In this document: piece after piece, positions 1 to 41,871 of the stretch | Layout of the letters: each line of letters opens with the position of its first letter | Position numbering within the stretch: position 1 is the first letter of the stretch | IMG/VR virus record: IMGVR_UViG_3300034061_000726 | Location: 1 to 41,871 of that record | Strand: one strand, 5' to 3' | Source of the DNA: a virus | DNA: 41,871 nucleotides | The notes under the pieces: generated by a model | Database searches by the model: none | Seen by the model: the letters and a program-made list of their open reading frames with translations, nothing else | Told to the model about the DNA's origin: nothing | Program-made: the position numbers and the translations under genes

Positions 1-381
1 GCACGTTCGCTATCATCGCCGCCTTCTTGATGAACTTGGCCTTCTTGTTTGCGCTCAGGTTCTTGTTGACGATTCTGTGCGTCGAGTTCCAGAACGACGG
101 CTCGTTGTCCCGAATGTGGCGGAATTGAACTTCATCCTCAAGCAGCCGAGCAACTTGGGTTGCTGTGCTGACGATCTTCCTGTTCTGGCTGATGCAGTCA
201 AGCACGGCTTGCGACGTAATCGCAGCAATGACGTTTGCCGGCAGTTGGGTCAAGTAAGGATGCGCTCGATGCCGGCGACCTGGGCGTCGAGCCGATTCGG
301 AAATCCAGCGCTTGATTGATTCTTCGAGCTTGGAGACGCACTCACCCAACAACCGCTGGCCGGCGTCCGTCGTGCTCTCAA
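1..381. repeat. Terminal overlap of contig, left copy
   Basis: Bases 1-381 repeat 41491-41871 at a constant offset of 41490. I found three differences, at 80 (C versus T), 173 (G versus A) and 254 (G versus A). The repeat lies inside the RNA polymerase gene, whose reading frame continues across the joined ends. It is therefore the overlap of a circularly closed assembly and not a packaged direct terminal repeat. Confidence 0.93.
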
Positions 382-469
382 GGCCAACTTCACGCGCCTT
401 GTTGATCCTGTTCCAGTATCGGCTCTTGCCGAGCTCCGTCATTTCCTTGTTGACTTGGGATTGATCCAT
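1..469 (-). CDS. Single-subunit phage RNA polymerase, N-terminal part (split by contig end)
   Basis: This is the first 156 codons of the T7-type RNA polymerase whose remainder is at 39569-41871. The frame matches exactly when the 381-base end overlap is collapsed, giving a protein of about 796 residues against 883 in T7. The start is the ATG at 469, preceded by a strong Shine-Dalgarno sequence, AAGGAGGAAT, four to five bases upstream. Just before that lie a palindrome (483-498) and a terminator hairpin (503-532), so the polymerase is the last gene of the early region and is reached by readthrough. It would transcribe middle and late phage genes. The split is an artefact of where the circle was opened. 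Confidence 0.92.
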   Translation of the reverse strand, partial: MDQSQVNKEMTELGKSRYWNRINKAREVGLESTTDAGQRLLGECVSKLEESIKRWISESARRPGRRHRAHPYLTQLPANVIAAITSQAVLDCISQNRKIVSTATQVARLLEDEVQFRHIRDNEPSFWNSTHRIVNKNLSANKKAKFIKKAAMIANV

Positions 470-482
470 AATTCCTCCTTGG

Positions 483-498
483 GTTTACTTGTGTAAAC
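483..498 (-). promoter_or_regulatory. GTTTAC palindrome, RNA polymerase copy
   Basis: On the coding strand this reads GTTTACACAAGTAAAC: perfect 6-bp arms around ACAA. The centre lacks a Shine-Dalgarno sequence, which instead follows separately as AAGGAGG. This shows the palindrome is kept independently of the ribosome binding site. It directly follows the T-run of the terminator at 503-532. Confidence 0.85.
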
Positions 499-502
499 TA
501 AA

Positions 503-532
503 GCCCCCGCCAATCTTACGACTGACGGGGGC
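503..532 (-). terminator. Terminator-like hairpin before RNA polymerase gene
   Basis: On the minus strand a stem begins GCCCCCG and closes with CGGGGGC, extended by three more pairs including one wobble, and is followed by TTTA. It lies after the DUF932 gene and before the polymerase gene. The T-run is short, so partial termination or RNA processing is also possible. Confidence 0.65.
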
Positions 533-573
533 GCTCACAGGAGAAACCTGTACCAGTTTACTGGGTTAGTTCG

Positions 574-1383
574 TCACGACTCAGCACTACTCTGAAATTC
601 AGCGACGATCTGCTCCGGCGTCTTGCGCTCCAACTCGAAGGCTTCCTTAGCCAAGCGGTGCAGGGAACCGAAGCGGGCGGTAGACGCGAACTCGCTGCGT
701 CCACGGAAGTACGACGTGAAGGCGTTGTACAGCGACCAGAGCGTCCTGGGCTTGAACTCGTGGTGCTCGGGCGTATGCCAATGCCGCCACACCTCACCGA
801 TGCCGGTCGCCGGGATGATGTTCCGGCGCATCGACTCCATGATCATGTAGTCGCTGCGGCTGCGATCGACGCTGACGTGCTCATACTCCTCGAACATGTC
901 GATCGTAGCGGCAGCACGGAGCCGCACGGTCTTCGCGGACAGCTGCACGAAGTGGTCGAGACGCTTGAACACGAGCCCCGTGTGGCGGGTCTTGAGCGCC
1001 AACTCCGCGCTCATCATGCCGTTCGTGCACACGGCGACCCGAGTTCCGACGCCCGTACTGATCGCACGGCTCTTGTCGTAACTGTTCATAATCGCCGCCT
1101 CGAACCCCAGGTCGTCGCGAACCGGGAGCCCCTCTCCTGCGAGGCTGAACTTCGTCACGAACTGGAAACCGTTGGAGAAGTGCACAGGTTCGGACAGCCT
1201 GAACCCCTCCTTCTCCAACTGGACGGCCCACTTGTTGACCAGATCCATCTGCGGGACGGCGCTGTACGAGGACGTCGAAGGCGGGACGGTGATCGCCCGG
1301 ACCTGACTCTCCGTGAGTGCTGAGCCCCAACGCTTGTTGGTGTAAGTGGACGGACGGGCGGGAATGGTTGCGATTGCAGTCAT
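574..1383 (-). CDS. DUF932-like early protein
   Basis: The 269-residue product resembles the DUF932 family of phage- and plasmid-encoded proteins. The clearest stretch is near residues 98-122, where an asparagine-serine-tyrosine-aspartate run is followed by a small glycine-rich segment and the V-C-T-N-G motif typical of that family. The molecular function of the family is not established. The ATG at 1383 uses AGGAG in the palindrome at 1388-1403 as its ribosome binding site. It is the second gene of the last early cassette, after the 122-residue gene, and is followed by a terminator and then RNA polymerase. Early expression from the sigma70 promoter at 1842-1870 is inferred. Confidence 0.8.
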   Translation of the reverse strand: MTAIATIPARPSTYTNKRWGSALTESQVRAITVPPSTSSYSAVPQMDLVNKWAVQLEKEGFRLSEPVHFSNGFQFVTKFSLAGEGLPVRDDLGFEAAIMNSYDKSRAISTGVGTRVAVCTNGMMSAELALKTRHTGLVFKRLDHFVQLSAKTVRLRAAATIDMFEEYEHVSVDRSRSDYMIMESMRRNIIPATGIGEVWRHWHTPEHHEFKPRTLWSLYNAFTSYFRGRSEFASTARFGSLHRLAKEAFELERKTPEQIVAEFQSSAES

Positions 1384-1387
1384 TGAA

Positions 1388-1403
1388 GTTTACTCCTGTA
1401 AAC
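1388..1403 (-). promoter_or_regulatory. GTTTAC palindrome carrying the Shine-Dalgarno of the DUF932 gene
   Basis: The coding strand reads GTTTACAGGAGTAAAC, four bases before the ATG at 1383 and two bases after the upstream stop. The AGGAG core in the centre and inner arm is the ribosome binding site. Confidence 0.88.
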
Positions 1404-1405
1404 AG

Positions 1406-1774
1406 TTACTTGGACTTGATGTGGTCGGCGAACGCATCAACGATGATGCGACGCAATTCGGGCTTAAGGGTCAAGTGGCGGAACATCTCTGCGGCAAGGA
1501 GGCGGACAAACCACTCGTTCCCCAAGTGCGACGCCATCGCGCTAACGCTGACTTTCTCAGCGAGACGGTCGTAGTTGCACTCCATCGTGTTCTCCGCCAG
1601 GCGGGCGACGTTAATGCGGGACGCGAGGTCTTCCATGTCAATCTCAGCTGCGAGGTCTTTCATGTCAATCTCAGCTGCGAGGTCGCTGAGGATGATCTCT
1701 TCCGCAACGTCGCTCATGCTGAGGTTGCTGACAATGTCGTTAAGGTCAATCGTCAAGGTCACATCGGTCGTCAT
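1406..1774 (-). CDS. Hypothetical 122-residue early protein with 9-residue repeats
   Basis: I do not recognise a family. The N-terminal half is acidic and built from repeated 9-residue units of the pattern D-L/V-A-x-E/R-I, seen near residues 22-58 and likely helical. The C-terminal half is a mixed, probably helical domain ending in basic residues. The ATG at 1774 has GGAG six bases upstream, just after the palindrome at 1785-1800. It is the first gene behind the sigma70 promoter at 1842-1870 and precedes the DUF932 gene, so an early host-directed role is likely but unproven. Confidence 0.8.
   Translation of the reverse strand: MTTDVTLTIDLNDIVSNLSMSDVAEEIILSDLAAEIDMKDLAAEIDMEDLASRINVARLAENTMECNYDRLAEKVSVSAMASHLGNEWFVRLLAAEMFRHLTLKPELRRIIVDAFADHIKSK
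1623..1676. repeat. 27-bp tandem repeat inside the 122-residue gene
   Basis: Two adjacent 27-base units starting at 1623 and 1650 differ at only one base. Each begins gcgaggtc, and a third partial unit starts at 1677. They encode the near-identical 9-residue units of the protein. The period is a multiple of three, so copy number could change without breaking the frame. Confidence 0.85.
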
Positions 1775-1784
1775 ATGTATCTCC

Positions 1785-1800
1785 GTTTACTTGTGTAAAC
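1785..1800 (-). promoter_or_regulatory. GTTTAC palindrome upstream of 122-residue gene
   Basis: The coding strand reads GTTTACACAAGTAAAC, identical to the RNA polymerase copy. The Shine-Dalgarno GGAG follows the palindrome instead of lying inside it. Confidence 0.87.
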
Positions 1801-1813
1801 ACTTGTGAGGCTT

Positions 1814-1834
1814 CGAGCAGGAACACCCTGCTCG
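1814..1834 (-). promoter_or_regulatory. 5' leader hairpin of last early transcript
   Basis: A perfect 8-bp stem (CGAGCAGG with CCTGCTCG) around a 5-base loop starts seven bases after the -10 box, so it sits at the very 5' end of the predicted mRNA. The other early promoters have unrelated sequences that fold the same way. Confidence 0.75.
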
Positions 1835-1841
1835 TATGTAC

Positions 1842-1870
1842 AGTATACCACAATTCGACTGAAATGTCAA
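1842..1870 (-). promoter_or_regulatory. Early sigma70 promoter (last cassette)
   Basis: The minus strand has TTGACA, 17 bases, then TATACT. The spacer ends in AATTGTGG, the same as in three other early promoters. It would be read by host RNA polymerase and drive the 122-residue and DUF932 genes, with readthrough to RNA polymerase. Confidence 0.88.
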
Positions 1871-1877
1871 GGGTATT

Positions 1878-1911
1878 AGCACAACGGGCGGGTCGCTCCG
1901 CCCGAAGTGCT
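1878..1911 (-). terminator. Terminator-like hairpin after the MGLD-type gene
   Basis: AGCAC and GTGCT arms flank an inner 7-bp stem CGGGCGG/CCGCCCG with symmetric two-base internal loops. It lies between the stop codon at 1921 and the next promoter. There is no T-run, so termination efficiency is uncertain. Confidence 0.55.
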
Positions 1912-1920
1912 ACAGGAGTT

Positions 1921-2289
1921 TCAGTAGTCACCGGCGTAGTACGGATTGATCCCGTCGTCAAGCAGGCGCGTGGCGAAGCCAACAAACTTGCCAATCTCGT
2001 AGATGTGGCGACCATCCACGCGATTCCCGAACCCGTACCAGTCGTCGCCACACGACAGCCAAATGCGGATGTCTTCAAGCAGGCGGTAGTCTATCCGCAC
2101 CTCGATGCCGTTGAACCTGTTCTCCTTGAGCTGTTCAATCGTGAGATCCTTATCGATCTCCTCTCGCAACTCACGGCGCCGAATCCAGACGTCACGCATG
2201 AACTCGTGCAGGTCGTAGCACTTGCGCCAGTAGGCGAACTCTTGTCTCTTGCTTCCGACGTTGTAGTAGGCGTATTGATCAAGTCCCAT
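1921..2289 (-). CDS. Conserved hypothetical phage protein, MGLD N-terminus
   Basis: The 122-residue product starts M-G-L-D-Q-Y and has a Y-W-R-K...L-H pattern near residues 20-29. I recognise this as a widespread but uncharacterised small phage protein type. The ATG at 2289 has AGGAG seven bases upstream; in-frame codons further upstream are rejected because they overlap the previous gene and lack such a site. It is the last gene of the cassette that includes the GP88-like gene. No catalytic motif is evident. Confidence 0.8.
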   Translation of the reverse strand: MGLDQYAYYNVGSKRQEFAYWRKCYDLHEFMRDVWIRRRELREEIDKDLTIEQLKENRFNGIEVRIDYRLLEDIRIWLSCGDDWYGFGNRVDGRHIYEIGKFVGFATRLLDDGINPYYAGDY

Positions 2290-2303
2290 GTCGTTGCTCC
2301 TGT

Positions 2304-2519
2304 TTAGGTTGGTTCTGAATCGTAAATCTCCCACAGGCGGAGAACGCGGTCTAGATACTCATCCTCGTCAGTAGTGATCCAATAAAGGTCACACCACGGT
2401 GGATCGCGAAGCGTATGGATGAAAGGAATTGCACGGTTGAGTTCTCCTGGGGTTGTTGCGTATCGAATTACGCTTGAAATGCTGTCGCTGATGAACGTTG
2501 TTCGAGGTTCGATGGTCAT
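2304..2519 (-). CDS. Hypothetical 71-residue early protein
   Basis: A small acidic protein with a W-C-D-L-Y-W-I segment and an acidic D-E-D-E-Y stretch near its C-terminus. No family recognised. I use the ATG at 2519; a TTG at 2537 would overlap the stop of the GP88-like gene and add six residues. Neither has a strong Shine-Dalgarno sequence, so expression may depend on coupling to the upstream gene. Confidence 0.65.
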   Translation of the reverse strand: MTIEPRTTFISDSISSVIRYATTPGELNRAIPFIHTLRDPPWCDLYWITTDEDEYLDRVLRLWEIYDSEPT

Positions 2520-2533
2520 TCTTGAATTGTAGT

Positions 2534-3229
2534 TCAATGCTTGCGGTAGTCAACGTTGCGGATCGCACTAGACCAACAAGCACGACACGAACCACACTTG
2601 CCGTCGTTGTCTGGCGCTTGGCATTGGAACCCGACGCCGGCACTCACGGACGAAGTGTGTTGGTGCTCGTTGTTCGTGTATGCGACACCGATCATTGCCG
2701 CGCTGAGCCTGACAACCAAGTTGGTCGGCGGCGTGATGCCGGAGACGTACTGCTTCTCGCGTGTAGGCAGCCAATGACTGACTTCGGGCGTGTACTTCGC
2801 AACGAGGCAGATCAACTTGTAGTGGTTTACACCAAGTAAATCGCCGGAGTCGTGCCACCGAAAGTGCGTGTCGCCTGACTTGCGGATGGCCTGAACCATG
2901 CCGACAGCCCAAGCGATTGGGTCTGACTTGAGGCGATCGAGACGGCGCTGCATTGCTGCCTCGACGTTCTTGAAGACGTACCGACCCTTGAGCGCGTAGC
3001 AACCGCTGCACACGCTGCCCTTGACCTTTCGGAGCTGACTGCCCGTGCGGCAGATCTTGGCGCTGATCGACCAGGCGTGGCCCGGCATCTTGGATGGGGC
3101 TGACAAGCCGCCCGTGACTGAATCTAACTGACCCCAAGTCCTGACCGCCGGCGCCGCGGCTAGCGCTGCGACGAAGTCGTCCTCGGATACTGAGGCAATG
3201 TCTCGTCCTGTGAGCACGTTCAACTGCAT
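2534..3229 (-). CDS. GP88-like phage protein
   Basis: The 231-residue product resembles the gene-product-88 domain family of phages. Visible features are a K-M-P-G-H-A-W-S-I segment near residues 47-55, a Cys-x-x-Cys-Tyr-Ala motif (C-S-G-C-Y-A near residue 75), an N...R repeat region after it, an R-W-H-D-S-G-D-L motif near residue 125, and a C-terminal C-G-S-C-R-A-C cluster suggesting metal binding. The family's function is unknown. The ATG at 3229 has AAGGA upstream, just after the stop of a 30-codon membrane ORF. A near copy of the early palindrome (2825-2841, one arm mismatch) lies inside this gene. Confidence 0.85.
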   Translation of the reverse strand: MQLNVLTGRDIASVSEDDFVAALAAAPAVRTWGQLDSVTGGLSAPSKMPGHAWSISAKICRTGSQLRKVKGSVCSGCYALKGRYVFKNVEAAMQRRLDRLKSDPIAWAVGMVQAIRKSGDTHFRWHDSGDLLGVNHYKLICLVAKYTPEVSHWLPTREKQYVSGITPPTNLVVRLSAAMIGVAYTNNEHQHTSSVSAGVGFQCQAPDNDGKCGSCRACWSSAIRNVDYRKH

Positions 3230-3233
3230 GGTT

Positions 3234-3326
3234 TCAATCCTTTTTGAAGTAAGACGGGAGGAAGTACGCTGCTGCGCTGATGGCTATTGCGACGTACAGC
3301 GCGACTACTAAGTGACGAAAGGTCAT
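3234..3326 (-). CDS. Putative 30-residue membrane protein
   Basis: The ATG at 3326 opens 30 codons ending in TGA. The middle is a continuous hydrophobic helix (L-V-V-A-L-Y-V-A-I-A-I-S-A-A-A-Y-F-L), followed by a short K-K-D tail: a single-pass membrane peptide. It lies between the palindrome at 3338-3353 and the GP88-like gene, filling what would otherwise be a long leader. The AGGAG in the palindrome is about 16 bases away, which is long, so translation is less certain than for its neighbours. Confidence 0.55.
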   Translation of the reverse strand: MTFRHLVVALYVAIAISAAAYFLPSYFKKD

Positions 3327-3337
3327 GTGGGTGGGTG

Positions 3338-3353
3338 GTTTACTCCTGTAAAC
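3338..3353 (-). promoter_or_regulatory. GTTTAC palindrome, GP88 cassette start
   Basis: The coding strand reads GTTTACAGGAGTAAAC, identical to five other early copies. It opens the cassette with the 30-codon membrane ORF and the GP88-like gene. Confidence 0.87.
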
Positions 3354-3366
3354 AAACTGTGTGAGC

Positions 3367-3383
3367 CGGAAGACGATCTTCCG
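3367..3383 (-). promoter_or_regulatory. 5' leader hairpin, GP88 cassette
   Basis: CGGAAGA and TCTTCCG form a perfect 7-bp stem with a TCG loop, eight bases after the -10 box. The sequence differs from the other leaders but the stem length and position match. Confidence 0.75.
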
Positions 3384-3391
3384 ATGTGTAC

Positions 3392-3420
3392 ATTATACCA
3401 CAATTCGACTGATCTGTCAA
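3392..3420 (-). promoter_or_regulatory. Early sigma70 promoter (GP88 cassette)
   Basis: The minus strand has a perfect TTGACA, a 17-base spacer ending AATTGTGG, and a perfect TATAAT. Confidence 0.92.
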
Positions 3421-3463
3421 GTGTTTTACACCGCAGCGGGAGCCGGCCCTGGCCCCCCGCGAT

Positions 3464-3474
3464 CGCTATCATCG
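3464..3474. repeat. ATGATAG motif, copy 1
   Basis: The 11-mer cgctatcatcg (minus strand CGATGATAGCG) lies in the gap between a terminator and the next promoter, surrounded by GC-rich GGCC/CCGG runs. The same core occurs in the other two intercassette gaps. Confidence 0.6.
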
Positions 3475-3491
3475 GCCGGCGCGGTGAAGCG

Positions 3492-3525
3492 AAAAAAACC
3501 CCCACGTCCACGGGCGACGCAGGGG
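3492..3525 (-). terminator. Intrinsic terminator of the central early cassette
   Basis: On the minus strand a 10-bp stem starting CCCCTGCGTC and closing GACGTGGGGG is followed by seven T. It lies after the 89-residue gene and the palindrome at 3547-3562. Confidence 0.82.
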
Positions 3526-3546
3526 CAAACGGATGAGTCGGGTTGA

Positions 3547-3562
3547 GTTTACACAGGTAAAC
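3547..3562 (-). promoter_or_regulatory. GTTTAC palindrome spanning a stop codon
   Basis: The coding strand reads GTTTACCTGTGTAAAC. The TAA stop of the 89-residue gene is part of the right arm, so the palindrome encodes the last residues and the stop. A terminator follows. Confidence 0.85.
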
Positions 3563-3818
3563 GGGTTAACCGCTCGACCAACAGACCGCGGTAGTACCCG
3601 CGCAGCCAGGCCAAGCAAGTGGCGGCTGGATAACTGCACATCTCAAAGTAAATCGGATCGTTTGAGGTGTCGTTCCTAGAGACTGCGGTAACGACCCACT
3701 CCGATGAAGCCCCGCGCCGAAGCCCCACCTTACGCGCGTCTCCGAGCTCGTAAAGGCATTCGTTGATCCCGGCGACAAAGTCTTCGAGTTCTTCCTTTGA
3801 AACCCTTGGCTTTCGCAT
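3549..3818 (-). CDS. Hypothetical 89-residue early protein
   Basis: No family recognised. The N-terminus is basic, followed by a predicted helix (S-K-E-E-L-E-D-F), and the C-terminal part has Y-F-E-M-C-S-Y-P and a W-L-R-G-Y-Y-R-G run. The ATG at 3818 overlaps the TAA of the preceding 91-residue gene (TAATG), with AGGAG nine bases upstream, indicating translational coupling. Its stop codon lies inside the palindrome at 3547-3562. It is the last gene of its cassette. Confidence 0.75.
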   Translation of the reverse strand: MRKPRVSKEELEDFVAGINECLYELGDARKVGLRRGASSEWVVTAVSRNDTSNDPIYFEMCSYPAATCLAWLRGYYRGLLVERLTRLPV

Positions 3819-4093
3819 TAGTAGGTGCTCCTGTTGGCGGTGCTCGTTTCGGCCATGACGTAGTACACTCCCCGCTCGAAGTGCTTCAAGAACTGACCGA
3901 CCTGGTACAGCGTCTTGATGTGATCTCCGGTGAACTCGAATTCGCGGATCGTTTCGGGCGACATTGTGCCCAACTCTTGAATCAATTCGACTTGCCGGTA
4001 CAGCGTCGGCCAATCAAACGGGACGGGAACAAAGGCGCGTCCGGGGTTAGCGTGGTCGATCGAGGCGGGAGGAAGAGTGCAAGGGTCTTTCAT
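3818..4093 (-). CDS. Hypothetical 91-residue early protein
   Basis: No family recognised. The sequence has a proline-rich N-terminus, a helical L-Y-R-Q-V-E-L-I-Q-E-L-G segment near residues 31-42, and a Y-Q-V-G-Q-F-L-K-H-F segment near residues 63-72. The ATG at 4093 uses AGGAG of the palindrome at 4098-4113, nine bases upstream. It follows the Api92-like gene and overlaps the next gene by one base. Confidence 0.77.
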   Translation of the reverse strand: MKDPCTLPPASIDHANPGRAFVPVPFDWPTLYRQVELIQELGTMSPETIREFEFTGDHIKTLYQVGQFLKHFERGVYYVMAETSTANRSTY

Positions 4094-4097
4094 GGTG

Positions 4098-4113
4098 GTT
4101 TACTCCTGTAAAC
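4098..4113 (-). promoter_or_regulatory. GTTTAC palindrome between Api92-like and 91-residue genes
   Basis: The coding strand reads GTTTACAGGAGTAAAC, beginning two bases after the upstream TAA and ending four bases before the next ATG. It fills nearly the whole intergenic space. Confidence 0.88.
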
Positions 4114-4115
4114 GG

Positions 4116-4613
4116 TTAGTTGCAGTCTGAAAACGAGAACTCGGACAGACGGACGGGCATCTCAGAGCGCGCTTCACGCTCCCATTCGACGCCGACTTCC
4201 CTGAACTTTTTGATCCACGAATAGGTCAAAGACCATCGTGTGAGCGAAAACTCTTCGGTGAAGTCGATTGTGAATTGCAGCGCTTTGTAAATGCGCGCGA
4301 GTTCAATGATCACAGGCAACGGCGGAGCGTTGGCCGTGAGGAACTCAATGCGGGCGCAGCCGTGCTGCAACTCCCAGCGTTCGCAGTCTGTGGCGTCCCA
4401 CTTCGTGCCCCAATGCTTGTTGCGCCATTCCTCCCATGCGGAGCCCGTGAGCAACTCGGGCGGCATCTGAACCGCCATATTGAACGTGAATTCGGGGGAG
4501 CACCGCCCAAACTCTCGGTTTCTTGCAACAGCCGCTTTGGCGTTGCGAAGGAAGGACTCGATTTCGTCGTGAGACCCGTGGACGTGAAGGACGTTTTGAA
4601 CGTAGTTTGCCAT
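4116..4613 (-). CDS. Api92/DUF1281-like ferredoxin-fold protein
   Basis: The 165-residue product resembles the plasmid and phage family that includes YubB and Api92 (ferredoxin-like fold). The N-terminus M-A-N-Y-V-Q-N-V-L-H-V-H-G matches the usual start of that family. The stretch near residues 46-75 (M-A-V-Q-M-P-P-E-L-L, then W-R-N-K-H-W-G-T-K-W-D-A) is its hallmark. The biochemical role is unknown. The ATG at 4613 uses the palindrome AGGAG. A terminator hairpin abuts the palindrome upstream, so this gene is reached only by readthrough or by a promoter I cannot see. Confidence 0.83.
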   Translation of the reverse strand: MANYVQNVLHVHGSHDEIESFLRNAKAAVARNREFGRCSPEFTFNMAVQMPPELLTGSAWEEWRNKHWGTKWDATDCERWELQHGCARIEFLTANAPPLPVIIELARIYKALQFTIDFTEEFSLTRWSLTYSWIKKFREVGVEWEREARSEMPVRLSEFSFSDCN

Positions 4614-4614
4614 T

Positions 4615-4630
4615 GTTTACTCCTGTAAAC
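4615..4630 (-). promoter_or_regulatory. GTTTAC palindrome fused to a terminator
   Basis: The coding strand reads GTTTACAGGAGTAAAC, one base before the ATG at 4613. Its first bases (GTTTAC) act as the end of the preceding terminator hairpin. Confidence 0.88.
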
Positions 4631-4658
4631 CCCCGCCCGGAGTTCATCCGGGCAGGGG
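4631..4658 (-). terminator. Terminator-like hairpin upstream of Api92-like gene
   Basis: On the minus strand CCCCTGCCCGGA pairs with TCCGGGCGGGG around TGAAC, and TTT follows. It is nearly the same sequence as the terminator at 6231-6262. The short T-run and the position directly before a ribosome binding site suggest attenuation or processing instead of full termination. Confidence 0.65.
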
Positions 4659-4671
4659 ATTGGTTGGTTGA

Positions 4672-5121
4672 TCAGACCGGGCAGGTGGACATATCGAGGA
4701 ACTCCGAAACCATCGGGGTCGGCGCCATCGGGCGCACCTTGTCCGTCAGACACTTCTGAAGGACGGCGTAGAGCGCGTCGGTGCTGAGGTGCTGCCAATT
4801 GATGATCTGGGTTCCCCACATCGTGTAGGCTTGCATCGCCATGTGCGCGAACGCCATCTTGGCGTCTTGGCGTTCGCCGTCGGTCAGACCGAGTTCGTCG
4901 GCCCTGTCGGCGAATTCCTTCTGGGTCGGCAGGATGCAGCCGAGGTACTCCGCGAACACTTCGCGTTCCGTGCTCTCGGGCGCGATTTCGCTGTCGTACT
5001 TCAATGCGGCCTGCAAGATGCTGCACTTTTCGGCCTCGATCAACTTGTTGATCCCGCGGTTGCGGATCTTGCGGAGCTTTTCAATCTTGGCTTCGTTGCG
5101 CTGTGCGTAGTAGGTGAACAC
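4672..5121 (-). CDS. Hypothetical 149-residue early protein
   Basis: No family recognised. The sequence looks mostly helical: a basic N-terminal helix (Q-R-N-E-A-K-I-E-K-L-R-K-I-R), then E-R-E-V-F-A-E-Y-L near residues 52-60 and a long Met- and Ala-rich helix near 86-100. The start is GTG at 5121, with AGGAG of the palindrome at 5126-5141 nine bases upstream. It is the first gene behind the sigma70 promoter at 5183-5211. Confidence 0.78.
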   Translation of the reverse strand: MFTYYAQRNEAKIEKLRKIRNRGINKLIEAEKCSILQAALKYDSEIAPESTEREVFAEYLGCILPTQKEFADRADELGLTDGERQDAKMAFAHMAMQAYTMWGTQIINWQHLSTDALYAVLQKCLTDKVRPMAPTPMVSEFLDMSTCPV

Positions 5122-5125
5122 TTGT

Positions 5126-5141
5126 GTTTACTCCTGTAAAC
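5126..5141 (-). promoter_or_regulatory. GTTTAC palindrome before 149-residue gene
   Basis: The coding strand reads GTTTACAGGAGTAAAC, four bases before the GTG start. Confidence 0.88.
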
Positions 5142-5155
5142 CGGACTCTGACTGG

Positions 5156-5172
5156 GCGGAGACGTTCCCCGC
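5156..5172 (-). promoter_or_regulatory. 5' leader hairpin, third cassette
   Basis: GCGGGGA and TCTCCGC form a 7-bp stem (one G-U pair) with an ACG loop, ten bases after the -10 box. The same 17-base element occurs at 5968-5984. Confidence 0.75.
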
Positions 5173-5182
5173 CGCTGAGTAC

Positions 5183-5211
5183 ATTATACCACAATTTGGC
5201 TGACGTGTCAA
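5183..5211 (-). promoter_or_regulatory. Early sigma70 promoter (third cassette)
   Basis: Perfect TTGACA, 17-base spacer ending AATTGTGG, and perfect TATAAT on the minus strand. Confidence 0.93.
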
Positions 5212-5293
5212 GCGTATTAAGTGGAGCGAATTGACTACAGTTGTTGTCAAGTGTAGTAGCTACGATCCAACTGGTCGGCCAGGGCCGGCCCCC

Positions 5294-5304
5294 CGCTATC
5301 ATCG
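5294..5304. repeat. ATGATAG motif, copy 2
   Basis: Same 11-mer core as at 3464. Here CCCG and CGGG arms flank a 7-base loop, making a small hairpin in the terminator-to-promoter gap. Confidence 0.65.
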
Positions 5305-5321
5305 GGCGCTGGGCACGGCAA

Positions 5322-5348
5322 AGAAAAACCCCGGATTGCTCCGGGGTT
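5322..5348 (-). terminator. Intrinsic terminator of second cassette
   Basis: On the minus strand AACCCCGGA, a GCAA loop and TCCGGGGTT are followed by a T-rich run (TTTTTCTTT). This is a textbook intrinsic terminator. Confidence 0.9.
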
Positions 5349-5358
5349 CGAGGTGCGT

Positions 5359-5374
5359 GTTTACTCGTGTAAAC
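5359..5374 (-). promoter_or_regulatory. GTTTAC palindrome at end of second cassette
   Basis: The coding strand reads GTTTACACGAGTAAAC and shares its first base with the TAG stop of the 110-residue gene. The terminator follows about ten bases later. No start codon follows, so this copy has no role as a ribosome binding site. Confidence 0.87.
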
Positions 5375-5706
5375 TACGCGACGCCAGGAATGTTGTACCA
5401 TCCGTTGTACGTTTCGTGCGCCATCTTAACGACGGCTTCCTTGAAGCACTCAGGGAAAGCGATCACGACGGCACACCAAGAACAATCCTCCTCAAAGAAC
5501 TCGTTGCGATCGAACGAGCACGCCTTAAGGTGGTCGGGCATCCGGTCGTACCGCGCTCTGCTGAGTCTAAACCCTCGGTGTCGTGGGCCATCGATCCACT
5601 CGATTCCGTCGGCCACGAGAGAGCGCCTGACTTCGGGATGTAGGCTCCACTCAGGAGCGGGATACATACCGAACCCGAACCGCGGATATTCCGTCGTGGC
5701 GCTCAT
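5374..5706 (-). CDS. Hypothetical 110-residue early protein
   Basis: No family recognised. It is rich in aromatic residues (Y-P-R-F-G-F-G-M-Y-P near the N-terminus, Y-N-G-W-Y-N near the C-terminus) and has two close cysteines (E-D-C-S-W-C). The ATG at 5706 overlaps the upstream TGA (ATGA) and has GGAG upstream; a GTG seven codons earlier is less likely. Coupled translation with the zinc-ribbon gene is inferred. Confidence 0.75.
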   Translation of the reverse strand: MSATTEYPRFGFGMYPAPEWSLHPEVRRSLVADGIEWIDGPRHRGFRLSRARYDRMPDHLKACSFDRNEFFEEDCSWCAVVIAFPECFKEAVVKMAHETYNGWYNIPGVA

Positions 5707-5936
5707 TGCTCCACCCCCTGACGGCACAAGCCGCAGCGACCGGTGTCGTCGCCGTCGTTCGGCTCACCGCAGTTCCAGCACTTCTCGTCCCACTCCGTCG
5801 CCGGGATTGCTCCGGGCAGGGGCAGGGCGAGGTCCGCCTTCATCTTGGCGATCAGCGCGTTCATTGCCGCTTGCAGCTGATTAAGTTCCCGCATGTCGGC
5901 TTGCATCTGTTCACGGGTCAAGGATTCGTTGCACAT
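5703..5936 (-). CDS. Small zinc-ribbon early protein
   Basis: The 77-residue product has an N-terminal helix with a heptad-like pattern (near residues 8-38), suggesting a coiled coil. The C-terminal part contains C-W-N-C-G and C-G-L-C-R, four cysteines spaced as a zinc ribbon. This suggests binding to nucleic acid or to a host protein, but the target is unknown. The ATG at 5936 uses the palindrome AGGAG at 5938-5953. It is the first gene of its cassette. Confidence 0.8.
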   Translation of the reverse strand: MCNESLTREQMQADMRELNQLQAAMNALIAKMKADLALPLPGAIPATEWDEKCWNCGEPNDGDDTGRCGLCRQGVEQ

Positions 5937-5937
5937 G

Positions 5938-5953
5938 GTTTACTCCTGTAAAC
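5938..5953 (-). promoter_or_regulatory. GTTTAC palindrome before zinc-ribbon gene
   Basis: The coding strand reads GTTTACAGGAGTAAAC, one base before the ATG at 5936. Confidence 0.88.
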
Positions 5954-5967
5954 TCGGCTTGAGACGA

Positions 5968-5984
5968 GCGGAGACGTTCCCCGC
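5968..5984 (-). promoter_or_regulatory. 5' leader hairpin, second cassette
   Basis: GCGGGGA, ACG loop, TCTCCGC: a 7-bp stem with one G-U pair, ten bases after the -10 box. Confidence 0.75.
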
Positions 5985-5994
5985 TGCTGAGTCC

Positions 5995-6023
5995 ATTATA
6001 CCACAATTAGGCTGACGTGTCAA
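5995..6023 (-). promoter_or_regulatory. Early sigma70 promoter (second cassette)
   Basis: Perfect TTGACA, 17-base spacer ending AATTGTGG, perfect TATAAT on the minus strand. Confidence 0.93.
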
Positions 6024-6075
6024 GGGAATTGAATCCGCTGCTGACCTGAGCCGCCAGCCGCAGATGACCACCGCC

Positions 6076-6086
6076 CGCTATCATCG
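6076..6086. repeat. ATGATAG motif, copy 3
   Basis: Same 11-mer as at 5294 with CCCG/CGGG arms. Two copies in this gap are 90 bases apart. Confidence 0.65.
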
Positions 6087-6165
6087 GGCGCCACGCGCCG
6101 GGCCGGCAACCGAAGCGTTTCGGAATCGGAGCCGCCGGAGCTAGCCTGAGCCCTGAGCCATGACC

Positions 6166-6176
6166 CGCTATCATCG
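6166..6176. repeat. ATGATAG motif, copy 4
   Basis: Same 11-mer and CCCG/CGGG arms as copy 3. Confidence 0.65.
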
Positions 6177-6230
6177 GGCGCCCGGCGGCGGACGATGCCA
6201 GGCCGACCAAGCGCCCAACGTGCCAACGAT

Positions 6231-6262
6231 AAAACCCCCGCCCGGATTACTCCGGGCAGGGG
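6231..6262 (-). terminator. Intrinsic terminator of first early cassette
   Basis: On the minus strand CCCCTGCCCGGA pairs with TCCGGGCGGGG around GTAA, followed by TTTT. It ends the 237-residue gene cassette. Confidence 0.85.
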
Positions 6263-6270
6263 CAGGGCGA

Positions 6271-6286
6271 GTTTAGCGGTGTAAAC
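6271..6286 (-). promoter_or_regulatory. GTTTAC palindrome at end of first cassette
   Basis: The coding strand reads GTTTACACCGCTAAAC and begins immediately after the TGA stop. One arm base is changed (CTAAAC instead of GTAAAC), making it the only imperfect copy of the twelve. Confidence 0.75.
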
Positions 6287-7000
6287 TCAGGCCGTAACCT
6301 TCGCGCCACGCTTCGGCGCGATCGCGGGATAGGCGGCGAGAACCAGCAGCCGACACTCGTTCAGGGCATCGACGACGCGGCGGGCGCCGTCGGCATCCGC
6401 GGAGGGATGCGCGAGGGCCGCAGCGACCGCCCGCTTCAATTCAGCGGCGATCCGTTCGCACGTGATGCCCGCAACGGGCGCGGGCGCTTCGGCGTCGTCG
6501 CTGGCATCGCTGGCGTCGTCGTCGGCATCGCTGGCGTCGGGCGTCGTCGTCGTCGAGCCCGTCGCTGCCGGAGCGGGCCGGAGCGATTCAGCGACCGCGG
6601 CGGCGAGGGCGTCGGCATCGCAATTGCGAAGGTAATCCGCGCGGGCGGCGGCGTCCTTCGCCTTACTCAGGGACTGCAACGTCCGTGCAACGTATTCCGA
6701 CGACACGAGCGAAGTACCAGCGTCACGTTCGGCGTCGAGCCAGCGACCGAACGTAACCAATTGCGACACGCGGCCCTTGGACAGGACCTTGACGCCGGAA
6801 TTAACCGTGTACCACCGATAGAATCCCTTGCCGTCGGCGTCAACGTAACCCTTGCATTCGTCGTGCTCACTCGCCGCGGCGAGAACCACGGCAAGGGCGG
6901 AAGTGCCCGACGAGTATGCGGCGGCGGCGGTCGTCAATGCGCCCACGAGACGCGAACCCGAGAGAGCGAGAACGGAAGCGATAGAAGCGTAGCGAGCCAT
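6287..7000 (-). CDS. First early protein, Ala-rich, 237 residues
   Basis: No family recognised. Residues about 1-150 form an Ala-rich, probably helical domain containing an F-Y-R-W-Y-T-V-N-S-G segment. Residues about 155-185 are a low-complexity Thr/Asp/Ala/Ser acidic linker, and the last 60 are a second helical domain. The gene is visibly richer in G and C than its neighbours. The start is ATG 7000, with AGGAG inside the 18-bp palindrome at 7004-7021; an upstream in-frame start would read through the palindrome and is rejected. As the first gene to enter the cell on the inferred genome map, a host-takeover role is plausible but unproven. Confidence 0.8.
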   Translation of the reverse strand: MARYASIASVLALSGSRLVGALTTAAAAYSSGTSALAVVLAAASEHDECKGYVDADGKGFYRWYTVNSGVKVLSKGRVSQLVTFGRWLDAERDAGTSLVSSEYVARTLQSLSKAKDAAARADYLRNCDADALAAAVAESLRPAPAATGSTTTTPDASDADDDASDASDDAEAPAPVAGITCERIAAELKRAVAAALAHPSADADGARRVVDALNECRLLVLAAYPAIAPKRGAKVTA

Positions 7001-7003
7001 TGT

Positions 7004-7021
7004 GTTTACTCCTGTGTAAAC
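7004..7021 (-). promoter_or_regulatory. GTTTAC palindrome, first gene (6-base centre)
   Basis: The coding strand reads GTTTACACAGGAGTAAAC: the same arms with a 6-base centre that still gives AGGAG. Confidence 0.85.
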
Positions 7022-7040
7022 CGTTGTGTGTGTCGCGCGA

Positions 7041-7057
7041 CCGGGCAACGTGCCCGG
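7041..7057 (-). promoter_or_regulatory. 5' leader hairpin, first cassette
   Basis: CCGGGCA, CGT loop, TGCCCGG: a perfect 7-bp stem, 14 bases after the -10 box. Its sequence is unrelated to the other leaders. Confidence 0.7.
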
Positions 7058-7071
7058 ATGCCGACGCGAAT

Positions 7072-7100
7072 AGGGTAGCACAATTCCGATGGCAGGTCAA
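7072..7100 (-). promoter_or_regulatory. Early sigma70 promoter (first cassette, weaker)
   Basis: The minus strand has TTGACC, 17 bases, TACCCT. The spacer shares AATTGTG with the other early promoters, but the -10 is poor. Confidence 0.65.
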
Positions 7101-7110
7101 GTCAATTGCG

Positions 7111-7240
7111 AAAAAAAAACGGCCAAGCGCACACGGAAGCACGCGCACGCGCTCGGGCACACGCGCTCCCGCGCACACGCACGCACGCCCACGCGCCCGC
7201 CCAGGCGCGCCCACGGGCGCCCACGCGCACGCGCGAGAGC
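7111..7240. other. Low-complexity GC-rich tract near inferred genome ends
   Basis: A run of nine A (7111-7119) is followed by about 115 bases of nearly alternating purine-pyrimidine G/C sequence (repeated cacgcgc, cgcacac and gcgcccac words). No gene is supported. It lies between the last late gene and the first early promoter, where a T7-like phage would have its terminal repeats. Confidence 0.6.
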
Positions 7241-7251
7241 TCGAAGGGCCG

Positions 7252-7273
7252 CCGGGGGGGAAGACCCCCCTGG
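7252..7273 (-). terminator. GC hairpin after last late gene
   Basis: On the minus strand CCAGGGGGG, a TCTT loop and CCCCCCCGG form a stem with one mismatch, about 20 bases after the stop at 7292. No T-run follows, so it may be a late terminator, an RNA 3'-end protector, or part of the genome end. Confidence 0.45.
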
Positions 7274-7291
7274 CTTGATATCAAACCCTGC

Positions 7292-7666
7292 TCAGATTTT
7301 TTCCCCAAAATGCCGCAACCCCTCAGTCCTCCTAAACAGGTCCGAGAGTGCGATCTCCAGTACCCTGACATCCCTCTCCGTCAGCCCGAGCTCGTACATC
7401 TCAGATATGCCATGTAGAGCCTCATGCAGGATCGTCATAAAGGCCGCAGGAGCCTCCAGGACGCCGTTGACTGTGATGGACGGGCTTGGGTAGCCCCTCC
7501 ACTCCCCGAAGTCTCCAGGAGCCATCCTAGCCAGTTTCACCGGAACTTGAATTCCACCGATGAAGACGAACTCAGGCAGGACGCCGGCGAGGTCGAATTG
7601 CGAGGGGGTTGACGTTTGCGGAGGTGAGGAGTTTGTCTGGGACTCCCCGGCTGACTTGCTGTCCAT
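7292..7666 (-). CDS. HEXXH putative metallopeptidase
   Basis: The 124-residue product has a Ser/Thr/Pro/Gln-rich N-terminal tail (about 30 residues) and then a compact domain. Residues 88-92 are H-E-A-L-H, an HEXXH zinc-protease signature, followed by an I-S-E-M-Y-E-L-G-L-T-E-R-D-V segment that could supply a third metal ligand (Glu). This resembles small minimal metallopeptidases related to the M78 or SprT types; substrate unknown. The ATG at 7666 has GGAAG upstream and overlaps the preceding gene by 95 bases in another frame. It is the last late gene. Confidence 0.72.
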   Translation of the reverse strand: MDSKSAGESQTNSSPPQTSTPSQFDLAGVLPEFVFIGGIQVPVKLARMAPGDFGEWRGYPSPSITVNGVLEAPAAFMTILHEALHGISEMYELGLTERDVRVLEIALSDLFRRTEGLRHFGEKI

Positions 7667-7940
7667 TGTCTTCCAGCTCCTCTCGGACGGACTGTGGGCC
7701 ACGGAGGCTCAGGAGCATCGACAGCAACATTGGGGCCAAAGAGCCGAAGTCCTTGAGCTGCCTGAAGTACCCAAATCGGGTCTTGTCAAATGTCGATTCT
7801 GGAACGGTCACCATGCGGTTCGGGTCGTCTTCGGCTCCAAACTGAGCGCCGTATTCGGCGTTGTCTGGAACCCAACGGCTAGATGGGTTGGACGAAGTCG
7901 GGCCGAAGTTGGACGGCTTGTCCTGTTTGATGAATGCCAT
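7572..7940 (-). CDS. Hypothetical 122-residue late protein
   Basis: No family recognised. The N-terminal half is Asn/Ser/Pro-rich with aromatic residues; a short hydrophobic segment (L-A-P-M-L-L-S-M-L-L-S-L) lies near residues 68-79; the C-terminus is basic (R-P-R-R-R-P-A). The ATG at 7940 overlaps the previous stop (TGATG). It shares the M-A-F start with the 45-residue protein upstream. Confidence 0.7.
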   Translation of the reverse strand: MAFIKQDKPSNFGPTSSNPSSRWVPDNAEYGAQFGAEDDPNRMVTVPESTFDKTRFGYFRQLKDFGSLAPMLLSMLLSLRGPQSVREELEDNGQQVSRGVPDKLLTSANVNPLAIRPRRRPA

Positions 7941-8077
7941 CAGTAGCCCTTCTTCTTCTTGATCTTGAGTTGCTTACGACCCTTCTTCTTGTTGGACGGG
8001 TATTGGTCTTTGTGCGTTCGGTTGTAGCCGATCGCAGCGCCAGTCTTGGGGTTCACCCCTGTCTCAACGAATGCCAT
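7940..8077 (-). CDS. Lys-rich 45-residue protein
   Basis: The start at ATG 8077 overlaps the preceding TAA (TAATG) and has GGAG six bases upstream. The protein begins M-A-F-V-E-T-G-V-N-P-K-T-G and ends in a Lys/Arg-rich tail with two K-K-K clusters. It is very basic and likely binds nucleic acid or the DNA in the head. The stop overlaps the next start. Confidence 0.72.
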   Translation of the reverse strand: MAFVETGVNPKTGAAIGYNRTHKDQYPSNKKKGRKQLKIKKKKGY

Positions 8078-8316
8078 TAGCGGCTCCGCTTCTTGATCTT
8101 GAAGCGAGAAGTGTCGATCAGAGGCTTAGCCATCTTGCCCGACTTAAGGGCGTTGCTAGGGCCACCGATGGCCGCTTGACGACCGAGGCTAGCAGCCTTG
8201 CTGTTTTGCTCCTTATGCTTGCGGCGCTTAACTGCCACCGCGCCAGGAGTGCTGACTTGATTCGGATTGTCGCCACCACCACTAGGAGCCTGAACTCCGC
8301 CACCACCCTTTGCCAT
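8077..8316 (-). CDS. Basic Gly-rich 79-residue late protein
   Basis: The product begins M-A-K-G-G-G-G-V, has a Gly/Pro/Asn-rich N-terminus, and a Lys/Arg-rich remainder ending K-I-K-K-R-S-R. No family recognised. The ATG at 8316 has AAAGG upstream; a longer in-frame start at 8361 overlaps the HNH gene and lacks a site. It is one of several tightly packed basic small proteins. Confidence 0.72.
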   Translation of the reverse strand: MAKGGGGVQAPSGGGDNPNQVSTPGAVAVKRRKHKEQNSKAASLGRQAAIGGPSNALKSGKMAKPLIDTSRFKIKKRSR

Positions 8317-8326
8317 GAGAAACCTT

Positions 8327-8548
8327 TCAATGCTTAGCGCGATTGATAGAACGATGGACAATCCTCAAGTTGCTAAGCTTGTTGTTTCGAGGGTTGCCAT
8401 CCTTGTGATCAACATCATGTGCTGATCCCTTCCGTACACGGCCCTTCCGGATCATCATCCGTCGAACCTTGTTTCTGTGCGCCCGGTCCTTCTTGGACTT
8501 TTCAGAGCTGTGGTACTTCTCGTACTCTTTTTTGTAGTTACGGGGCAT
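8327..8548 (-). CDS. HNH-type endonuclease
   Basis: The 73-residue product has a very basic N-terminal half and a C-terminal HNH core: D-V-D-H-K-D-G-N, then N-N-K-L-S-N-L-R-I-V near residues 44-64. This matches small phage HNH nucleases (metal-dependent DNA cleavage, often homing or packaging-associated). Being near terminase it could assist packaging or be a mobile gene; the sequence does not decide. The start is ATG 8548, four bases after the upstream stop, with only a weak ribosome binding site. Confidence 0.8.
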   Translation of the reverse strand: MPRNYKKEYEKYHSSEKSKKDRAHRNKVRRMMIRKGRVRKGSAHDVDHKDGNPRNNKLSNLRIVHRSINRAKH

Positions 8549-8551
8549 TGT

Positions 8552-8821
8552 TCACCACGCCTTGCAAGACCAATACCGGGCCTTGTCCTTCGGTCCAGGT
8601 GTTGCACAGTTGTGCCTAGCCCGGAAGTTTGATCTCCGTCCTGGGATGTGTTTCTTGATCTTCATGTTCGGGTCTCCAAATCGGACAACCTTCACAGAAG
8701 AACCAGACTTCACGCATACCGCAGACTTCTTCGGACCCCCCGGAGTCTTCCAGGGCTTGTTCAAGGACTTACCCTTGCAAGCCGAAGTAATTCGGAGTTT
8801 GTTCATAGTTGTTTTCACCAT
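8552..8821 (-). CDS. Conserved phage protein with FRARHxC and YWSC motifs
   Basis: The 89-residue product contains P-W-K-T-P-G-G-P-K-K, V-R-F-G-D-P-N-M-K-I, F-R-A-R-H-N-C and, at the end, Y-W-S-C-K-A-W. I recognise this pattern from uncharacterised proteins of marine and freshwater phages; no function is established. The conserved Cys and His could bind metal. The start could be ATG 8821 or ATG 8806; neither has a strong Shine-Dalgarno sequence, and a large hairpin lies just upstream. Confidence 0.75.
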   Translation of the reverse strand: MVKTTMNKLRITSACKGKSLNKPWKTPGGPKKSAVCVKSGSSVKVVRFGDPNMKIKKHIPGRRSNFRARHNCATPGPKDKARYWSCKAW

Positions 8822-8832
8822 TCCAAGATCCG

Positions 8833-8920
8833 CGTAGATCCCCCCCTACCCCCCCATAGACAAGCCGAAGCCCGCCGACGGCGAACCGTTTTCTAGGGGG
8901 ATAGGGAGAGATCTACAGGC
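8833..8920 (-). promoter_or_regulatory. Long imperfect inverted repeat after terminase block
   Basis: The arms are 8897-8920 (minus strand begins GTAGATCTCTCCCTATCCCC) and 8833-8858 (minus strand ends GGGGGATCTAC). The differences between arms give G-U pairs in minus-strand RNA but C-A mismatches in plus-strand RNA, which fits a function in the transcribed strand. The loop is about 35-40 bases. It may be a terminator, an RNase III site or an RNA stabiliser. Confidence 0.6.
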
Positions 8921-8957
8921 TCGGAAACCATTCCTGAGTCCGGTGAGTCCCCAGACG

Positions 8958-9167
8958 CTAATCGTCCATCAGGTCATCGATATCGTTCGGAAGGCGGTCA
9001 CGGAGCTCCTTCATAGCCCGAGCTAGGGTGAGGCTGGACCCGTTTGAGCCCTTCAGGAAAGCCTCGTAAGCCTTGACCGCCATCGCAGAAACGACGACAA
9101 GGTCGATGTAGATTTCGTCGTCGTCCGGTGGATCCATGTCGTCGTTGTACTTCACAGGCTTACCCAT
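8958..9167 (-). CDS. Acidic 69-residue protein after large terminase
   Basis: No family recognised. The protein has acidic ends (D-D-D-E-I near the start, D-D-L-M-D-D at the end) and a helical middle. The ATG at 9167 has a strong GAGGAGGGG site upstream and overlaps the terminase stop by 16 bases. Confidence 0.72.
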   Translation of the reverse strand: MGKPVKYNDDMDPPDDDEIYIDLVVVSAMAVKAYEAFLKGSNGSSLTLARAMKELRDRLPNDIDDLMDD

Positions 9168-10807
9168 GTGTCCCCTCCTCTGTCTTTGCGGCCAACGGCG
9201 GACTCCATAAACCTCGCCAATTCCCTGTCGAGCATCTCGCCCTTACGGACGGCAATGCGCCGGTCAGCGTCTTGAGCCATCTGTTGGACCCAATAGCCCA
9301 CAGCCATCGAGAGGACGTCCAGGCGGTCATCGTGGGCAAGGGAGCCCCTAGCGCGGGTAATGCGGCTCATTTGGTAGAAGAGCTGGTACTGAAGGCGGGT
9401 TTCGGACGACTTGTCTGCCGTCGTGTCGTAGTCCTGGCGGATCAGCCTGTCGTTGACTACGAGCCTGTGCTGGTTCATCACGGGCTCCAAAGTGTCAATG
9501 ATCCGCTTCTCTTTCTGGATGTTGTGTCTAATTGACTCGACAGTACACGGGTATTCGCGAATCAAGTGGGGCTTAAGCAGCTCCTCAAACATCCCGTCGC
9601 CAAAGTTGGATTCCACGAGGATGAGGTTTACCTTCTGCTTTTTGGCGATCTGGACGAGTTCATTCATCGTCTTTTCGCTGTAACCCCCGCTGAGCCCGCC
9701 GGCATCCGTGACGTACAGGAAGCCATTAAGCATCTTGACGACCGCGTAGGCCGTTTCGTCCGCACCCCTACCCGAGGGGTCGATTGCCATCACGGAGCCC
9801 GTATAGGGGATCCACGAGCCCGTAATAGCCATCGGGCGGTAGTACCTGTCCCCGTTGAAACCGACGCACGGGACGTCCGTAACCGCGTTCCTAATGTCCG
9901 CAGCCCAAATAGGCTTCTCTGGGGCAGACTCGTCGTTTAGGGCCATGACGATCAAGTCGGACAGTTTGAGCGGATACCGATCAAGGTCCGTCAACGTCGT
10001 GTCGAGCATGAACTGAAGGTCAAAGCCAGACCGACCGTAGCCTAACTCACGTTCCTTCAGACTGAACTCGTCAAAGCGCTTAGGCTCCGTCGGAGTCATG
10101 TCATCCGGCCCGTCGGCAATCATCGGAGCAAGCCGCTCACCGTAAGTCGTCCGACGCTTTGCGTCCGGATACCTGGCGGGCCAAATGCGAATCACATACC
10201 CGCGCTCCGCGAGTAGGTTGTAAATCGACTGCTCCGTCTGGGGCGTACCGAGGTAGATGATCTGCCCCCCAGGCTTCAGGACGGCCTCGAACTCCTTGAC
10301 CGTCTCAGCAAGCTTATCCCGGAGCGTGATCGTTGCGCTGTTGTTTGAGCTCTCGACGTCGTCCGCAATGATCAAGTCTGCGCGGCTACCCGTGATCTGA
10401 CTCGTAATTCCCTTGGACACTACGGACGGGGCGTGACTTGCCGGCGCAGGGCCGACGTCGAAGGCGATCTTTGAGTTGCGTTGCGTTTCCTTCGGGCGCA
10501 GATGTTGCAGCATCGGCATCTCATGGATCAGCCGAAGCGTGAACGTCGAGAAGTCGTCTGCGCGCTGCTTCGATGCAGACACGACGAGAATGTTCTTCGT
10601 CGGGTCCAGAAGAAGCGTGTGCACGACGAACGCGCTCGTGATCCAACTCTTGCCTACGCCGCGGAACGCCTCGACAATGCGTCGAGAAGGCCCGTGTTGA
10701 ATGAAGTCCGCAATGTCGTACTGGATTGGGGTCGGATCCGGTAGGCCGAGGTGATCCCAAACCAAGTACAGGAAGTTGCGAAAGTCTTTGATCCTGGGGT
10801 CGATCAT
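9152..10807 (-). CDS. Terminase large subunit (T7 gp19-like)
   Basis: The 551-residue product is the ATP-driven DNA packaging motor and nuclease. The Walker-A-like motif is R-G-V-G-K-S-W at residues 49-55; the Walker B region reads L-I-I-A-D-D-V-E near 145. The nuclease domain starts near residue 335 with M-A-I-D-P-S-G-R-G and has a later A-H-D-D-R-L-D near 515. T7 gp19 is 586 residues. The ATG at 10807 overlaps the small subunit's TGA (ATGA). Gene order (fibre, coiled-coil membrane protein, small, large) matches the end of T7-like late operons. Confidence 0.95.
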   Translation of the reverse strand: MIDPRIKDFRNFLYLVWDHLGLPDPTPIQYDIADFIQHGPSRRIVEAFRGVGKSWITSAFVVHTLLLDPTKNILVVSASKQRADDFSTFTLRLIHEMPMLQHLRPKETQRNSKIAFDVGPAPASHAPSVVSKGITSQITGSRADLIIADDVESSNNSATITLRDKLAETVKEFEAVLKPGGQIIYLGTPQTEQSIYNLLAERGYVIRIWPARYPDAKRRTTYGERLAPMIADGPDDMTPTEPKRFDEFSLKERELGYGRSGFDLQFMLDTTLTDLDRYPLKLSDLIVMALNDESAPEKPIWAADIRNAVTDVPCVGFNGDRYYRPMAITGSWIPYTGSVMAIDPSGRGADETAYAVVKMLNGFLYVTDAGGLSGGYSEKTMNELVQIAKKQKVNLILVESNFGDGMFEELLKPHLIREYPCTVESIRHNIQKEKRIIDTLEPVMNQHRLVVNDRLIRQDYDTTADKSSETRLQYQLFYQMSRITRARGSLAHDDRLDVLSMAVGYWVQQMAQDADRRIAVRKGEMLDRELARFMESAVGRKDRGGDTWVSL

Positions 10808-11010
10808 GCGGCTTCCGATTCAGGATCAAACGGCAGAGTCTTCGCCAAGTTCAACAGAGGCTCAGACTGTTGCGCCGTAGCGTCAATCCCGTTGTCCTTG
10901 AGGAACTGACGGGCGACTGAAAGATCAGCCGCGGTCGCACTTCCGTCTTGGATCCTTCGGAGAAGATCGTTTGCTAGTGCTTCGTGCAAAGAAGCGAACG
11001 TTTCTTTCAT
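10804..11010 (-). CDS. Terminase small subunit (T7 gp18-like)
   Basis: The 68-residue helical product contains the segment L-S-V-A-R-Q-F-L-K-D-N-G-I-D, typical of small packaging proteins of T7-like phages. It would recognise phage DNA and hand it to the large subunit. It is shorter than T7 gp18 (89 residues). It overlaps both neighbours by four bases, indicating coupled translation. Confidence 0.82.
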   Translation of the reverse strand: MKETFASLHEALANDLLRRIQDGSATAADLSVARQFLKDNGIDATAQQSEPLLNLAKTLPFDPESEAA

Positions 11011-11225
11011 TGGAACCCTTTCAGCAAGAATGAGAAGATTAGCGAAGACACGGCGCCAACCAGAGCCGCAATGCCCATCGCAAACGATTTGTAGTGCTCA
11101 AGCGATCTGATCCTCTCTTCGTGGAACTTGAGCTGTTCTTCTTGGATCCGCTGCATCTGAATCAGCGCATCCATTTTTCCCTCAAGACGGCCGAGGGCCA
11201 ACATCAGTTCGTGGTCTGTGTTCAT
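11007..11225 (-). CDS. XhlA-like coiled-coil membrane protein, possible holin
   Basis: The 72-residue product has an N-terminal amphipathic coiled coil (residues about 5-45) and one C-terminal membrane helix (about 48-68: F-A-M-G-I-A-A-L-V-G-A-V-S-S-L-I-F-S-F-L-L), ending K-G-F-Q. This layout resembles XhlA-type proteins, and the position between fibre and terminase is that of the T7 holin gp17.5. A holin role is inferred from position and topology. The ATG at 11225 has GAGG upstream. Confidence 0.7.
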   Translation of the reverse strand: MNTDHELMLALGRLEGKMDALIQMQRIQEEQLKFHEERIRSLEHYKSFAMGIAALVGAVSSLIFSFLLKGFQ

Positions 11226-11233
11226 TGGTTACC

Positions 11234-14200
11234 TCAAGCAGGCTGGATGTAACGAACAGCAAGAGCGCCACCGACGCCACCTGTGGCACACAGCGAATAG
11301 CCTGATGCGCCGTCATTAAAGGTCTTTGTGCTGTTACTGCCCGCTGCTCCGCCACTACCAGCCATCCAAGAGTTTGCTGTGCTGTACGCAACAGCAGCGG
11401 TAGATGACGCAGCCCGTGATCGACGCATTTGCCCAAGCCCAAACATGAGTGGGCTTCCTCCGCGAGAAGACAACGAACTCACCCCTGATGGAGCCGTACC
11501 GACACTAAACGCCGCCGGCGCTTGGTAAGCATCAATAGATGGCCGGTCATGTGACCAGTCTTGCTGGTTGTTTCCGGTAGTGACTCCATAATCAAATTCT
11601 GTGTCTGCATTCGGAGCAGCTCTTCCTCCGAATGCCGTAATCCCAAACGCCGTGCTGTTTCCACCCGCAGCACCGGCGCCACCGGACGTGTTGTTTCCGT
11701 TCCCACCGCCACCGATTGCGTAGGTGTATGTAGTCTGAGCCTCCGGTGCAGTAAATGAGCCAACAACACAGACGCCGTCGCCGCCGGGCCATCCAGGTTT
11801 ATCGTAACTTCCGGAACCGTTGCCCTGAGCCCCACCACCACCACCACCGACCAAACAGAACTCGACAAACGTCACACCCTCAGGCTTTGTCCAAGAGGTT
11901 CCAGAGGCAAGAACTGTGGTCACCATCTTGTACCGCCCAGTAGGCGGCGTGAACGTCGCCCAAGTCGCGTTGCCAGTAGCGTCAGAAGTCAGAACCTTGT
12001 TTGCTCCTGGCGATCCGCCTTCGATCTTGAGCGAACCCTTGATCGTCGTTCCAGCAGCAGTCGCACCAAGCGTCGTAGCTCCAGTCGTGGTGAAAGCGCC
12101 GTTAACAGCCAGCGTTTTATTTGCTTCTACTGTGCCTACGGTAACCGCGTTGTTGAATTGATTCGTACCGCTAAACGTATTGTTGCCCGTCGCAGTAACT
12201 GAAGCCGCGGCATCAGGGGAAAGTACGATCTTTCCTGTATCACCCCCGGAACCCCAAGTCAACCCAGTACCGAGGCCAATTTCGGTGACATTCGCTGAAG
12301 TCGTGGATGAATTACCGAGAAGCTTCTGGCCGGCGACTTGCTGCATCTTGGCGTAAGTGATCTTGTTGCCACCTACGGTCGGACTCGGATATGACCCAGT
12401 CAAATCGCCGCTAGGAACGTAGCCAACCGGATGAGCCCCGAGAACCTTCAGCGGACTAGCCGAAGTACCAGAACCCGACAAGCAGTCGAAGTTGGTTTCA
12501 GATCCAGTCGGACCAATCGGAGTTTGGCCGATAGCAACGCTCGAAAGCTTTGTATTAGCCGCCGCCAAGGCGTTTGATGCCGTTGTGACAGCCGTAGCGG
12601 CGTCGATTGCCGCTTGGTTTGCTACTCCGCTCACGGTATTGAGGGCCGAAATCGACGCCGCTCCAACGTCTGCCGCAGTAAGAGCTACGACCCCGGTTTG
12701 GGTGTTTACAGAGACTACTGGCGGGGTAGACCACGATCCTGCCCCAGTAGTCGCATTAGAGCAAGTCCACACGCGGCCCACAGTCGCCGCAGCGGGGATG
12801 CGTAGCGACCCATTAACAACGACCGTGTCGGCCCCCGCATCGCCAAGAACGGTGTTGCCGTTCAGGTTCGTTGTTCCGGCAAACGTCGTAGTTCCGCTGA
12901 ACGTCTTGTTGCCGCTGATCGATTCGTTGCCAGAAGTAGCGACTGCCCCGACGCTTGCAGCGTCTAGGACAACAGCACCAACATTGCCGTTTACTGAAGT
13001 AACCGGCGGTGCAGCAAGAGTCGTCCACTCAGCCGTGCCGTTCACATTCGTGCAAGTGAGTACCTTATTGAGGCCCGCATTCGTTGGAATCTTGATCGTG
13101 CCTTCGATCGTGATGTTGTCGCTGAGCGCATCACCGAGGGTCACGCCACCACTAAACGTCTGCGGTGCGGAGAACGTGTTCTCACCAGTAATCGTCGTGT
13201 TAGCCGAAGTGCTGAGAACACCCAGGGTTGCCGCATTAATCGTGACATTACCCGTATAAGTTTCGCCCCCCATAATGATCGAAGTCACGGGGGGAGCCGC
13301 AGGAGTAGACCAAGAGGCCGTGCCGTCTACGTTAGAACACGTCAGAACCTTACCGACCGCAGGGGCGCCCGAATTAATCTTCAAGGTCGCGTTGACGGTT
13401 GCAATGTCCGCCGCGTTGTCACCCAAAGTGGCGTTCGCATTAAACAGCGTGTTAGCCGCGAACGTCTTTGCGCCGGTAATTGTTTCGTTGCCAGCGACGG
13501 ATACAGCCCCGACGCTTGCAGCGTTTAGGGTAACAGCGCCAACAGCGCCGTTTACTGAAGTAACCGGAGGCGAAGCTAGAGTCGTCCAAACAGCAGTACC
13601 GTCGGCGTTTGAGCAAGTGAGGACCTTATTTACGCCGGCATTGGTTGGAATCTTGATCGTGCCTTCGATCGTGATGTTGTCGCTGAGCGCATCACCAAGC
13701 GTAACGCCGCCAGTAAATGTTTGAGCCCCCGAAAACGTGTTCGATCCCGTAACAGTTGAGTCACTTGAGGTGCTGAGAACACCCAGGGTTGCCGCATTAA
13801 TCGTGACATTACCCGTATAAGTTTCGCCCCCCATAATGATCGAAGTCACAGGAGGAACCGCAGGAGTAGACCAAACAGCCGTACCGTCTGCGTTAGAACA
13901 CGTCAGAACCTTACCGGCTGCGGGTGAGCCCGACACGACCTTCAAAGTTGAGTTTACGGTTGCCACGTCGGCGGCGTTGTCGCCCAAAGTGACGTTCGCA
14001 TTAAACAGCGTGTTAGCCGAGAACGTCTTTGCGCCAGAAATCGTCTGCGCTGTTGCCTTTGTAACGGCGTTGAGATTTGTGCTAGGATTCGCCTCTCCGT
14101 CAGCCGAAATCGACACAGCCCCATTCACCCCGTTAACGCTTTGAACCGGGGCATTTGCTGGGAACTGCCACTCAACATTACCGTCCGCATTCGTGCAGAC

Positions 14201-17200
14201 GAGAACCTTGCCGCTTGCTGGGGTTCCGTTGCCGGCGATCTTAAGCGTACCCGTGATGTTGATACCGTCGTTCGTGTTGTCGCCGATGTTCATGCCGGCA
14301 GGAGAACTAAAGCCGCCGATTGCAGTCACGACGCCGTTGAATTGAGCAGAGCCGGCGCTCGTGACGAATGCGGTAGTACCGCCACTAGGGGCGTGAACTT
14401 GAATTGCGTTAGCAGTACCCGTCGTGCGCTGAAATTGAGCGAGGCCGTCGGAATTTAGTTGAACCCCGGACATGCCGTTCTGCCCAACAACTTGGGTGCT
14501 GGCGCCGCCCGCAGGAGCCGCAAGCAGCGCACTAGAGAATCGCTTTTTTCCCGTGACTTCTTGGTAGTCCGACCCAAGTGCCAAGGCTCCAACCTGAGCC
14601 GCGGTGTAATCTCCCGACGCGGGCATAACATCTCCCGTGCGGCTGTTAAACGTAGTGACACCAGTAGTCTGGGAAATTGCCGCGCTCAACACGCCATCTT
14701 GATTGATCGACAGATTGCTGCCGACCTTAATTCCACCAAGAACGGTTGCCGATGCGACGGGGAGCACGGCGCTGGCGTTGACACTAATAATGCCCTGCGC
14801 GTCTACTCCGAGTCCAGTACCAATACGAACAGCTCCTCGCTGAGATGCGCTAGCAATTGGAAGCGTGGTTGAAGTGAAAGCGCCCAGGTCTCCAGCGCTG
14901 ATTGTCACAGCCCCGGTATTCCCGTTCACAGATTGAACTGGAGCGGATTCCGGCGTCTGCCAAATCACCTTGCCGTCGGCGGTCGAAGTCAGAACCTTAC
15001 CCGCAGCGTGGCCAACGGGATAACGCAAGTCACCTTGGATCGTGATGACGTCATTACCGTCAACACCAAGATTCACGTTGTTGGAGAACGTCTTGTGACC
15101 CGTGATTTCCTGAGTGCCCTGAACACTCACGGCACCAACATCGGCGGCGCTAAGCGTAACATCCGGCCCGGCCTGGTTGTTGACCGACGTAACTCCCGTA
15201 GCAGCAGGCGAAGCCCAGTATGCATTACCCTGGTTGTCGCTTGTCAGAACTTTACCGGCCGCTAGTTGACCAACAGGAATTCGGAGCGAACCATTGATTG
15301 TGATGCCTTGGTTTACGTTTTCACCCAACGTCACGTTGTTCGTAAACGTCTTTGCTCCAGTAATGGATTGATTTGCGCCAACCGAAACAGCACCCAAATC
15401 GTCGGCCGTAAGTGTGACGTTTCCGCTGACGGGTCCGGATGCGGTTTGGATTGAGTTGACGATGTTAGGTAGGGAGCTCCAAGCCGCGGTTCCGTCTTCA
15501 AGCGACGTAAGAACCTTTCCGGCTTGGCCTGGAGTAGTAACGCCGTTCGTGTACTTAAGCGTCCCGTTGACAACAACGTTCTTTGTGTTGTTGTTTCCAA
15601 GAGTTACTGAGTCGGTGAAAGTTTTGTTGCCGGAAACGCTTTCATTCGCGGTCAACGAAACAGCTCCTACATCGGCCGCGTCGATCGTGACAGCTCCGTT
15701 TGTGCCCGTATCGTTGTTGACGCTCGTAATACCCGTTGCTGGAGCTGCGGCCCAATACGCATTACCTTGGGCGTCGCTTGTCAGAACTTTACCGGCAGCA
15801 ATTTGACCGACAGGAATTCGGAGAGAACCTCCGATGCTAATGATGTTCGACGAGCTGTTGCCGAGCGTGACGTTGTTCGTAAACGTCTTTTCACCAGTAA
15901 TCGTCTGCGTAGTTCCCGCTGACACAGCTCCAACGTCAGCCGCAGTCAGCGCCACGTCACCACTCACCGCACCATTGACGGTTTGGATCGAGTTGACGAT
16001 GCTAGGAAGATTCCCCCAAGCTGCGGTTCCGTCCGTAAGAGACGTCAGAACCTTACCAGCCTGTCCAGTCGGCGTGACGCCGTTGGTGTACTTCATCGTC
16101 CCGTTGATCGTGACGCTCTTTGTTTCGTTGTTGCCGAGAGTGACAGAATCTTGGAACGTCTTGTGGCCAAGAACCGTCTGATCCTGCGTGGTCGATACAG
16201 CGCCTACATCGGCAGCGTCGAGCGTGACGACACCATTAGTTCCAGAGTCACCGTTGATGCTCGTGATGCCGGTCTGCGGCGGATTGATCCAGTCAGCCTG
16301 GCCGTTGGATCCGAGGCAACCAAGAACCTTGCCTGATGCGGCCTGCGGCGACGCCAAATACAGGTCACCTGAAATAGTCAACTGATCGTCAACCGTGCCG
16401 TCACCGATTTCCACGGATTGGGTGAAGATGACTTCGGTGTTGATCGTCTGCGTGTTACCCACGACTGATCCGACAGCAACCGCGCCGATTGCCGCGGGAG
16501 TGACCGTCACGATTCCCGTATTGACAGCGGCCCCCGCTGAATCAGCAAACCTGATCCCGTTGACAATCGGCTGCAACGTCATTTGTCCAAGGTTGTTTCC
16601 AGCAACAACAGCCTTGTCCTTAACTGGAGCAGTACCACCAGAAACCTTGAATCCAGCAATTGAAATCGTTACGTTGTCAAACTGCTTCGCAGCAGTAATT
16701 ACCTGCGTACCGGCTGGACCTTGGGTTTGAACAATTGAATCTTGGATGGTTGTAAGAGCGGTCTTCTGCCACCCAACAACACCAGTAGAAGACTCAGCCG
16801 CAAGAACGTACTGTTCACCCAAATCCACCTTTGAGATCGGCGTCGCGGGCTTGTAAATCAAGCGCCCATCTTCCGAAATGATCAGGTTGTTGTTGAACGT
16901 TTTCTCGCCCAAAATCGTCTGTGCCGTAGCAATGTTTACCGCTGATCCACCCTGATCAAGGAACAGGTCCGCGGACTCTTGCGATACATACAGCGAGTTG
17001 AGTTGTGCGCGATCAAGAGCTTCTGCGGTCAGAACGGATCCGTCGCTGAAGTCCACGACTCGCTCATCGGCGTTTGATGGCGTGACGCGCTGCAACATGA
17101 CGTTGCCAGTACCGGAAGCAGGCGCGGTATCGAAGCGGACGTTCTTTGCGCCGTTCAGTTCGACAATAGTCCAGCCGGTGGTCAATTCTGACTGATTCAG

Positions 17201-17326
17201 GAACACCTTGACGTGAGCGTAATCGAGAGGCGCTCCACCCTCGAAGATAATGGGGAAGTGCTGGCTTTGCCCGTCGCCGTTGTAGAACTTGCGCGCCTTG
17301 TACGGAAGCTCGTAAAACTGAGTCAT
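11234..17326 (-). CDS. Giant modular tail fibre (T7-type N-terminus)
   Basis: The 2030-residue product is nearly four times T7 gp17 (553). Residues about 1-130 resemble the T7 tail-fibre N-terminal domain that attaches to the tail. Residues about 130-1700 are roughly a dozen tandem modules of 85-95 residues, each with recurring phrases such as G-K-V-L-T-x-x-x-x-G-x-A-x-W, A-A-D-V-G-A-V-S, and T-I-T-G-x-K-T-F. A region around modules 7-8 is divergent. The C-terminal 200 residues are Gly/Ser/Asn-rich and probably the receptor-binding tip. Its ATG overlaps the upstream stop. Repeated DNA suggests recent module duplication. Confidence 0.92.
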   Translation of the reverse strand: MTQFYELPYKARKFYNGDGQSQHFPIIFEGGAPLDYAHVKVFLNQSELTTGWTIVELNGAKNVRFDTAPASGTGNVMLQRVTPSNADERVVDFSDGSVLTAEALDRAQLNSLYVSQESADLFLDQGGSAVNIATAQTILGEKTFNNNLIISEDGRLIYKPATPISKVDLGEQYVLAAESSTGVVGWQKTALTTIQDSIVQTQGPAGTQVITAAKQFDNVTISIAGFKVSGGTAPVKDKAVVAGNNLGQMTLQPIVNGIRFADSAGAAVNTGIVTVTPAAIGAVAVGSVVGNTQTINTEVIFTQSVEIGDGTVDDQLTISGDLYLASPQAASGKVLGCLGSNGQADWINPPQTGITSINGDSGTNGVVTLDAADVGAVSTTQDQTVLGHKTFQDSVTLGNNETKSVTINGTMKYTNGVTPTGQAGKVLTSLTDGTAAWGNLPSIVNSIQTVNGAVSGDVALTAADVGAVSAGTTQTITGEKTFTNNVTLGNSSSNIISIGGSLRIPVGQIAAGKVLTSDAQGNAYWAAAPATGITSVNNDTGTNGAVTIDAADVGAVSLTANESVSGNKTFTDSVTLGNNNTKNVVVNGTLKYTNGVTTPGQAGKVLTSLEDGTAAWSSLPNIVNSIQTASGPVSGNVTLTADDLGAVSVGANQSITGAKTFTNNVTLGENVNQGITINGSLRIPVGQLAAGKVLTSDNQGNAYWASPAATGVTSVNNQAGPDVTLSAADVGAVSVQGTQEITGHKTFSNNVNLGVDGNDVITIQGDLRYPVGHAAGKVLTSTADGKVIWQTPESAPVQSVNGNTGAVTISAGDLGAFTSTTLPIASASQRGAVRIGTGLGVDAQGIISVNASAVLPVASATVLGGIKVGSNLSINQDGVLSAAISQTTGVTTFNSRTGDVMPASGDYTAAQVGALALGSDYQEVTGKKRFSSALLAAPAGGASTQVVGQNGMSGVQLNSDGLAQFQRTTGTANAIQVHAPSGGTTAFVTSAGSAQFNGVVTAIGGFSSPAGMNIGDNTNDGINITGTLKIAGNGTPASGKVLVCTNADGNVEWQFPANAPVQSVNGVNGAVSISADGEANPSTNLNAVTKATAQTISGAKTFSANTLFNANVTLGDNAADVATVNSTLKVVSGSPAAGKVLTCSNADGTAVWSTPAVPPVTSIIMGGETYTGNVTINAATLGVLSTSSDSTVTGSNTFSGAQTFTGGVTLGDALSDNITIEGTIKIPTNAGVNKVLTCSNADGTAVWTTLASPPVTSVNGAVGAVTLNAASVGAVSVAGNETITGAKTFAANTLFNANATLGDNAADIATVNATLKINSGAPAVGKVLTCSNVDGTASWSTPAAPPVTSIIMGGETYTGNVTINAATLGVLSTSANTTITGENTFSAPQTFSGGVTLGDALSDNITIEGTIKIPTNAGLNKVLTCTNVNGTAEWTTLAAPPVTSVNGNVGAVVLDAASVGAVATSGNESISGNKTFSGTTTFAGTTNLNGNTVLGDAGADTVVVNGSLRIPAAATVGRVWTCSNATTGAGSWSTPPVVSVNTQTGVVALTAADVGAASISALNTVSGVANQAAIDAATAVTTASNALAAANTKLSSVAIGQTPIGPTGSETNFDCLSGSGTSASPLKVLGAHPVGYVPSGDLTGSYPSPTVGGNKITYAKMQQVAGQKLLGNSSTTSANVTEIGLGTGLTWGSGGDTGKIVLSPDAAASVTATGNNTFSGTNQFNNAVTVGTVEANKTLAVNGAFTTTGATTLGATAAGTTIKGSLKIEGGSPGANKVLTSDATGNATWATFTPPTGRYKMVTTVLASGTSWTKPEGVTFVEFCLVGGGGGGAQGNGSGSYDKPGWPGGDGVCVVGSFTAPEAQTTYTYAIGGGGNGNNTSGGAGAAGGNSTAFGITAFGGRAAPNADTEFDYGVTTGNNQQDWSHDRPSIDAYQAPAAFSVGTAPSGVSSLSSRGGSPLMFGLGQMRRSRAASSTAAVAYSTANSWMAGSGGAAGSNSTKTFNDGASGYSLCATGGVGGALAVRYIQPA
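13208..13851. repeat. Duplicated module DNA within fibre gene (period about 560 bases)
   Basis: A block of roughly 80 bases starting near 13208 reappears near 13768 with no or almost no change, and another at about 13084 reappears at about 13644. Both pairs are 560 bases apart. They correspond to two module pairs of the fibre that repeat as a unit, indicating recent tandem duplication or gene conversion. Confidence 0.8.
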
Positions 17327-20300
17327 TTAGTTCCCTTCTTTGATTCTTCAGGTAGATTCGATCCCAAGTACTCTTCAAGCTTGCTAAGACCTTCGCCGAT
17401 GATTACGGCCCTAGCAGCCGGCAAGCTGTTGAAAATTGCATGCAAATCCCTTTGACTGAAGTCGTAATCCGACCTCAGCATTGCCCTTGTTGGACCCTGC
17501 ACCGCCTTATAAGCAGAGTCGATCGCGGCCCAAGCCGGAGTGCCCGAAACGTCAAATGGCGAAGAACTCAGACCTGAGTATCGAACCCTAGATCCAAAGG
17601 TCGATTGGCCGAGCAGAAATTGGCTCAACGAATCGGTTCCGATCATCAACAGGTAGTTTTCTGTCGGTCCCGACATGAAGTACGACGCATAGGCTCCAGG
17701 ACTGAAGTTTTCTTTCTCGTACTTCTTTCGTTCCTTAGCGTCAGTAATTGACGCATACCGAAGTTGCTTCCTGAACGTTTGTGTGAGCATCGCCAGGATG
17801 CCCGTCATCAAATACTCACGAACAACATCGAAGTCCTTACGCTGAATCGTCGTTCGGAGGAAGCTGTCTATACCCTTCGTGTTGAACGTGCGGAACTGAA
17901 CAAGCATCTTCCCCAGGGGGGTGAAGAAGAACTTATGCAGATCGCCTCTTGTGGGCGGATCCTGAATCGTGGCAATCGTACCTCGCTCCAAGAACGTCAT
18001 CAGAGCGCGGAAATCATCGTTGCTGATGTTGTCCATGTCGATGTCGATGACTCGACCGCGAGAATCAAGTTTAGCGTGGCGACCGACAGCCTTGACGACT
18101 GCCTGATATTGAGAGTCCTCAAGACCCCATTGACGAATGATCGCTGGGCTGAAGTTCTTACTGCGCCCCGCGGAGATGGAGTGCAGACGCTGAATGAGCG
18201 ACATCGCTGTGAGGTGCTGAGTTGCCGAAGTCAGCGGCGCAAGGCCGCTAAGGTCGGCAAACGCGAACACGAGCGCGTCGAGCTTCTCGTCTACCTTAGC
18301 CATCTTTGTGGCGGCTTTCTGATACCAACCCGCACGAACATGGGGCGGATATGCGTTCAAAGCGTCGTCAATTCGACCCGTAGTGCGGCGAAGTCGGTCA
18401 GAGCCTAGGCCGAAAGCTTGTTCCATTAAGGAAGCCAATTCATTGACTTGCCGGCCCTGCCTGGCGCTGTCGAGTAGCTCTTTGATCGTAGGAAGCTGCC
18501 GCCACACGTTATCGAATCCCGCCCGTGAAATAGTGCGGGCCAATTCGTTCATCTGCGCCAAAGCGAACGAGCCGCCGCGCTGCAAGTAAGCAATCTTCAT
18601 AAGCCGGCGGGCGTTTTCGGAGAACACCGTGTTGAAGACGCCAGTACCAAACGACGACGGATCCGGCTCACTCCGCATCGTTGCGCGGAGTTCACCTAGA
18701 GAGTCCATGTAGCCATTCATTTCATCCGAAGACAGGCTTCGAGATGATTTCTTGATGTCATCAATCAGGTCGGCCCAAGTATTGATCTTGTCCACAGCCT
18801 CTTGAGTCGCCCCTCTGGCAAGGAGTTCGGTCTTGTACCGATTGATCAACTTGGTTTCGCCGATAGCCCCAGCGAGAGAGCGAACATAGGAGCTGAAAGC
18901 GACAGTCACATCACGCTCAACCAGGTCAGAAAGCGAAGCGCTAGATCCGTCCTCCAAGCGCGTAAGGACATCGGCCCGGAATCGATACCTAGCCCGAGGG
19001 GTGAGAATCGGCCCTGCCGGCGTCGTCGGGCGATCCATCTCGGACAGGATTTCTTGCACGACCTGATTGATGTTGAAGCTGCCGGACTTGCGTTCACCGC
19101 GGGCAATCCGAAGCAGACGTTCACTCAAGAGTGTCGCAAGAGCGTCTGCCTGCTCGGGCTCAAAGTCCGTCTTGTCCAAAGCATTCAACAGCAGCTTCTT
19201 GAACTCATCTTGCCCGTGACGCAAGACGAAAGCATCAACCGCGTTCCACTTATACAGACGAGGGAAGTATGTGGGGTCTTCGGCGAGAGCTTCAAAGCCC
19301 TTTACCCCCGACTTCTTCGCTAGCTCCCGAAGCGTATTGACTTCCTTGCGCCACGCTTCGGCCGCGGCCTTTACGTTCTTATCTGAATGGGTTCCTGGAG
19401 CATGAATTTCCTCATACACCATCTGATTGAACTGCCTCCGCTTCTCGTGGCGGAAGATGCTCTTCATACGCTCGGCCTTACCGATCTGCGTATAGTCCTT
19501 CCCATCCGCAATGAACTCGTTGAGGTTCTTGTTGAATGCGCGGAGAAGGCGCAGTTCAGTAACAGCCTTGATTCGGTGGACGTACTCGTTGATCGTCGTT
19601 GGCTGACCGACCATGCGCCGAGCCATGTCGTTTGTTCGCGGAGCGACGCGGGTAAAGTGCATCTGCATCGCCAACCACCGGATCTTCCCAATAGGGGACG
19701 TCATCGCGGAAATTGCTTGGCTAGTAAGTTTGGATCCAAAGCCTTCAATGCCAAAGATCCTGGGCGTGTCGTTCCAGTCCTTGTCAGATCCGATCGCCTC
19801 CCCGTCGGGGATTTCTAGGGCGTCGTCTGAGCCGCCACTAAGCGCCTGTTGGAACAAAAGGAGCTGCTCCTTTTCCCGCTTCGCCCGCTCAGTCACTTGC
19901 TTAACAAGCGTCTTCTCAAAGACGCGGTTGACGCGCTTTGGTTGCTTCGGAGTGGACAGGAAGCGTGGATCGTTCACGCCGTCATAGACCCGAGAAAGGA
20001 TCTCCCTGATACGCATGAATGCGGGGATGACCGACTCAGGAATATCAAAGGCGTTCGAGTCGTAGACTTGGTCGCTAAGGCGGGCGCTGTCCACGTCGGC
20101 AGACATCATCCAACGCATGAAGCCATTGATGAACTTACGCTCGTCGGCGGGCGTCCAATCCGCGATCGCCCCCATTCGGCCCGGTGCTCCTCCTGTGGGC
20201 ATGTTTGTGGCAGGACCGCCTGGAACACCGAACGCACCGCGAGTTCGTGGAGCTCTACGGCTATTCCCAAGCCAATCATCGATCGCTCGGATATCAGCAT

Positions 20301-21468
20301 CAGTAATGCCGCCACGATGCGTTTCAGGGATGTCGGCGTTGAACAATCGTTGGCGGATGACTCCAACCATCCCCCGCATCGCCGCGCCTTCGTTGGGATT
20401 GTCGTTGAAGAACGAACGAAGAATGAGACGGCCGTCATCAAGAACTTCCAAAGCACCAAGGTCAAAGCCCTTGTCTTGGAACTTGATCGTCGTCTTGACC
20501 TTGGCGGCATCAGCGGCGCTCAGTCGTCCACCAACAGCCAACTCACTAAGGTCAATATCGAGCGCGTCAAAGAACCGAAGCATCGCGTTTGCCACCGGCG
20601 CTTCAACACCAAATCGCCGCGCAATTTGTTCCGCGACGTCGGTAGCGCCGAATCGGGGTGGCAATTCAATACCACGATTCATCAGATCGCTTTCATACTT
20701 GCGACCAAACCGCTCAAGCCGGCGGGCGAGCTGCGATCGTCCAAGCATTGAGTTAAACGATCCGCCTAGAATCGATCCAAAGGCTCCGGCGTAAGCGAAG
20801 TCTTGCGCCTCTACAGTCGGATCGACAATCGAATCGATTGCCGTAAAAGCGAGGGCATCAGCAGCGCCCACGCCCGCACCACGGGCAAACAGAGACAGCC
20901 GGCTGGCGTTCTGGGCGATTGCCTTGGCGGCTGAGGCCCGATCAGAAGCCCGAGCAACCTGAGCAATCGTCTTGAGCGACTTGATGCCGCGATAAGAATT
21001 CCCAAGCAACGCGGGGGCAGAAGCGCCGAAGGTGGCGATACCAAACGCAGCGCCTTCAAGCAGATTGATGCCAATCATGCTGCCGTACCCAATTGCCCCT
21101 GATTCTCCCACTCGACGGATAAACCTCGACTTCTCATCGATGCTCATCTTCGTGAACACGGCTTCATCGATTCCGTTTGAGCTCAGGATGTCGTCGTGGT
21201 ACTCAATTGGAGTCGTCTGAAGAATCTCCATCAAACGATTGCGATTATCGTCGCGCCAATTGGGATCGTTCTGATCGAACTCGTACCTCGACCCCAGGAA
21301 TGATCCGAGATCGTAGGCAAGCGTCGTGCCAGTAGCCGCTTCCCAAAGGCTAGGCGCAGTCTTGTTGTACTGATCCTGAATTTGAAGCTGCTCAAACGTG
21401 GTCGGAGGAGCAGCCGCCGGAGTTGTAGGCTCAGGATATTGCCCGGTTGGAGATAGGGGGTTGTTCAT
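17323..21468 (-). CDS. Internal virion protein, T7 gp16-like (ejection protein)
   Basis: The 1381-residue product matches T7 gp16 (1318) in size and position, last of the internal core genes before the fibre. It has a Pro-rich N-terminus and a hydrophobic Gly/Ala-rich stretch at about residues 128-160, followed by long helical regions. I see no clear lytic transglycosylase motif at the N-terminus, unlike T7 gp16. By analogy it forms the ejectosome channel across the inner membrane. Confidence 0.85.
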   Translation of the reverse strand: MNNPLSPTGQYPEPTTPAAAPPTTFEQLQIQDQYNKTAPSLWEAATGTTLAYDLGSFLGSRYEFDQNDPNWRDDNRNRLMEILQTTPIEYHDDILSSNGIDEAVFTKMSIDEKSRFIRRVGESGAIGYGSMIGINLLEGAAFGIATFGASAPALLGNSYRGIKSLKTIAQVARASDRASAAKAIAQNASRLSLFARGAGVGAADALAFTAIDSIVDPTVEAQDFAYAGAFGSILGGSFNSMLGRSQLARRLERFGRKYESDLMNRGIELPPRFGATDVAEQIARRFGVEAPVANAMLRFFDALDIDLSELAVGGRLSAADAAKVKTTIKFQDKGFDLGALEVLDDGRLILRSFFNDNPNEGAAMRGMVGVIRQRLFNADIPETHRGGITDADIRAIDDWLGNSRRAPRTRGAFGVPGGPATNMPTGGAPGRMGAIADWTPADERKFINGFMRWMMSADVDSARLSDQVYDSNAFDIPESVIPAFMRIREILSRVYDGVNDPRFLSTPKQPKRVNRVFEKTLVKQVTERAKREKEQLLLFQQALSGGSDDALEIPDGEAIGSDKDWNDTPRIFGIEGFGSKLTSQAISAMTSPIGKIRWLAMQMHFTRVAPRTNDMARRMVGQPTTINEYVHRIKAVTELRLLRAFNKNLNEFIADGKDYTQIGKAERMKSIFRHEKRRQFNQMVYEEIHAPGTHSDKNVKAAAEAWRKEVNTLRELAKKSGVKGFEALAEDPTYFPRLYKWNAVDAFVLRHGQDEFKKLLLNALDKTDFEPEQADALATLLSERLLRIARGERKSGSFNINQVVQEILSEMDRPTTPAGPILTPRARYRFRADVLTRLEDGSSASLSDLVERDVTVAFSSYVRSLAGAIGETKLINRYKTELLARGATQEAVDKINTWADLIDDIKKSSRSLSSDEMNGYMDSLGELRATMRSEPDPSSFGTGVFNTVFSENARRLMKIAYLQRGGSFALAQMNELARTISRAGFDNVWRQLPTIKELLDSARQGRQVNELASLMEQAFGLGSDRLRRTTGRIDDALNAYPPHVRAGWYQKAATKMAKVDEKLDALVFAFADLSGLAPLTSATQHLTAMSLIQRLHSISAGRSKNFSPAIIRQWGLEDSQYQAVVKAVGRHAKLDSRGRVIDIDMDNISNDDFRALMTFLERGTIATIQDPPTRGDLHKFFFTPLGKMLVQFRTFNTKGIDSFLRTTIQRKDFDVVREYLMTGILAMLTQTFRKQLRYASITDAKERKKYEKENFSPGAYASYFMSGPTENYLLMIGTDSLSQFLLGQSTFGSRVRYSGLSSSPFDVSGTPAWAAIDSAYKAVQGPTRAMLRSDYDFSQRDLHAIFNSLPAARAVIIGEGLSKLEEYLGSNLPEESKKGTK

Positions 21469-23846
21469 CGAATGTTCATCCGAAGGCTCTCAGGAATAGC
21501 TTCCCGCGGACCGGGAACGCCAAACCAGGTGCGAGTAGGCCGCTTCTTAGTAAGAGAAATCTCGGTGGCGATTTGGTCCAACTGCTGAACAGTAAACGAC
21601 GTCGGGATTTCAGCGGCAAAGTCTTCGCCGCCGTACTTAGCGTCAAGCAGCGCATCCTCGAAAGGTTGGTTGGTAAACACGAGTTGGAACTTGGCGTTCT
21701 CAACGCTGTTGCTTGACGGCTTAAATCCAATGACGTATGGGTCAATCTCAGCAAGCCCACGAGCCTTCAGGTTCTCGTTGATCTTGCCCACGACGTGATT
21801 CTTGACTTCATTCCACCCATCGGCATTGAACCCCAGGGTGGACGGAGGATTTGCGACGATGAAAATAGAGCCGTTGTCGAGCTCTACGGTGCGATCTGCG
21901 GCCCAAGCCTTAGCACGAGACACGGCCTGTGCCGGCGCAACTCCAGCCATTTGAGCGTTCATGGCGTAGCTTTCAATGGCGTTCTTCCAGCGAGAAGCGC
22001 CGTGAGCGTCGGCGCCCACGTTTGCGAAGCCGAGGTCAAACCACCAACCAGATCGCCACTCATCAAACGCTTCTTCAATGAGTTCTGAATCGATGGGCTT
22101 AATCGGTCGCGTAGCTCCGCCGTTCTGCTGTTGCTGCTCAATTGCCGCTCCGACGGCGTCCTGTACCGGCATATTCGCTCCAATCAAGCCGTCTACACGA
22201 CGAAGGAAGTTCTCCGTTTCCTCGTTCAATCCGAGAAGAGCGGCTTCTCCCATTCGACTGAACGTTCGATAGATATCTATCGCTTCGGAAACCGGGGCGG
22301 GCATCTTTGTCGGGTCGGCGTTCGGCTGATTGAAAGCTTCAATCGCCGTAGACATCCGCTCGGTGATGCCTGGAACAAACTTCATTCCAAGAGAGCGGCT
22401 CATTCGTGCGAGAGACACGATCTCCCCCTGATCAAGCGGACCATCTTCAGCCGCCTTTTCGTAGAACCTGCGAACAGATTCTTCTCGAATAGCGTCCATG
22501 TTGATGGACTTTGGCGTGTCGTCTTCATTCAGCCCGTATGCCTGAGTAAACGTGTCTCGGAACGTCTCGTAGTCGGATTGAATTCGAGCCGAACTAAACC
22601 TAGTCGAGAGTTCAACAAGAGTCGCCGGATTTCGCGAGGCGTCCGCAAAGGACTGGGCTACTTGATCCGCGATGATTCTGTGCTGCGACTTAATCGCGCC
22701 TACCGCTGCGGTGCGAATAGCCATCTGCTTCATTTCGGCGTAGTTTTCCTTCACCTTGAAGTAAAGGTCAGTTCCAACCCCGAGCTTCTTAACTTGCGGC
22801 TCTACTTCTTCCCAAGAAGGAATGCCCTGTCCAGCGAGGATCTCGGACGGAGACATTTGAGCGATACGCTCAGGACCAACGTAGGTCGCGAGAAGTCGAG
22901 ACACTTCCTCCTGCTTCTTAAGCGTCAGTTCGCTGCGGGCCTTGTCTCGGGCCTTGGCGGACACGACGAGAGATGCCTTGTAAGTTTCCGTGTCAACCAG
23001 TTTGCCGCCGGCAGTCTTGATACGCGCAGCAGCCTCGTGAATGCGGGGGTCATCGCCGTATTCGACAAGCAGATCCATGATTACCTTGGTGGCAATCTTG
23101 TTTGCTTCTGTTCCACCAATCGTTTGGGCTACATCGTCAAGACGGCGCTGCACGTTGGTGGCGACGTCAACGATTGGGGTTGCGACTTTCCCCGCTTCGG
23201 TGGGGTAGGACAGGGGGTCAGAAATAAGACCGCCCATTTCATTTGCTATGCCCACAGTAAGACCGAGCGAGATGCGTTCGCGTCGAGAACGGCCAACCGA
23301 AACGGCGTGTTCTCGGCTCATTTCAAGAAGCTGTGGATTGATCTCACCAAGGAACGTGTTCACCCAAATCGGGTTGTCCACGCCTTGGCTAGCAGCCTGG
23401 CGAACACGATCATCTGCGAAAGCATCAAACCCACCGATGCTGTCAAGGATCGCCGGATTTGATGCGCGCTCCTGCTCGTAATCACTCCTAAGCTGCGACG
23501 TAAACCGAGACGCCGAAACAACTGCATCAGCCTCAGCTGCGCCATAAGCCTCCCAAGGGTTTGCTGAAGGATCGATCGTCCCATCTTTGACAAGCTGCTG
23601 GAACGTCTTACGGCTCTTCAGGAGCTTAGCCTTGCCCTCCTGAATGTCCTCCATCTTCTTCATCTGCGCCTGTTGGCCGACGAATCCGGCCAGGGTCTGG
23701 CTAAATGCCATGAATGCCGGCCCGATGTCATCAAGACCCTGCCCAATTTGAACTTGGACTGGGGTAGGAGCCTGAACATACGGCTGCACAAAGCTCGAAA
23801 CGACGCTTGATTGGGGGTTGAACGACGGTTGTGGTAGTTGCGACAT
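21465..23846 (-). CDS. Internal virion protein, T7 gp15-like
   Basis: The 793-residue product is close to T7 gp15 (747) in size and lies between the gp14-like and gp16-like genes. Its N-terminus has a hydrophobic stretch, and the body is rich in helices. In T7 this protein forms the periplasmic tube of the ejectosome. Overlaps with both neighbours are four bases or less. Assignment rests mainly on position and size. Confidence 0.82.
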   Translation of the reverse strand: MSQLPQPSFNPQSSVVSSFVQPYVQAPTPVQVQIGQGLDDIGPAFMAFSQTLAGFVGQQAQMKKMEDIQEGKAKLLKSRKTFQQLVKDGTIDPSANPWEAYGAAEADAVVSASRFTSQLRSDYEQERASNPAILDSIGGFDAFADDRVRQAASQGVDNPIWVNTFLGEINPQLLEMSREHAVSVGRSRRERISLGLTVGIANEMGGLISDPLSYPTEAGKVATPIVDVATNVQRRLDDVAQTIGGTEANKIATKVIMDLLVEYGDDPRIHEAAARIKTAGGKLVDTETYKASLVVSAKARDKARSELTLKKQEEVSRLLATYVGPERIAQMSPSEILAGQGIPSWEEVEPQVKKLGVGTDLYFKVKENYAEMKQMAIRTAAVGAIKSQHRIIADQVAQSFADASRNPATLVELSTRFSSARIQSDYETFRDTFTQAYGLNEDDTPKSINMDAIREESVRRFYEKAAEDGPLDQGEIVSLARMSRSLGMKFVPGITERMSTAIEAFNQPNADPTKMPAPVSEAIDIYRTFSRMGEAALLGLNEETENFLRRVDGLIGANMPVQDAVGAAIEQQQQNGGATRPIKPIDSELIEEAFDEWRSGWWFDLGFANVGADAHGASRWKNAIESYAMNAQMAGVAPAQAVSRAKAWAADRTVELDNGSIFIVANPPSTLGFNADGWNEVKNHVVGKINENLKARGLAEIDPYVIGFKPSSNSVENAKFQLVFTNQPFEDALLDAKYGGEDFAAEIPTSFTVQQLDQIATEISLTKKRPTRTWFGVPGPREAIPESLRMNIR

Positions 23847-24535
23847 TAGAAAGCACCCCTAGCGTTCATGTTGAATCCCTGAGCAGACTGACTCATGTAC
23901 CAGTTGCTAGTGCTGCTCCAACCCGCAGACGGAACTCCAGCGCCTTGGTTGAAGGATCCCGATGGGGGCTGTAGGGACTGGAGCGAAGAAGCGACGCTAA
24001 TGCCCGTAGTAGCCCCGTTAAGAATCGCGGGAATCGGGTTAGGCTGCATGATCGGAGCCAAAGGCTGCGGAACGCCAGAGTTGATGATGCTTTGACCGCG
24101 ATTACGAATCGACTGGGCTTCGAGGATGACTTGCTGATGACGAGAAGAAAGCTCGTCAAACTTAGACGCCGCGTAGCGGCTGAAGTCTGCCGCGAACTCG
24201 TTGATTTCCTGATCAACGGTGCGACCCTGAATGCCGGCGGAAACGAAAGACGTTTCCATAGTTGCGGCGGCTTTAAGGGCATCGTTTGCGACGTTGTTTA
24301 CATTGGTGTAAACCGCTCGGCGCTGCTCCTCAAGACCCTTGTACAGGGTCATAGTCTGAGTGTGGACGTCTTGGCGGACGCTGGCCACGGTCTTAGCGAA
24401 CATCTCCTTCTGGAAAGCCGCGGTTTGACCCTGGAACGCGCTTTGAGCCCTGTACTGGGCATTCTGGGAAGCAATGCTTGCTCCAGTACTCGCCGCAGCA
24501 ATAAGCAGCGAGGGCAAAACAACTACGTCACACAT
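23846..24535 (-). CDS. Internal virion protein, T7 gp14-like
   Basis: The 229-residue product starts with a hydrophobic Ala/Ser segment (L-P-S-L-L-I-A-A-A-S-T-G-A-S-I-A), then a Gln-rich coiled coil (about residues 25-135) and a Pro/Gly/Ser-rich tail. T7 gp14 is 196 residues and forms the outer membrane pore at ejection. A perfect GTTTAC-N6-GTAAAC palindrome lies inside the gene at 24296-24313. Confidence 0.85.
   Translation of the reverse strand: MCDVVVLPSLLIAAASTGASIASQNAQYRAQSAFQGQTAAFQKEMFAKTVASVRQDVHTQTMTLYKGLEEQRRAVYTNVNNVANDALKAAATMETSFVSAGIQGRTVDQEINEFAADFSRYAASKFDELSSRHQQVILEAQSIRNRGQSIINSGVPQPLAPIMQPNPIPAILNGATTGISVASSLQSLQPPSGSFNQGAGVPSAGWSSTSNWYMSQSAQGFNMNARGAF
24296..24313. promoter_or_regulatory. 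GTTTAC palindrome inside gp14-like gene
   Basis: Perfect arms with a 6-base centre, the same spacing as the copy at 7004-7021. It encodes part of the coiled coil, so function beyond coding is uncertain. Confidence 0.45.
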
Positions 24536-25004
24536 TGGTGTTTATCCTCAGAAATTCGTAAACAGGTTCGTTGTTGATCGTTTGTTCTGCCACAAAGCAG
24601 AACCCGAGCCGACGAAGCCATCGGATATGGACGAGGTTGTTCTTGTGGACATAGTTGAACAACATGTCGCGGGTAGACCCGAAGTCTTCTATCCATTGCC
24701 GACTAACATCGACAAACTGTCTGGCATACTTCATTATGTCGTCAGATCCGAGCAGCCAAATAGCCCCGATCTTCAGGGGTATCGGGCTGTCGTCTGGTAC
24801 GTCATAAATACCGAAGACGGCGAACGGGATTCCGTCTGGACCGCAAGCTGTATAGCACTCATCGCTGGACTCAAACGAGTACAGGAGGGCGTCTTCCGGC
24901 GATTTGCCCCCGACCCGAATGTCGTTTAAGTCTTCTTCCCTGAGCCTCGACGCTAAGAACAGGCAATCATCGCGTGTCGCCAGGCGGACATAAGCATCAG
25001 ACAC
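24528..25004 (-). CDS. T7 gp13-like protein (DUF2833, acetyltransferase-like fold)
   Basis: The 158-residue product has the pattern of T7 gp13 relatives, with a G-C-N-5-like core: I-P-F-A-V-F-G-I-Y-D-V near residue 60, I-W-L-L-G-S-D near 83, and N-N-L-V-H-I-R-W-L-R-R-L-G-F near 124. T7 gp13 (138 residues) is needed for morphogenesis; enzymatic activity is not established. I choose GTG 25004, which overlaps the upstream stop; a TTG at 25079 would add residues read within the tubular B gene. Confidence 0.8.
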   Translation of the reverse strand: MSDAYVRLATRDDCLFLASRLREEDLNDIRVGGKSPEDALLYSFESSDECYTACGPDGIPFAVFGIYDVPDDSPIPLKIGAIWLLGSDDIMKYARQFVDVSRQWIEDFGSTRDMLFNYVHKNNLVHIRWLRRLGFCFVAEQTINNEPVYEFLRINTNV

Positions 25005-27474
25005 GTCGAGCTCTTTCGTTGTACGAGGCTTCGTATTCAAGCGAGATAAGCCTACACGGAAGGGCACTATCACTCTCAATCGAAAGCGTCAAAGCCTCGC
25101 TGTTGCAGTAGATCGGGACTCGAAACTTGCCCGTATCAAGAGGGACGTTTCCGACCTGATTCAGCCCCGTGCCAAGAGTCGTTGCCGTGAACGTGTACGA
25201 GTAAGTATCCCCGTACTCCACCGCGGCGTTGACCTTAAAGTAGCTAGTCGTGCCATACGCGATCGTCGCGTAGCGCATCTGATACCGACCGGAAATGGCA
25301 GAAACAGACCCCTCAGACGACGTCCTAAACGACGGGTTAGACAACACAAACCGGAAGTCGTACTTCTCCCCAATCCACATTGGAGTCTGCGTTCTGTCGC
25401 CGTAAATCTTGAATGAGTTGTATGCCACGGGGTAAACATCCAACTTAACGCCGGTCTTCGTGTAGACCTGGATTTTGTTTGCATCGAAGTCGTAAGGCAG
25501 CACGACGGTTGTTTCGTTGTTTGTCGCGTCGTACGTTCTGTACCCACCAGAACTGGCAAGTTTGACTTCATCGAGGCGGCGGTCAAGCAACGTGACGTAA
25601 TCAGAGTCCACGTCAACTCGGCCGGCATCAAGCCTGATTCGATTGATCTCCAGGGTTATGCCGACCTTCACAAATAGGTACAGCGACGAGTCGATGAACA
25701 CAGCATCCAAAATCTGTCCGCTTGAAATCTTGAACTTGCTCCAAGCGCTTTGAACCCGATTGTCACCGATTTGGAAGTACTTGTAGATGTAGATCTCGTC
25801 GGGCGAACCGGATGAAAGGCAAGCCAGATAGTTCTCGTGGGTGCTTCCAACCAATCGGGTAATAGAGCCCTTGATGTACTGCGGTACAACGGCTGAGATG
25901 TCCTCCGCCATGAAGCGGCCATCCAACCGGCTCGAAAGCACCATCTCACGAACCCCTGAATACCCCCCACGAGAGAACGGGAAGAACAGCGAGTTGCCGG
26001 ACGAAACAGGCAGGGTTGCGGTGCTCTGGTAGTCGCCAACCAAGTTCATCGAAATGGTTCGGGTGGCGAACGGCCCGTTACTTTGAATCGAGAATTGAGA
26101 CAGCGGCGAGAACAGGATCAGCTGGTTTTCAAACGGGAGAATTGATCGCAGCCCCGCAACTTTAGGGGTCGTCGATGAGATGTCGATCGGATCCGCATCG
26201 GTCGTGTCGGCGACGGTGACGCGGAAAAAGTTGAAGAACTCCGATGTTTCGCTGAAGATGACGTTCTCGCCCGAAAGGAAAACCAGTCGGTTTTGATACA
26301 CCGAGATGTCGGAAATCTTTTCACCGACAAACGTGGGCGTCGTGTTTGTGTTGTCGTCACCAACAAGACGCTTTGTCCAAACGTAGTTTTCGTACGGCGC
26401 TGCTCCGTCGGCCTTGCGAAACCTGAATTCGCCATTAGCTTCGCGAATCAAGATGTGCGGCATCTTTGCCGGATCCAGGGTGGTCTTGATTCCAGGGGCA
26501 TTCGTTTCAACCCAATAGCCGTTCTGCGGCACAAGGGTGTTAGTTGAAGTTGAGTTCTGGATGAACTCCACCCAATAGTCATCGGATCTAGATTCTGGGG
26601 CTCCAATGATCTTCACTTTGACTTTGTGGGGGGCTACGGGAGGAAGCTTAGAAAAATCGGCAACCTCACCGCGAATCAAAAGCGCGCCGTCGGTAGCCAA
26701 GTCGTCTGAGACGCTGATTTCCATCAAAGCCGTGCCGGAAGCGCGGTAGAAGAACAACACAGATGAGAATCTGCTGACGGAAAACGATTTAATGAGCGTC
26801 CCGGTCTGAGCGTTTTGCTTGGCGACGTTAAAGTCGTTTTCAAGCTCGGCGGCGGTGTGATCAGTACCGATGTCATTACCACTAGCTTTGTGGGTCAGCG
26901 TGTACGTTTCAGTCGTCGCTCCGCTGGTGAACTTAAGAATGATCTCATGTTCGCGGTTGGTGTCCACCTGAGTAATGAAGACGATTGCTTCTTGCGGCTG
27001 TGACGTCAGTTCTCGACTGTAAGTTGACAAAGCCGCTGTGTAATCGGTTTCTACGCTTGTATTAACGACAAACGTCACGTCAGCAATCGTCACAGCCCGA
27101 AGATTGTCCTTGAGTCCGACTTGCTTGATGTAATTAATGGCCCCAGTATCCAGGGTGACTGGAATTCGGGCGCCATCAACCGTGTACACATTGACACTCG
27201 CTACGTCCGTAGTTGAGTTGTACGCAAATACGGCGAAATATCGCTCCGATTCGGCGCGGTTGATTGTGTGCACAAACACATCTGAAAACTCAAGCGGAGC
27301 TTGAGCGGAATCCAGCAGCGTTGCGACATATTCCGTCGGAGGACGCTTAATTAGCCCATCCACAGGAGACGGAATGGCGTTAACCAACTCCGTGCATTGA
27401 TTCTGGAACCGCATTGACGGGGGCTGCTGAGAGACTCCGCCAAGGAAGTTAGTAATTGTGGTTAGTGTCAGCAT
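24997..27474 (-). CDS. Tail tubular protein B (T7 gp12-like)
   Basis: The 825-residue product starts with the typical N-F-L-G-G-V-S-Q-Q-P-P sequence and is close to T7 gp12 (794). It forms the tail nozzle. The ATG at 27474 lies just after the tubular A stop, consistent with an operon of tail genes. Confidence 0.94.
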   Translation of the reverse strand: MLTLTTITNFLGGVSQQPPSMRFQNQCTELVNAIPSPVDGLIKRPPTEYVATLLDSAQAPLEFSDVFVHTINRAESERYFAVFAYNSTTDVASVNVYTVDGARIPVTLDTGAINYIKQVGLKDNLRAVTIADVTFVVNTSVETDYTAALSTYSRELTSQPQEAIVFITQVDTNREHEIILKFTSGATTETYTLTHKASGNDIGTDHTAAELENDFNVAKQNAQTGTLIKSFSVSRFSSVLFFYRASGTALMEISVSDDLATDGALLIRGEVADFSKLPPVAPHKVKVKIIGAPESRSDDYWVEFIQNSTSTNTLVPQNGYWVETNAPGIKTTLDPAKMPHILIREANGEFRFRKADGAAPYENYVWTKRLVGDDNTNTTPTFVGEKISDISVYQNRLVFLSGENVIFSETSEFFNFFRVTVADTTDADPIDISSTTPKVAGLRSILPFENQLILFSPLSQFSIQSNGPFATRTISMNLVGDYQSTATLPVSSGNSLFFPFSRGGYSGVREMVLSSRLDGRFMAEDISAVVPQYIKGSITRLVGSTHENYLACLSSGSPDEIYIYKYFQIGDNRVQSAWSKFKISSGQILDAVFIDSSLYLFVKVGITLEINRIRLDAGRVDVDSDYVTLLDRRLDEVKLASSGGYRTYDATNNETTVVLPYDFDANKIQVYTKTGVKLDVYPVAYNSFKIYGDRTQTPMWIGEKYDFRFVLSNPSFRTSSEGSVSAISGRYQMRYATIAYGTTSYFKVNAAVEYGDTYSYTFTATTLGTGLNQVGNVPLDTGKFRVPIYCNSEALTLSIESDSALPCRLISLEYEASYNERARRV

Positions 27475-27476
27475 GT

Positions 27477-28082
27477 TCAGCTAAGCCTGGAGGTAATCGA
27501 CGGGCGATTCACGATCGCTCCGATGTTGTAGCTGTCAAAGATGCTGTTGTCAGCAGTCTCGCCGTCAAACTCCTTAAGGGCGGCAAGAGCAGCCATTTCG
27601 TCTTGGGCTGTAAATGCGTGATGCAATTGATCGCCAACAACACGATCATTGAAGATGCGCGCCGCTCGGATCACAACGTATCGACGGACAGTTTCCGGCA
27701 ACTCCTCAAAGTCAAACATATAGACGACAGAGCACTTCAGGATCGTCTGTGCCGGCCACACGTCATTCAAGGTTGACTTGTTGTAGACCTTGTTCGCTCG
27801 AATCGTCAGATCCTTCCCGTAAACTTCGTCCGTCATATCGACTCGGACAATGTTGTCGGGAATCTGGATGTATCCGTTGGCGTCTGGAATCAGCGGGACG
27901 TTGTCGTCGCTGTTGAAGTGCCAGCCCTGAGATTGCACTTCCTTCAGGGTTTCGGTGAGAATTGCCAAAGCAGTAACAACGTCAACACGACTAACCGTGT
28001 CGAGGGTGTTAATGGGAGGCTCTCCAACAACCGAAAGCATCGTGTTGATTGCTTCCAGCTTCGTCGTTTTGCTTAGTGGCAT
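27477..28082 (-). CDS. Tail tubular protein A (T7 gp11-like)
   Basis: The 201-residue product has the family's N-terminal pattern A-I-N-T-M-L-S-V-V-G-E-P-P-I-N-T-L and the L-x-E-V-Q-S-Q-G-W-H-F-N segment near residues 46-57. It adapts the portal to the nozzle. The ATG at 28082 has GGAG five bases upstream; a GTG two codons earlier would leave no spacing. It follows the strong terminator after capsid. Confidence 0.93.
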   Translation of the reverse strand: MPLSKTTKLEAINTMLSVVGEPPINTLDTVSRVDVVTALAILTETLKEVQSQGWHFNSDDNVPLIPDANGYIQIPDNIVRVDMTDEVYGKDLTIRANKVYNKSTLNDVWPAQTILKCSVVYMFDFEELPETVRRYVVIRAARIFNDRVVGDQLHHAFTAQDEMAALAALKEFDGETADNSIFDSYNIGAIVNRPSITSRLS

Positions 28083-28091
28083 GTTCACTCC

Positions 28092-28130
28092 AAAGAAAAG
28101 GGAGCCACCACCTTTCGATGGTGGCCCCCC
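28092..28130 (-). terminator. Intrinsic terminator after capsid gene
   Basis: On the minus strand GGG-G-GCCACCA pairs with TGGTGGC-T-CCC around a short loop, followed by TTTTCTTT. It lies in the capsid-tubular A gap, the same place as the T7 late terminator. Confidence 0.85.
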
Positions 28131-28155
28131 AGTTGAGAATCAGGATGGACTCAGA

Positions 28156-29274
28156 TCAGGCGGCGGCGTCGCCACGCAGCCAGTAGCAGCACTCCTCGCG
28201 GAGGATGCCGTGACCCATTGCGTACTTCGCGACCATCAGGGTTCCCTGACGTTCGATCTGATACTCGCTTTCGATGCCGAGATCCAGGAGCTTGACCGTA
28301 CCAACGGCTTCGCGCTGGAAGATCACACCCTTGGTTCGGGTGAAATTGAACGCGCCGTAACCCGTACCGTCTCCACCGAAGACGTCGTTCTGAATGCCCG
28401 TATCGTTATGCGGAGCAATAGCAGCCGAGGATTCGTTGGTAGTCGGAATGTGGTTCGACTTCAGAATGCGAATGCCAGCGATCGACATGATCATACCGCC
28501 GGCAATGCTGCCGTTTCCTTCAGGGTTGAAGTCACGGTTGATCGCGTCGGTGCTGAACTGCACAAGCTGGTAGTAAACCTCTGGAGTCACGATGGCGTAG
28601 CGTTCCGAAGAGGGGACGTTCTTTTCGTCCATCTTACGGGCCGCTTCCATGAACGCAGTCACGAGAGCATCGCCGAGAGCAGTCCCGGTCGCTTCGTCGT
28701 TGTATTCGACCGTACCACCAAGGTACTGAGTCGAAACCGTAGAGGCAACACCGAAGCGGTCGGTCGTCTTCGTGGCGCCTGCAAGAACGGTGCGGATCAG
28801 GTTCTTGTCCGCAACGTAAGCAAGCTGACGGCCGATTTCGGTGGTGTAGATGCTACGAACGTCGTAGTGGTTCTTCGCCTCATCGATGTTCGCAACGAAC
28901 GCCGCGCTGACGAGCATGTCGTCAATCGAGATGAGGCGCTCGGAGTGATTGAACTTCGACAGGTACTTCGAGCTCAGCGTTTGAGCGCCGGGGTAGGTGG
29001 CGGGGTAAGCCGTACCGCTTTCAGCAAGCAGCGACTCGCCCGGAGTGTGGTACTTCGCAACAGCGACACCAGTAACCGGGAAAGTAGCGGACTTGCCGCT
29101 CGAAATAGTGCGAACCATGTGCAGAGGCATCATCACGTTCGATTCCTCGAACGTGGTGAGAACCTCACCGGCGAACTGCTTCAGGAACAGTTCGTTAGTA
29201 CCCAAGCTGGTGTTGGCCGCATTTAGGCCAAGACGCGACGGGTCGGCAGAAGTCTGCCAAGTGTTAAGTGCCAT
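28156..29274 (-). CDS. Major capsid protein (T7 gp10-like)
   Basis: The 372-residue product begins M-A-L-N-T-W and has the typical region near residues 55-75 (I-S-S-G-K-S-A-T-F-P-V-T-G), then a stretch with an H-S-E-R-L-I-S-I-D-D pattern near 110-120. T7 gp10A is 345. An in-frame ATG-less extension to 29367 is rejected because the Shine-Dalgarno GAGGAG precedes ATG 29274. That site lies within a 15-bp inverted repeat. Confidence 0.95.
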   Translation of the reverse strand: MALNTWQTSADPSRLGLNAANTSLGTNELFLKQFAGEVLTTFEESNVMMPLHMVRTISSGKSATFPVTGVAVAKYHTPGESLLAESGTAYPATYPGAQTLSSKYLSKFNHSERLISIDDMLVSAAFVANIDEAKNHYDVRSIYTTEIGRQLAYVADKNLIRTVLAGATKTTDRFGVASTVSTQYLGGTVEYNDEATGTALGDALVTAFMEAARKMDEKNVPSSERYAIVTPEVYYQLVQFSTDAINRDFNPEGNGSIAGGMIMSIAGIRILKSNHIPTTNESSAAIAPHNDTGIQNDVFGGDGTGYGAFNFTRTKGVIFQREAVGTVKLLDLGIESEYQIERQGTLMVAKYAMGHGILREECCYWLRGDAAA

Positions 29275-29276
29275 TA

Positions 29277-29352
29277 GAGATTGCTCCTCAATGGTGGTGA
29301 TGAATGGACAGAGAACGGGTTGTCTTTTAGAAAGCAGTTGAGGAGCAATCTC
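29277..29352 (-). promoter_or_regulatory. Inverted repeat burying the capsid ribosome binding site
   Basis: The arms 29277-29291 and 29338-29352 are perfect 15-base reverse complements with a 46-base spacer. The downstream arm holds GAGGAG, the Shine-Dalgarno sequence of the capsid gene, two bases before ATG. Folding would block translation start until opened. Confidence 0.8.
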
Positions 29353-29390
29353 AGTTATCCGGCGCACCGGGCCGAGGCCAAACTGGCATT

Positions 29391-29437
29391 CCTAAAAGGA
29401 CAGTAGCCGCCTAAACTGTCCGTTTTAGGCGGCTACT
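29391..29437 (-). terminator. Hairpin pair before capsid leader
   Basis: A perfect 14-bp stem (29402-29415 with 29424-29437, 8-base loop) is followed on the minus strand by GTCCTTTT. A second stem, 29391-29403 with 29416-29429 (one bulge), shares sequence and cannot form at the same time. It looks like a terminator with a competing fold. Confidence 0.65.
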
Positions 29438-29457
29438 TTGTTTGTTGTGGGGGTTAC

Positions 29458-29568
29458 TCAGATCTTCTTGCTCTTGGCAAGCCACACGCCGACCCCGACG
29501 CCAAGTGCGCCGAGAAGCAGAGCGAACCAAATTGAGCCAAGAAGAGACGAAGCGCTAGCCAGGATCAT
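29458..29568 (-). CDS. Putative 36-residue membrane protein
   Basis: The ATG at 29568 has GAGAGG upstream. The product is almost entirely one hydrophobic helix (I-W-F-A-L-L-L-G-A-L-G-V-G-V-G-V-W-L) with a K-S-K-K-I tail. It overlaps the lipoprotein-like gene by 14 bases. A small holin-like or accessory membrane role is possible; I cannot assign it. Confidence 0.65.
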   Translation of the reverse strand: MILASASSLLGSIWFALLLGALGVGVGVWLAKSKKI

Positions 29569-30052
29569 TGTTACCTCTCTTGATTGCTTTAGCCCGAGCC
29601 TTCTTAAAGGCGTCGTTAAACACAGGATCGGCACGTCGGGCTGCAAAGTACTCTCGTGCACTCTCCGGACGGTTTTCGTCTAGGACGGATACGGCCAATT
29701 CCGCGTCATTAACGACACTCTTTGGGATCCACCCGAGAACACTCTTGATTGCTCGGCCGATTCCTGTTTGCCAAAGGATGAAACAGACGGCGAGTAAAAC
29801 AAAGGCGATCAACGACCATTGAATGGTCGAAAGCCATTCCGGCACACGAGCCTCCACGCTCGGGAGTTGATCGTGTATGCCCGCCGCAAGCAGATCAATC
29901 TTACTTGCGGTCGTGACAACGAAGTCGTCACCAACACCCCGCCCGTGGTCAACGAGTAGACGCGCCTCTTGACGTATCTCGTTGGCGTTGCCGCTGATCT
30001 TTTCGACCGCATTGCATCCACCAAGTAAGAGAATTGTGAAGGCGCTCTTCAT
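29555..30052 (-). CDS. Lipoprotein-like membrane protein between scaffold and capsid
   Basis: The 165-residue product has a short N-terminal signal with a lipobox-like L-L-G-G-C (Cys13), a soluble stretch to residue 75, one membrane helix (about 76-97) and a basic C-terminal domain. An inner-membrane or spanin-like role is possible, but the layout does not match a standard spanin. The ATG overlaps the scaffold's TAA (TAATG). Placement within the head genes is unusual for T7-like phages. Confidence 0.72.
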   Translation of the reverse strand: MKSAFTILLLGGCNAVEKISGNANEIRQEARLLVDHGRGVGDDFVVTTASKIDLLAAGIHDQLPSVEARVPEWLSTIQWSLIAFVLLAVCFILWQTGIGRAIKSVLGWIPKSVVNDAELAVSVLDENRPESAREYFAARRADPVFNDAFKKARAKAIKRGNNDPG

Positions 30053-30789
30053 TAGAACACGTTAGAGACGCGGAGCTTGTTTTCGACGTCCTGGCGATAC
30101 GCCGGATCGCGGCGATACCGCGGGTCGCGCATTGCCGATGTGACCTCAGCAATGCTTCGGAAGGCCGAAGTGCCGTTAGTGCTCGTAGAGCCCTGCACAA
30201 GGCGCGGAGAGCCCGTAGAAGCCGCGTACTGAGCCGACAGACCACGAATCGCAAACATGATCATCGACTGATCGCCCGATTCGATTGCGTTGTTGAACGC
30301 ATCGATCTCTGCTTCTGGAATGTTCTCAGCCGCCCACTCCGTCATCGCCTGATACTGCTCAGGACCGCCAACCGCGGAGTAGACGCTCGAAACCTGGGCT
30401 TCAGCGACCGCCTGCTGACCGTGAATGTAAGCATCCACGACATCACGAGGAATGCCCATCGTCTCCAGTTCGCCGTAAGACTGATCAGACAGCGTGCCGT
30501 TCTGCGCGAACTCCTGCGAGAAGTAATTAAACCGCTCCTGCGGCACAGCGTCGGTGGGGGGAGGAGTCTGGTTTACCTTTGTAAACTTCGTCTCAAGTTC
30601 GCTGTAAGCGCGGGCAAGTTCTTCCGGAGACTGAAACTTCTCAGGAAGCCATTGCGGACGAGCCGCCGGCTGCTGAGCCGCCTGATTTGGAGCCATCTGT
30701 CCAGCGGCAAATCCGTCACTAGGACGAGCCGACGGTTCGGAGATGCGAGTGGCTTCGGAGCCGTGGATTTCGATTCGTTCGGTAGACAT
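30052..30789 (-). CDS. Capsid assembly scaffold protein (T7 gp9-like)
   Basis: The 245-residue product is Gln/Ala/Pro-rich and acidic in its N-terminal part, with the W-L-P-E-K-F-x-S-P-E-E-L-A-R-A-Y-x-E-L-E region near residues 47-66 that is typical of T7-like scaffolds. The C-terminus is basic and helical for capsid binding. It sits between portal and capsid. A perfect GTTTAC palindrome (30571-30586) is embedded in the coding sequence right after this region. Confidence 0.9.
   Translation of the reverse strand: MSTERIEIHGSEATRISEPSARPSDGFAAGQMAPNQAAQQPAARPQWLPEKFQSPEELARAYSELETKFTKVNQTPPPTDAVPQERFNYFSQEFAQNGTLSDQSYGELETMGIPRDVVDAYIHGQQAVAEAQVSSVYSAVGGPEQYQAMTEWAAENIPEAEIDAFNNAIESGDQSMIMFAIRGLSAQYAASTGSPRLVQGSTSTNGTSAFRSIAEVTSAMRDPRYRRDPAYRQDVENKLRVSNVF
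30571..30586. promoter_or_regulatory. GTTTAC palindrome inside scaffold gene
   Basis: The coding strand reads GTTTACAAAGGTAAAC: perfect arms, 4-base centre as in the early region. It is coding (in-frame reading includes T-K-V-N), so regulatory function is uncertain. Confidence 0.5.
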
Positions 30790-30797
30790 GCTTTTCC

Positions 30798-32333
30798 TTA
30801 TTGCTGTGGCTGCTTAGCGTTCAGCGTAGTGTAGCCCTTGATGCCCTCTTGCATGGCGATTGGGCCAAGAGATTGCATGTATTGCTGCTGAGCCGCCGCT
30901 TGCTGTTCCGCTGCGATTTCTTCTTCGGTCTTGATAAGACCGTCCGTCTCGATACCGAGAGCCGCAGCGCGACGGTTCATGTACTCGCGGATATTGAGTG
31001 TTTGCTGGATTGCTTCCGGGCCAAGCATCTGACCGATGCCGGCGAGGTAAAGGTCAAGACGCTGAAGGTCGTTGCCGCGACCAAGCGCCTCAATGCCCGT
31101 GACGATCGTGGGGGTAACAAACTTACGGGGGAGCTTCGGAAGCTTACGCATCCGCTCCATCTGCTCCATCATCTTGTTGACGAGGGGCAACTGGAACTCC
31201 TGCGAAAGCAGGCTGTAGACGCCACCGAGCTGCCGTTCAATGCTCTGAGTGACAAGACGAATCTCTTCCGCCGTAACACGCTCCGCGTTGCGAATGGAAG
31301 CCTCAGTAAGCATGAAGGCATACGAAAGGCGATCCGTGATCGTCGCCACAGTAGCCTGGGCGACGCTGAAGTCAGCCATCTTGTTGACCTGGAGCACCGT
31401 AACGTCGGCCGCGTTGCCCTCTCGAATTGCTCCGTTAGGAGCCTTGGCGAGGACGCTTGGGCGGGTAGTTCCATTCGGGTTGACGAGGAACAAAACCTTG
31501 GCCGACGCGGCGGAGCCCTGCACGATGACTTCCATGAGAGCCTCAAGGCTCTTGAGGTCACCGAGGTATTGCTCAACGTAGCCGCGGCCGTAGTCTTCGC
31601 CGTCGATGCGGATCATTCGGAGCGCAATGAACGGCGACTTGTTCTCATCCACAACCGCATAGGAGTCCGGGACGATATGGCCCTTGACCTCTTGCCACAC
31701 CTCAACCTTGTTCTTGTCGATTGAGTGGATACAGGTGTACATATCCACGACGTTCTCATCGAACGCCGACTTCTCAAGGGGAATACCCGGCGGCAGCATT
31801 GAAGGTGCCACGGTTTCCTTGATGATGACCTTGCGGACGTAGCCCAAGGGGCAACGCTTAACGACGTATCGATCCAAACGGACGACACGCATAGGTCCAC
31901 CCTCAACGGGGAAGTATAGGCCGACGTTGCCGGCCACAATCAGGTGCTTGAGGGCTTCAAACACGGCGGGGCGAATTGCCTGCGATTCGATTTCTCGCAT
32001 GACAATCCGCTCACGCTGGCTCATCGACTTTTCGATCTCAGCCTTGATTTTTGGGTCCACCGACTGCATCTTGCGAAGAGCTGTTTCGTCCACAAGCAAC
32101 CGAAAGAACGGTGCATTAGGTGGCAGTAGTGAGAGCAGAAGAGCGCTGGAAAGGTTGTTCACCCCCCGAGCGCCTACGGACTGGTACGGCGTTGGAAACC
32201 GCTTGTCCGTAGTGGACCCGTCGTCTGGGAGCAGCGGCGGAAGCGTCAGCTTGGAACAATCTCGGCCCCGCTCCAAATAGGGGTTTCGGATCGTTTCGAG
32301 CTTTGCGTATTCGCTTGCTGCTGTTCCCTGCAT
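30798..32333 (-). CDS. Portal (head-tail connector) protein, T7 gp8-like
   Basis: The 511-residue product has the gp8 N-terminal features (Y-A-K-L-E-T-I-R-N-P-Y-L-E-R-G, then L-L-P-P-N-A-P-F-F-R-L near residue 70), and Gln-rich C-terminus. T7 gp8 is 536. It forms the dodecameric portal for packaging and ejection. ATG 32333 has GGAG upstream. Confidence 0.95.
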   Translation of the reverse strand: MQGTAASEYAKLETIRNPYLERGRDCSKLTLPPLLPDDGSTTDKRFPTPYQSVGARGVNNLSSALLLSLLPPNAPFFRLLVDETALRKMQSVDPKIKAEIEKSMSQRERIVMREIESQAIRPAVFEALKHLIVAGNVGLYFPVEGGPMRVVRLDRYVVKRCPLGYVRKVIIKETVAPSMLPPGIPLEKSAFDENVVDMYTCIHSIDKNKVEVWQEVKGHIVPDSYAVVDENKSPFIALRMIRIDGEDYGRGYVEQYLGDLKSLEALMEVIVQGSAASAKVLFLVNPNGTTRPSVLAKAPNGAIREGNAADVTVLQVNKMADFSVAQATVATITDRLSYAFMLTEASIRNAERVTAEEIRLVTQSIERQLGGVYSLLSQEFQLPLVNKMMEQMERMRKLPKLPRKFVTPTIVTGIEALGRGNDLQRLDLYLAGIGQMLGPEAIQQTLNIREYMNRRAAALGIETDGLIKTEEEIAAEQQAAAQQQYMQSLGPIAMQEGIKGYTTLNAKQPQQ

Positions 32334-32335
32334 TT

Positions 32336-32533
32336 TTAGCTCCGTGGAATGGTCAGACTTCGGCGACCACGAGTCCGAGTAGCGTCAATCAAACTATCCA
32401 TGACGCCACGAGCGCGGCCGGGGCGGTACTGCCCGGTTTCCTGGCCCACCGAACCGAGAGCCGGCGGCGGAGGAGCCGGGGGAAGTTCAGGCGGCGGCGG
32501 GGGCGCGGGGGGCATCTTTGGACGCATGCACAT
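32336..32533 (-). CDS. Proline-rich small protein before portal
   Basis: The 65-residue product starts M-C-M-R-P-K-M-P, has two proline runs (P-P-P-P-P and P-P-P-P) near residues 10-25 and ends in a basic R-G-R-R-S-L-T-I-P-R-S tail. Position matches T7's small virion or tail assembly proteins (gp6.7, gp7.3), but no direct similarity can be claimed. ATG 32533 has GAGGAG seven bases upstream. Confidence 0.72.
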   Translation of the reverse strand: MCMRPKMPPAPPPPPELPPAPPPPALGSVGQETGQYRPGRARGVMDSLIDATRTRGRRSLTIPRS

Positions 32534-32534
32534 T

Positions 32535-32753
32535 TCAAATCTCCTCAATTTGATCGTTCTGACGCTTGTACCAAGCAGCCAGCATGTCAACCACAGCCCG
32601 TTTACCGGCGTTAAACCAAATCTCTCGGTCTGGGGTATAGATGCTCGGATGCTTGTCGGGAATGATTTCCCGAAGGTAGTCGATAAGATCCTTCGGGACT
32701 TCAGGCTGAAACTCAGAATCATCAGCCCTAAATCGACTGCTCCGTATAGTCAT
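32535..32753 (-). CDS. Hypothetical 72-residue protein
   Basis: No family recognised. Segments include V-P-K-D-L-I-D-Y-L-R-E-I-I-P-D-K and W-F-N-A-G-K-R-A-V-V-D-M-L-A-A-W, both likely helices. ATG 32753 directly follows the previous TAG and has GGGGGAG upstream. Confidence 0.72.
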   Translation of the reverse strand: MTIRSSRFRADDSEFQPEVPKDLIDYLREIIPDKHPSIYTPDREIWFNAGKRAVVDMLAAWYKRQNDQIEEI

Positions 32754-32990
32754 CTAAATCTCCCCCCTACGGGCTGCTCTCTGCAACTTACCGAGCGCTT
32801 CCTCCGCTGTCCGCATGGCCACCCAACAGCTGATATTGGTCCCGTGCTTGGCGTTGTAGGCTTCCGCCACTTCAACCCAAGTGCGGATATCAGGGTCGTT
32901 GTGCGCCGTTGTTAGACCGGACAAAGGCGAGGAAGAGGATGCTGTAGTTGATGATGTCTTCGACCGTGTCTTCGAGTTTTTCGTCGGCAA
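32754..32990 (-). CDS. Putative small helix-turn-helix-like protein
   Basis: The C-terminal half (D-I-R-T-W-V-E-V-A-E-A-Y-N onwards, then E-E-A-L-G-K-L) looks like a small helical, possibly DNA-binding, domain. There is no ATG. TTG 32990 has GGGAG eight bases upstream but overlaps the DUF1599 gene by 101 bases and would add a Ser/Thr/Lys-rich N-terminus; TTG 32924 is an alternative. The start is therefore uncertain. Confidence 0.55.
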   Translation of the reverse strand: MPTKNSKTRSKTSSTTASSSSPLSGLTTAHNDPDIRTWVEVAEAYNAKHGTNISCWVAMRTAEEALGKLQRAARRGEI

Positions 32991-33222
32991 CTTGGAAACT
33001 CCCAGTATCGCAGAATGTGCTCAGGCGGCTCATCTTGTCCGTCAACCGGACGAGGAAGCCGCGCTCCGTTGTCGTAATGCCCATAGCCTCACAACGAGTG
33101 AAGTTCAGGAACGGGTTCTTCGTGTCGTGTCCGCCGCTGTAATCCGCGTTCTTGCGCTTCATCAACTCATAAGCGCGAGTGCAGATTTCAACATGAAGCG
33201 CCAACAGTCGTTCGCGGTTCAT
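32890..33222 (-). CDS. DUF1599-like nucleotide-modification-associated protein
   Basis: The 110-residue product has the DUF1599 layout: K-N-A-D-Y-S near residue 24-29, N-P-F-L-N-F near 36-41, R-L-T-D-K-M-S-R-L near 60-68, and D-E-K-L-E-D-T-V-E-D-I-I-N-Y near 81-94. The family is linked to modified nucleotides in phages; the reaction is unproven. ATG 33222 lies inside the exonuclease 3' end (35-base overlap); longer in-frame starts are rejected as overlap. Confidence 0.8.
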   Translation of the reverse strand: MNRERLLALHVEICTRAYELMKRKNADYSGGHDTKNPFLNFTRCEAMGITTTERGFLVRLTDKMSRLSTFCDTGSFQVADEKLEDTVEDIINYSILFLAFVRSNNGAQRP

Positions 33223-34003
33223 CGGCTGATTGTCCTGGGGGCATCCACAGGTGGACCCTGGATTCGGTGAAGTCGTACTCACCGTTTCGTAGGATTCGTG
33301 CAACACGGGCTTGGCACAGGGCTTCTTCTTGTTGTAGCCCTGCATCGGCGAAGCAGCCCAGAACCGCCTTCCACAGCTCTTCGATGGGTCGGCCGACTTC
33401 TCCGAGGGCACGCTCTGCTGACTTGGGTCCAATTCCGGGGCATCCTGAGTATCCATCTGCTGCATCTCCAGTCAAGGTTTGAAAGAGGTGATTCCAGTCG
33501 GCCTGATCCTTAGAAATCTGGACAACACCGAGTTCAGGCTTGTCGGGGTTGTAGATAAGACCGGGGATCGTCTTCAGATCCTTGTCTGCTGAGACAATCA
33601 CCGTGTCCTTGTTCTTCTTCTTTCCTGTGGACAAAATGCCGAGAATGTCGTCTGCCTCTAAGTTGAAATTAGAGGCGCATTCGTACACGTCGGAAACGTA
33701 AGCCTTGGCGTGTGAATACGCAACAGGCTTTCGAGTGTTCTTTCGGTTCGCCTTGTAACTGGGCATGAAAGTTTTGCGCCAGTTAGAAGACCCACTCAAA
33801 GCAATGATCACGTCGGAAGCCCCAACGTCGCGCTTGATTTGGTTGATCTCGTTGTCGATCCGCTCCCGCACTTCACCGCCGTCGCTGTGAAGAGTCCAAA
33901 GATCATCGCCCCAGTAGAACGGCTGCTCTGCCGCGGACGTGATTTGAAACAGCAGGATGTCACCGTCGATAAGTGCGGTCAGCTTATTCTTCTTCTTCGA
34001 CAT
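33188..34003 (-). CDS. 5'-3' exonuclease (T7 gp6-like)
   Basis: The 271-residue product has flap-nuclease features: L-I-D-G-D-I-L near residue 11, S-N-F-N-L-E-A-D-D-I-L near 109-119, V-S-A-D-K-D-L-K near 134, and a helix-hairpin-helix G-C-P-G-I-G-P-K-S-A near 186. It would degrade host DNA and remove RNA primers. ATG 34003 has GAGGGG upstream and overlaps the upstream gene by 20 bases. Confidence 0.92.
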   Translation of the reverse strand: MSKKKNKLTALIDGDILLFQITSAAEQPFYWGDDLWTLHSDGGEVRERIDNEINQIKRDVGASDVIIALSGSSNWRKTFMPSYKANRKNTRKPVAYSHAKAYVSDVYECASNFNLEADDILGILSTGKKKNKDTVIVSADKDLKTIPGLIYNPDKPELGVVQISKDQADWNHLFQTLTGDAADGYSGCPGIGPKSAERALGEVGRPIEELWKAVLGCFADAGLQQEEALCQARVARILRNGEYDFTESRVHLWMPPGQSADEPRTTVGASC

Positions 34004-34199
34004 TTTTGCCGGCCCCCTCAATCATCTTCTGCATCATTGTTCCTAGTCCGTGAACCGAATGCATTGACCCCTTCATAAAGAAGGTGTAGTTGTCATCCGT
34101 ACTTGTCTTGTTGGCGTAACCAGCAAAGACGATTTCATCAAACCGCTTACGCAACTCGTCCAGGAGTTCCTTCGTTGTGAAGTACTCGATTGGCTGCAT
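33984..34199 (-). CDS. Hypothetical 71-residue protein between homing endonuclease and exonuclease
   Basis: No family recognised. It begins M-Q-P-I-E-Y-F-T-T-K-E-L-L-D-E-L-R-K-R and ends in an acidic E-E-E-E tail. ATG 34199 lacks a clear Shine-Dalgarno sequence and overlaps the homing endonuclease's C-terminal codons by 53 bases, as if the endonuclease gene displaced its native leader. Confidence 0.65.
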   Translation of the reverse strand: MQPIEYFTTKELLDELRKRFDEIVFAGYANKTSTDDNYTFFMKGSMHSVHGLGTMMQKMIEGAGKNVEEEE

Positions 34200-34659
34200 A
34201 TTCGATTTTTTTGAGTTCTCTGAGCGACTCAATGCGGCGCCTCCTAGCTTCTGTGTTGGGCTTGAACTGAACGATCTGACACAAGATCGACGCTTGATCC
34301 TTCTTCTCTCGAAGATATGGTACGACAATTCGGCACAGGGCCAGGGCTTGAGAACCGCAAACGCGCCAAATGTATTGCGATCTGTTGTTGTTGTGTCCGC
34401 CCTTGCTGAGCCGTACTGATCCTCCGTACTTCGACTTGAGCCATTGAAGGATCTTTGGGTATGTGTTTTTGACCTCTACCGTCGGGGTGCTGTTCCAAAG
34501 AAAACAGCCCTCGCCATCCAAGTATCCCGCCGTATAGGCAAGATCAATGGGTGTCGGCCCAAGTAGCGCCGACTTTGTACTCTCCTGAAAGTGGGCATCT
34601 AAATCCGAATTGCTGTCCCGATTCCCGGATTGACTCGACCGCAGCGATACCAACCGCAT
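34147..34659 (-). CDS. LAGLIDADG-type homing endonuclease
   Basis: The product (170 residues from ATG 34659) contains A-G-Y-L-D-G-E-G-C-F near residue 43-52, a single LAGLIDADG-type motif with its catalytic acid, then a V-E-V-K-N-T-Y...L-Q-W-L-K-S-K-Y-G-G region typical of the fold. Its first 38 codons overlap the DNA polymerase 3' end, and its 3' end overlaps the next gene. ATG 34659 has AAGGAGG upstream, inside polymerase codons; a later start is possible. It probably cuts a neighbouring site in related phages. Confidence 0.83.
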   Translation of the reverse strand: MRLVSLRSSQSGNRDSNSDLDAHFQESTKSALLGPTPIDLAYTAGYLDGEGCFLWNSTPTVEVKNTYPKILQWLKSKYGGSVRLSKGGHNNNRSQYIWRVCGSQALALCRIVVPYLREKKDQASILCQIVQFKPNTEARRRRIESLRELKKIEYAANRVLHNEGTPGRVA

Positions 34660-36271
34660 CTGCTACCTCCTTGTTGCACTCGTATTGGATTTCGTCGTGA
34701 ATGTGGGCCACCTGACGCACGAAAATCTTGTCAGCCTCAAATCGCTTGGAGGCAATGACCGTAGCCTTCTTGACCAGAAGAGCGCCGGCAGACTGGAGTA
34801 GCGTGTTAAGCGCTAGGTGCTTCGACCTGATGTGAAGCTTTCGGCCATCCAGTCCAACCAAATAGTTGCGGGTCTTGAGCGCCGCATCAATCGTGTCGCG
34901 AAGGCGCTTGAGGGCGGGAAACTTGGCGTAGAACGAATCCCTGAGCTTGGATCCCTTGGCCGGCGACCCGCCAACAATCTTCCCGATCTTGGCCGCGCCC
35001 GCACCATAGATCAAGGCGTAGATGAACGTCTTGGCTTGGTTGCGGGTTTCCAATCCAGCAGCCTTTTGATTTTCTGTGTGGACGTCGCCGTCGCAAACAA
35101 GGCGCGCATATGCCCCGTCATCAAACTGAGCCATGTAGTGTGCCAAGCATCGAAGTTCGAGGCCGGAAGCGTCCACACCGACAAGCACAAGGCCAGGAGA
35201 AGCCTTGAACAGGCTGCGGCACTCTTTGCCGTACGGGCTTCCGACGCGGGGGCATTGCGCCATGTTTGGGTTGGTGTGGGAGCACCGGCCAGTCACAGTA
35301 CCGTTGGTGTTGACCCGACCGTGGATCTTTCCACCCCGCTCCAACTTTATCCAAGCGTTGTCTCCGTTTGAGATCTGACCCAACCGCTTGTCGATCAGCA
35401 GATACTCGGACAGAAGTTTGGCTTCAGGGTAATCAAGCGCACCCAAGACCTCTTCGTCAACTTGGGCTCTTCCGCTGTCCGTGAACTTCTCCGGCTTCCA
35501 CTTGTACTTGCCGACCAAACCGTCGGCAATGTGCAGGCGACTTGCGGGATTGAATGGAATGATCTTCTGCTTCGTCTTTAGCTGAACGATCTTCGGCGGG
35601 AACATGTCTCGAAGACTCGACTCAATGTCAATCTTCCTGGCAGTCAGACTCGACATGAGGCGACGAGCACCGTCGGAATCAAACGTGAATCCGTTGCGCT
35701 CTTGACGCAGGAGAACTTCGGCAAACGAATGCTCAAGCTCAATCGCCTTTTGGGAATACTTCAGACCGAGGATCTTGCGATGCAGAGCCGCCGTAACGAG
35801 CACGTCCTGCTTGCAGTACTGAAGCATCTCGTCGCTGTAGGCGTCGAACGCGGCCTCCTTCTCGCCGTAGTCCCCCTTCAGGACGCCGAGCCTGTAGCCC
35901 CAAGCCTTGAGGCTATGGCTACCCCACAACTTCTTTGGGAAGTTGACGCGCCTGGAATCTTCATCAATGATTTCAGGCCAAATCAGTCGGGAGCAAATCA
36001 ACGTGTCGATCCAAGCCCGAGGCTTGAAACCAAGCACCTTCGCCATGACTGGCAAATCAAACCGCATGATGTTGTGACCCACAACAGCATCCGCTTTGTT
36101 GAGTAGCGCCACAGATTCGCGTAGAGCGTTTGGGCCAAAGCCGCTTACTTCACCGAGTTTGCCTGAGTCGGAAGCAATCAGGGTGCAAACGCAATGGATC
36201 GTATTGAAGTCTGAGAGATTGAGCCAGTCGCTGCCGGCGTTGGTTTCTATGTCCATGTAAGCATACAACAC
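34544..36271 (-). CDS. Family-A DNA polymerase (T7 gp5-like)
   Basis: The 575-residue product has exonuclease motifs D-I-E-T (residues 7-10), H-N-I-M-R-F-D (near 85) and Y-C-K-Q-D (near 152), so proofreading appears intact. Polymerase motifs are D-A-S-G-L-E-L-R (near 365), K-T-F-I-Y-A-L-I-Y-G-A-G (near 415) and H-D-E (near 524). It is shorter than T7 gp5 (704). Start GTG 36271 is one base after the upstream stop; ATG 36256 would remove five residues. A thioredoxin-binding insert is not obvious. Confidence 0.95.
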   Translation of the reverse strand: MLYAYMDIETNAGSDWLNLSDFNTIHCVCTLIASDSGKLGEVSGFGPNALRESVALLNKADAVVGHNIMRFDLPVMAKVLGFKPRAWIDTLICSRLIWPEIIDEDSRRVNFPKKLWGSHSLKAWGYRLGVLKGDYGEKEAAFDAYSDEMLQYCKQDVLVTAALHRKILGLKYSQKAIELEHSFAEVLLRQERNGFTFDSDGARRLMSSLTARKIDIESSLRDMFPPKIVQLKTKQKIIPFNPASRLHIADGLVGKYKWKPEKFTDSGRAQVDEEVLGALDYPEAKLLSEYLLIDKRLGQISNGDNAWIKLERGGKIHGRVNTNGTVTGRCSHTNPNMAQCPRVGSPYGKECRSLFKASPGLVLVGVDASGLELRCLAHYMAQFDDGAYARLVCDGDVHTENQKAAGLETRNQAKTFIYALIYGAGAAKIGKIVGGSPAKGSKLRDSFYAKFPALKRLRDTIDAALKTRNYLVGLDGRKLHIRSKHLALNTLLQSAGALLVKKATVIASKRFEADKIFVRQVAHIHDEIQYECNKEVADAVGIAAVESIRESGQQFGFRCPLSGEYKVGATWADTH

Positions 36272-36272
36272 T

Positions 36273-36479
36273 TCAATACCAACCTTCCCTTGATTCTGTT
36301 GCCGCCTCAGCGCTTCGCTTCTGCTCCAGCTTGATCACCGTGTCTTCCAACTCCTTTATGACATCGATGATCATGTGCTCAATCGACCACGCTGGATCTG
36401 CGCCTGAATTTTCTGCCTTCGCAGCAGCGACAGACCGCAAGTAATCAATGACGACTTTTCTCTTGTGGTCGCTTCTCAT
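36273..36479 (-). CDS. Hypothetical 68-residue helical protein
   Basis: No family recognised. Most of the sequence appears helical with charged heptads (V-I-K-E-L-E-D-T-V-I-K-L-E-Q-K-R). ATG 36479 overlaps the TGA of the 37-residue gene (ATGA), so I prefer it over the in-frame ATG at 36512, which is inside that gene. Confidence 0.68.
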   Translation of the reverse strand: MRSDHKRKVVIDYLRSVAAAKAENSGADPAWSIEHMIIDVIKELEDTVIKLEQKRSAEAATESREGWY

Positions 36480-36589
36480 TTTCGGCCCTTTGTTGGCCAC
36501 AACATGGTGCATAGGCAGGCCAGAACTCCGGTCAAGATGCCGAAGGAATAGACCGCAAACAAGAACACCGACAAGTCAAATTCGCTCAC
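36476..36589 (-). CDS. Putative 37-residue membrane protein
   Basis: GTG 36589 overlaps the upstream TGA (GTGA) and has GGGAG nearby. The product is mostly one hydrophobic helix (V-F-L-F-A-V-Y-S-F-G-I-L-T-G-V-L-A-C-L-C) with a K-G-R-K tail. Overlapping start and stop codons on both sides support a real gene. Confidence 0.65.
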   Translation of the reverse strand: MSEFDLSVFLFAVYSFGILTGVLACLCTMLWPTKGRK

Positions 36590-36801
36590 TTGCCTTCTCC
36601 CTTGTTCGCGTTCGCTTCAATCAGCTGCTTCAGTTCACCCTCAATTCGGACGATCTCGTTGTACGCGGCCATCAGAAGAGCGGGTAGATACTCAATGTGC
36701 GCGTTGAGTTCAGCCGTCTTCTTCATGGCGATCGCCACCATGTTCGTGGTGTTCGGATCGGTCATTTCCTGCGTGGTTTCCTGGACTTGTTCCTGTTCCA
36801 T
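36586..36801 (-). CDS. Hypothetical 71-residue helical protein
   Basis: No family recognised. Gln/Glu/Thr-rich N-terminus, then a long helix ending N-K-G-E-G-K. ATG 36801 has AAGGAG six bases upstream; an upstream in-frame start (36828) would overlap the helicase gene and is rejected. Confidence 0.72.
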   Translation of the reverse strand: MEQEQVQETTQEMTDPNTTNMVAIAMKKTAELNAHIEYLPALLMAAYNEIVRIEGELKQLIEANANKGEGK

Positions 36802-36811
36802 TTCGTGCTCC

Positions 36812-38434
36812 TTATGATTCGACGTCAATGAACTGAGAGATGTCGGGTTGGATGGCTACTTCCATCAGCCTTCCCGTGTCACGATCATACTCCAAACAAG
36901 CGCACAGACCGTTGTCGCCACACCAGCGATTTTTCAAGATCCTGACTGACGTCCTGTGTGGGTTCTCGATGTCCTGCTGATTGCGCTCCAGACCGATGCA
37001 GCAGTCCGACAACTGAGCGATGGCGTGGCTACCACGCAGTTGGCTCAGGCTAGTTTGAGCGCCCTCCTCGTGGCCCTGGCCGGCGGGGCGCTTAAGGTGG
37101 GACACGACGAACATGCTGATCTTCGTCTCCTCAACGAGCGACCGCAGCTTCGTCATCGTGTTGTCGATGATCCTACGCTCGTCCCCCTCATCCAGGCCGC
37201 TGACGACGATGCTCAGGTGATCCAAGAAGATGTGGGTGCACCCCATGCCACGAGCCATGTACCGGATCTGAGAAATGAGGTTGTCAGATTCACAGGATCC
37301 CCAATGGTCGTAGAGGACGATGTTGCCCTGGCCGAGAGTCGCATCAAACGCTTCGCGCTTCTGATCCATAGTCACTTCGCGGTCCTTCCAGAAGTACCGA
37401 GGAATGCCCATATGGAGCGCCATCAGGTTCTCACCCGTCCGCCGCACGTTCTCCTCAAGAGCGATGTAGCCGACCTTAGCCCCCTTCTGCATGAGCCAGT
37501 AGGCCAACTCTCTGCACACGGAACTCTTGCCAATGCCGGAGCCGGACGTAATCGTGACCAACTCTCCTGAGCGAATACCCATCAACTTTGAGTTGAGTCC
37601 CTCCCAAGGGTAGGGAATCGTCGGCACGTCTTCGTCCGTCGAAATGATCGGCCACATCTCTTCGCCGGGAATGACCCCGTCAGGACGGAACGTCTTTGCT
37701 GCCCAGATCGCATCCACGACCTCCTTGCCCTTGGATGCCATCAAGCACTCGTTCGGATCCTTTCCAGGGAGGTTGCTGACGATCTTGACTTTACCCGGTG
37801 TAAACAGCAACGCACATTCCTGAGCCGCAGCCTTGCCGGCGTCGTCGTTGTCGAAGCACAACACGACAGTCTCAAAGCGTTCCAACCAATCGATGCTCTT
37901 GGCGATGTACTTCGACGCGCTTTGGGCGCCGTGAGGGATGCTGACGACTGGCCACTTGTTCCCGAACAATTGCGATACGGTCAGAGCGTCAATCTCGCCC
38001 TCGCACACCGTGATCATCTTGCCCCCGTCACGCCAGAGGTGTTGACCAAACAGAGACATCTTGTCCGCATCCCCGAGGATCGCAAACTTCTTGTTCTTGT
38101 AGCGAACCTTCTGGGCGACAGGACGACCCGACTCGTCGCAGTAGTTCGCCACTTGCGCCGGTACGCCGTTGATCTTTGCGACGCCGTATCCCCACTTCCT
38201 GCACGTCTCCTCAGTCAGTCCGCGCTTAGGGATAGACACAATCTCTTGGCTGATCAAGCTCATAGCCGTCTTCGTCCTTTCGTTGGTTGGGACAGCACAG
38301 CGGGCTCCGTCTGCCGGCTCATAGCGCCGACAGCCAAAGCACCAAGCGTGGCCGTCATCGAATCTTGCGAGGTTGTCTGTTGAACCGCAACTTGGGCACG
38401 GTTCGTGCTGAACAAACTTGCTGTTGGTTCTCAT
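36812..38434 (-). CDS. Primase-helicase (T7 gp4-like)
   Basis: The 540-residue product has an N-terminal zinc ribbon (Cys13, 16, 32, 35), a TOPRIM primase domain with C-E-G-E-I-D-A (near residue 145) and F-D-N-D-D-A-G (near 195), and a hexameric helicase domain with S-G-S-G-I-G-K-S (near 300), a Walker B-like F-L-D-H (near 414) and S-H-L-K-R-P (near 450). T7 gp4 is 566. ATG 38434 overlaps the RusA gene by 80 bases. Confidence 0.94.
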   Translation of the reverse strand: MRTNSKFVQHEPCPSCGSTDNLARFDDGHAWCFGCRRYEPADGARCAVPTNERTKTAMSLISQEIVSIPKRGLTEETCRKWGYGVAKINGVPAQVANYCDESGRPVAQKVRYKNKKFAILGDADKMSLFGQHLWRDGGKMITVCEGEIDALTVSQLFGNKWPVVSIPHGAQSASKYIAKSIDWLERFETVVLCFDNDDAGKAAAQECALLFTPGKVKIVSNLPGKDPNECLMASKGKEVVDAIWAAKTFRPDGVIPGEEMWPIISTDEDVPTIPYPWEGLNSKLMGIRSGELVTITSGSGIGKSSVCRELAYWLMQKGAKVGYIALEENVRRTGENLMALHMGIPRYFWKDREVTMDQKREAFDATLGQGNIVLYDHWGSCESDNLISQIRYMARGMGCTHIFLDHLSIVVSGLDEGDERRIIDNTMTKLRSLVEETKISMFVVSHLKRPAGQGHEEGAQTSLSQLRGSHAIAQLSDCCIGLERNQQDIENPHRTSVRILKNRWCGDNGLCACLEYDRDTGRLMEVAIQPDISQFIDVES

Positions 38435-38822
38435 CGTATTCTACTGTGAGCGAAATTCCTGGGGTGGTTCCAAACGTCTTGACCCCAGTCATGGTTGTGA
38501 TCTGATCGTCATCTAACCACAGGATGCCGTTGAAAACGTCCAAAGTCTTTAGGTAGTTGTCAACGTCTCCGCCAGGCCACCGCCGCTTGGTGGTCTTCGG
38601 CCGACCGATGGTGAACACCACAGTCAACCGAAGACCACCCACCAGAGGGAGTCGAGCACGCGACTTGAGTTCGTCCTTGAACTCGCTCGACCCCAAATAA
38701 GCGGCAGCTTGCTTCCTGAACTTCGTGTAGTTCTTGCCGTAGTAGGGCTTACCGAATCGGGTGAATCGGGGCCGAGACGCCGGCACAGGCTCCAACGGAA
38801 AGTTCAGGCGCAACTCAGGCAT
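38355..38822 (-). CDS. RusA-like Holliday junction resolvase
   Basis: The 155-residue product has the RusA signature P-G-G-D-V-D-N-Y-L-K-T-L near residues 83-94 and W-L-D-D-D-Q-I near 102-108, giving acidic catalytic residues for branched-DNA cleavage. It occupies the position of T7's gp3 endonuclease. ATG 38822 overlaps the SSB stop (ATGA). It overlaps the primase gene by 80 bases, which is long. Confidence 0.9.
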   Translation of the reverse strand: MPELRLNFPLEPVPASRPRFTRFGKPYYGKNYTKFRKQAAAYLGSSEFKDELKSRARLPLVGGLRLTVVFTIGRPKTTKRRWPGGDVDNYLKTLDVFNGILWLDDDQITTMTGVKTFGTTPGISLTVEYDENQQQVCSARTVPKLRFNRQPRKIR

Positions 38823-39478
38823 CAGAAGTTGACGTCCTCCACGTCTTCTTCCGCCTGGGCACTCCCCCCATCCGAGGCCACAACCTCTTCCTCCGCGGGT
38901 GCTTCGTATCCGTTTTCGGATTCAAAGCCGAAGTCCTTGAACGATCCGCTTGAGAACTCGACAAGTTCGAGCACCTGAACCGCCAAGACGCGAAGGCTGA
39001 CGCCTGCGCCCACAGACGGAACGTAGTAGGGGAACAGCTCGTACCCCACCTTGATCGTAGAGCCAGAGCCAATCTTCGTAGTCGAAGCGAGGGGCTTGCC
39101 CTTCGAGTCGAACAGGCGCGGCTTCTGATTCCATTGGCGATCCTTGCCGCCGGCGACGGCCTTGAGCTTGAACTTGAATTCAATCTCGCCCGTCTCGTTG
39201 CCGTCCTCGTCCACGACGGGGCGGTAGGGCTTCTCCGACTCCTTGACCTTCGCCTTGTTGCCGGCCTTCTTGCGAAGCTCTTCGAGAGTCGTGCGAACCT
39301 GGTTGACGTGAGACTGATCAATCGTGGCGATCAGGCTTTCAGCGTCCTCAGCGCTCAGGCGCAGATTGACGCTGTACACACCGTTCGGATCGAAAGTGCG
39401 GTCGGGCTCGGTAAGACGAGGCCAAGCCGCAGTCCCTGAAGGGGTAGTGCCACGCTGATACTTCTTCTTGTCTGACAT
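38822..39478 (-). CDS. Single-stranded DNA-binding protein (T7 gp2.5-like)
   Basis: The 218-residue product has the phage SSB (DUF2815-like) pattern with a basic, strand-rich OB-fold core (G-S-T-I-K-V-G-Y-E-L-F-P-Y-Y near residues 138-151) and an acidic C-terminal tail ending V-E-D-V-N-F, the usual partner-binding end with an aromatic last residue. ATG 39478 has AAGGAG seven bases upstream. It is the first gene after the RNA polymerase. Confidence 0.9.
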   Translation of the reverse strand: MSDKKKYQRGTTPSGTAAWPRLTEPDRTFDPNGVYSVNLRLSAEDAESLIATIDQSHVNQVRTTLEELRKKAGNKAKVKESEKPYRPVVDEDGNETGEIEFKFKLKAVAGGKDRQWNQKPRLFDSKGKPLASTTKIGSGSTIKVGYELFPYYVPSVGAGVSLRVLAVQVLELVEFSSGSFKDFGFESENGYEAPAEEEVVASDGGSAQAEEDVEDVNF

Positions 39479-39506
39479 GAGAATCTCCTTGAACTGAAGT
39501 CAACTT

Positions 39507-39527
39507 AGGGTGTTTACACTACACCCT
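39507..39527 (-). promoter_or_regulatory. Leader hairpin before SSB gene
   Basis: On the minus strand AGGGTGT and ACACCCT form a 7-bp stem around a 7-base loop. A GTAAAC half-palindrome spans the loop and right arm. It lies 18-19 bases after the predicted -10 box. Confidence 0.6.
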
Positions 39528-39543
39528 TTTAAGTAATTCACCC

Positions 39544-39572
39544 AAGATACCAAAGCCATCTAAAGATGTCAA
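39544..39572 (-). promoter_or_regulatory. Sigma70-like promoter for the replication block
   Basis: On the minus strand a perfect TTGACA, 17 bases, TATCTT. The -35 box overlaps the RNA polymerase stop codon. Its spacer differs from the early promoters, so it is not a close duplicate of them. Confidence 0.65.
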
Positions 39573-41871
39573 GAGAAATAGTAGTCACTCTGCATGACAC
39601 CAGAGATATCCAAGGTTCCCTTTGGTGGAACGGGGGGCAATGTTACCGATGCCGGCAGCAAAGACTGAATTTGATCCGAAAAATTCGTAAGAATGTCCTG
39701 CTCAAACATCTTACAAGTCATTTCTCGGACAGTCGTGGACAGAACGCCGGCATCGGCCGCGAGAACTGCAATCTCATCGTGAGTGCTTCGGATTGAAGAC
39801 ACACCGTAACCTTCGTTCATTCTGTTCACGGTCATGCCGAGCAGCCCGCCAATTCCGTCCAGCCCGTGGATGAAATTAGGAGCAATAGCATTCTTAGTCT
39901 TCCTCGTGTCGATCTTCCCATTTCCGACCCTGATCTGATGCTGACGAATGACTCGACCAATTGACGTCTTGATGTTCATCGAATTGGTTTGTTCATAGCG
40001 CATGTCAATGAAGAAGTTGTTTGGCGTCCACCACATTGGAGTGACGTCGTTTTCGACGCACAACTGAGCAACTTCCTGGAGCCAGGACATGCATACCTGT
40101 GCTGAACCAACCACCTGCGAGATTGACTGCCAGATGATTTCAGCCAAGTAAGCACAGGGCTTGTACGTCTCTTCTCCAAAGGGGTTGACCTTGTGCTTTG
40201 ACTTCATCGTCTCGTAGAACCACTCAGTCGTGTACGTCTTGCAGCTGTAGAACGTAGACCCATATGGGAGAGTCATCGTCTGCCGCTTTGTCGTAGACCG
40301 GTTGATGCCGAAGGAAAGCCAAAGCTTTGCGTATGGATTCGTGTCTGATGTAAGACGCTGCTTGACCACTTCAGCGACTTGACCGTAGATGTCGTTTGGC
40401 TCGTCGCGCTGCAAGCAGTTCGTAGCCATAGCACCGACAGAATCTCGAAGCAGCAATGAGTACAACTGAAGACCTTGAGTCGTAGCGTCCATCGAGATCG
40501 GGAGCCGGCTCATGTAGCCATTGCCGTGCTTCCTGTACCCAGCCCACTCCACACAGCCGGCCAGGAACTGAAGAGGCTTGTCAGCCGACGCCCAGTCATT
40601 CACGTCTGTTGGATTTTCGCCAATCGCCCTAATCCAACTGTCGTTGTCGTTGACCCAATCGATTCGCTTTTGAAACGAAAGCTTGTCGTGACCAAAGCAG
40701 TTTGCAATGTGGATTGCAAGCCAACCGACGTTCGTGTCATCAATCGGCTTAGCCTCATCAAACATCAGCAGACCCTTAGCAACATCCGGCCCTTGAGGCT
40801 GAAGGTAATACGGGATCGGATATTCACGCCCACGGAAATCAAGTTGCCGTGGATACCAAATTGGCCTGGACTTGAACTTGTTGGCTAGATAGAGGATCTT
40901 CGAGATCTGAAGTTTCTTCGACTGAAGTCGCTCATTCTCGAAGTGAATCCGGGCGGCTTCTTTGCGCCACCGACGGCGCGCGTCTTCGTTCGTGTCGATG
41001 TCCGACGGCTTCGATGGAATGATCGCCTCAACCGCCGGAATGCCGTTGATCTCTCGCCCATTCTCCCAGCAATGCTGAAACGTCTCGAACACAGTTTCGT
41101 TGATCCGAAACGCCGTGCGTTGCAGAGTGTTTACTGCGTTGTAAACTTCAGTCATTCCCGAAGCTTCAACGACCTGGTTGTAGTTCTTCGACCGGCTCTT
41201 GATCAATGGGCGGTTTCGAGCGAAGATGATTCCATACCCACCGTGGACAGGGCGCTTCCAGTCAATAGGCGTTTCCACCATAGGCAAGTAGACGGGCTTG
41301 AGGAGCTCTCCCGCCTTGTGGGCGTTCTTGAGCCAAGACATCAACTCGTCCGTAGGACGCACAAGCGTGACGGATTTGCCGAGGACGTTTGACCTAGTGA
41401 CGATGTCAATGATCCCGGTTGACTCGCGCATCAACTCAATGCAGACAATGCCGACTTGAACCAAGTCCTTCTTGTCCCAGGCGGGCAACGGCACGTTCGC
41501 TATCATCGCCGCCTTCTTGATGAACTTGGCCTTCTTGTTTGCGCTCAGGTTCTTGTTGACGATTCTGTGTGTCGAGTTCCAGAACGACGGCTCGTTGTCC
41601 CGAATGTGGCGGAATTGAACTTCATCCTCAAGCAGCCGAGCAACTTGGGTTGCTGTGCTGACAATCTTCCTGTTCTGGCTGATGCAGTCAAGCACGGCTT
41701 GCGACGTAATCGCAGCAATGACGTTTGCCGGCAGTTGGGTCAAATAAGGATGCGCTCGATGCCGGCGACCTGGGCGTCGAGCCGATTCGGAAATCCAGCG
41801 CTTGATTGATTCTTCGAGCTTGGAGACGCACTCACCCAACAACCGCTGGCCGGCGTCCGTCGTGCTCTCAA
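39569..41871 (-). CDS. Single-subunit phage RNA polymerase, main part (partial at window end)
   Basis: This is all but the first 29 residues of the about 796-residue T7-type polymerase (start at 469 in the other contig end). Motifs: S-M-D-A-T-T-Q-G with catalytic Asp (near residue 491), K-R-Q-T-M-T-L-P-Y-G-S with catalytic Lys and Tyr (near 559-568), and T-H-D-E-I with the second Asp (near 727). The C-terminus S-D-Y-Y-F-S resembles the T7 foot. A perfect GTTTAC-N6-GTAAAC palindrome lies at 41129-41146. The product is expected to read phage promoters I could not identify. Confidence 0.95.
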   Translation of the reverse strand, partial: ESTTDAGQRLLGECVSKLEESIKRWISESARRPGRRHRAHPYLTQLPANVIAAITSQAVLDCISQNRKIVSTATQVARLLEDEVQFRHIRDNEPSFWNSTHRIVNKNLSANKKAKFIKKAAMIANVPLPAWDKKDLVQVGIVCIELMRESTGIIDIVTRSNVLGKSVTLVRPTDELMSWLKNAHKAGELLKPVYLPMVETPIDWKRPVHGGYGIIFARNRPLIKSRSKNYNQVVEASGMTEVYNAVNTLQRTAFRINETVFETFQHCWENGREINGIPAVEAIIPSKPSDIDTNEDARRRWRKEAARIHFENERLQSKKLQISKILYLANKFKSRPIWYPRQLDFRGREYPIPYYLQPQGPDVAKGLLMFDEAKPIDDTNVGWLAIHIANCFGHDKLSFQKRIDWVNDNDSWIRAIGENPTDVNDWASADKPLQFLAGCVEWAGYRKHGNGYMSRLPISMDATTQGLQLYSLLLRDSVGAMATNCLQRDEPNDIYGQVAEVVKQRLTSDTNPYAKLWLSFGINRSTTKRQTMTLPYGSTFYSCKTYTTEWFYETMKSKHKVNPFGEETYKPCAYLAEIIWQSISQVVGSAQVCMSWLQEVAQLCVENDVTPMWWTPNNFFIDMRYEQTNSMNIKTSIGRVIRQHQIRVGNGKIDTRKTKNAIAPNFIHGLDGIGGLLGMTVNRMNEGYGVSSIRSTHDEIAVLAADAGVLSTTVREMTCKMFEQDILTNFSDQIQSLLPASVTLPPVPPKGTLDISGVMQSDYYFS
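41129..41146. promoter_or_regulatory. GTTTAC palindrome inside RNA polymerase gene
   Basis: Perfect arms with a 6-base centre, inside the coding sequence. Chance occurrence of the full dyad is low, but it encodes ordinary residues (V-Y...V-N). Confidence 0.45.
41491..41871. repeat. Terminal overlap of contig, right copy
   Basis: Repeats 1-381 with three differences (41570, 41663, 41744). All three fall at third codon positions of the RNA polymerase gene and are synonymous. Confidence 0.93.

Follow-up and report, generated by a model that had tools for sequence, protein, structure and literature searches.

A repeated GTTTAC palindrome in the early region of a T7-like podophage is probably an operator for a phage-encoded regulator

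The OA and OB operators of the IncP plasmid RK2 are palindromic. Several copies of these sites, which are 12 bp (OA) and 16 bp (OB) long, are read by the global regulators KorA, a small repressor, and KorB, a ParB-family CTPase, which repress the operons that encode them as well as others, including from a distance (PMC11790492). The L5 sites of cluster A mycobacteriophages, which are temperate siphophages, are asymmetric 13-bp words bound by a monomer and oriented with transcription; these stoperators have been proposed to block initiation as well as elongation, and site specificity differs between phage groups (PMC9283540). In cluster K mycobacteriophages, the SAS (GGGATAGGAGCCC) is an AGGAG-containing word located before many non-structural gene starts. 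It is non-palindromic over its length and exclusively start-associated, and the ESAS inverted repeats differ between subclusters (PMC3203893). Temperate T7-like phages under MarR control carry an integrase and a MarR gene (PMC10134795), and a hypothesis that the LUZ100 paper (PMC10134795) credits to Boeckman et al. 2022 proposes that the MarR-type regulator silences the T7-type RNA polymerase by binding sites around its promoter.

The window analysed here, a stretch of 41,871 nucleotides from IMG/VR virus record IMGVR_UViG_3300034061_000726, carries 12 copies of a GTTTAC palindrome between positions 483 and 7021, 11 with perfect arms and one with a single change. Like L5 stoperators, the array repeats a single short site many times, both at promoters and in gaps between genes; unlike them, its sites are symmetric, belong mainly to the early region of a T7-like podophage and often bear a Shine-Dalgarno (SD) core. 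With the SAS it shares a repeat holding AGGA or AGGAG a few nucleotides before start codons, whereas its word is different, also occurs before terminators and on promoters, varies in its centre and is accompanied by a co-occurring candidate regulator. The proposed likeness to the Kor system lies in a mobile-element global regulator with multiple short operators, although the operator sequences differ. As in the MarR-controlled phages, a regulator is proposed at the polymerase promoter, but the group of the window has an array of at least 10 sites and an unrelated candidate. Neither an integrase nor a MarR-family regulator was detected among the window proteins scanned, a set without some small ORFs, and searches of Pfam, NCBIfam and PDB for an L5-like repressor (HTH plus stoperator domain) gave no match for gene A, the candidate discussed below, or for other early genes. 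A literature search confined to open-access papers gave no report of an early operator array in T7-like phages.

A recount reproduced the figures of the preliminary description: twelve copies in 6.5 kb, nine upstream of start codons and three at cassette ends, where they follow a stop codon and precede an intrinsic terminator (3547, 5359 and 6271). Ten copies match GTTTAC-N4-GTAAAC exactly (483, 1388, 1785, 3338, 3547, 4098, 4615, 5126, 5359 and 5938); the others are an exact-arm N6 copy (7004-7021) and the copy with one arm change (6271-6286). All genes lie on the minus strand, on which the centres read AGGA (six copies), ACAGGA (the N6 copy), ACAA (two copies), CTGT, ACGA and ACCG.

7004-7021, minus strand: palindrome 5' of gene A, N6 centre ACAGGA
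6271-6286, minus strand: palindrome between gene A stop and terminator; one arm base altered, stem pair broken
5938-5953, minus strand: palindrome 5' of gene B, AGGA centre with SD
5359-5374, minus strand: palindrome at a cassette end, 5' of terminator
5126-5141, minus strand: palindrome with SD, 5' of gene D (GTG)
4615-4630, minus strand: palindrome with SD, adjoining a GC-rich hairpin, 5' of gene E
4098-4113, minus strand: palindrome with SD, 5' of gene F
3547-3562, minus strand: palindrome at a cassette end, 5' of terminator
3338-3353, minus strand: palindrome with AGGA centre, leader of the gp88-gene unit
1785-1800, minus strand: palindrome 5' of gene K, ACAA centre, SD outside
1388-1403, minus strand: palindrome with SD, 5' of gene L (DUF932)
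483-498, minus strand: palindrome between terminator and RNA polymerase start, ACAA centre, SD outside
30571-30586, minus strand: perfect palindrome within the scaffold-protein gene; perfect arms at the same position in relatives G001, G002 and G004

The start codons preceded by a palindrome are those of A (7000), B (5936), D (5121, GTG), E (4613), F (4093), a short ORF (about 3325), K (1774), L (1383) and RNA polymerase (469). Seven copies hold the SD core AGGA or AGGAG inside the centre, with the ATG mostly 1-4 nt past the repeat. This agrees with the number given earlier, but at 3338 the core lies about 15 nt from the ATG, which is too distant for a normal ribosome site. The ACAA centres with an external SD, previously assigned to the RNA polymerase gene and the 122-residue gene K, were found as described. 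Chance had been dismissed as an origin of the array, and a first-order Markov model of the window bears this out, with 0.0008 exact sites expected per 41.9 kb and 0.00012 per 6.5 kb. Allowing up to three mismatches gave 27 palindrome matches in the window versus 10.2 in shuffles; matches from a pattern scan with NN before GGAG were mostly due to chance. In the early region a palindrome marks nearly all boundaries of genes and transcripts, although none belongs specifically to genes I and J (1921-3229). The additional perfect copy in the scaffold gene lies outside this region.

The further elements of the region are listed below, promoters and terminators being predictions from consensus calls.

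7072-7100, minus strand: weak sigma70-like promoter of gene A, TTGACC-17-TACCCT, predicted
7041-7057, minus strand: 5'-leader hairpin of gene A, read from sequence
6287-7000, minus strand: gene A, 237 aa, first early gene, candidate palindrome-binding regulator
6234-6263, minus strand: intrinsic terminator 3' of gene A, predicted
5995-6023, minus strand: sigma70-like promoter TTGACA-17-TATAAT, predicted; palindrome begins 41 bp downstream
5967-5985, minus strand: 5'-leader hairpin with NCG triloop, covarying across copies
5326-5349, minus strand: intrinsic terminator, predicted
5183-5211, minus strand: sigma70-like promoter TTGACA-17-TATAAT, predicted; palindrome begins 41 bp downstream
5155-5173, minus strand: 5'-leader hairpin
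3498-3526, minus strand: intrinsic terminator, predicted
3392-3420, minus strand: sigma70-like promoter TTGACA-17-TATAAT, predicted; palindrome begins 38 bp downstream
3366-3384, minus strand: 5'-leader hairpin
2534-3229, minus strand: gene I, GP88 family
1842-1870, minus strand: sigma70-like promoter TTGACA-17-TATACT, predicted; palindrome begins 41 bp downstream
1814-1834, minus strand: 5'-leader hairpin
1406-1774, minus strand: gene K, 122 aa, acidic-looking 9-residue repeats, alternative regulator or partner
574-1383, minus strand: gene L, DUF932
503-532, minus strand: intrinsic terminator 5' of RNA polymerase gene, predicted
39569-41842, minus strand: main part of the T7-type RNA polymerase gene, whose start codon (469) lies beyond the circular join

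The motif search in related phages that had been suggested found GTTTAC arms in six of them, each with 5-18 copies. The layout is also kept, but with other arms, in more distant terminase relatives, namely GTCTAG (L138 with 11 copies, L109 with 7, L107, L108, L131, L155 and L125), TTCTAG (L157 with 11 copies, L163 and L156) and also TGAAAC (L133), GTCTCA (L128), GTCTAA (L111) and ATCCCG (L151); shuffled loci contained at most two palindrome copies. None of 80 terminase relatives in genomes of many phyla carries a GTTTAC array, and the isolate genomes AP013544, CRP-227, Lo5R7ANS and LUZ100 have no comparable one. At the predicted early promoters of every lineage the palindrome starts at +28 to +54 past the -10 box, mostly at 36-45. 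The centre comprises N4, N5 or N6 in the GTTTAC group and N3 or N4 elsewhere. The copy before the RNA polymerase gene lies directly 5' of TATAAT or TATACT and 3' of a terminator in G001, G002 and G004, and directly 3' of TATACT in L109 and L157, which places the expected transcript start inside an arm; no clear -10 box is seen beside the corresponding copy of the window. In three relatives a perfect or singly altered copy is situated 5' of the -35 box of the first promoter. Since relatives bear different words at the same positions and share a distinctive first early gene, the palindrome probably serves as the binding site for a master regulator of early genes that the phage itself makes.

The same word flanks genes, terminators and promoters, early gene content turns over, and in relative L023, from which genes E and F are absent, the junction falls at the palindrome. 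It is conceivable that the palindromes are boundaries of exchangeable gene cassettes, kept by recombination that shuffles early genes and not read by a regulator. This appears distinctly improbable: 16 bp is a short stretch for homologous exchange, and cassette boundaries would not account for a spacing to the -10 box that stays fixed across lineages, for palindromes placed on the polymerase promoter or for arms that change wholesale along with A. A role as promoter of the phage RNA polymerase was also judged unlikely, the word being symmetric, located also at stop codons and inside ribosome sites, and unlike other repeated elements.

Most copies lie within predicted transcripts beside start or stop codons, and a hairpin can form, with a predicted energy of -3.4 kcal/mol for the 16-mer. 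As an RNA element, this 6-bp hairpin of variable loop length (N4-N6) could expose the SD core, located in the loop of the seven window copies, to an RNA-binding translational repressor, or could be cut by an endoribonuclease to separate cistrons or trim 3' ends. Such a function is nevertheless unlikely. In line with the earlier argument for recognition by sequence, the arms display no compensatory or wobble change in any copy, and all five single-change intergenic copies break stem pairing (5/5), whereas the adjacent hairpin in the same leaders has compensatory pairs at several positions; RNA structure was thus rejected as the main origin. Moreover, copies on or 5' of a promoter would not give a complete RNA copy from that promoter. 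Presentation of the SD was rejected as the core function: in lineages whose arms differ, the SD lies outside the palindrome, and an internal SD is confined to the GTTTAC lineage. Where the preliminary description had left a choice between operator and translational element, the comparative evidence favours a DNA operator, given the copies in or on the presumed RNA polymerase promoter, those 5' of the first promoter, the broken stems of mismatched copies and the wholesale swap of arms between lineages with positions kept.

The array co-occurs with a first early gene A of 200-290 aa, and every locus with a match to A has a palindrome. Palindromes with the same arms bracket A exactly in 16 of 21 cases, compared with none of 15 control ORFs. 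Most A proteins are basic. Within the GTTTAC lineage they share about 30% identity, and 12 of their 35 invariant residues fall within one 17-residue helix (SKGRxSQxVTxGxWxDA); none of 20000 permutations gave a clustering as extreme. L093, L116 and L118 are devoid of both A and the array. The preliminary description had taken relatives with the same genes and no motif as evidence against its proposal; the phage L093/L118 fits this description, yet its lack of A supports a regulator reading instead of refuting it. The gp88 and DUF932 genes were rejected as regulator, because L093 carries both and has no array.

The palindrome is therefore best described as a candidate DNA operator at which a regulator encoded by the phage, most likely the gene A product, would bind, a reading to which we assign a probability of roughly 0.6 on comparative sequence evidence. 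It fits the earlier notion of one regulator for the early genes and the polymerase, and names a candidate for it. Several observations count against A. Sequence and profile searches of Pfam, NCBIfam and PHROG returned no DNA-binding family, sequence searches of PDB found no solved structure (the matches were low-complexity or unrelated), and a fold search of two AlphaFold models against PDB gave no useful match. ParB, KorB and KorA were not matched in Pfam or PDB, the HTH-like look of the helix being a visual resemblance only. Homology between A of the GTTTAC lineage and A of other lineages is not demonstrable, and the window's own A has a pI of 5.3.

Gene K also tracks the array: where the sequences cover this region, array-bearing lineages have K, whereas L093 has no K between its gp88 and DUF932 genes. 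K or a K-A pair as regulator in place of A alone is very unlikely, however, as K is repetitive and acidic-looking without a basic patch, and the palindrome-bracketed, first-transcribed gene is A. The region is driven by host-type promoters, and arms differ between lineages whose hosts may differ, as would be expected if a host regulator bound the palindromes and allowed the phage to sense host state. We consider this highly improbable, since the lineage-specific arms track a phage gene lying between two copies, and absence of the array in phages without A would have no explanation.

If A is the regulator, it would be made first, from its own host-type promoter, and would bind about a dozen palindromes as a dimer: on or beside the RNA polymerase promoter, at about +35 in other early leaders, between genes and just before terminators. 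Variation in centre length, hard for a rigid dimer to tolerate, counts against this dimer model. The effect of A would most likely be repression, with initiation blocked at the polymerase promoter and host RNA polymerase road-blocked along early transcripts. The palindromes that sit on the predicted polymerase promoter in relatives and bracket A suggest by their position that A also regulates its own gene. Early transcription would thus be shut off or damped, and A could determine when the early-to-middle switch takes place. The unoccupied 4-bp centre would have been put to a second use in the GTTTAC lineage, where it holds the SD core. Such a circuit would resemble L5 stoperators or the Kor operators in acting at promoters and along transcripts.

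A more far-reaching and tentative idea, which we regard as possible but doubtful, is that a whole T7-like branch without a detected integrase carries a global silencing circuit in its early region, in which a fast-evolving first early protein and its 5-18 matching operators switch specificity together as mutually orthogonal 'immunity groups'. The protein might allow the phage to pause an infection, to time it or to share it, through superinfection exclusion or a carrier state, while the operators double as ribosome-binding sites. Early expression that runs one way and without a repressor has its textbook example in the T7-like phages. If the operator reading is true, a multi-site array whose early regulator varies along with it would bring feedback into this scheme, and the A proteins would form an unstudied family that binds DNA at matched, orthogonal sites of 15-16 bp, usable as genetic parts. 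The question of what phage start-associated repeats do would then become a direct binding experiment.

The IMG/VR record that makes up the window is the complete genome of a T7-like podophage. Its ends (1-381 and 41491-41871) overlap over 381 bp with 99.2% identity, the two copies differing at three places, which makes the record either circular or terminally repeated. Nearly all genes lie on the minus strand, in the usual order of early region, T7-type RNA polymerase, ssDNA-binding protein, endonuclease, primase-helicase, DNA polymerase, structural genes and terminase. Exact copies of GTTTAC-N4-GTAAAC occur ten times in the early region; a Markov model predicts about 0.0001 in 6.5 kb. Together with two variants, they account for the twelve copies of the preliminary description, whose counts of nine start-associated copies, seven with AGGA, and three at cassette ends are also right.

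Features of the window
483-5953, ten exact palindromes
6271-6286, palindrome with one arm base changed
7004-7021, palindrome with a six-base centre
6287-7000, minus strand, gene A (237 residues)
1406-1774, minus strand, gene K (122 residues)
5967-5985, 5'-leader hairpin
5155-5173, 5'-leader hairpin
3366-3384, 5'-leader hairpin
1814-1834, 5'-leader hairpin
7041-7057, 5'-leader hairpin
30571-30586, perfect palindrome inside the scaffold gene

With promoters and terminators called by consensus, the early units follow a common order: a sigma70-like promoter (TTGACA-17-TATAAT, four near-perfect in the window), a GC-rich 5' hairpin, a palindrome about 40 bp downstream of the -10 box, the start codon and further genes, which often carry a palindrome of their own. 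Three units close with a palindrome that follows the stop codon and precedes the intrinsic terminator. The small-loop hairpin opens every early leader, its stem covaries between copies and phages, and it probably shields the 5' end of the early mRNAs. A second repeat, CGATGATAGCG on the minus strand, occupies terminator-to-promoter spacers (3464-3483, 5294-5313, 6076-6095 and 6166-6185) and reads GATGACAGCG in relatives. G004 and G006 share a further sequence, GGTTATCGG, repeated several times close to the left end of their early region; in L021 it falls within the first 300 bases of the minus strand.

Scanning viral contigs for GTTTACAGGAGTAAAC revealed six related phages with GTTTAC arrays of 5-18 copies each (L005/G001, L008/G002, L014/G003, L021/G004, L023/G005 and L024/G006); the relatives compared are all metagenomic contigs. 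The arms are constant across the six despite very different early genes, the centres vary (AGGA, TAGGA, CCGG, ATCT, AAGT and others), and further copies flank the RNA polymerase gene on both sides. L023 lacks the early genes E and F, with the junction at a palindrome (window 3566-4630 versus L023 ~9100-9400), which suggests cassette exchange at palindromes. The scaffold-gene palindrome is common to four genomes (also L095, L097 and L099) and uses the same codons with differing centre bases. Its F, V and N codons are identical, while only 29% of that gene's identical residues keep identical codons, a degree of conservation that is suggestive only.

Between lineages the arm sequence switches. 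Terminase relatives (66-71% identity) carry the same kind of array with GTCTAG, TTCTAG or TGAAAC arms, and their shorter contigs show GTCTCA, GTCTAA or ATCCCG. A more distant phage contig, assigned by binning to a Neomarinimicrobiota genome, carries eight copies of TGTCCC-GAG(G)-GGGACA before small genes (L280:11241-13510). The positions are unchanged (before start codons, between stop codon and terminator, and some 40 bp downstream of the early -10 boxes) and the Shine-Dalgarno sequence lies outside the palindrome; it is therefore position and palindromic form that are conserved, neither arm letters nor an embedded Shine-Dalgarno sequence. Among isolated phages, LUZ100 has GCGCAT-AAG-ATGCGC at 386 and 587, one copy at each of its annotated host promoters (P1 and P2), which may represent a two-copy form of the same scheme. 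In the roseophage CRP-227, TTAGGT-TGC-ACCTAA at 4296 and 6861 closely flanks the RNA polymerase gene on each side.

Three results point to the palindrome acting as DNA. All five single-change non-coding copies (window 6271; upstream of the first promoter in G004 and in G002; after gene K in G002; before a start codon in G006) break the pair without compensation, in line with the earlier remark that the arms do not covary. An RNA element is disfavoured by this pattern, since the leader hairpin of these transcripts does have several compensated pairs. Moreover, copies overlap or precede predicted promoters: ahead of RNA polymerase, the palindrome of G001, G002 and G004 abuts TATAAT/TATACT on the upstream side, and that of L109 and L157 abuts TATACT on the downstream side, placing the expected transcript start within an arm. 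Three relatives also have a copy upstream of their first early promoter. Finally, centre length is near-constant within a genome (N4 in 11/11 copies of L157, N3 in 11/11 of L138). However, N4, N5 and N6 centres all occur in the GTTTAC group, which counts against DNA and for RNA. Of the operator or translational control element first proposed, a DNA operator is thus favoured, and the embedded Shine-Dalgarno sequence is not a conserved component.

The best regulator candidate is gene A, the first early gene. Its profiles match homologues at GTTTAC, GTCTAG and TTCTAG array loci with enough flank, whereas in loci from the same terminase clade that lack A (L116, L118/L093) the array is missing; L093 nevertheless retains the early genes gp88 and DUF932 and RNA polymerase. 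Same-arm palindromes flank A exactly on both sides in 16 of 21 cases, compared with 0 of 15 late control ORFs; in the window and L008 one flank holds a variant copy, and in L128, L111, L151 and L133, with different arms, a gene of like size and position was chosen by eye, not by profile. A proteins of the GTTTAC lineage are only ~30% identical, and 12 of their 35 invariant residues fall within 17 residues, SKGRxSQxVTxGxWxDA, modeled by AlphaFold with high confidence as one long helix. In NTCTAG lineages the sequence of the corresponding helix is xSTxYxW or similar. By its appearance this segment of A may be a recognition helix. Searches for a family or fold matching A found none, and profile comparison did not support homology between A of the GTTTAC lineage and of other lineages. 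Gene K may be the regulator or a partner, as its presence tracks the array in lineages with coverage (also L023:6946-7341 and L157:19597-19953); it has 9-residue repeats (sDlAaeIdm), in numbers that vary among close relatives.

A most probably acts as a repressor that also controls its own gene, presumably binding the palindromes as a dimer. It would block initiation at the RNA polymerase promoter and obstruct elongation at leader, intergenic and pre-terminator sites, and early transcription would be damped once A accumulates. The RNA polymerase promoter has a poor -35 element in the GTTTAC lineage, and A may act there as an activator.

By function, the closest known counterparts are the L5 stoperators (PMC9283540), the KorA/KorB operators of RK2 (PMC11790492) and the MarR control proposed for temperate T7-like phages (PMC10134795); by appearance, they are the start-associated sequences found in cluster K mycobacteriophages (PMC3203893). 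Since the palindrome array lacks at least one defining feature of each, it is reported here as a variant form of phage multi-operator regulation.
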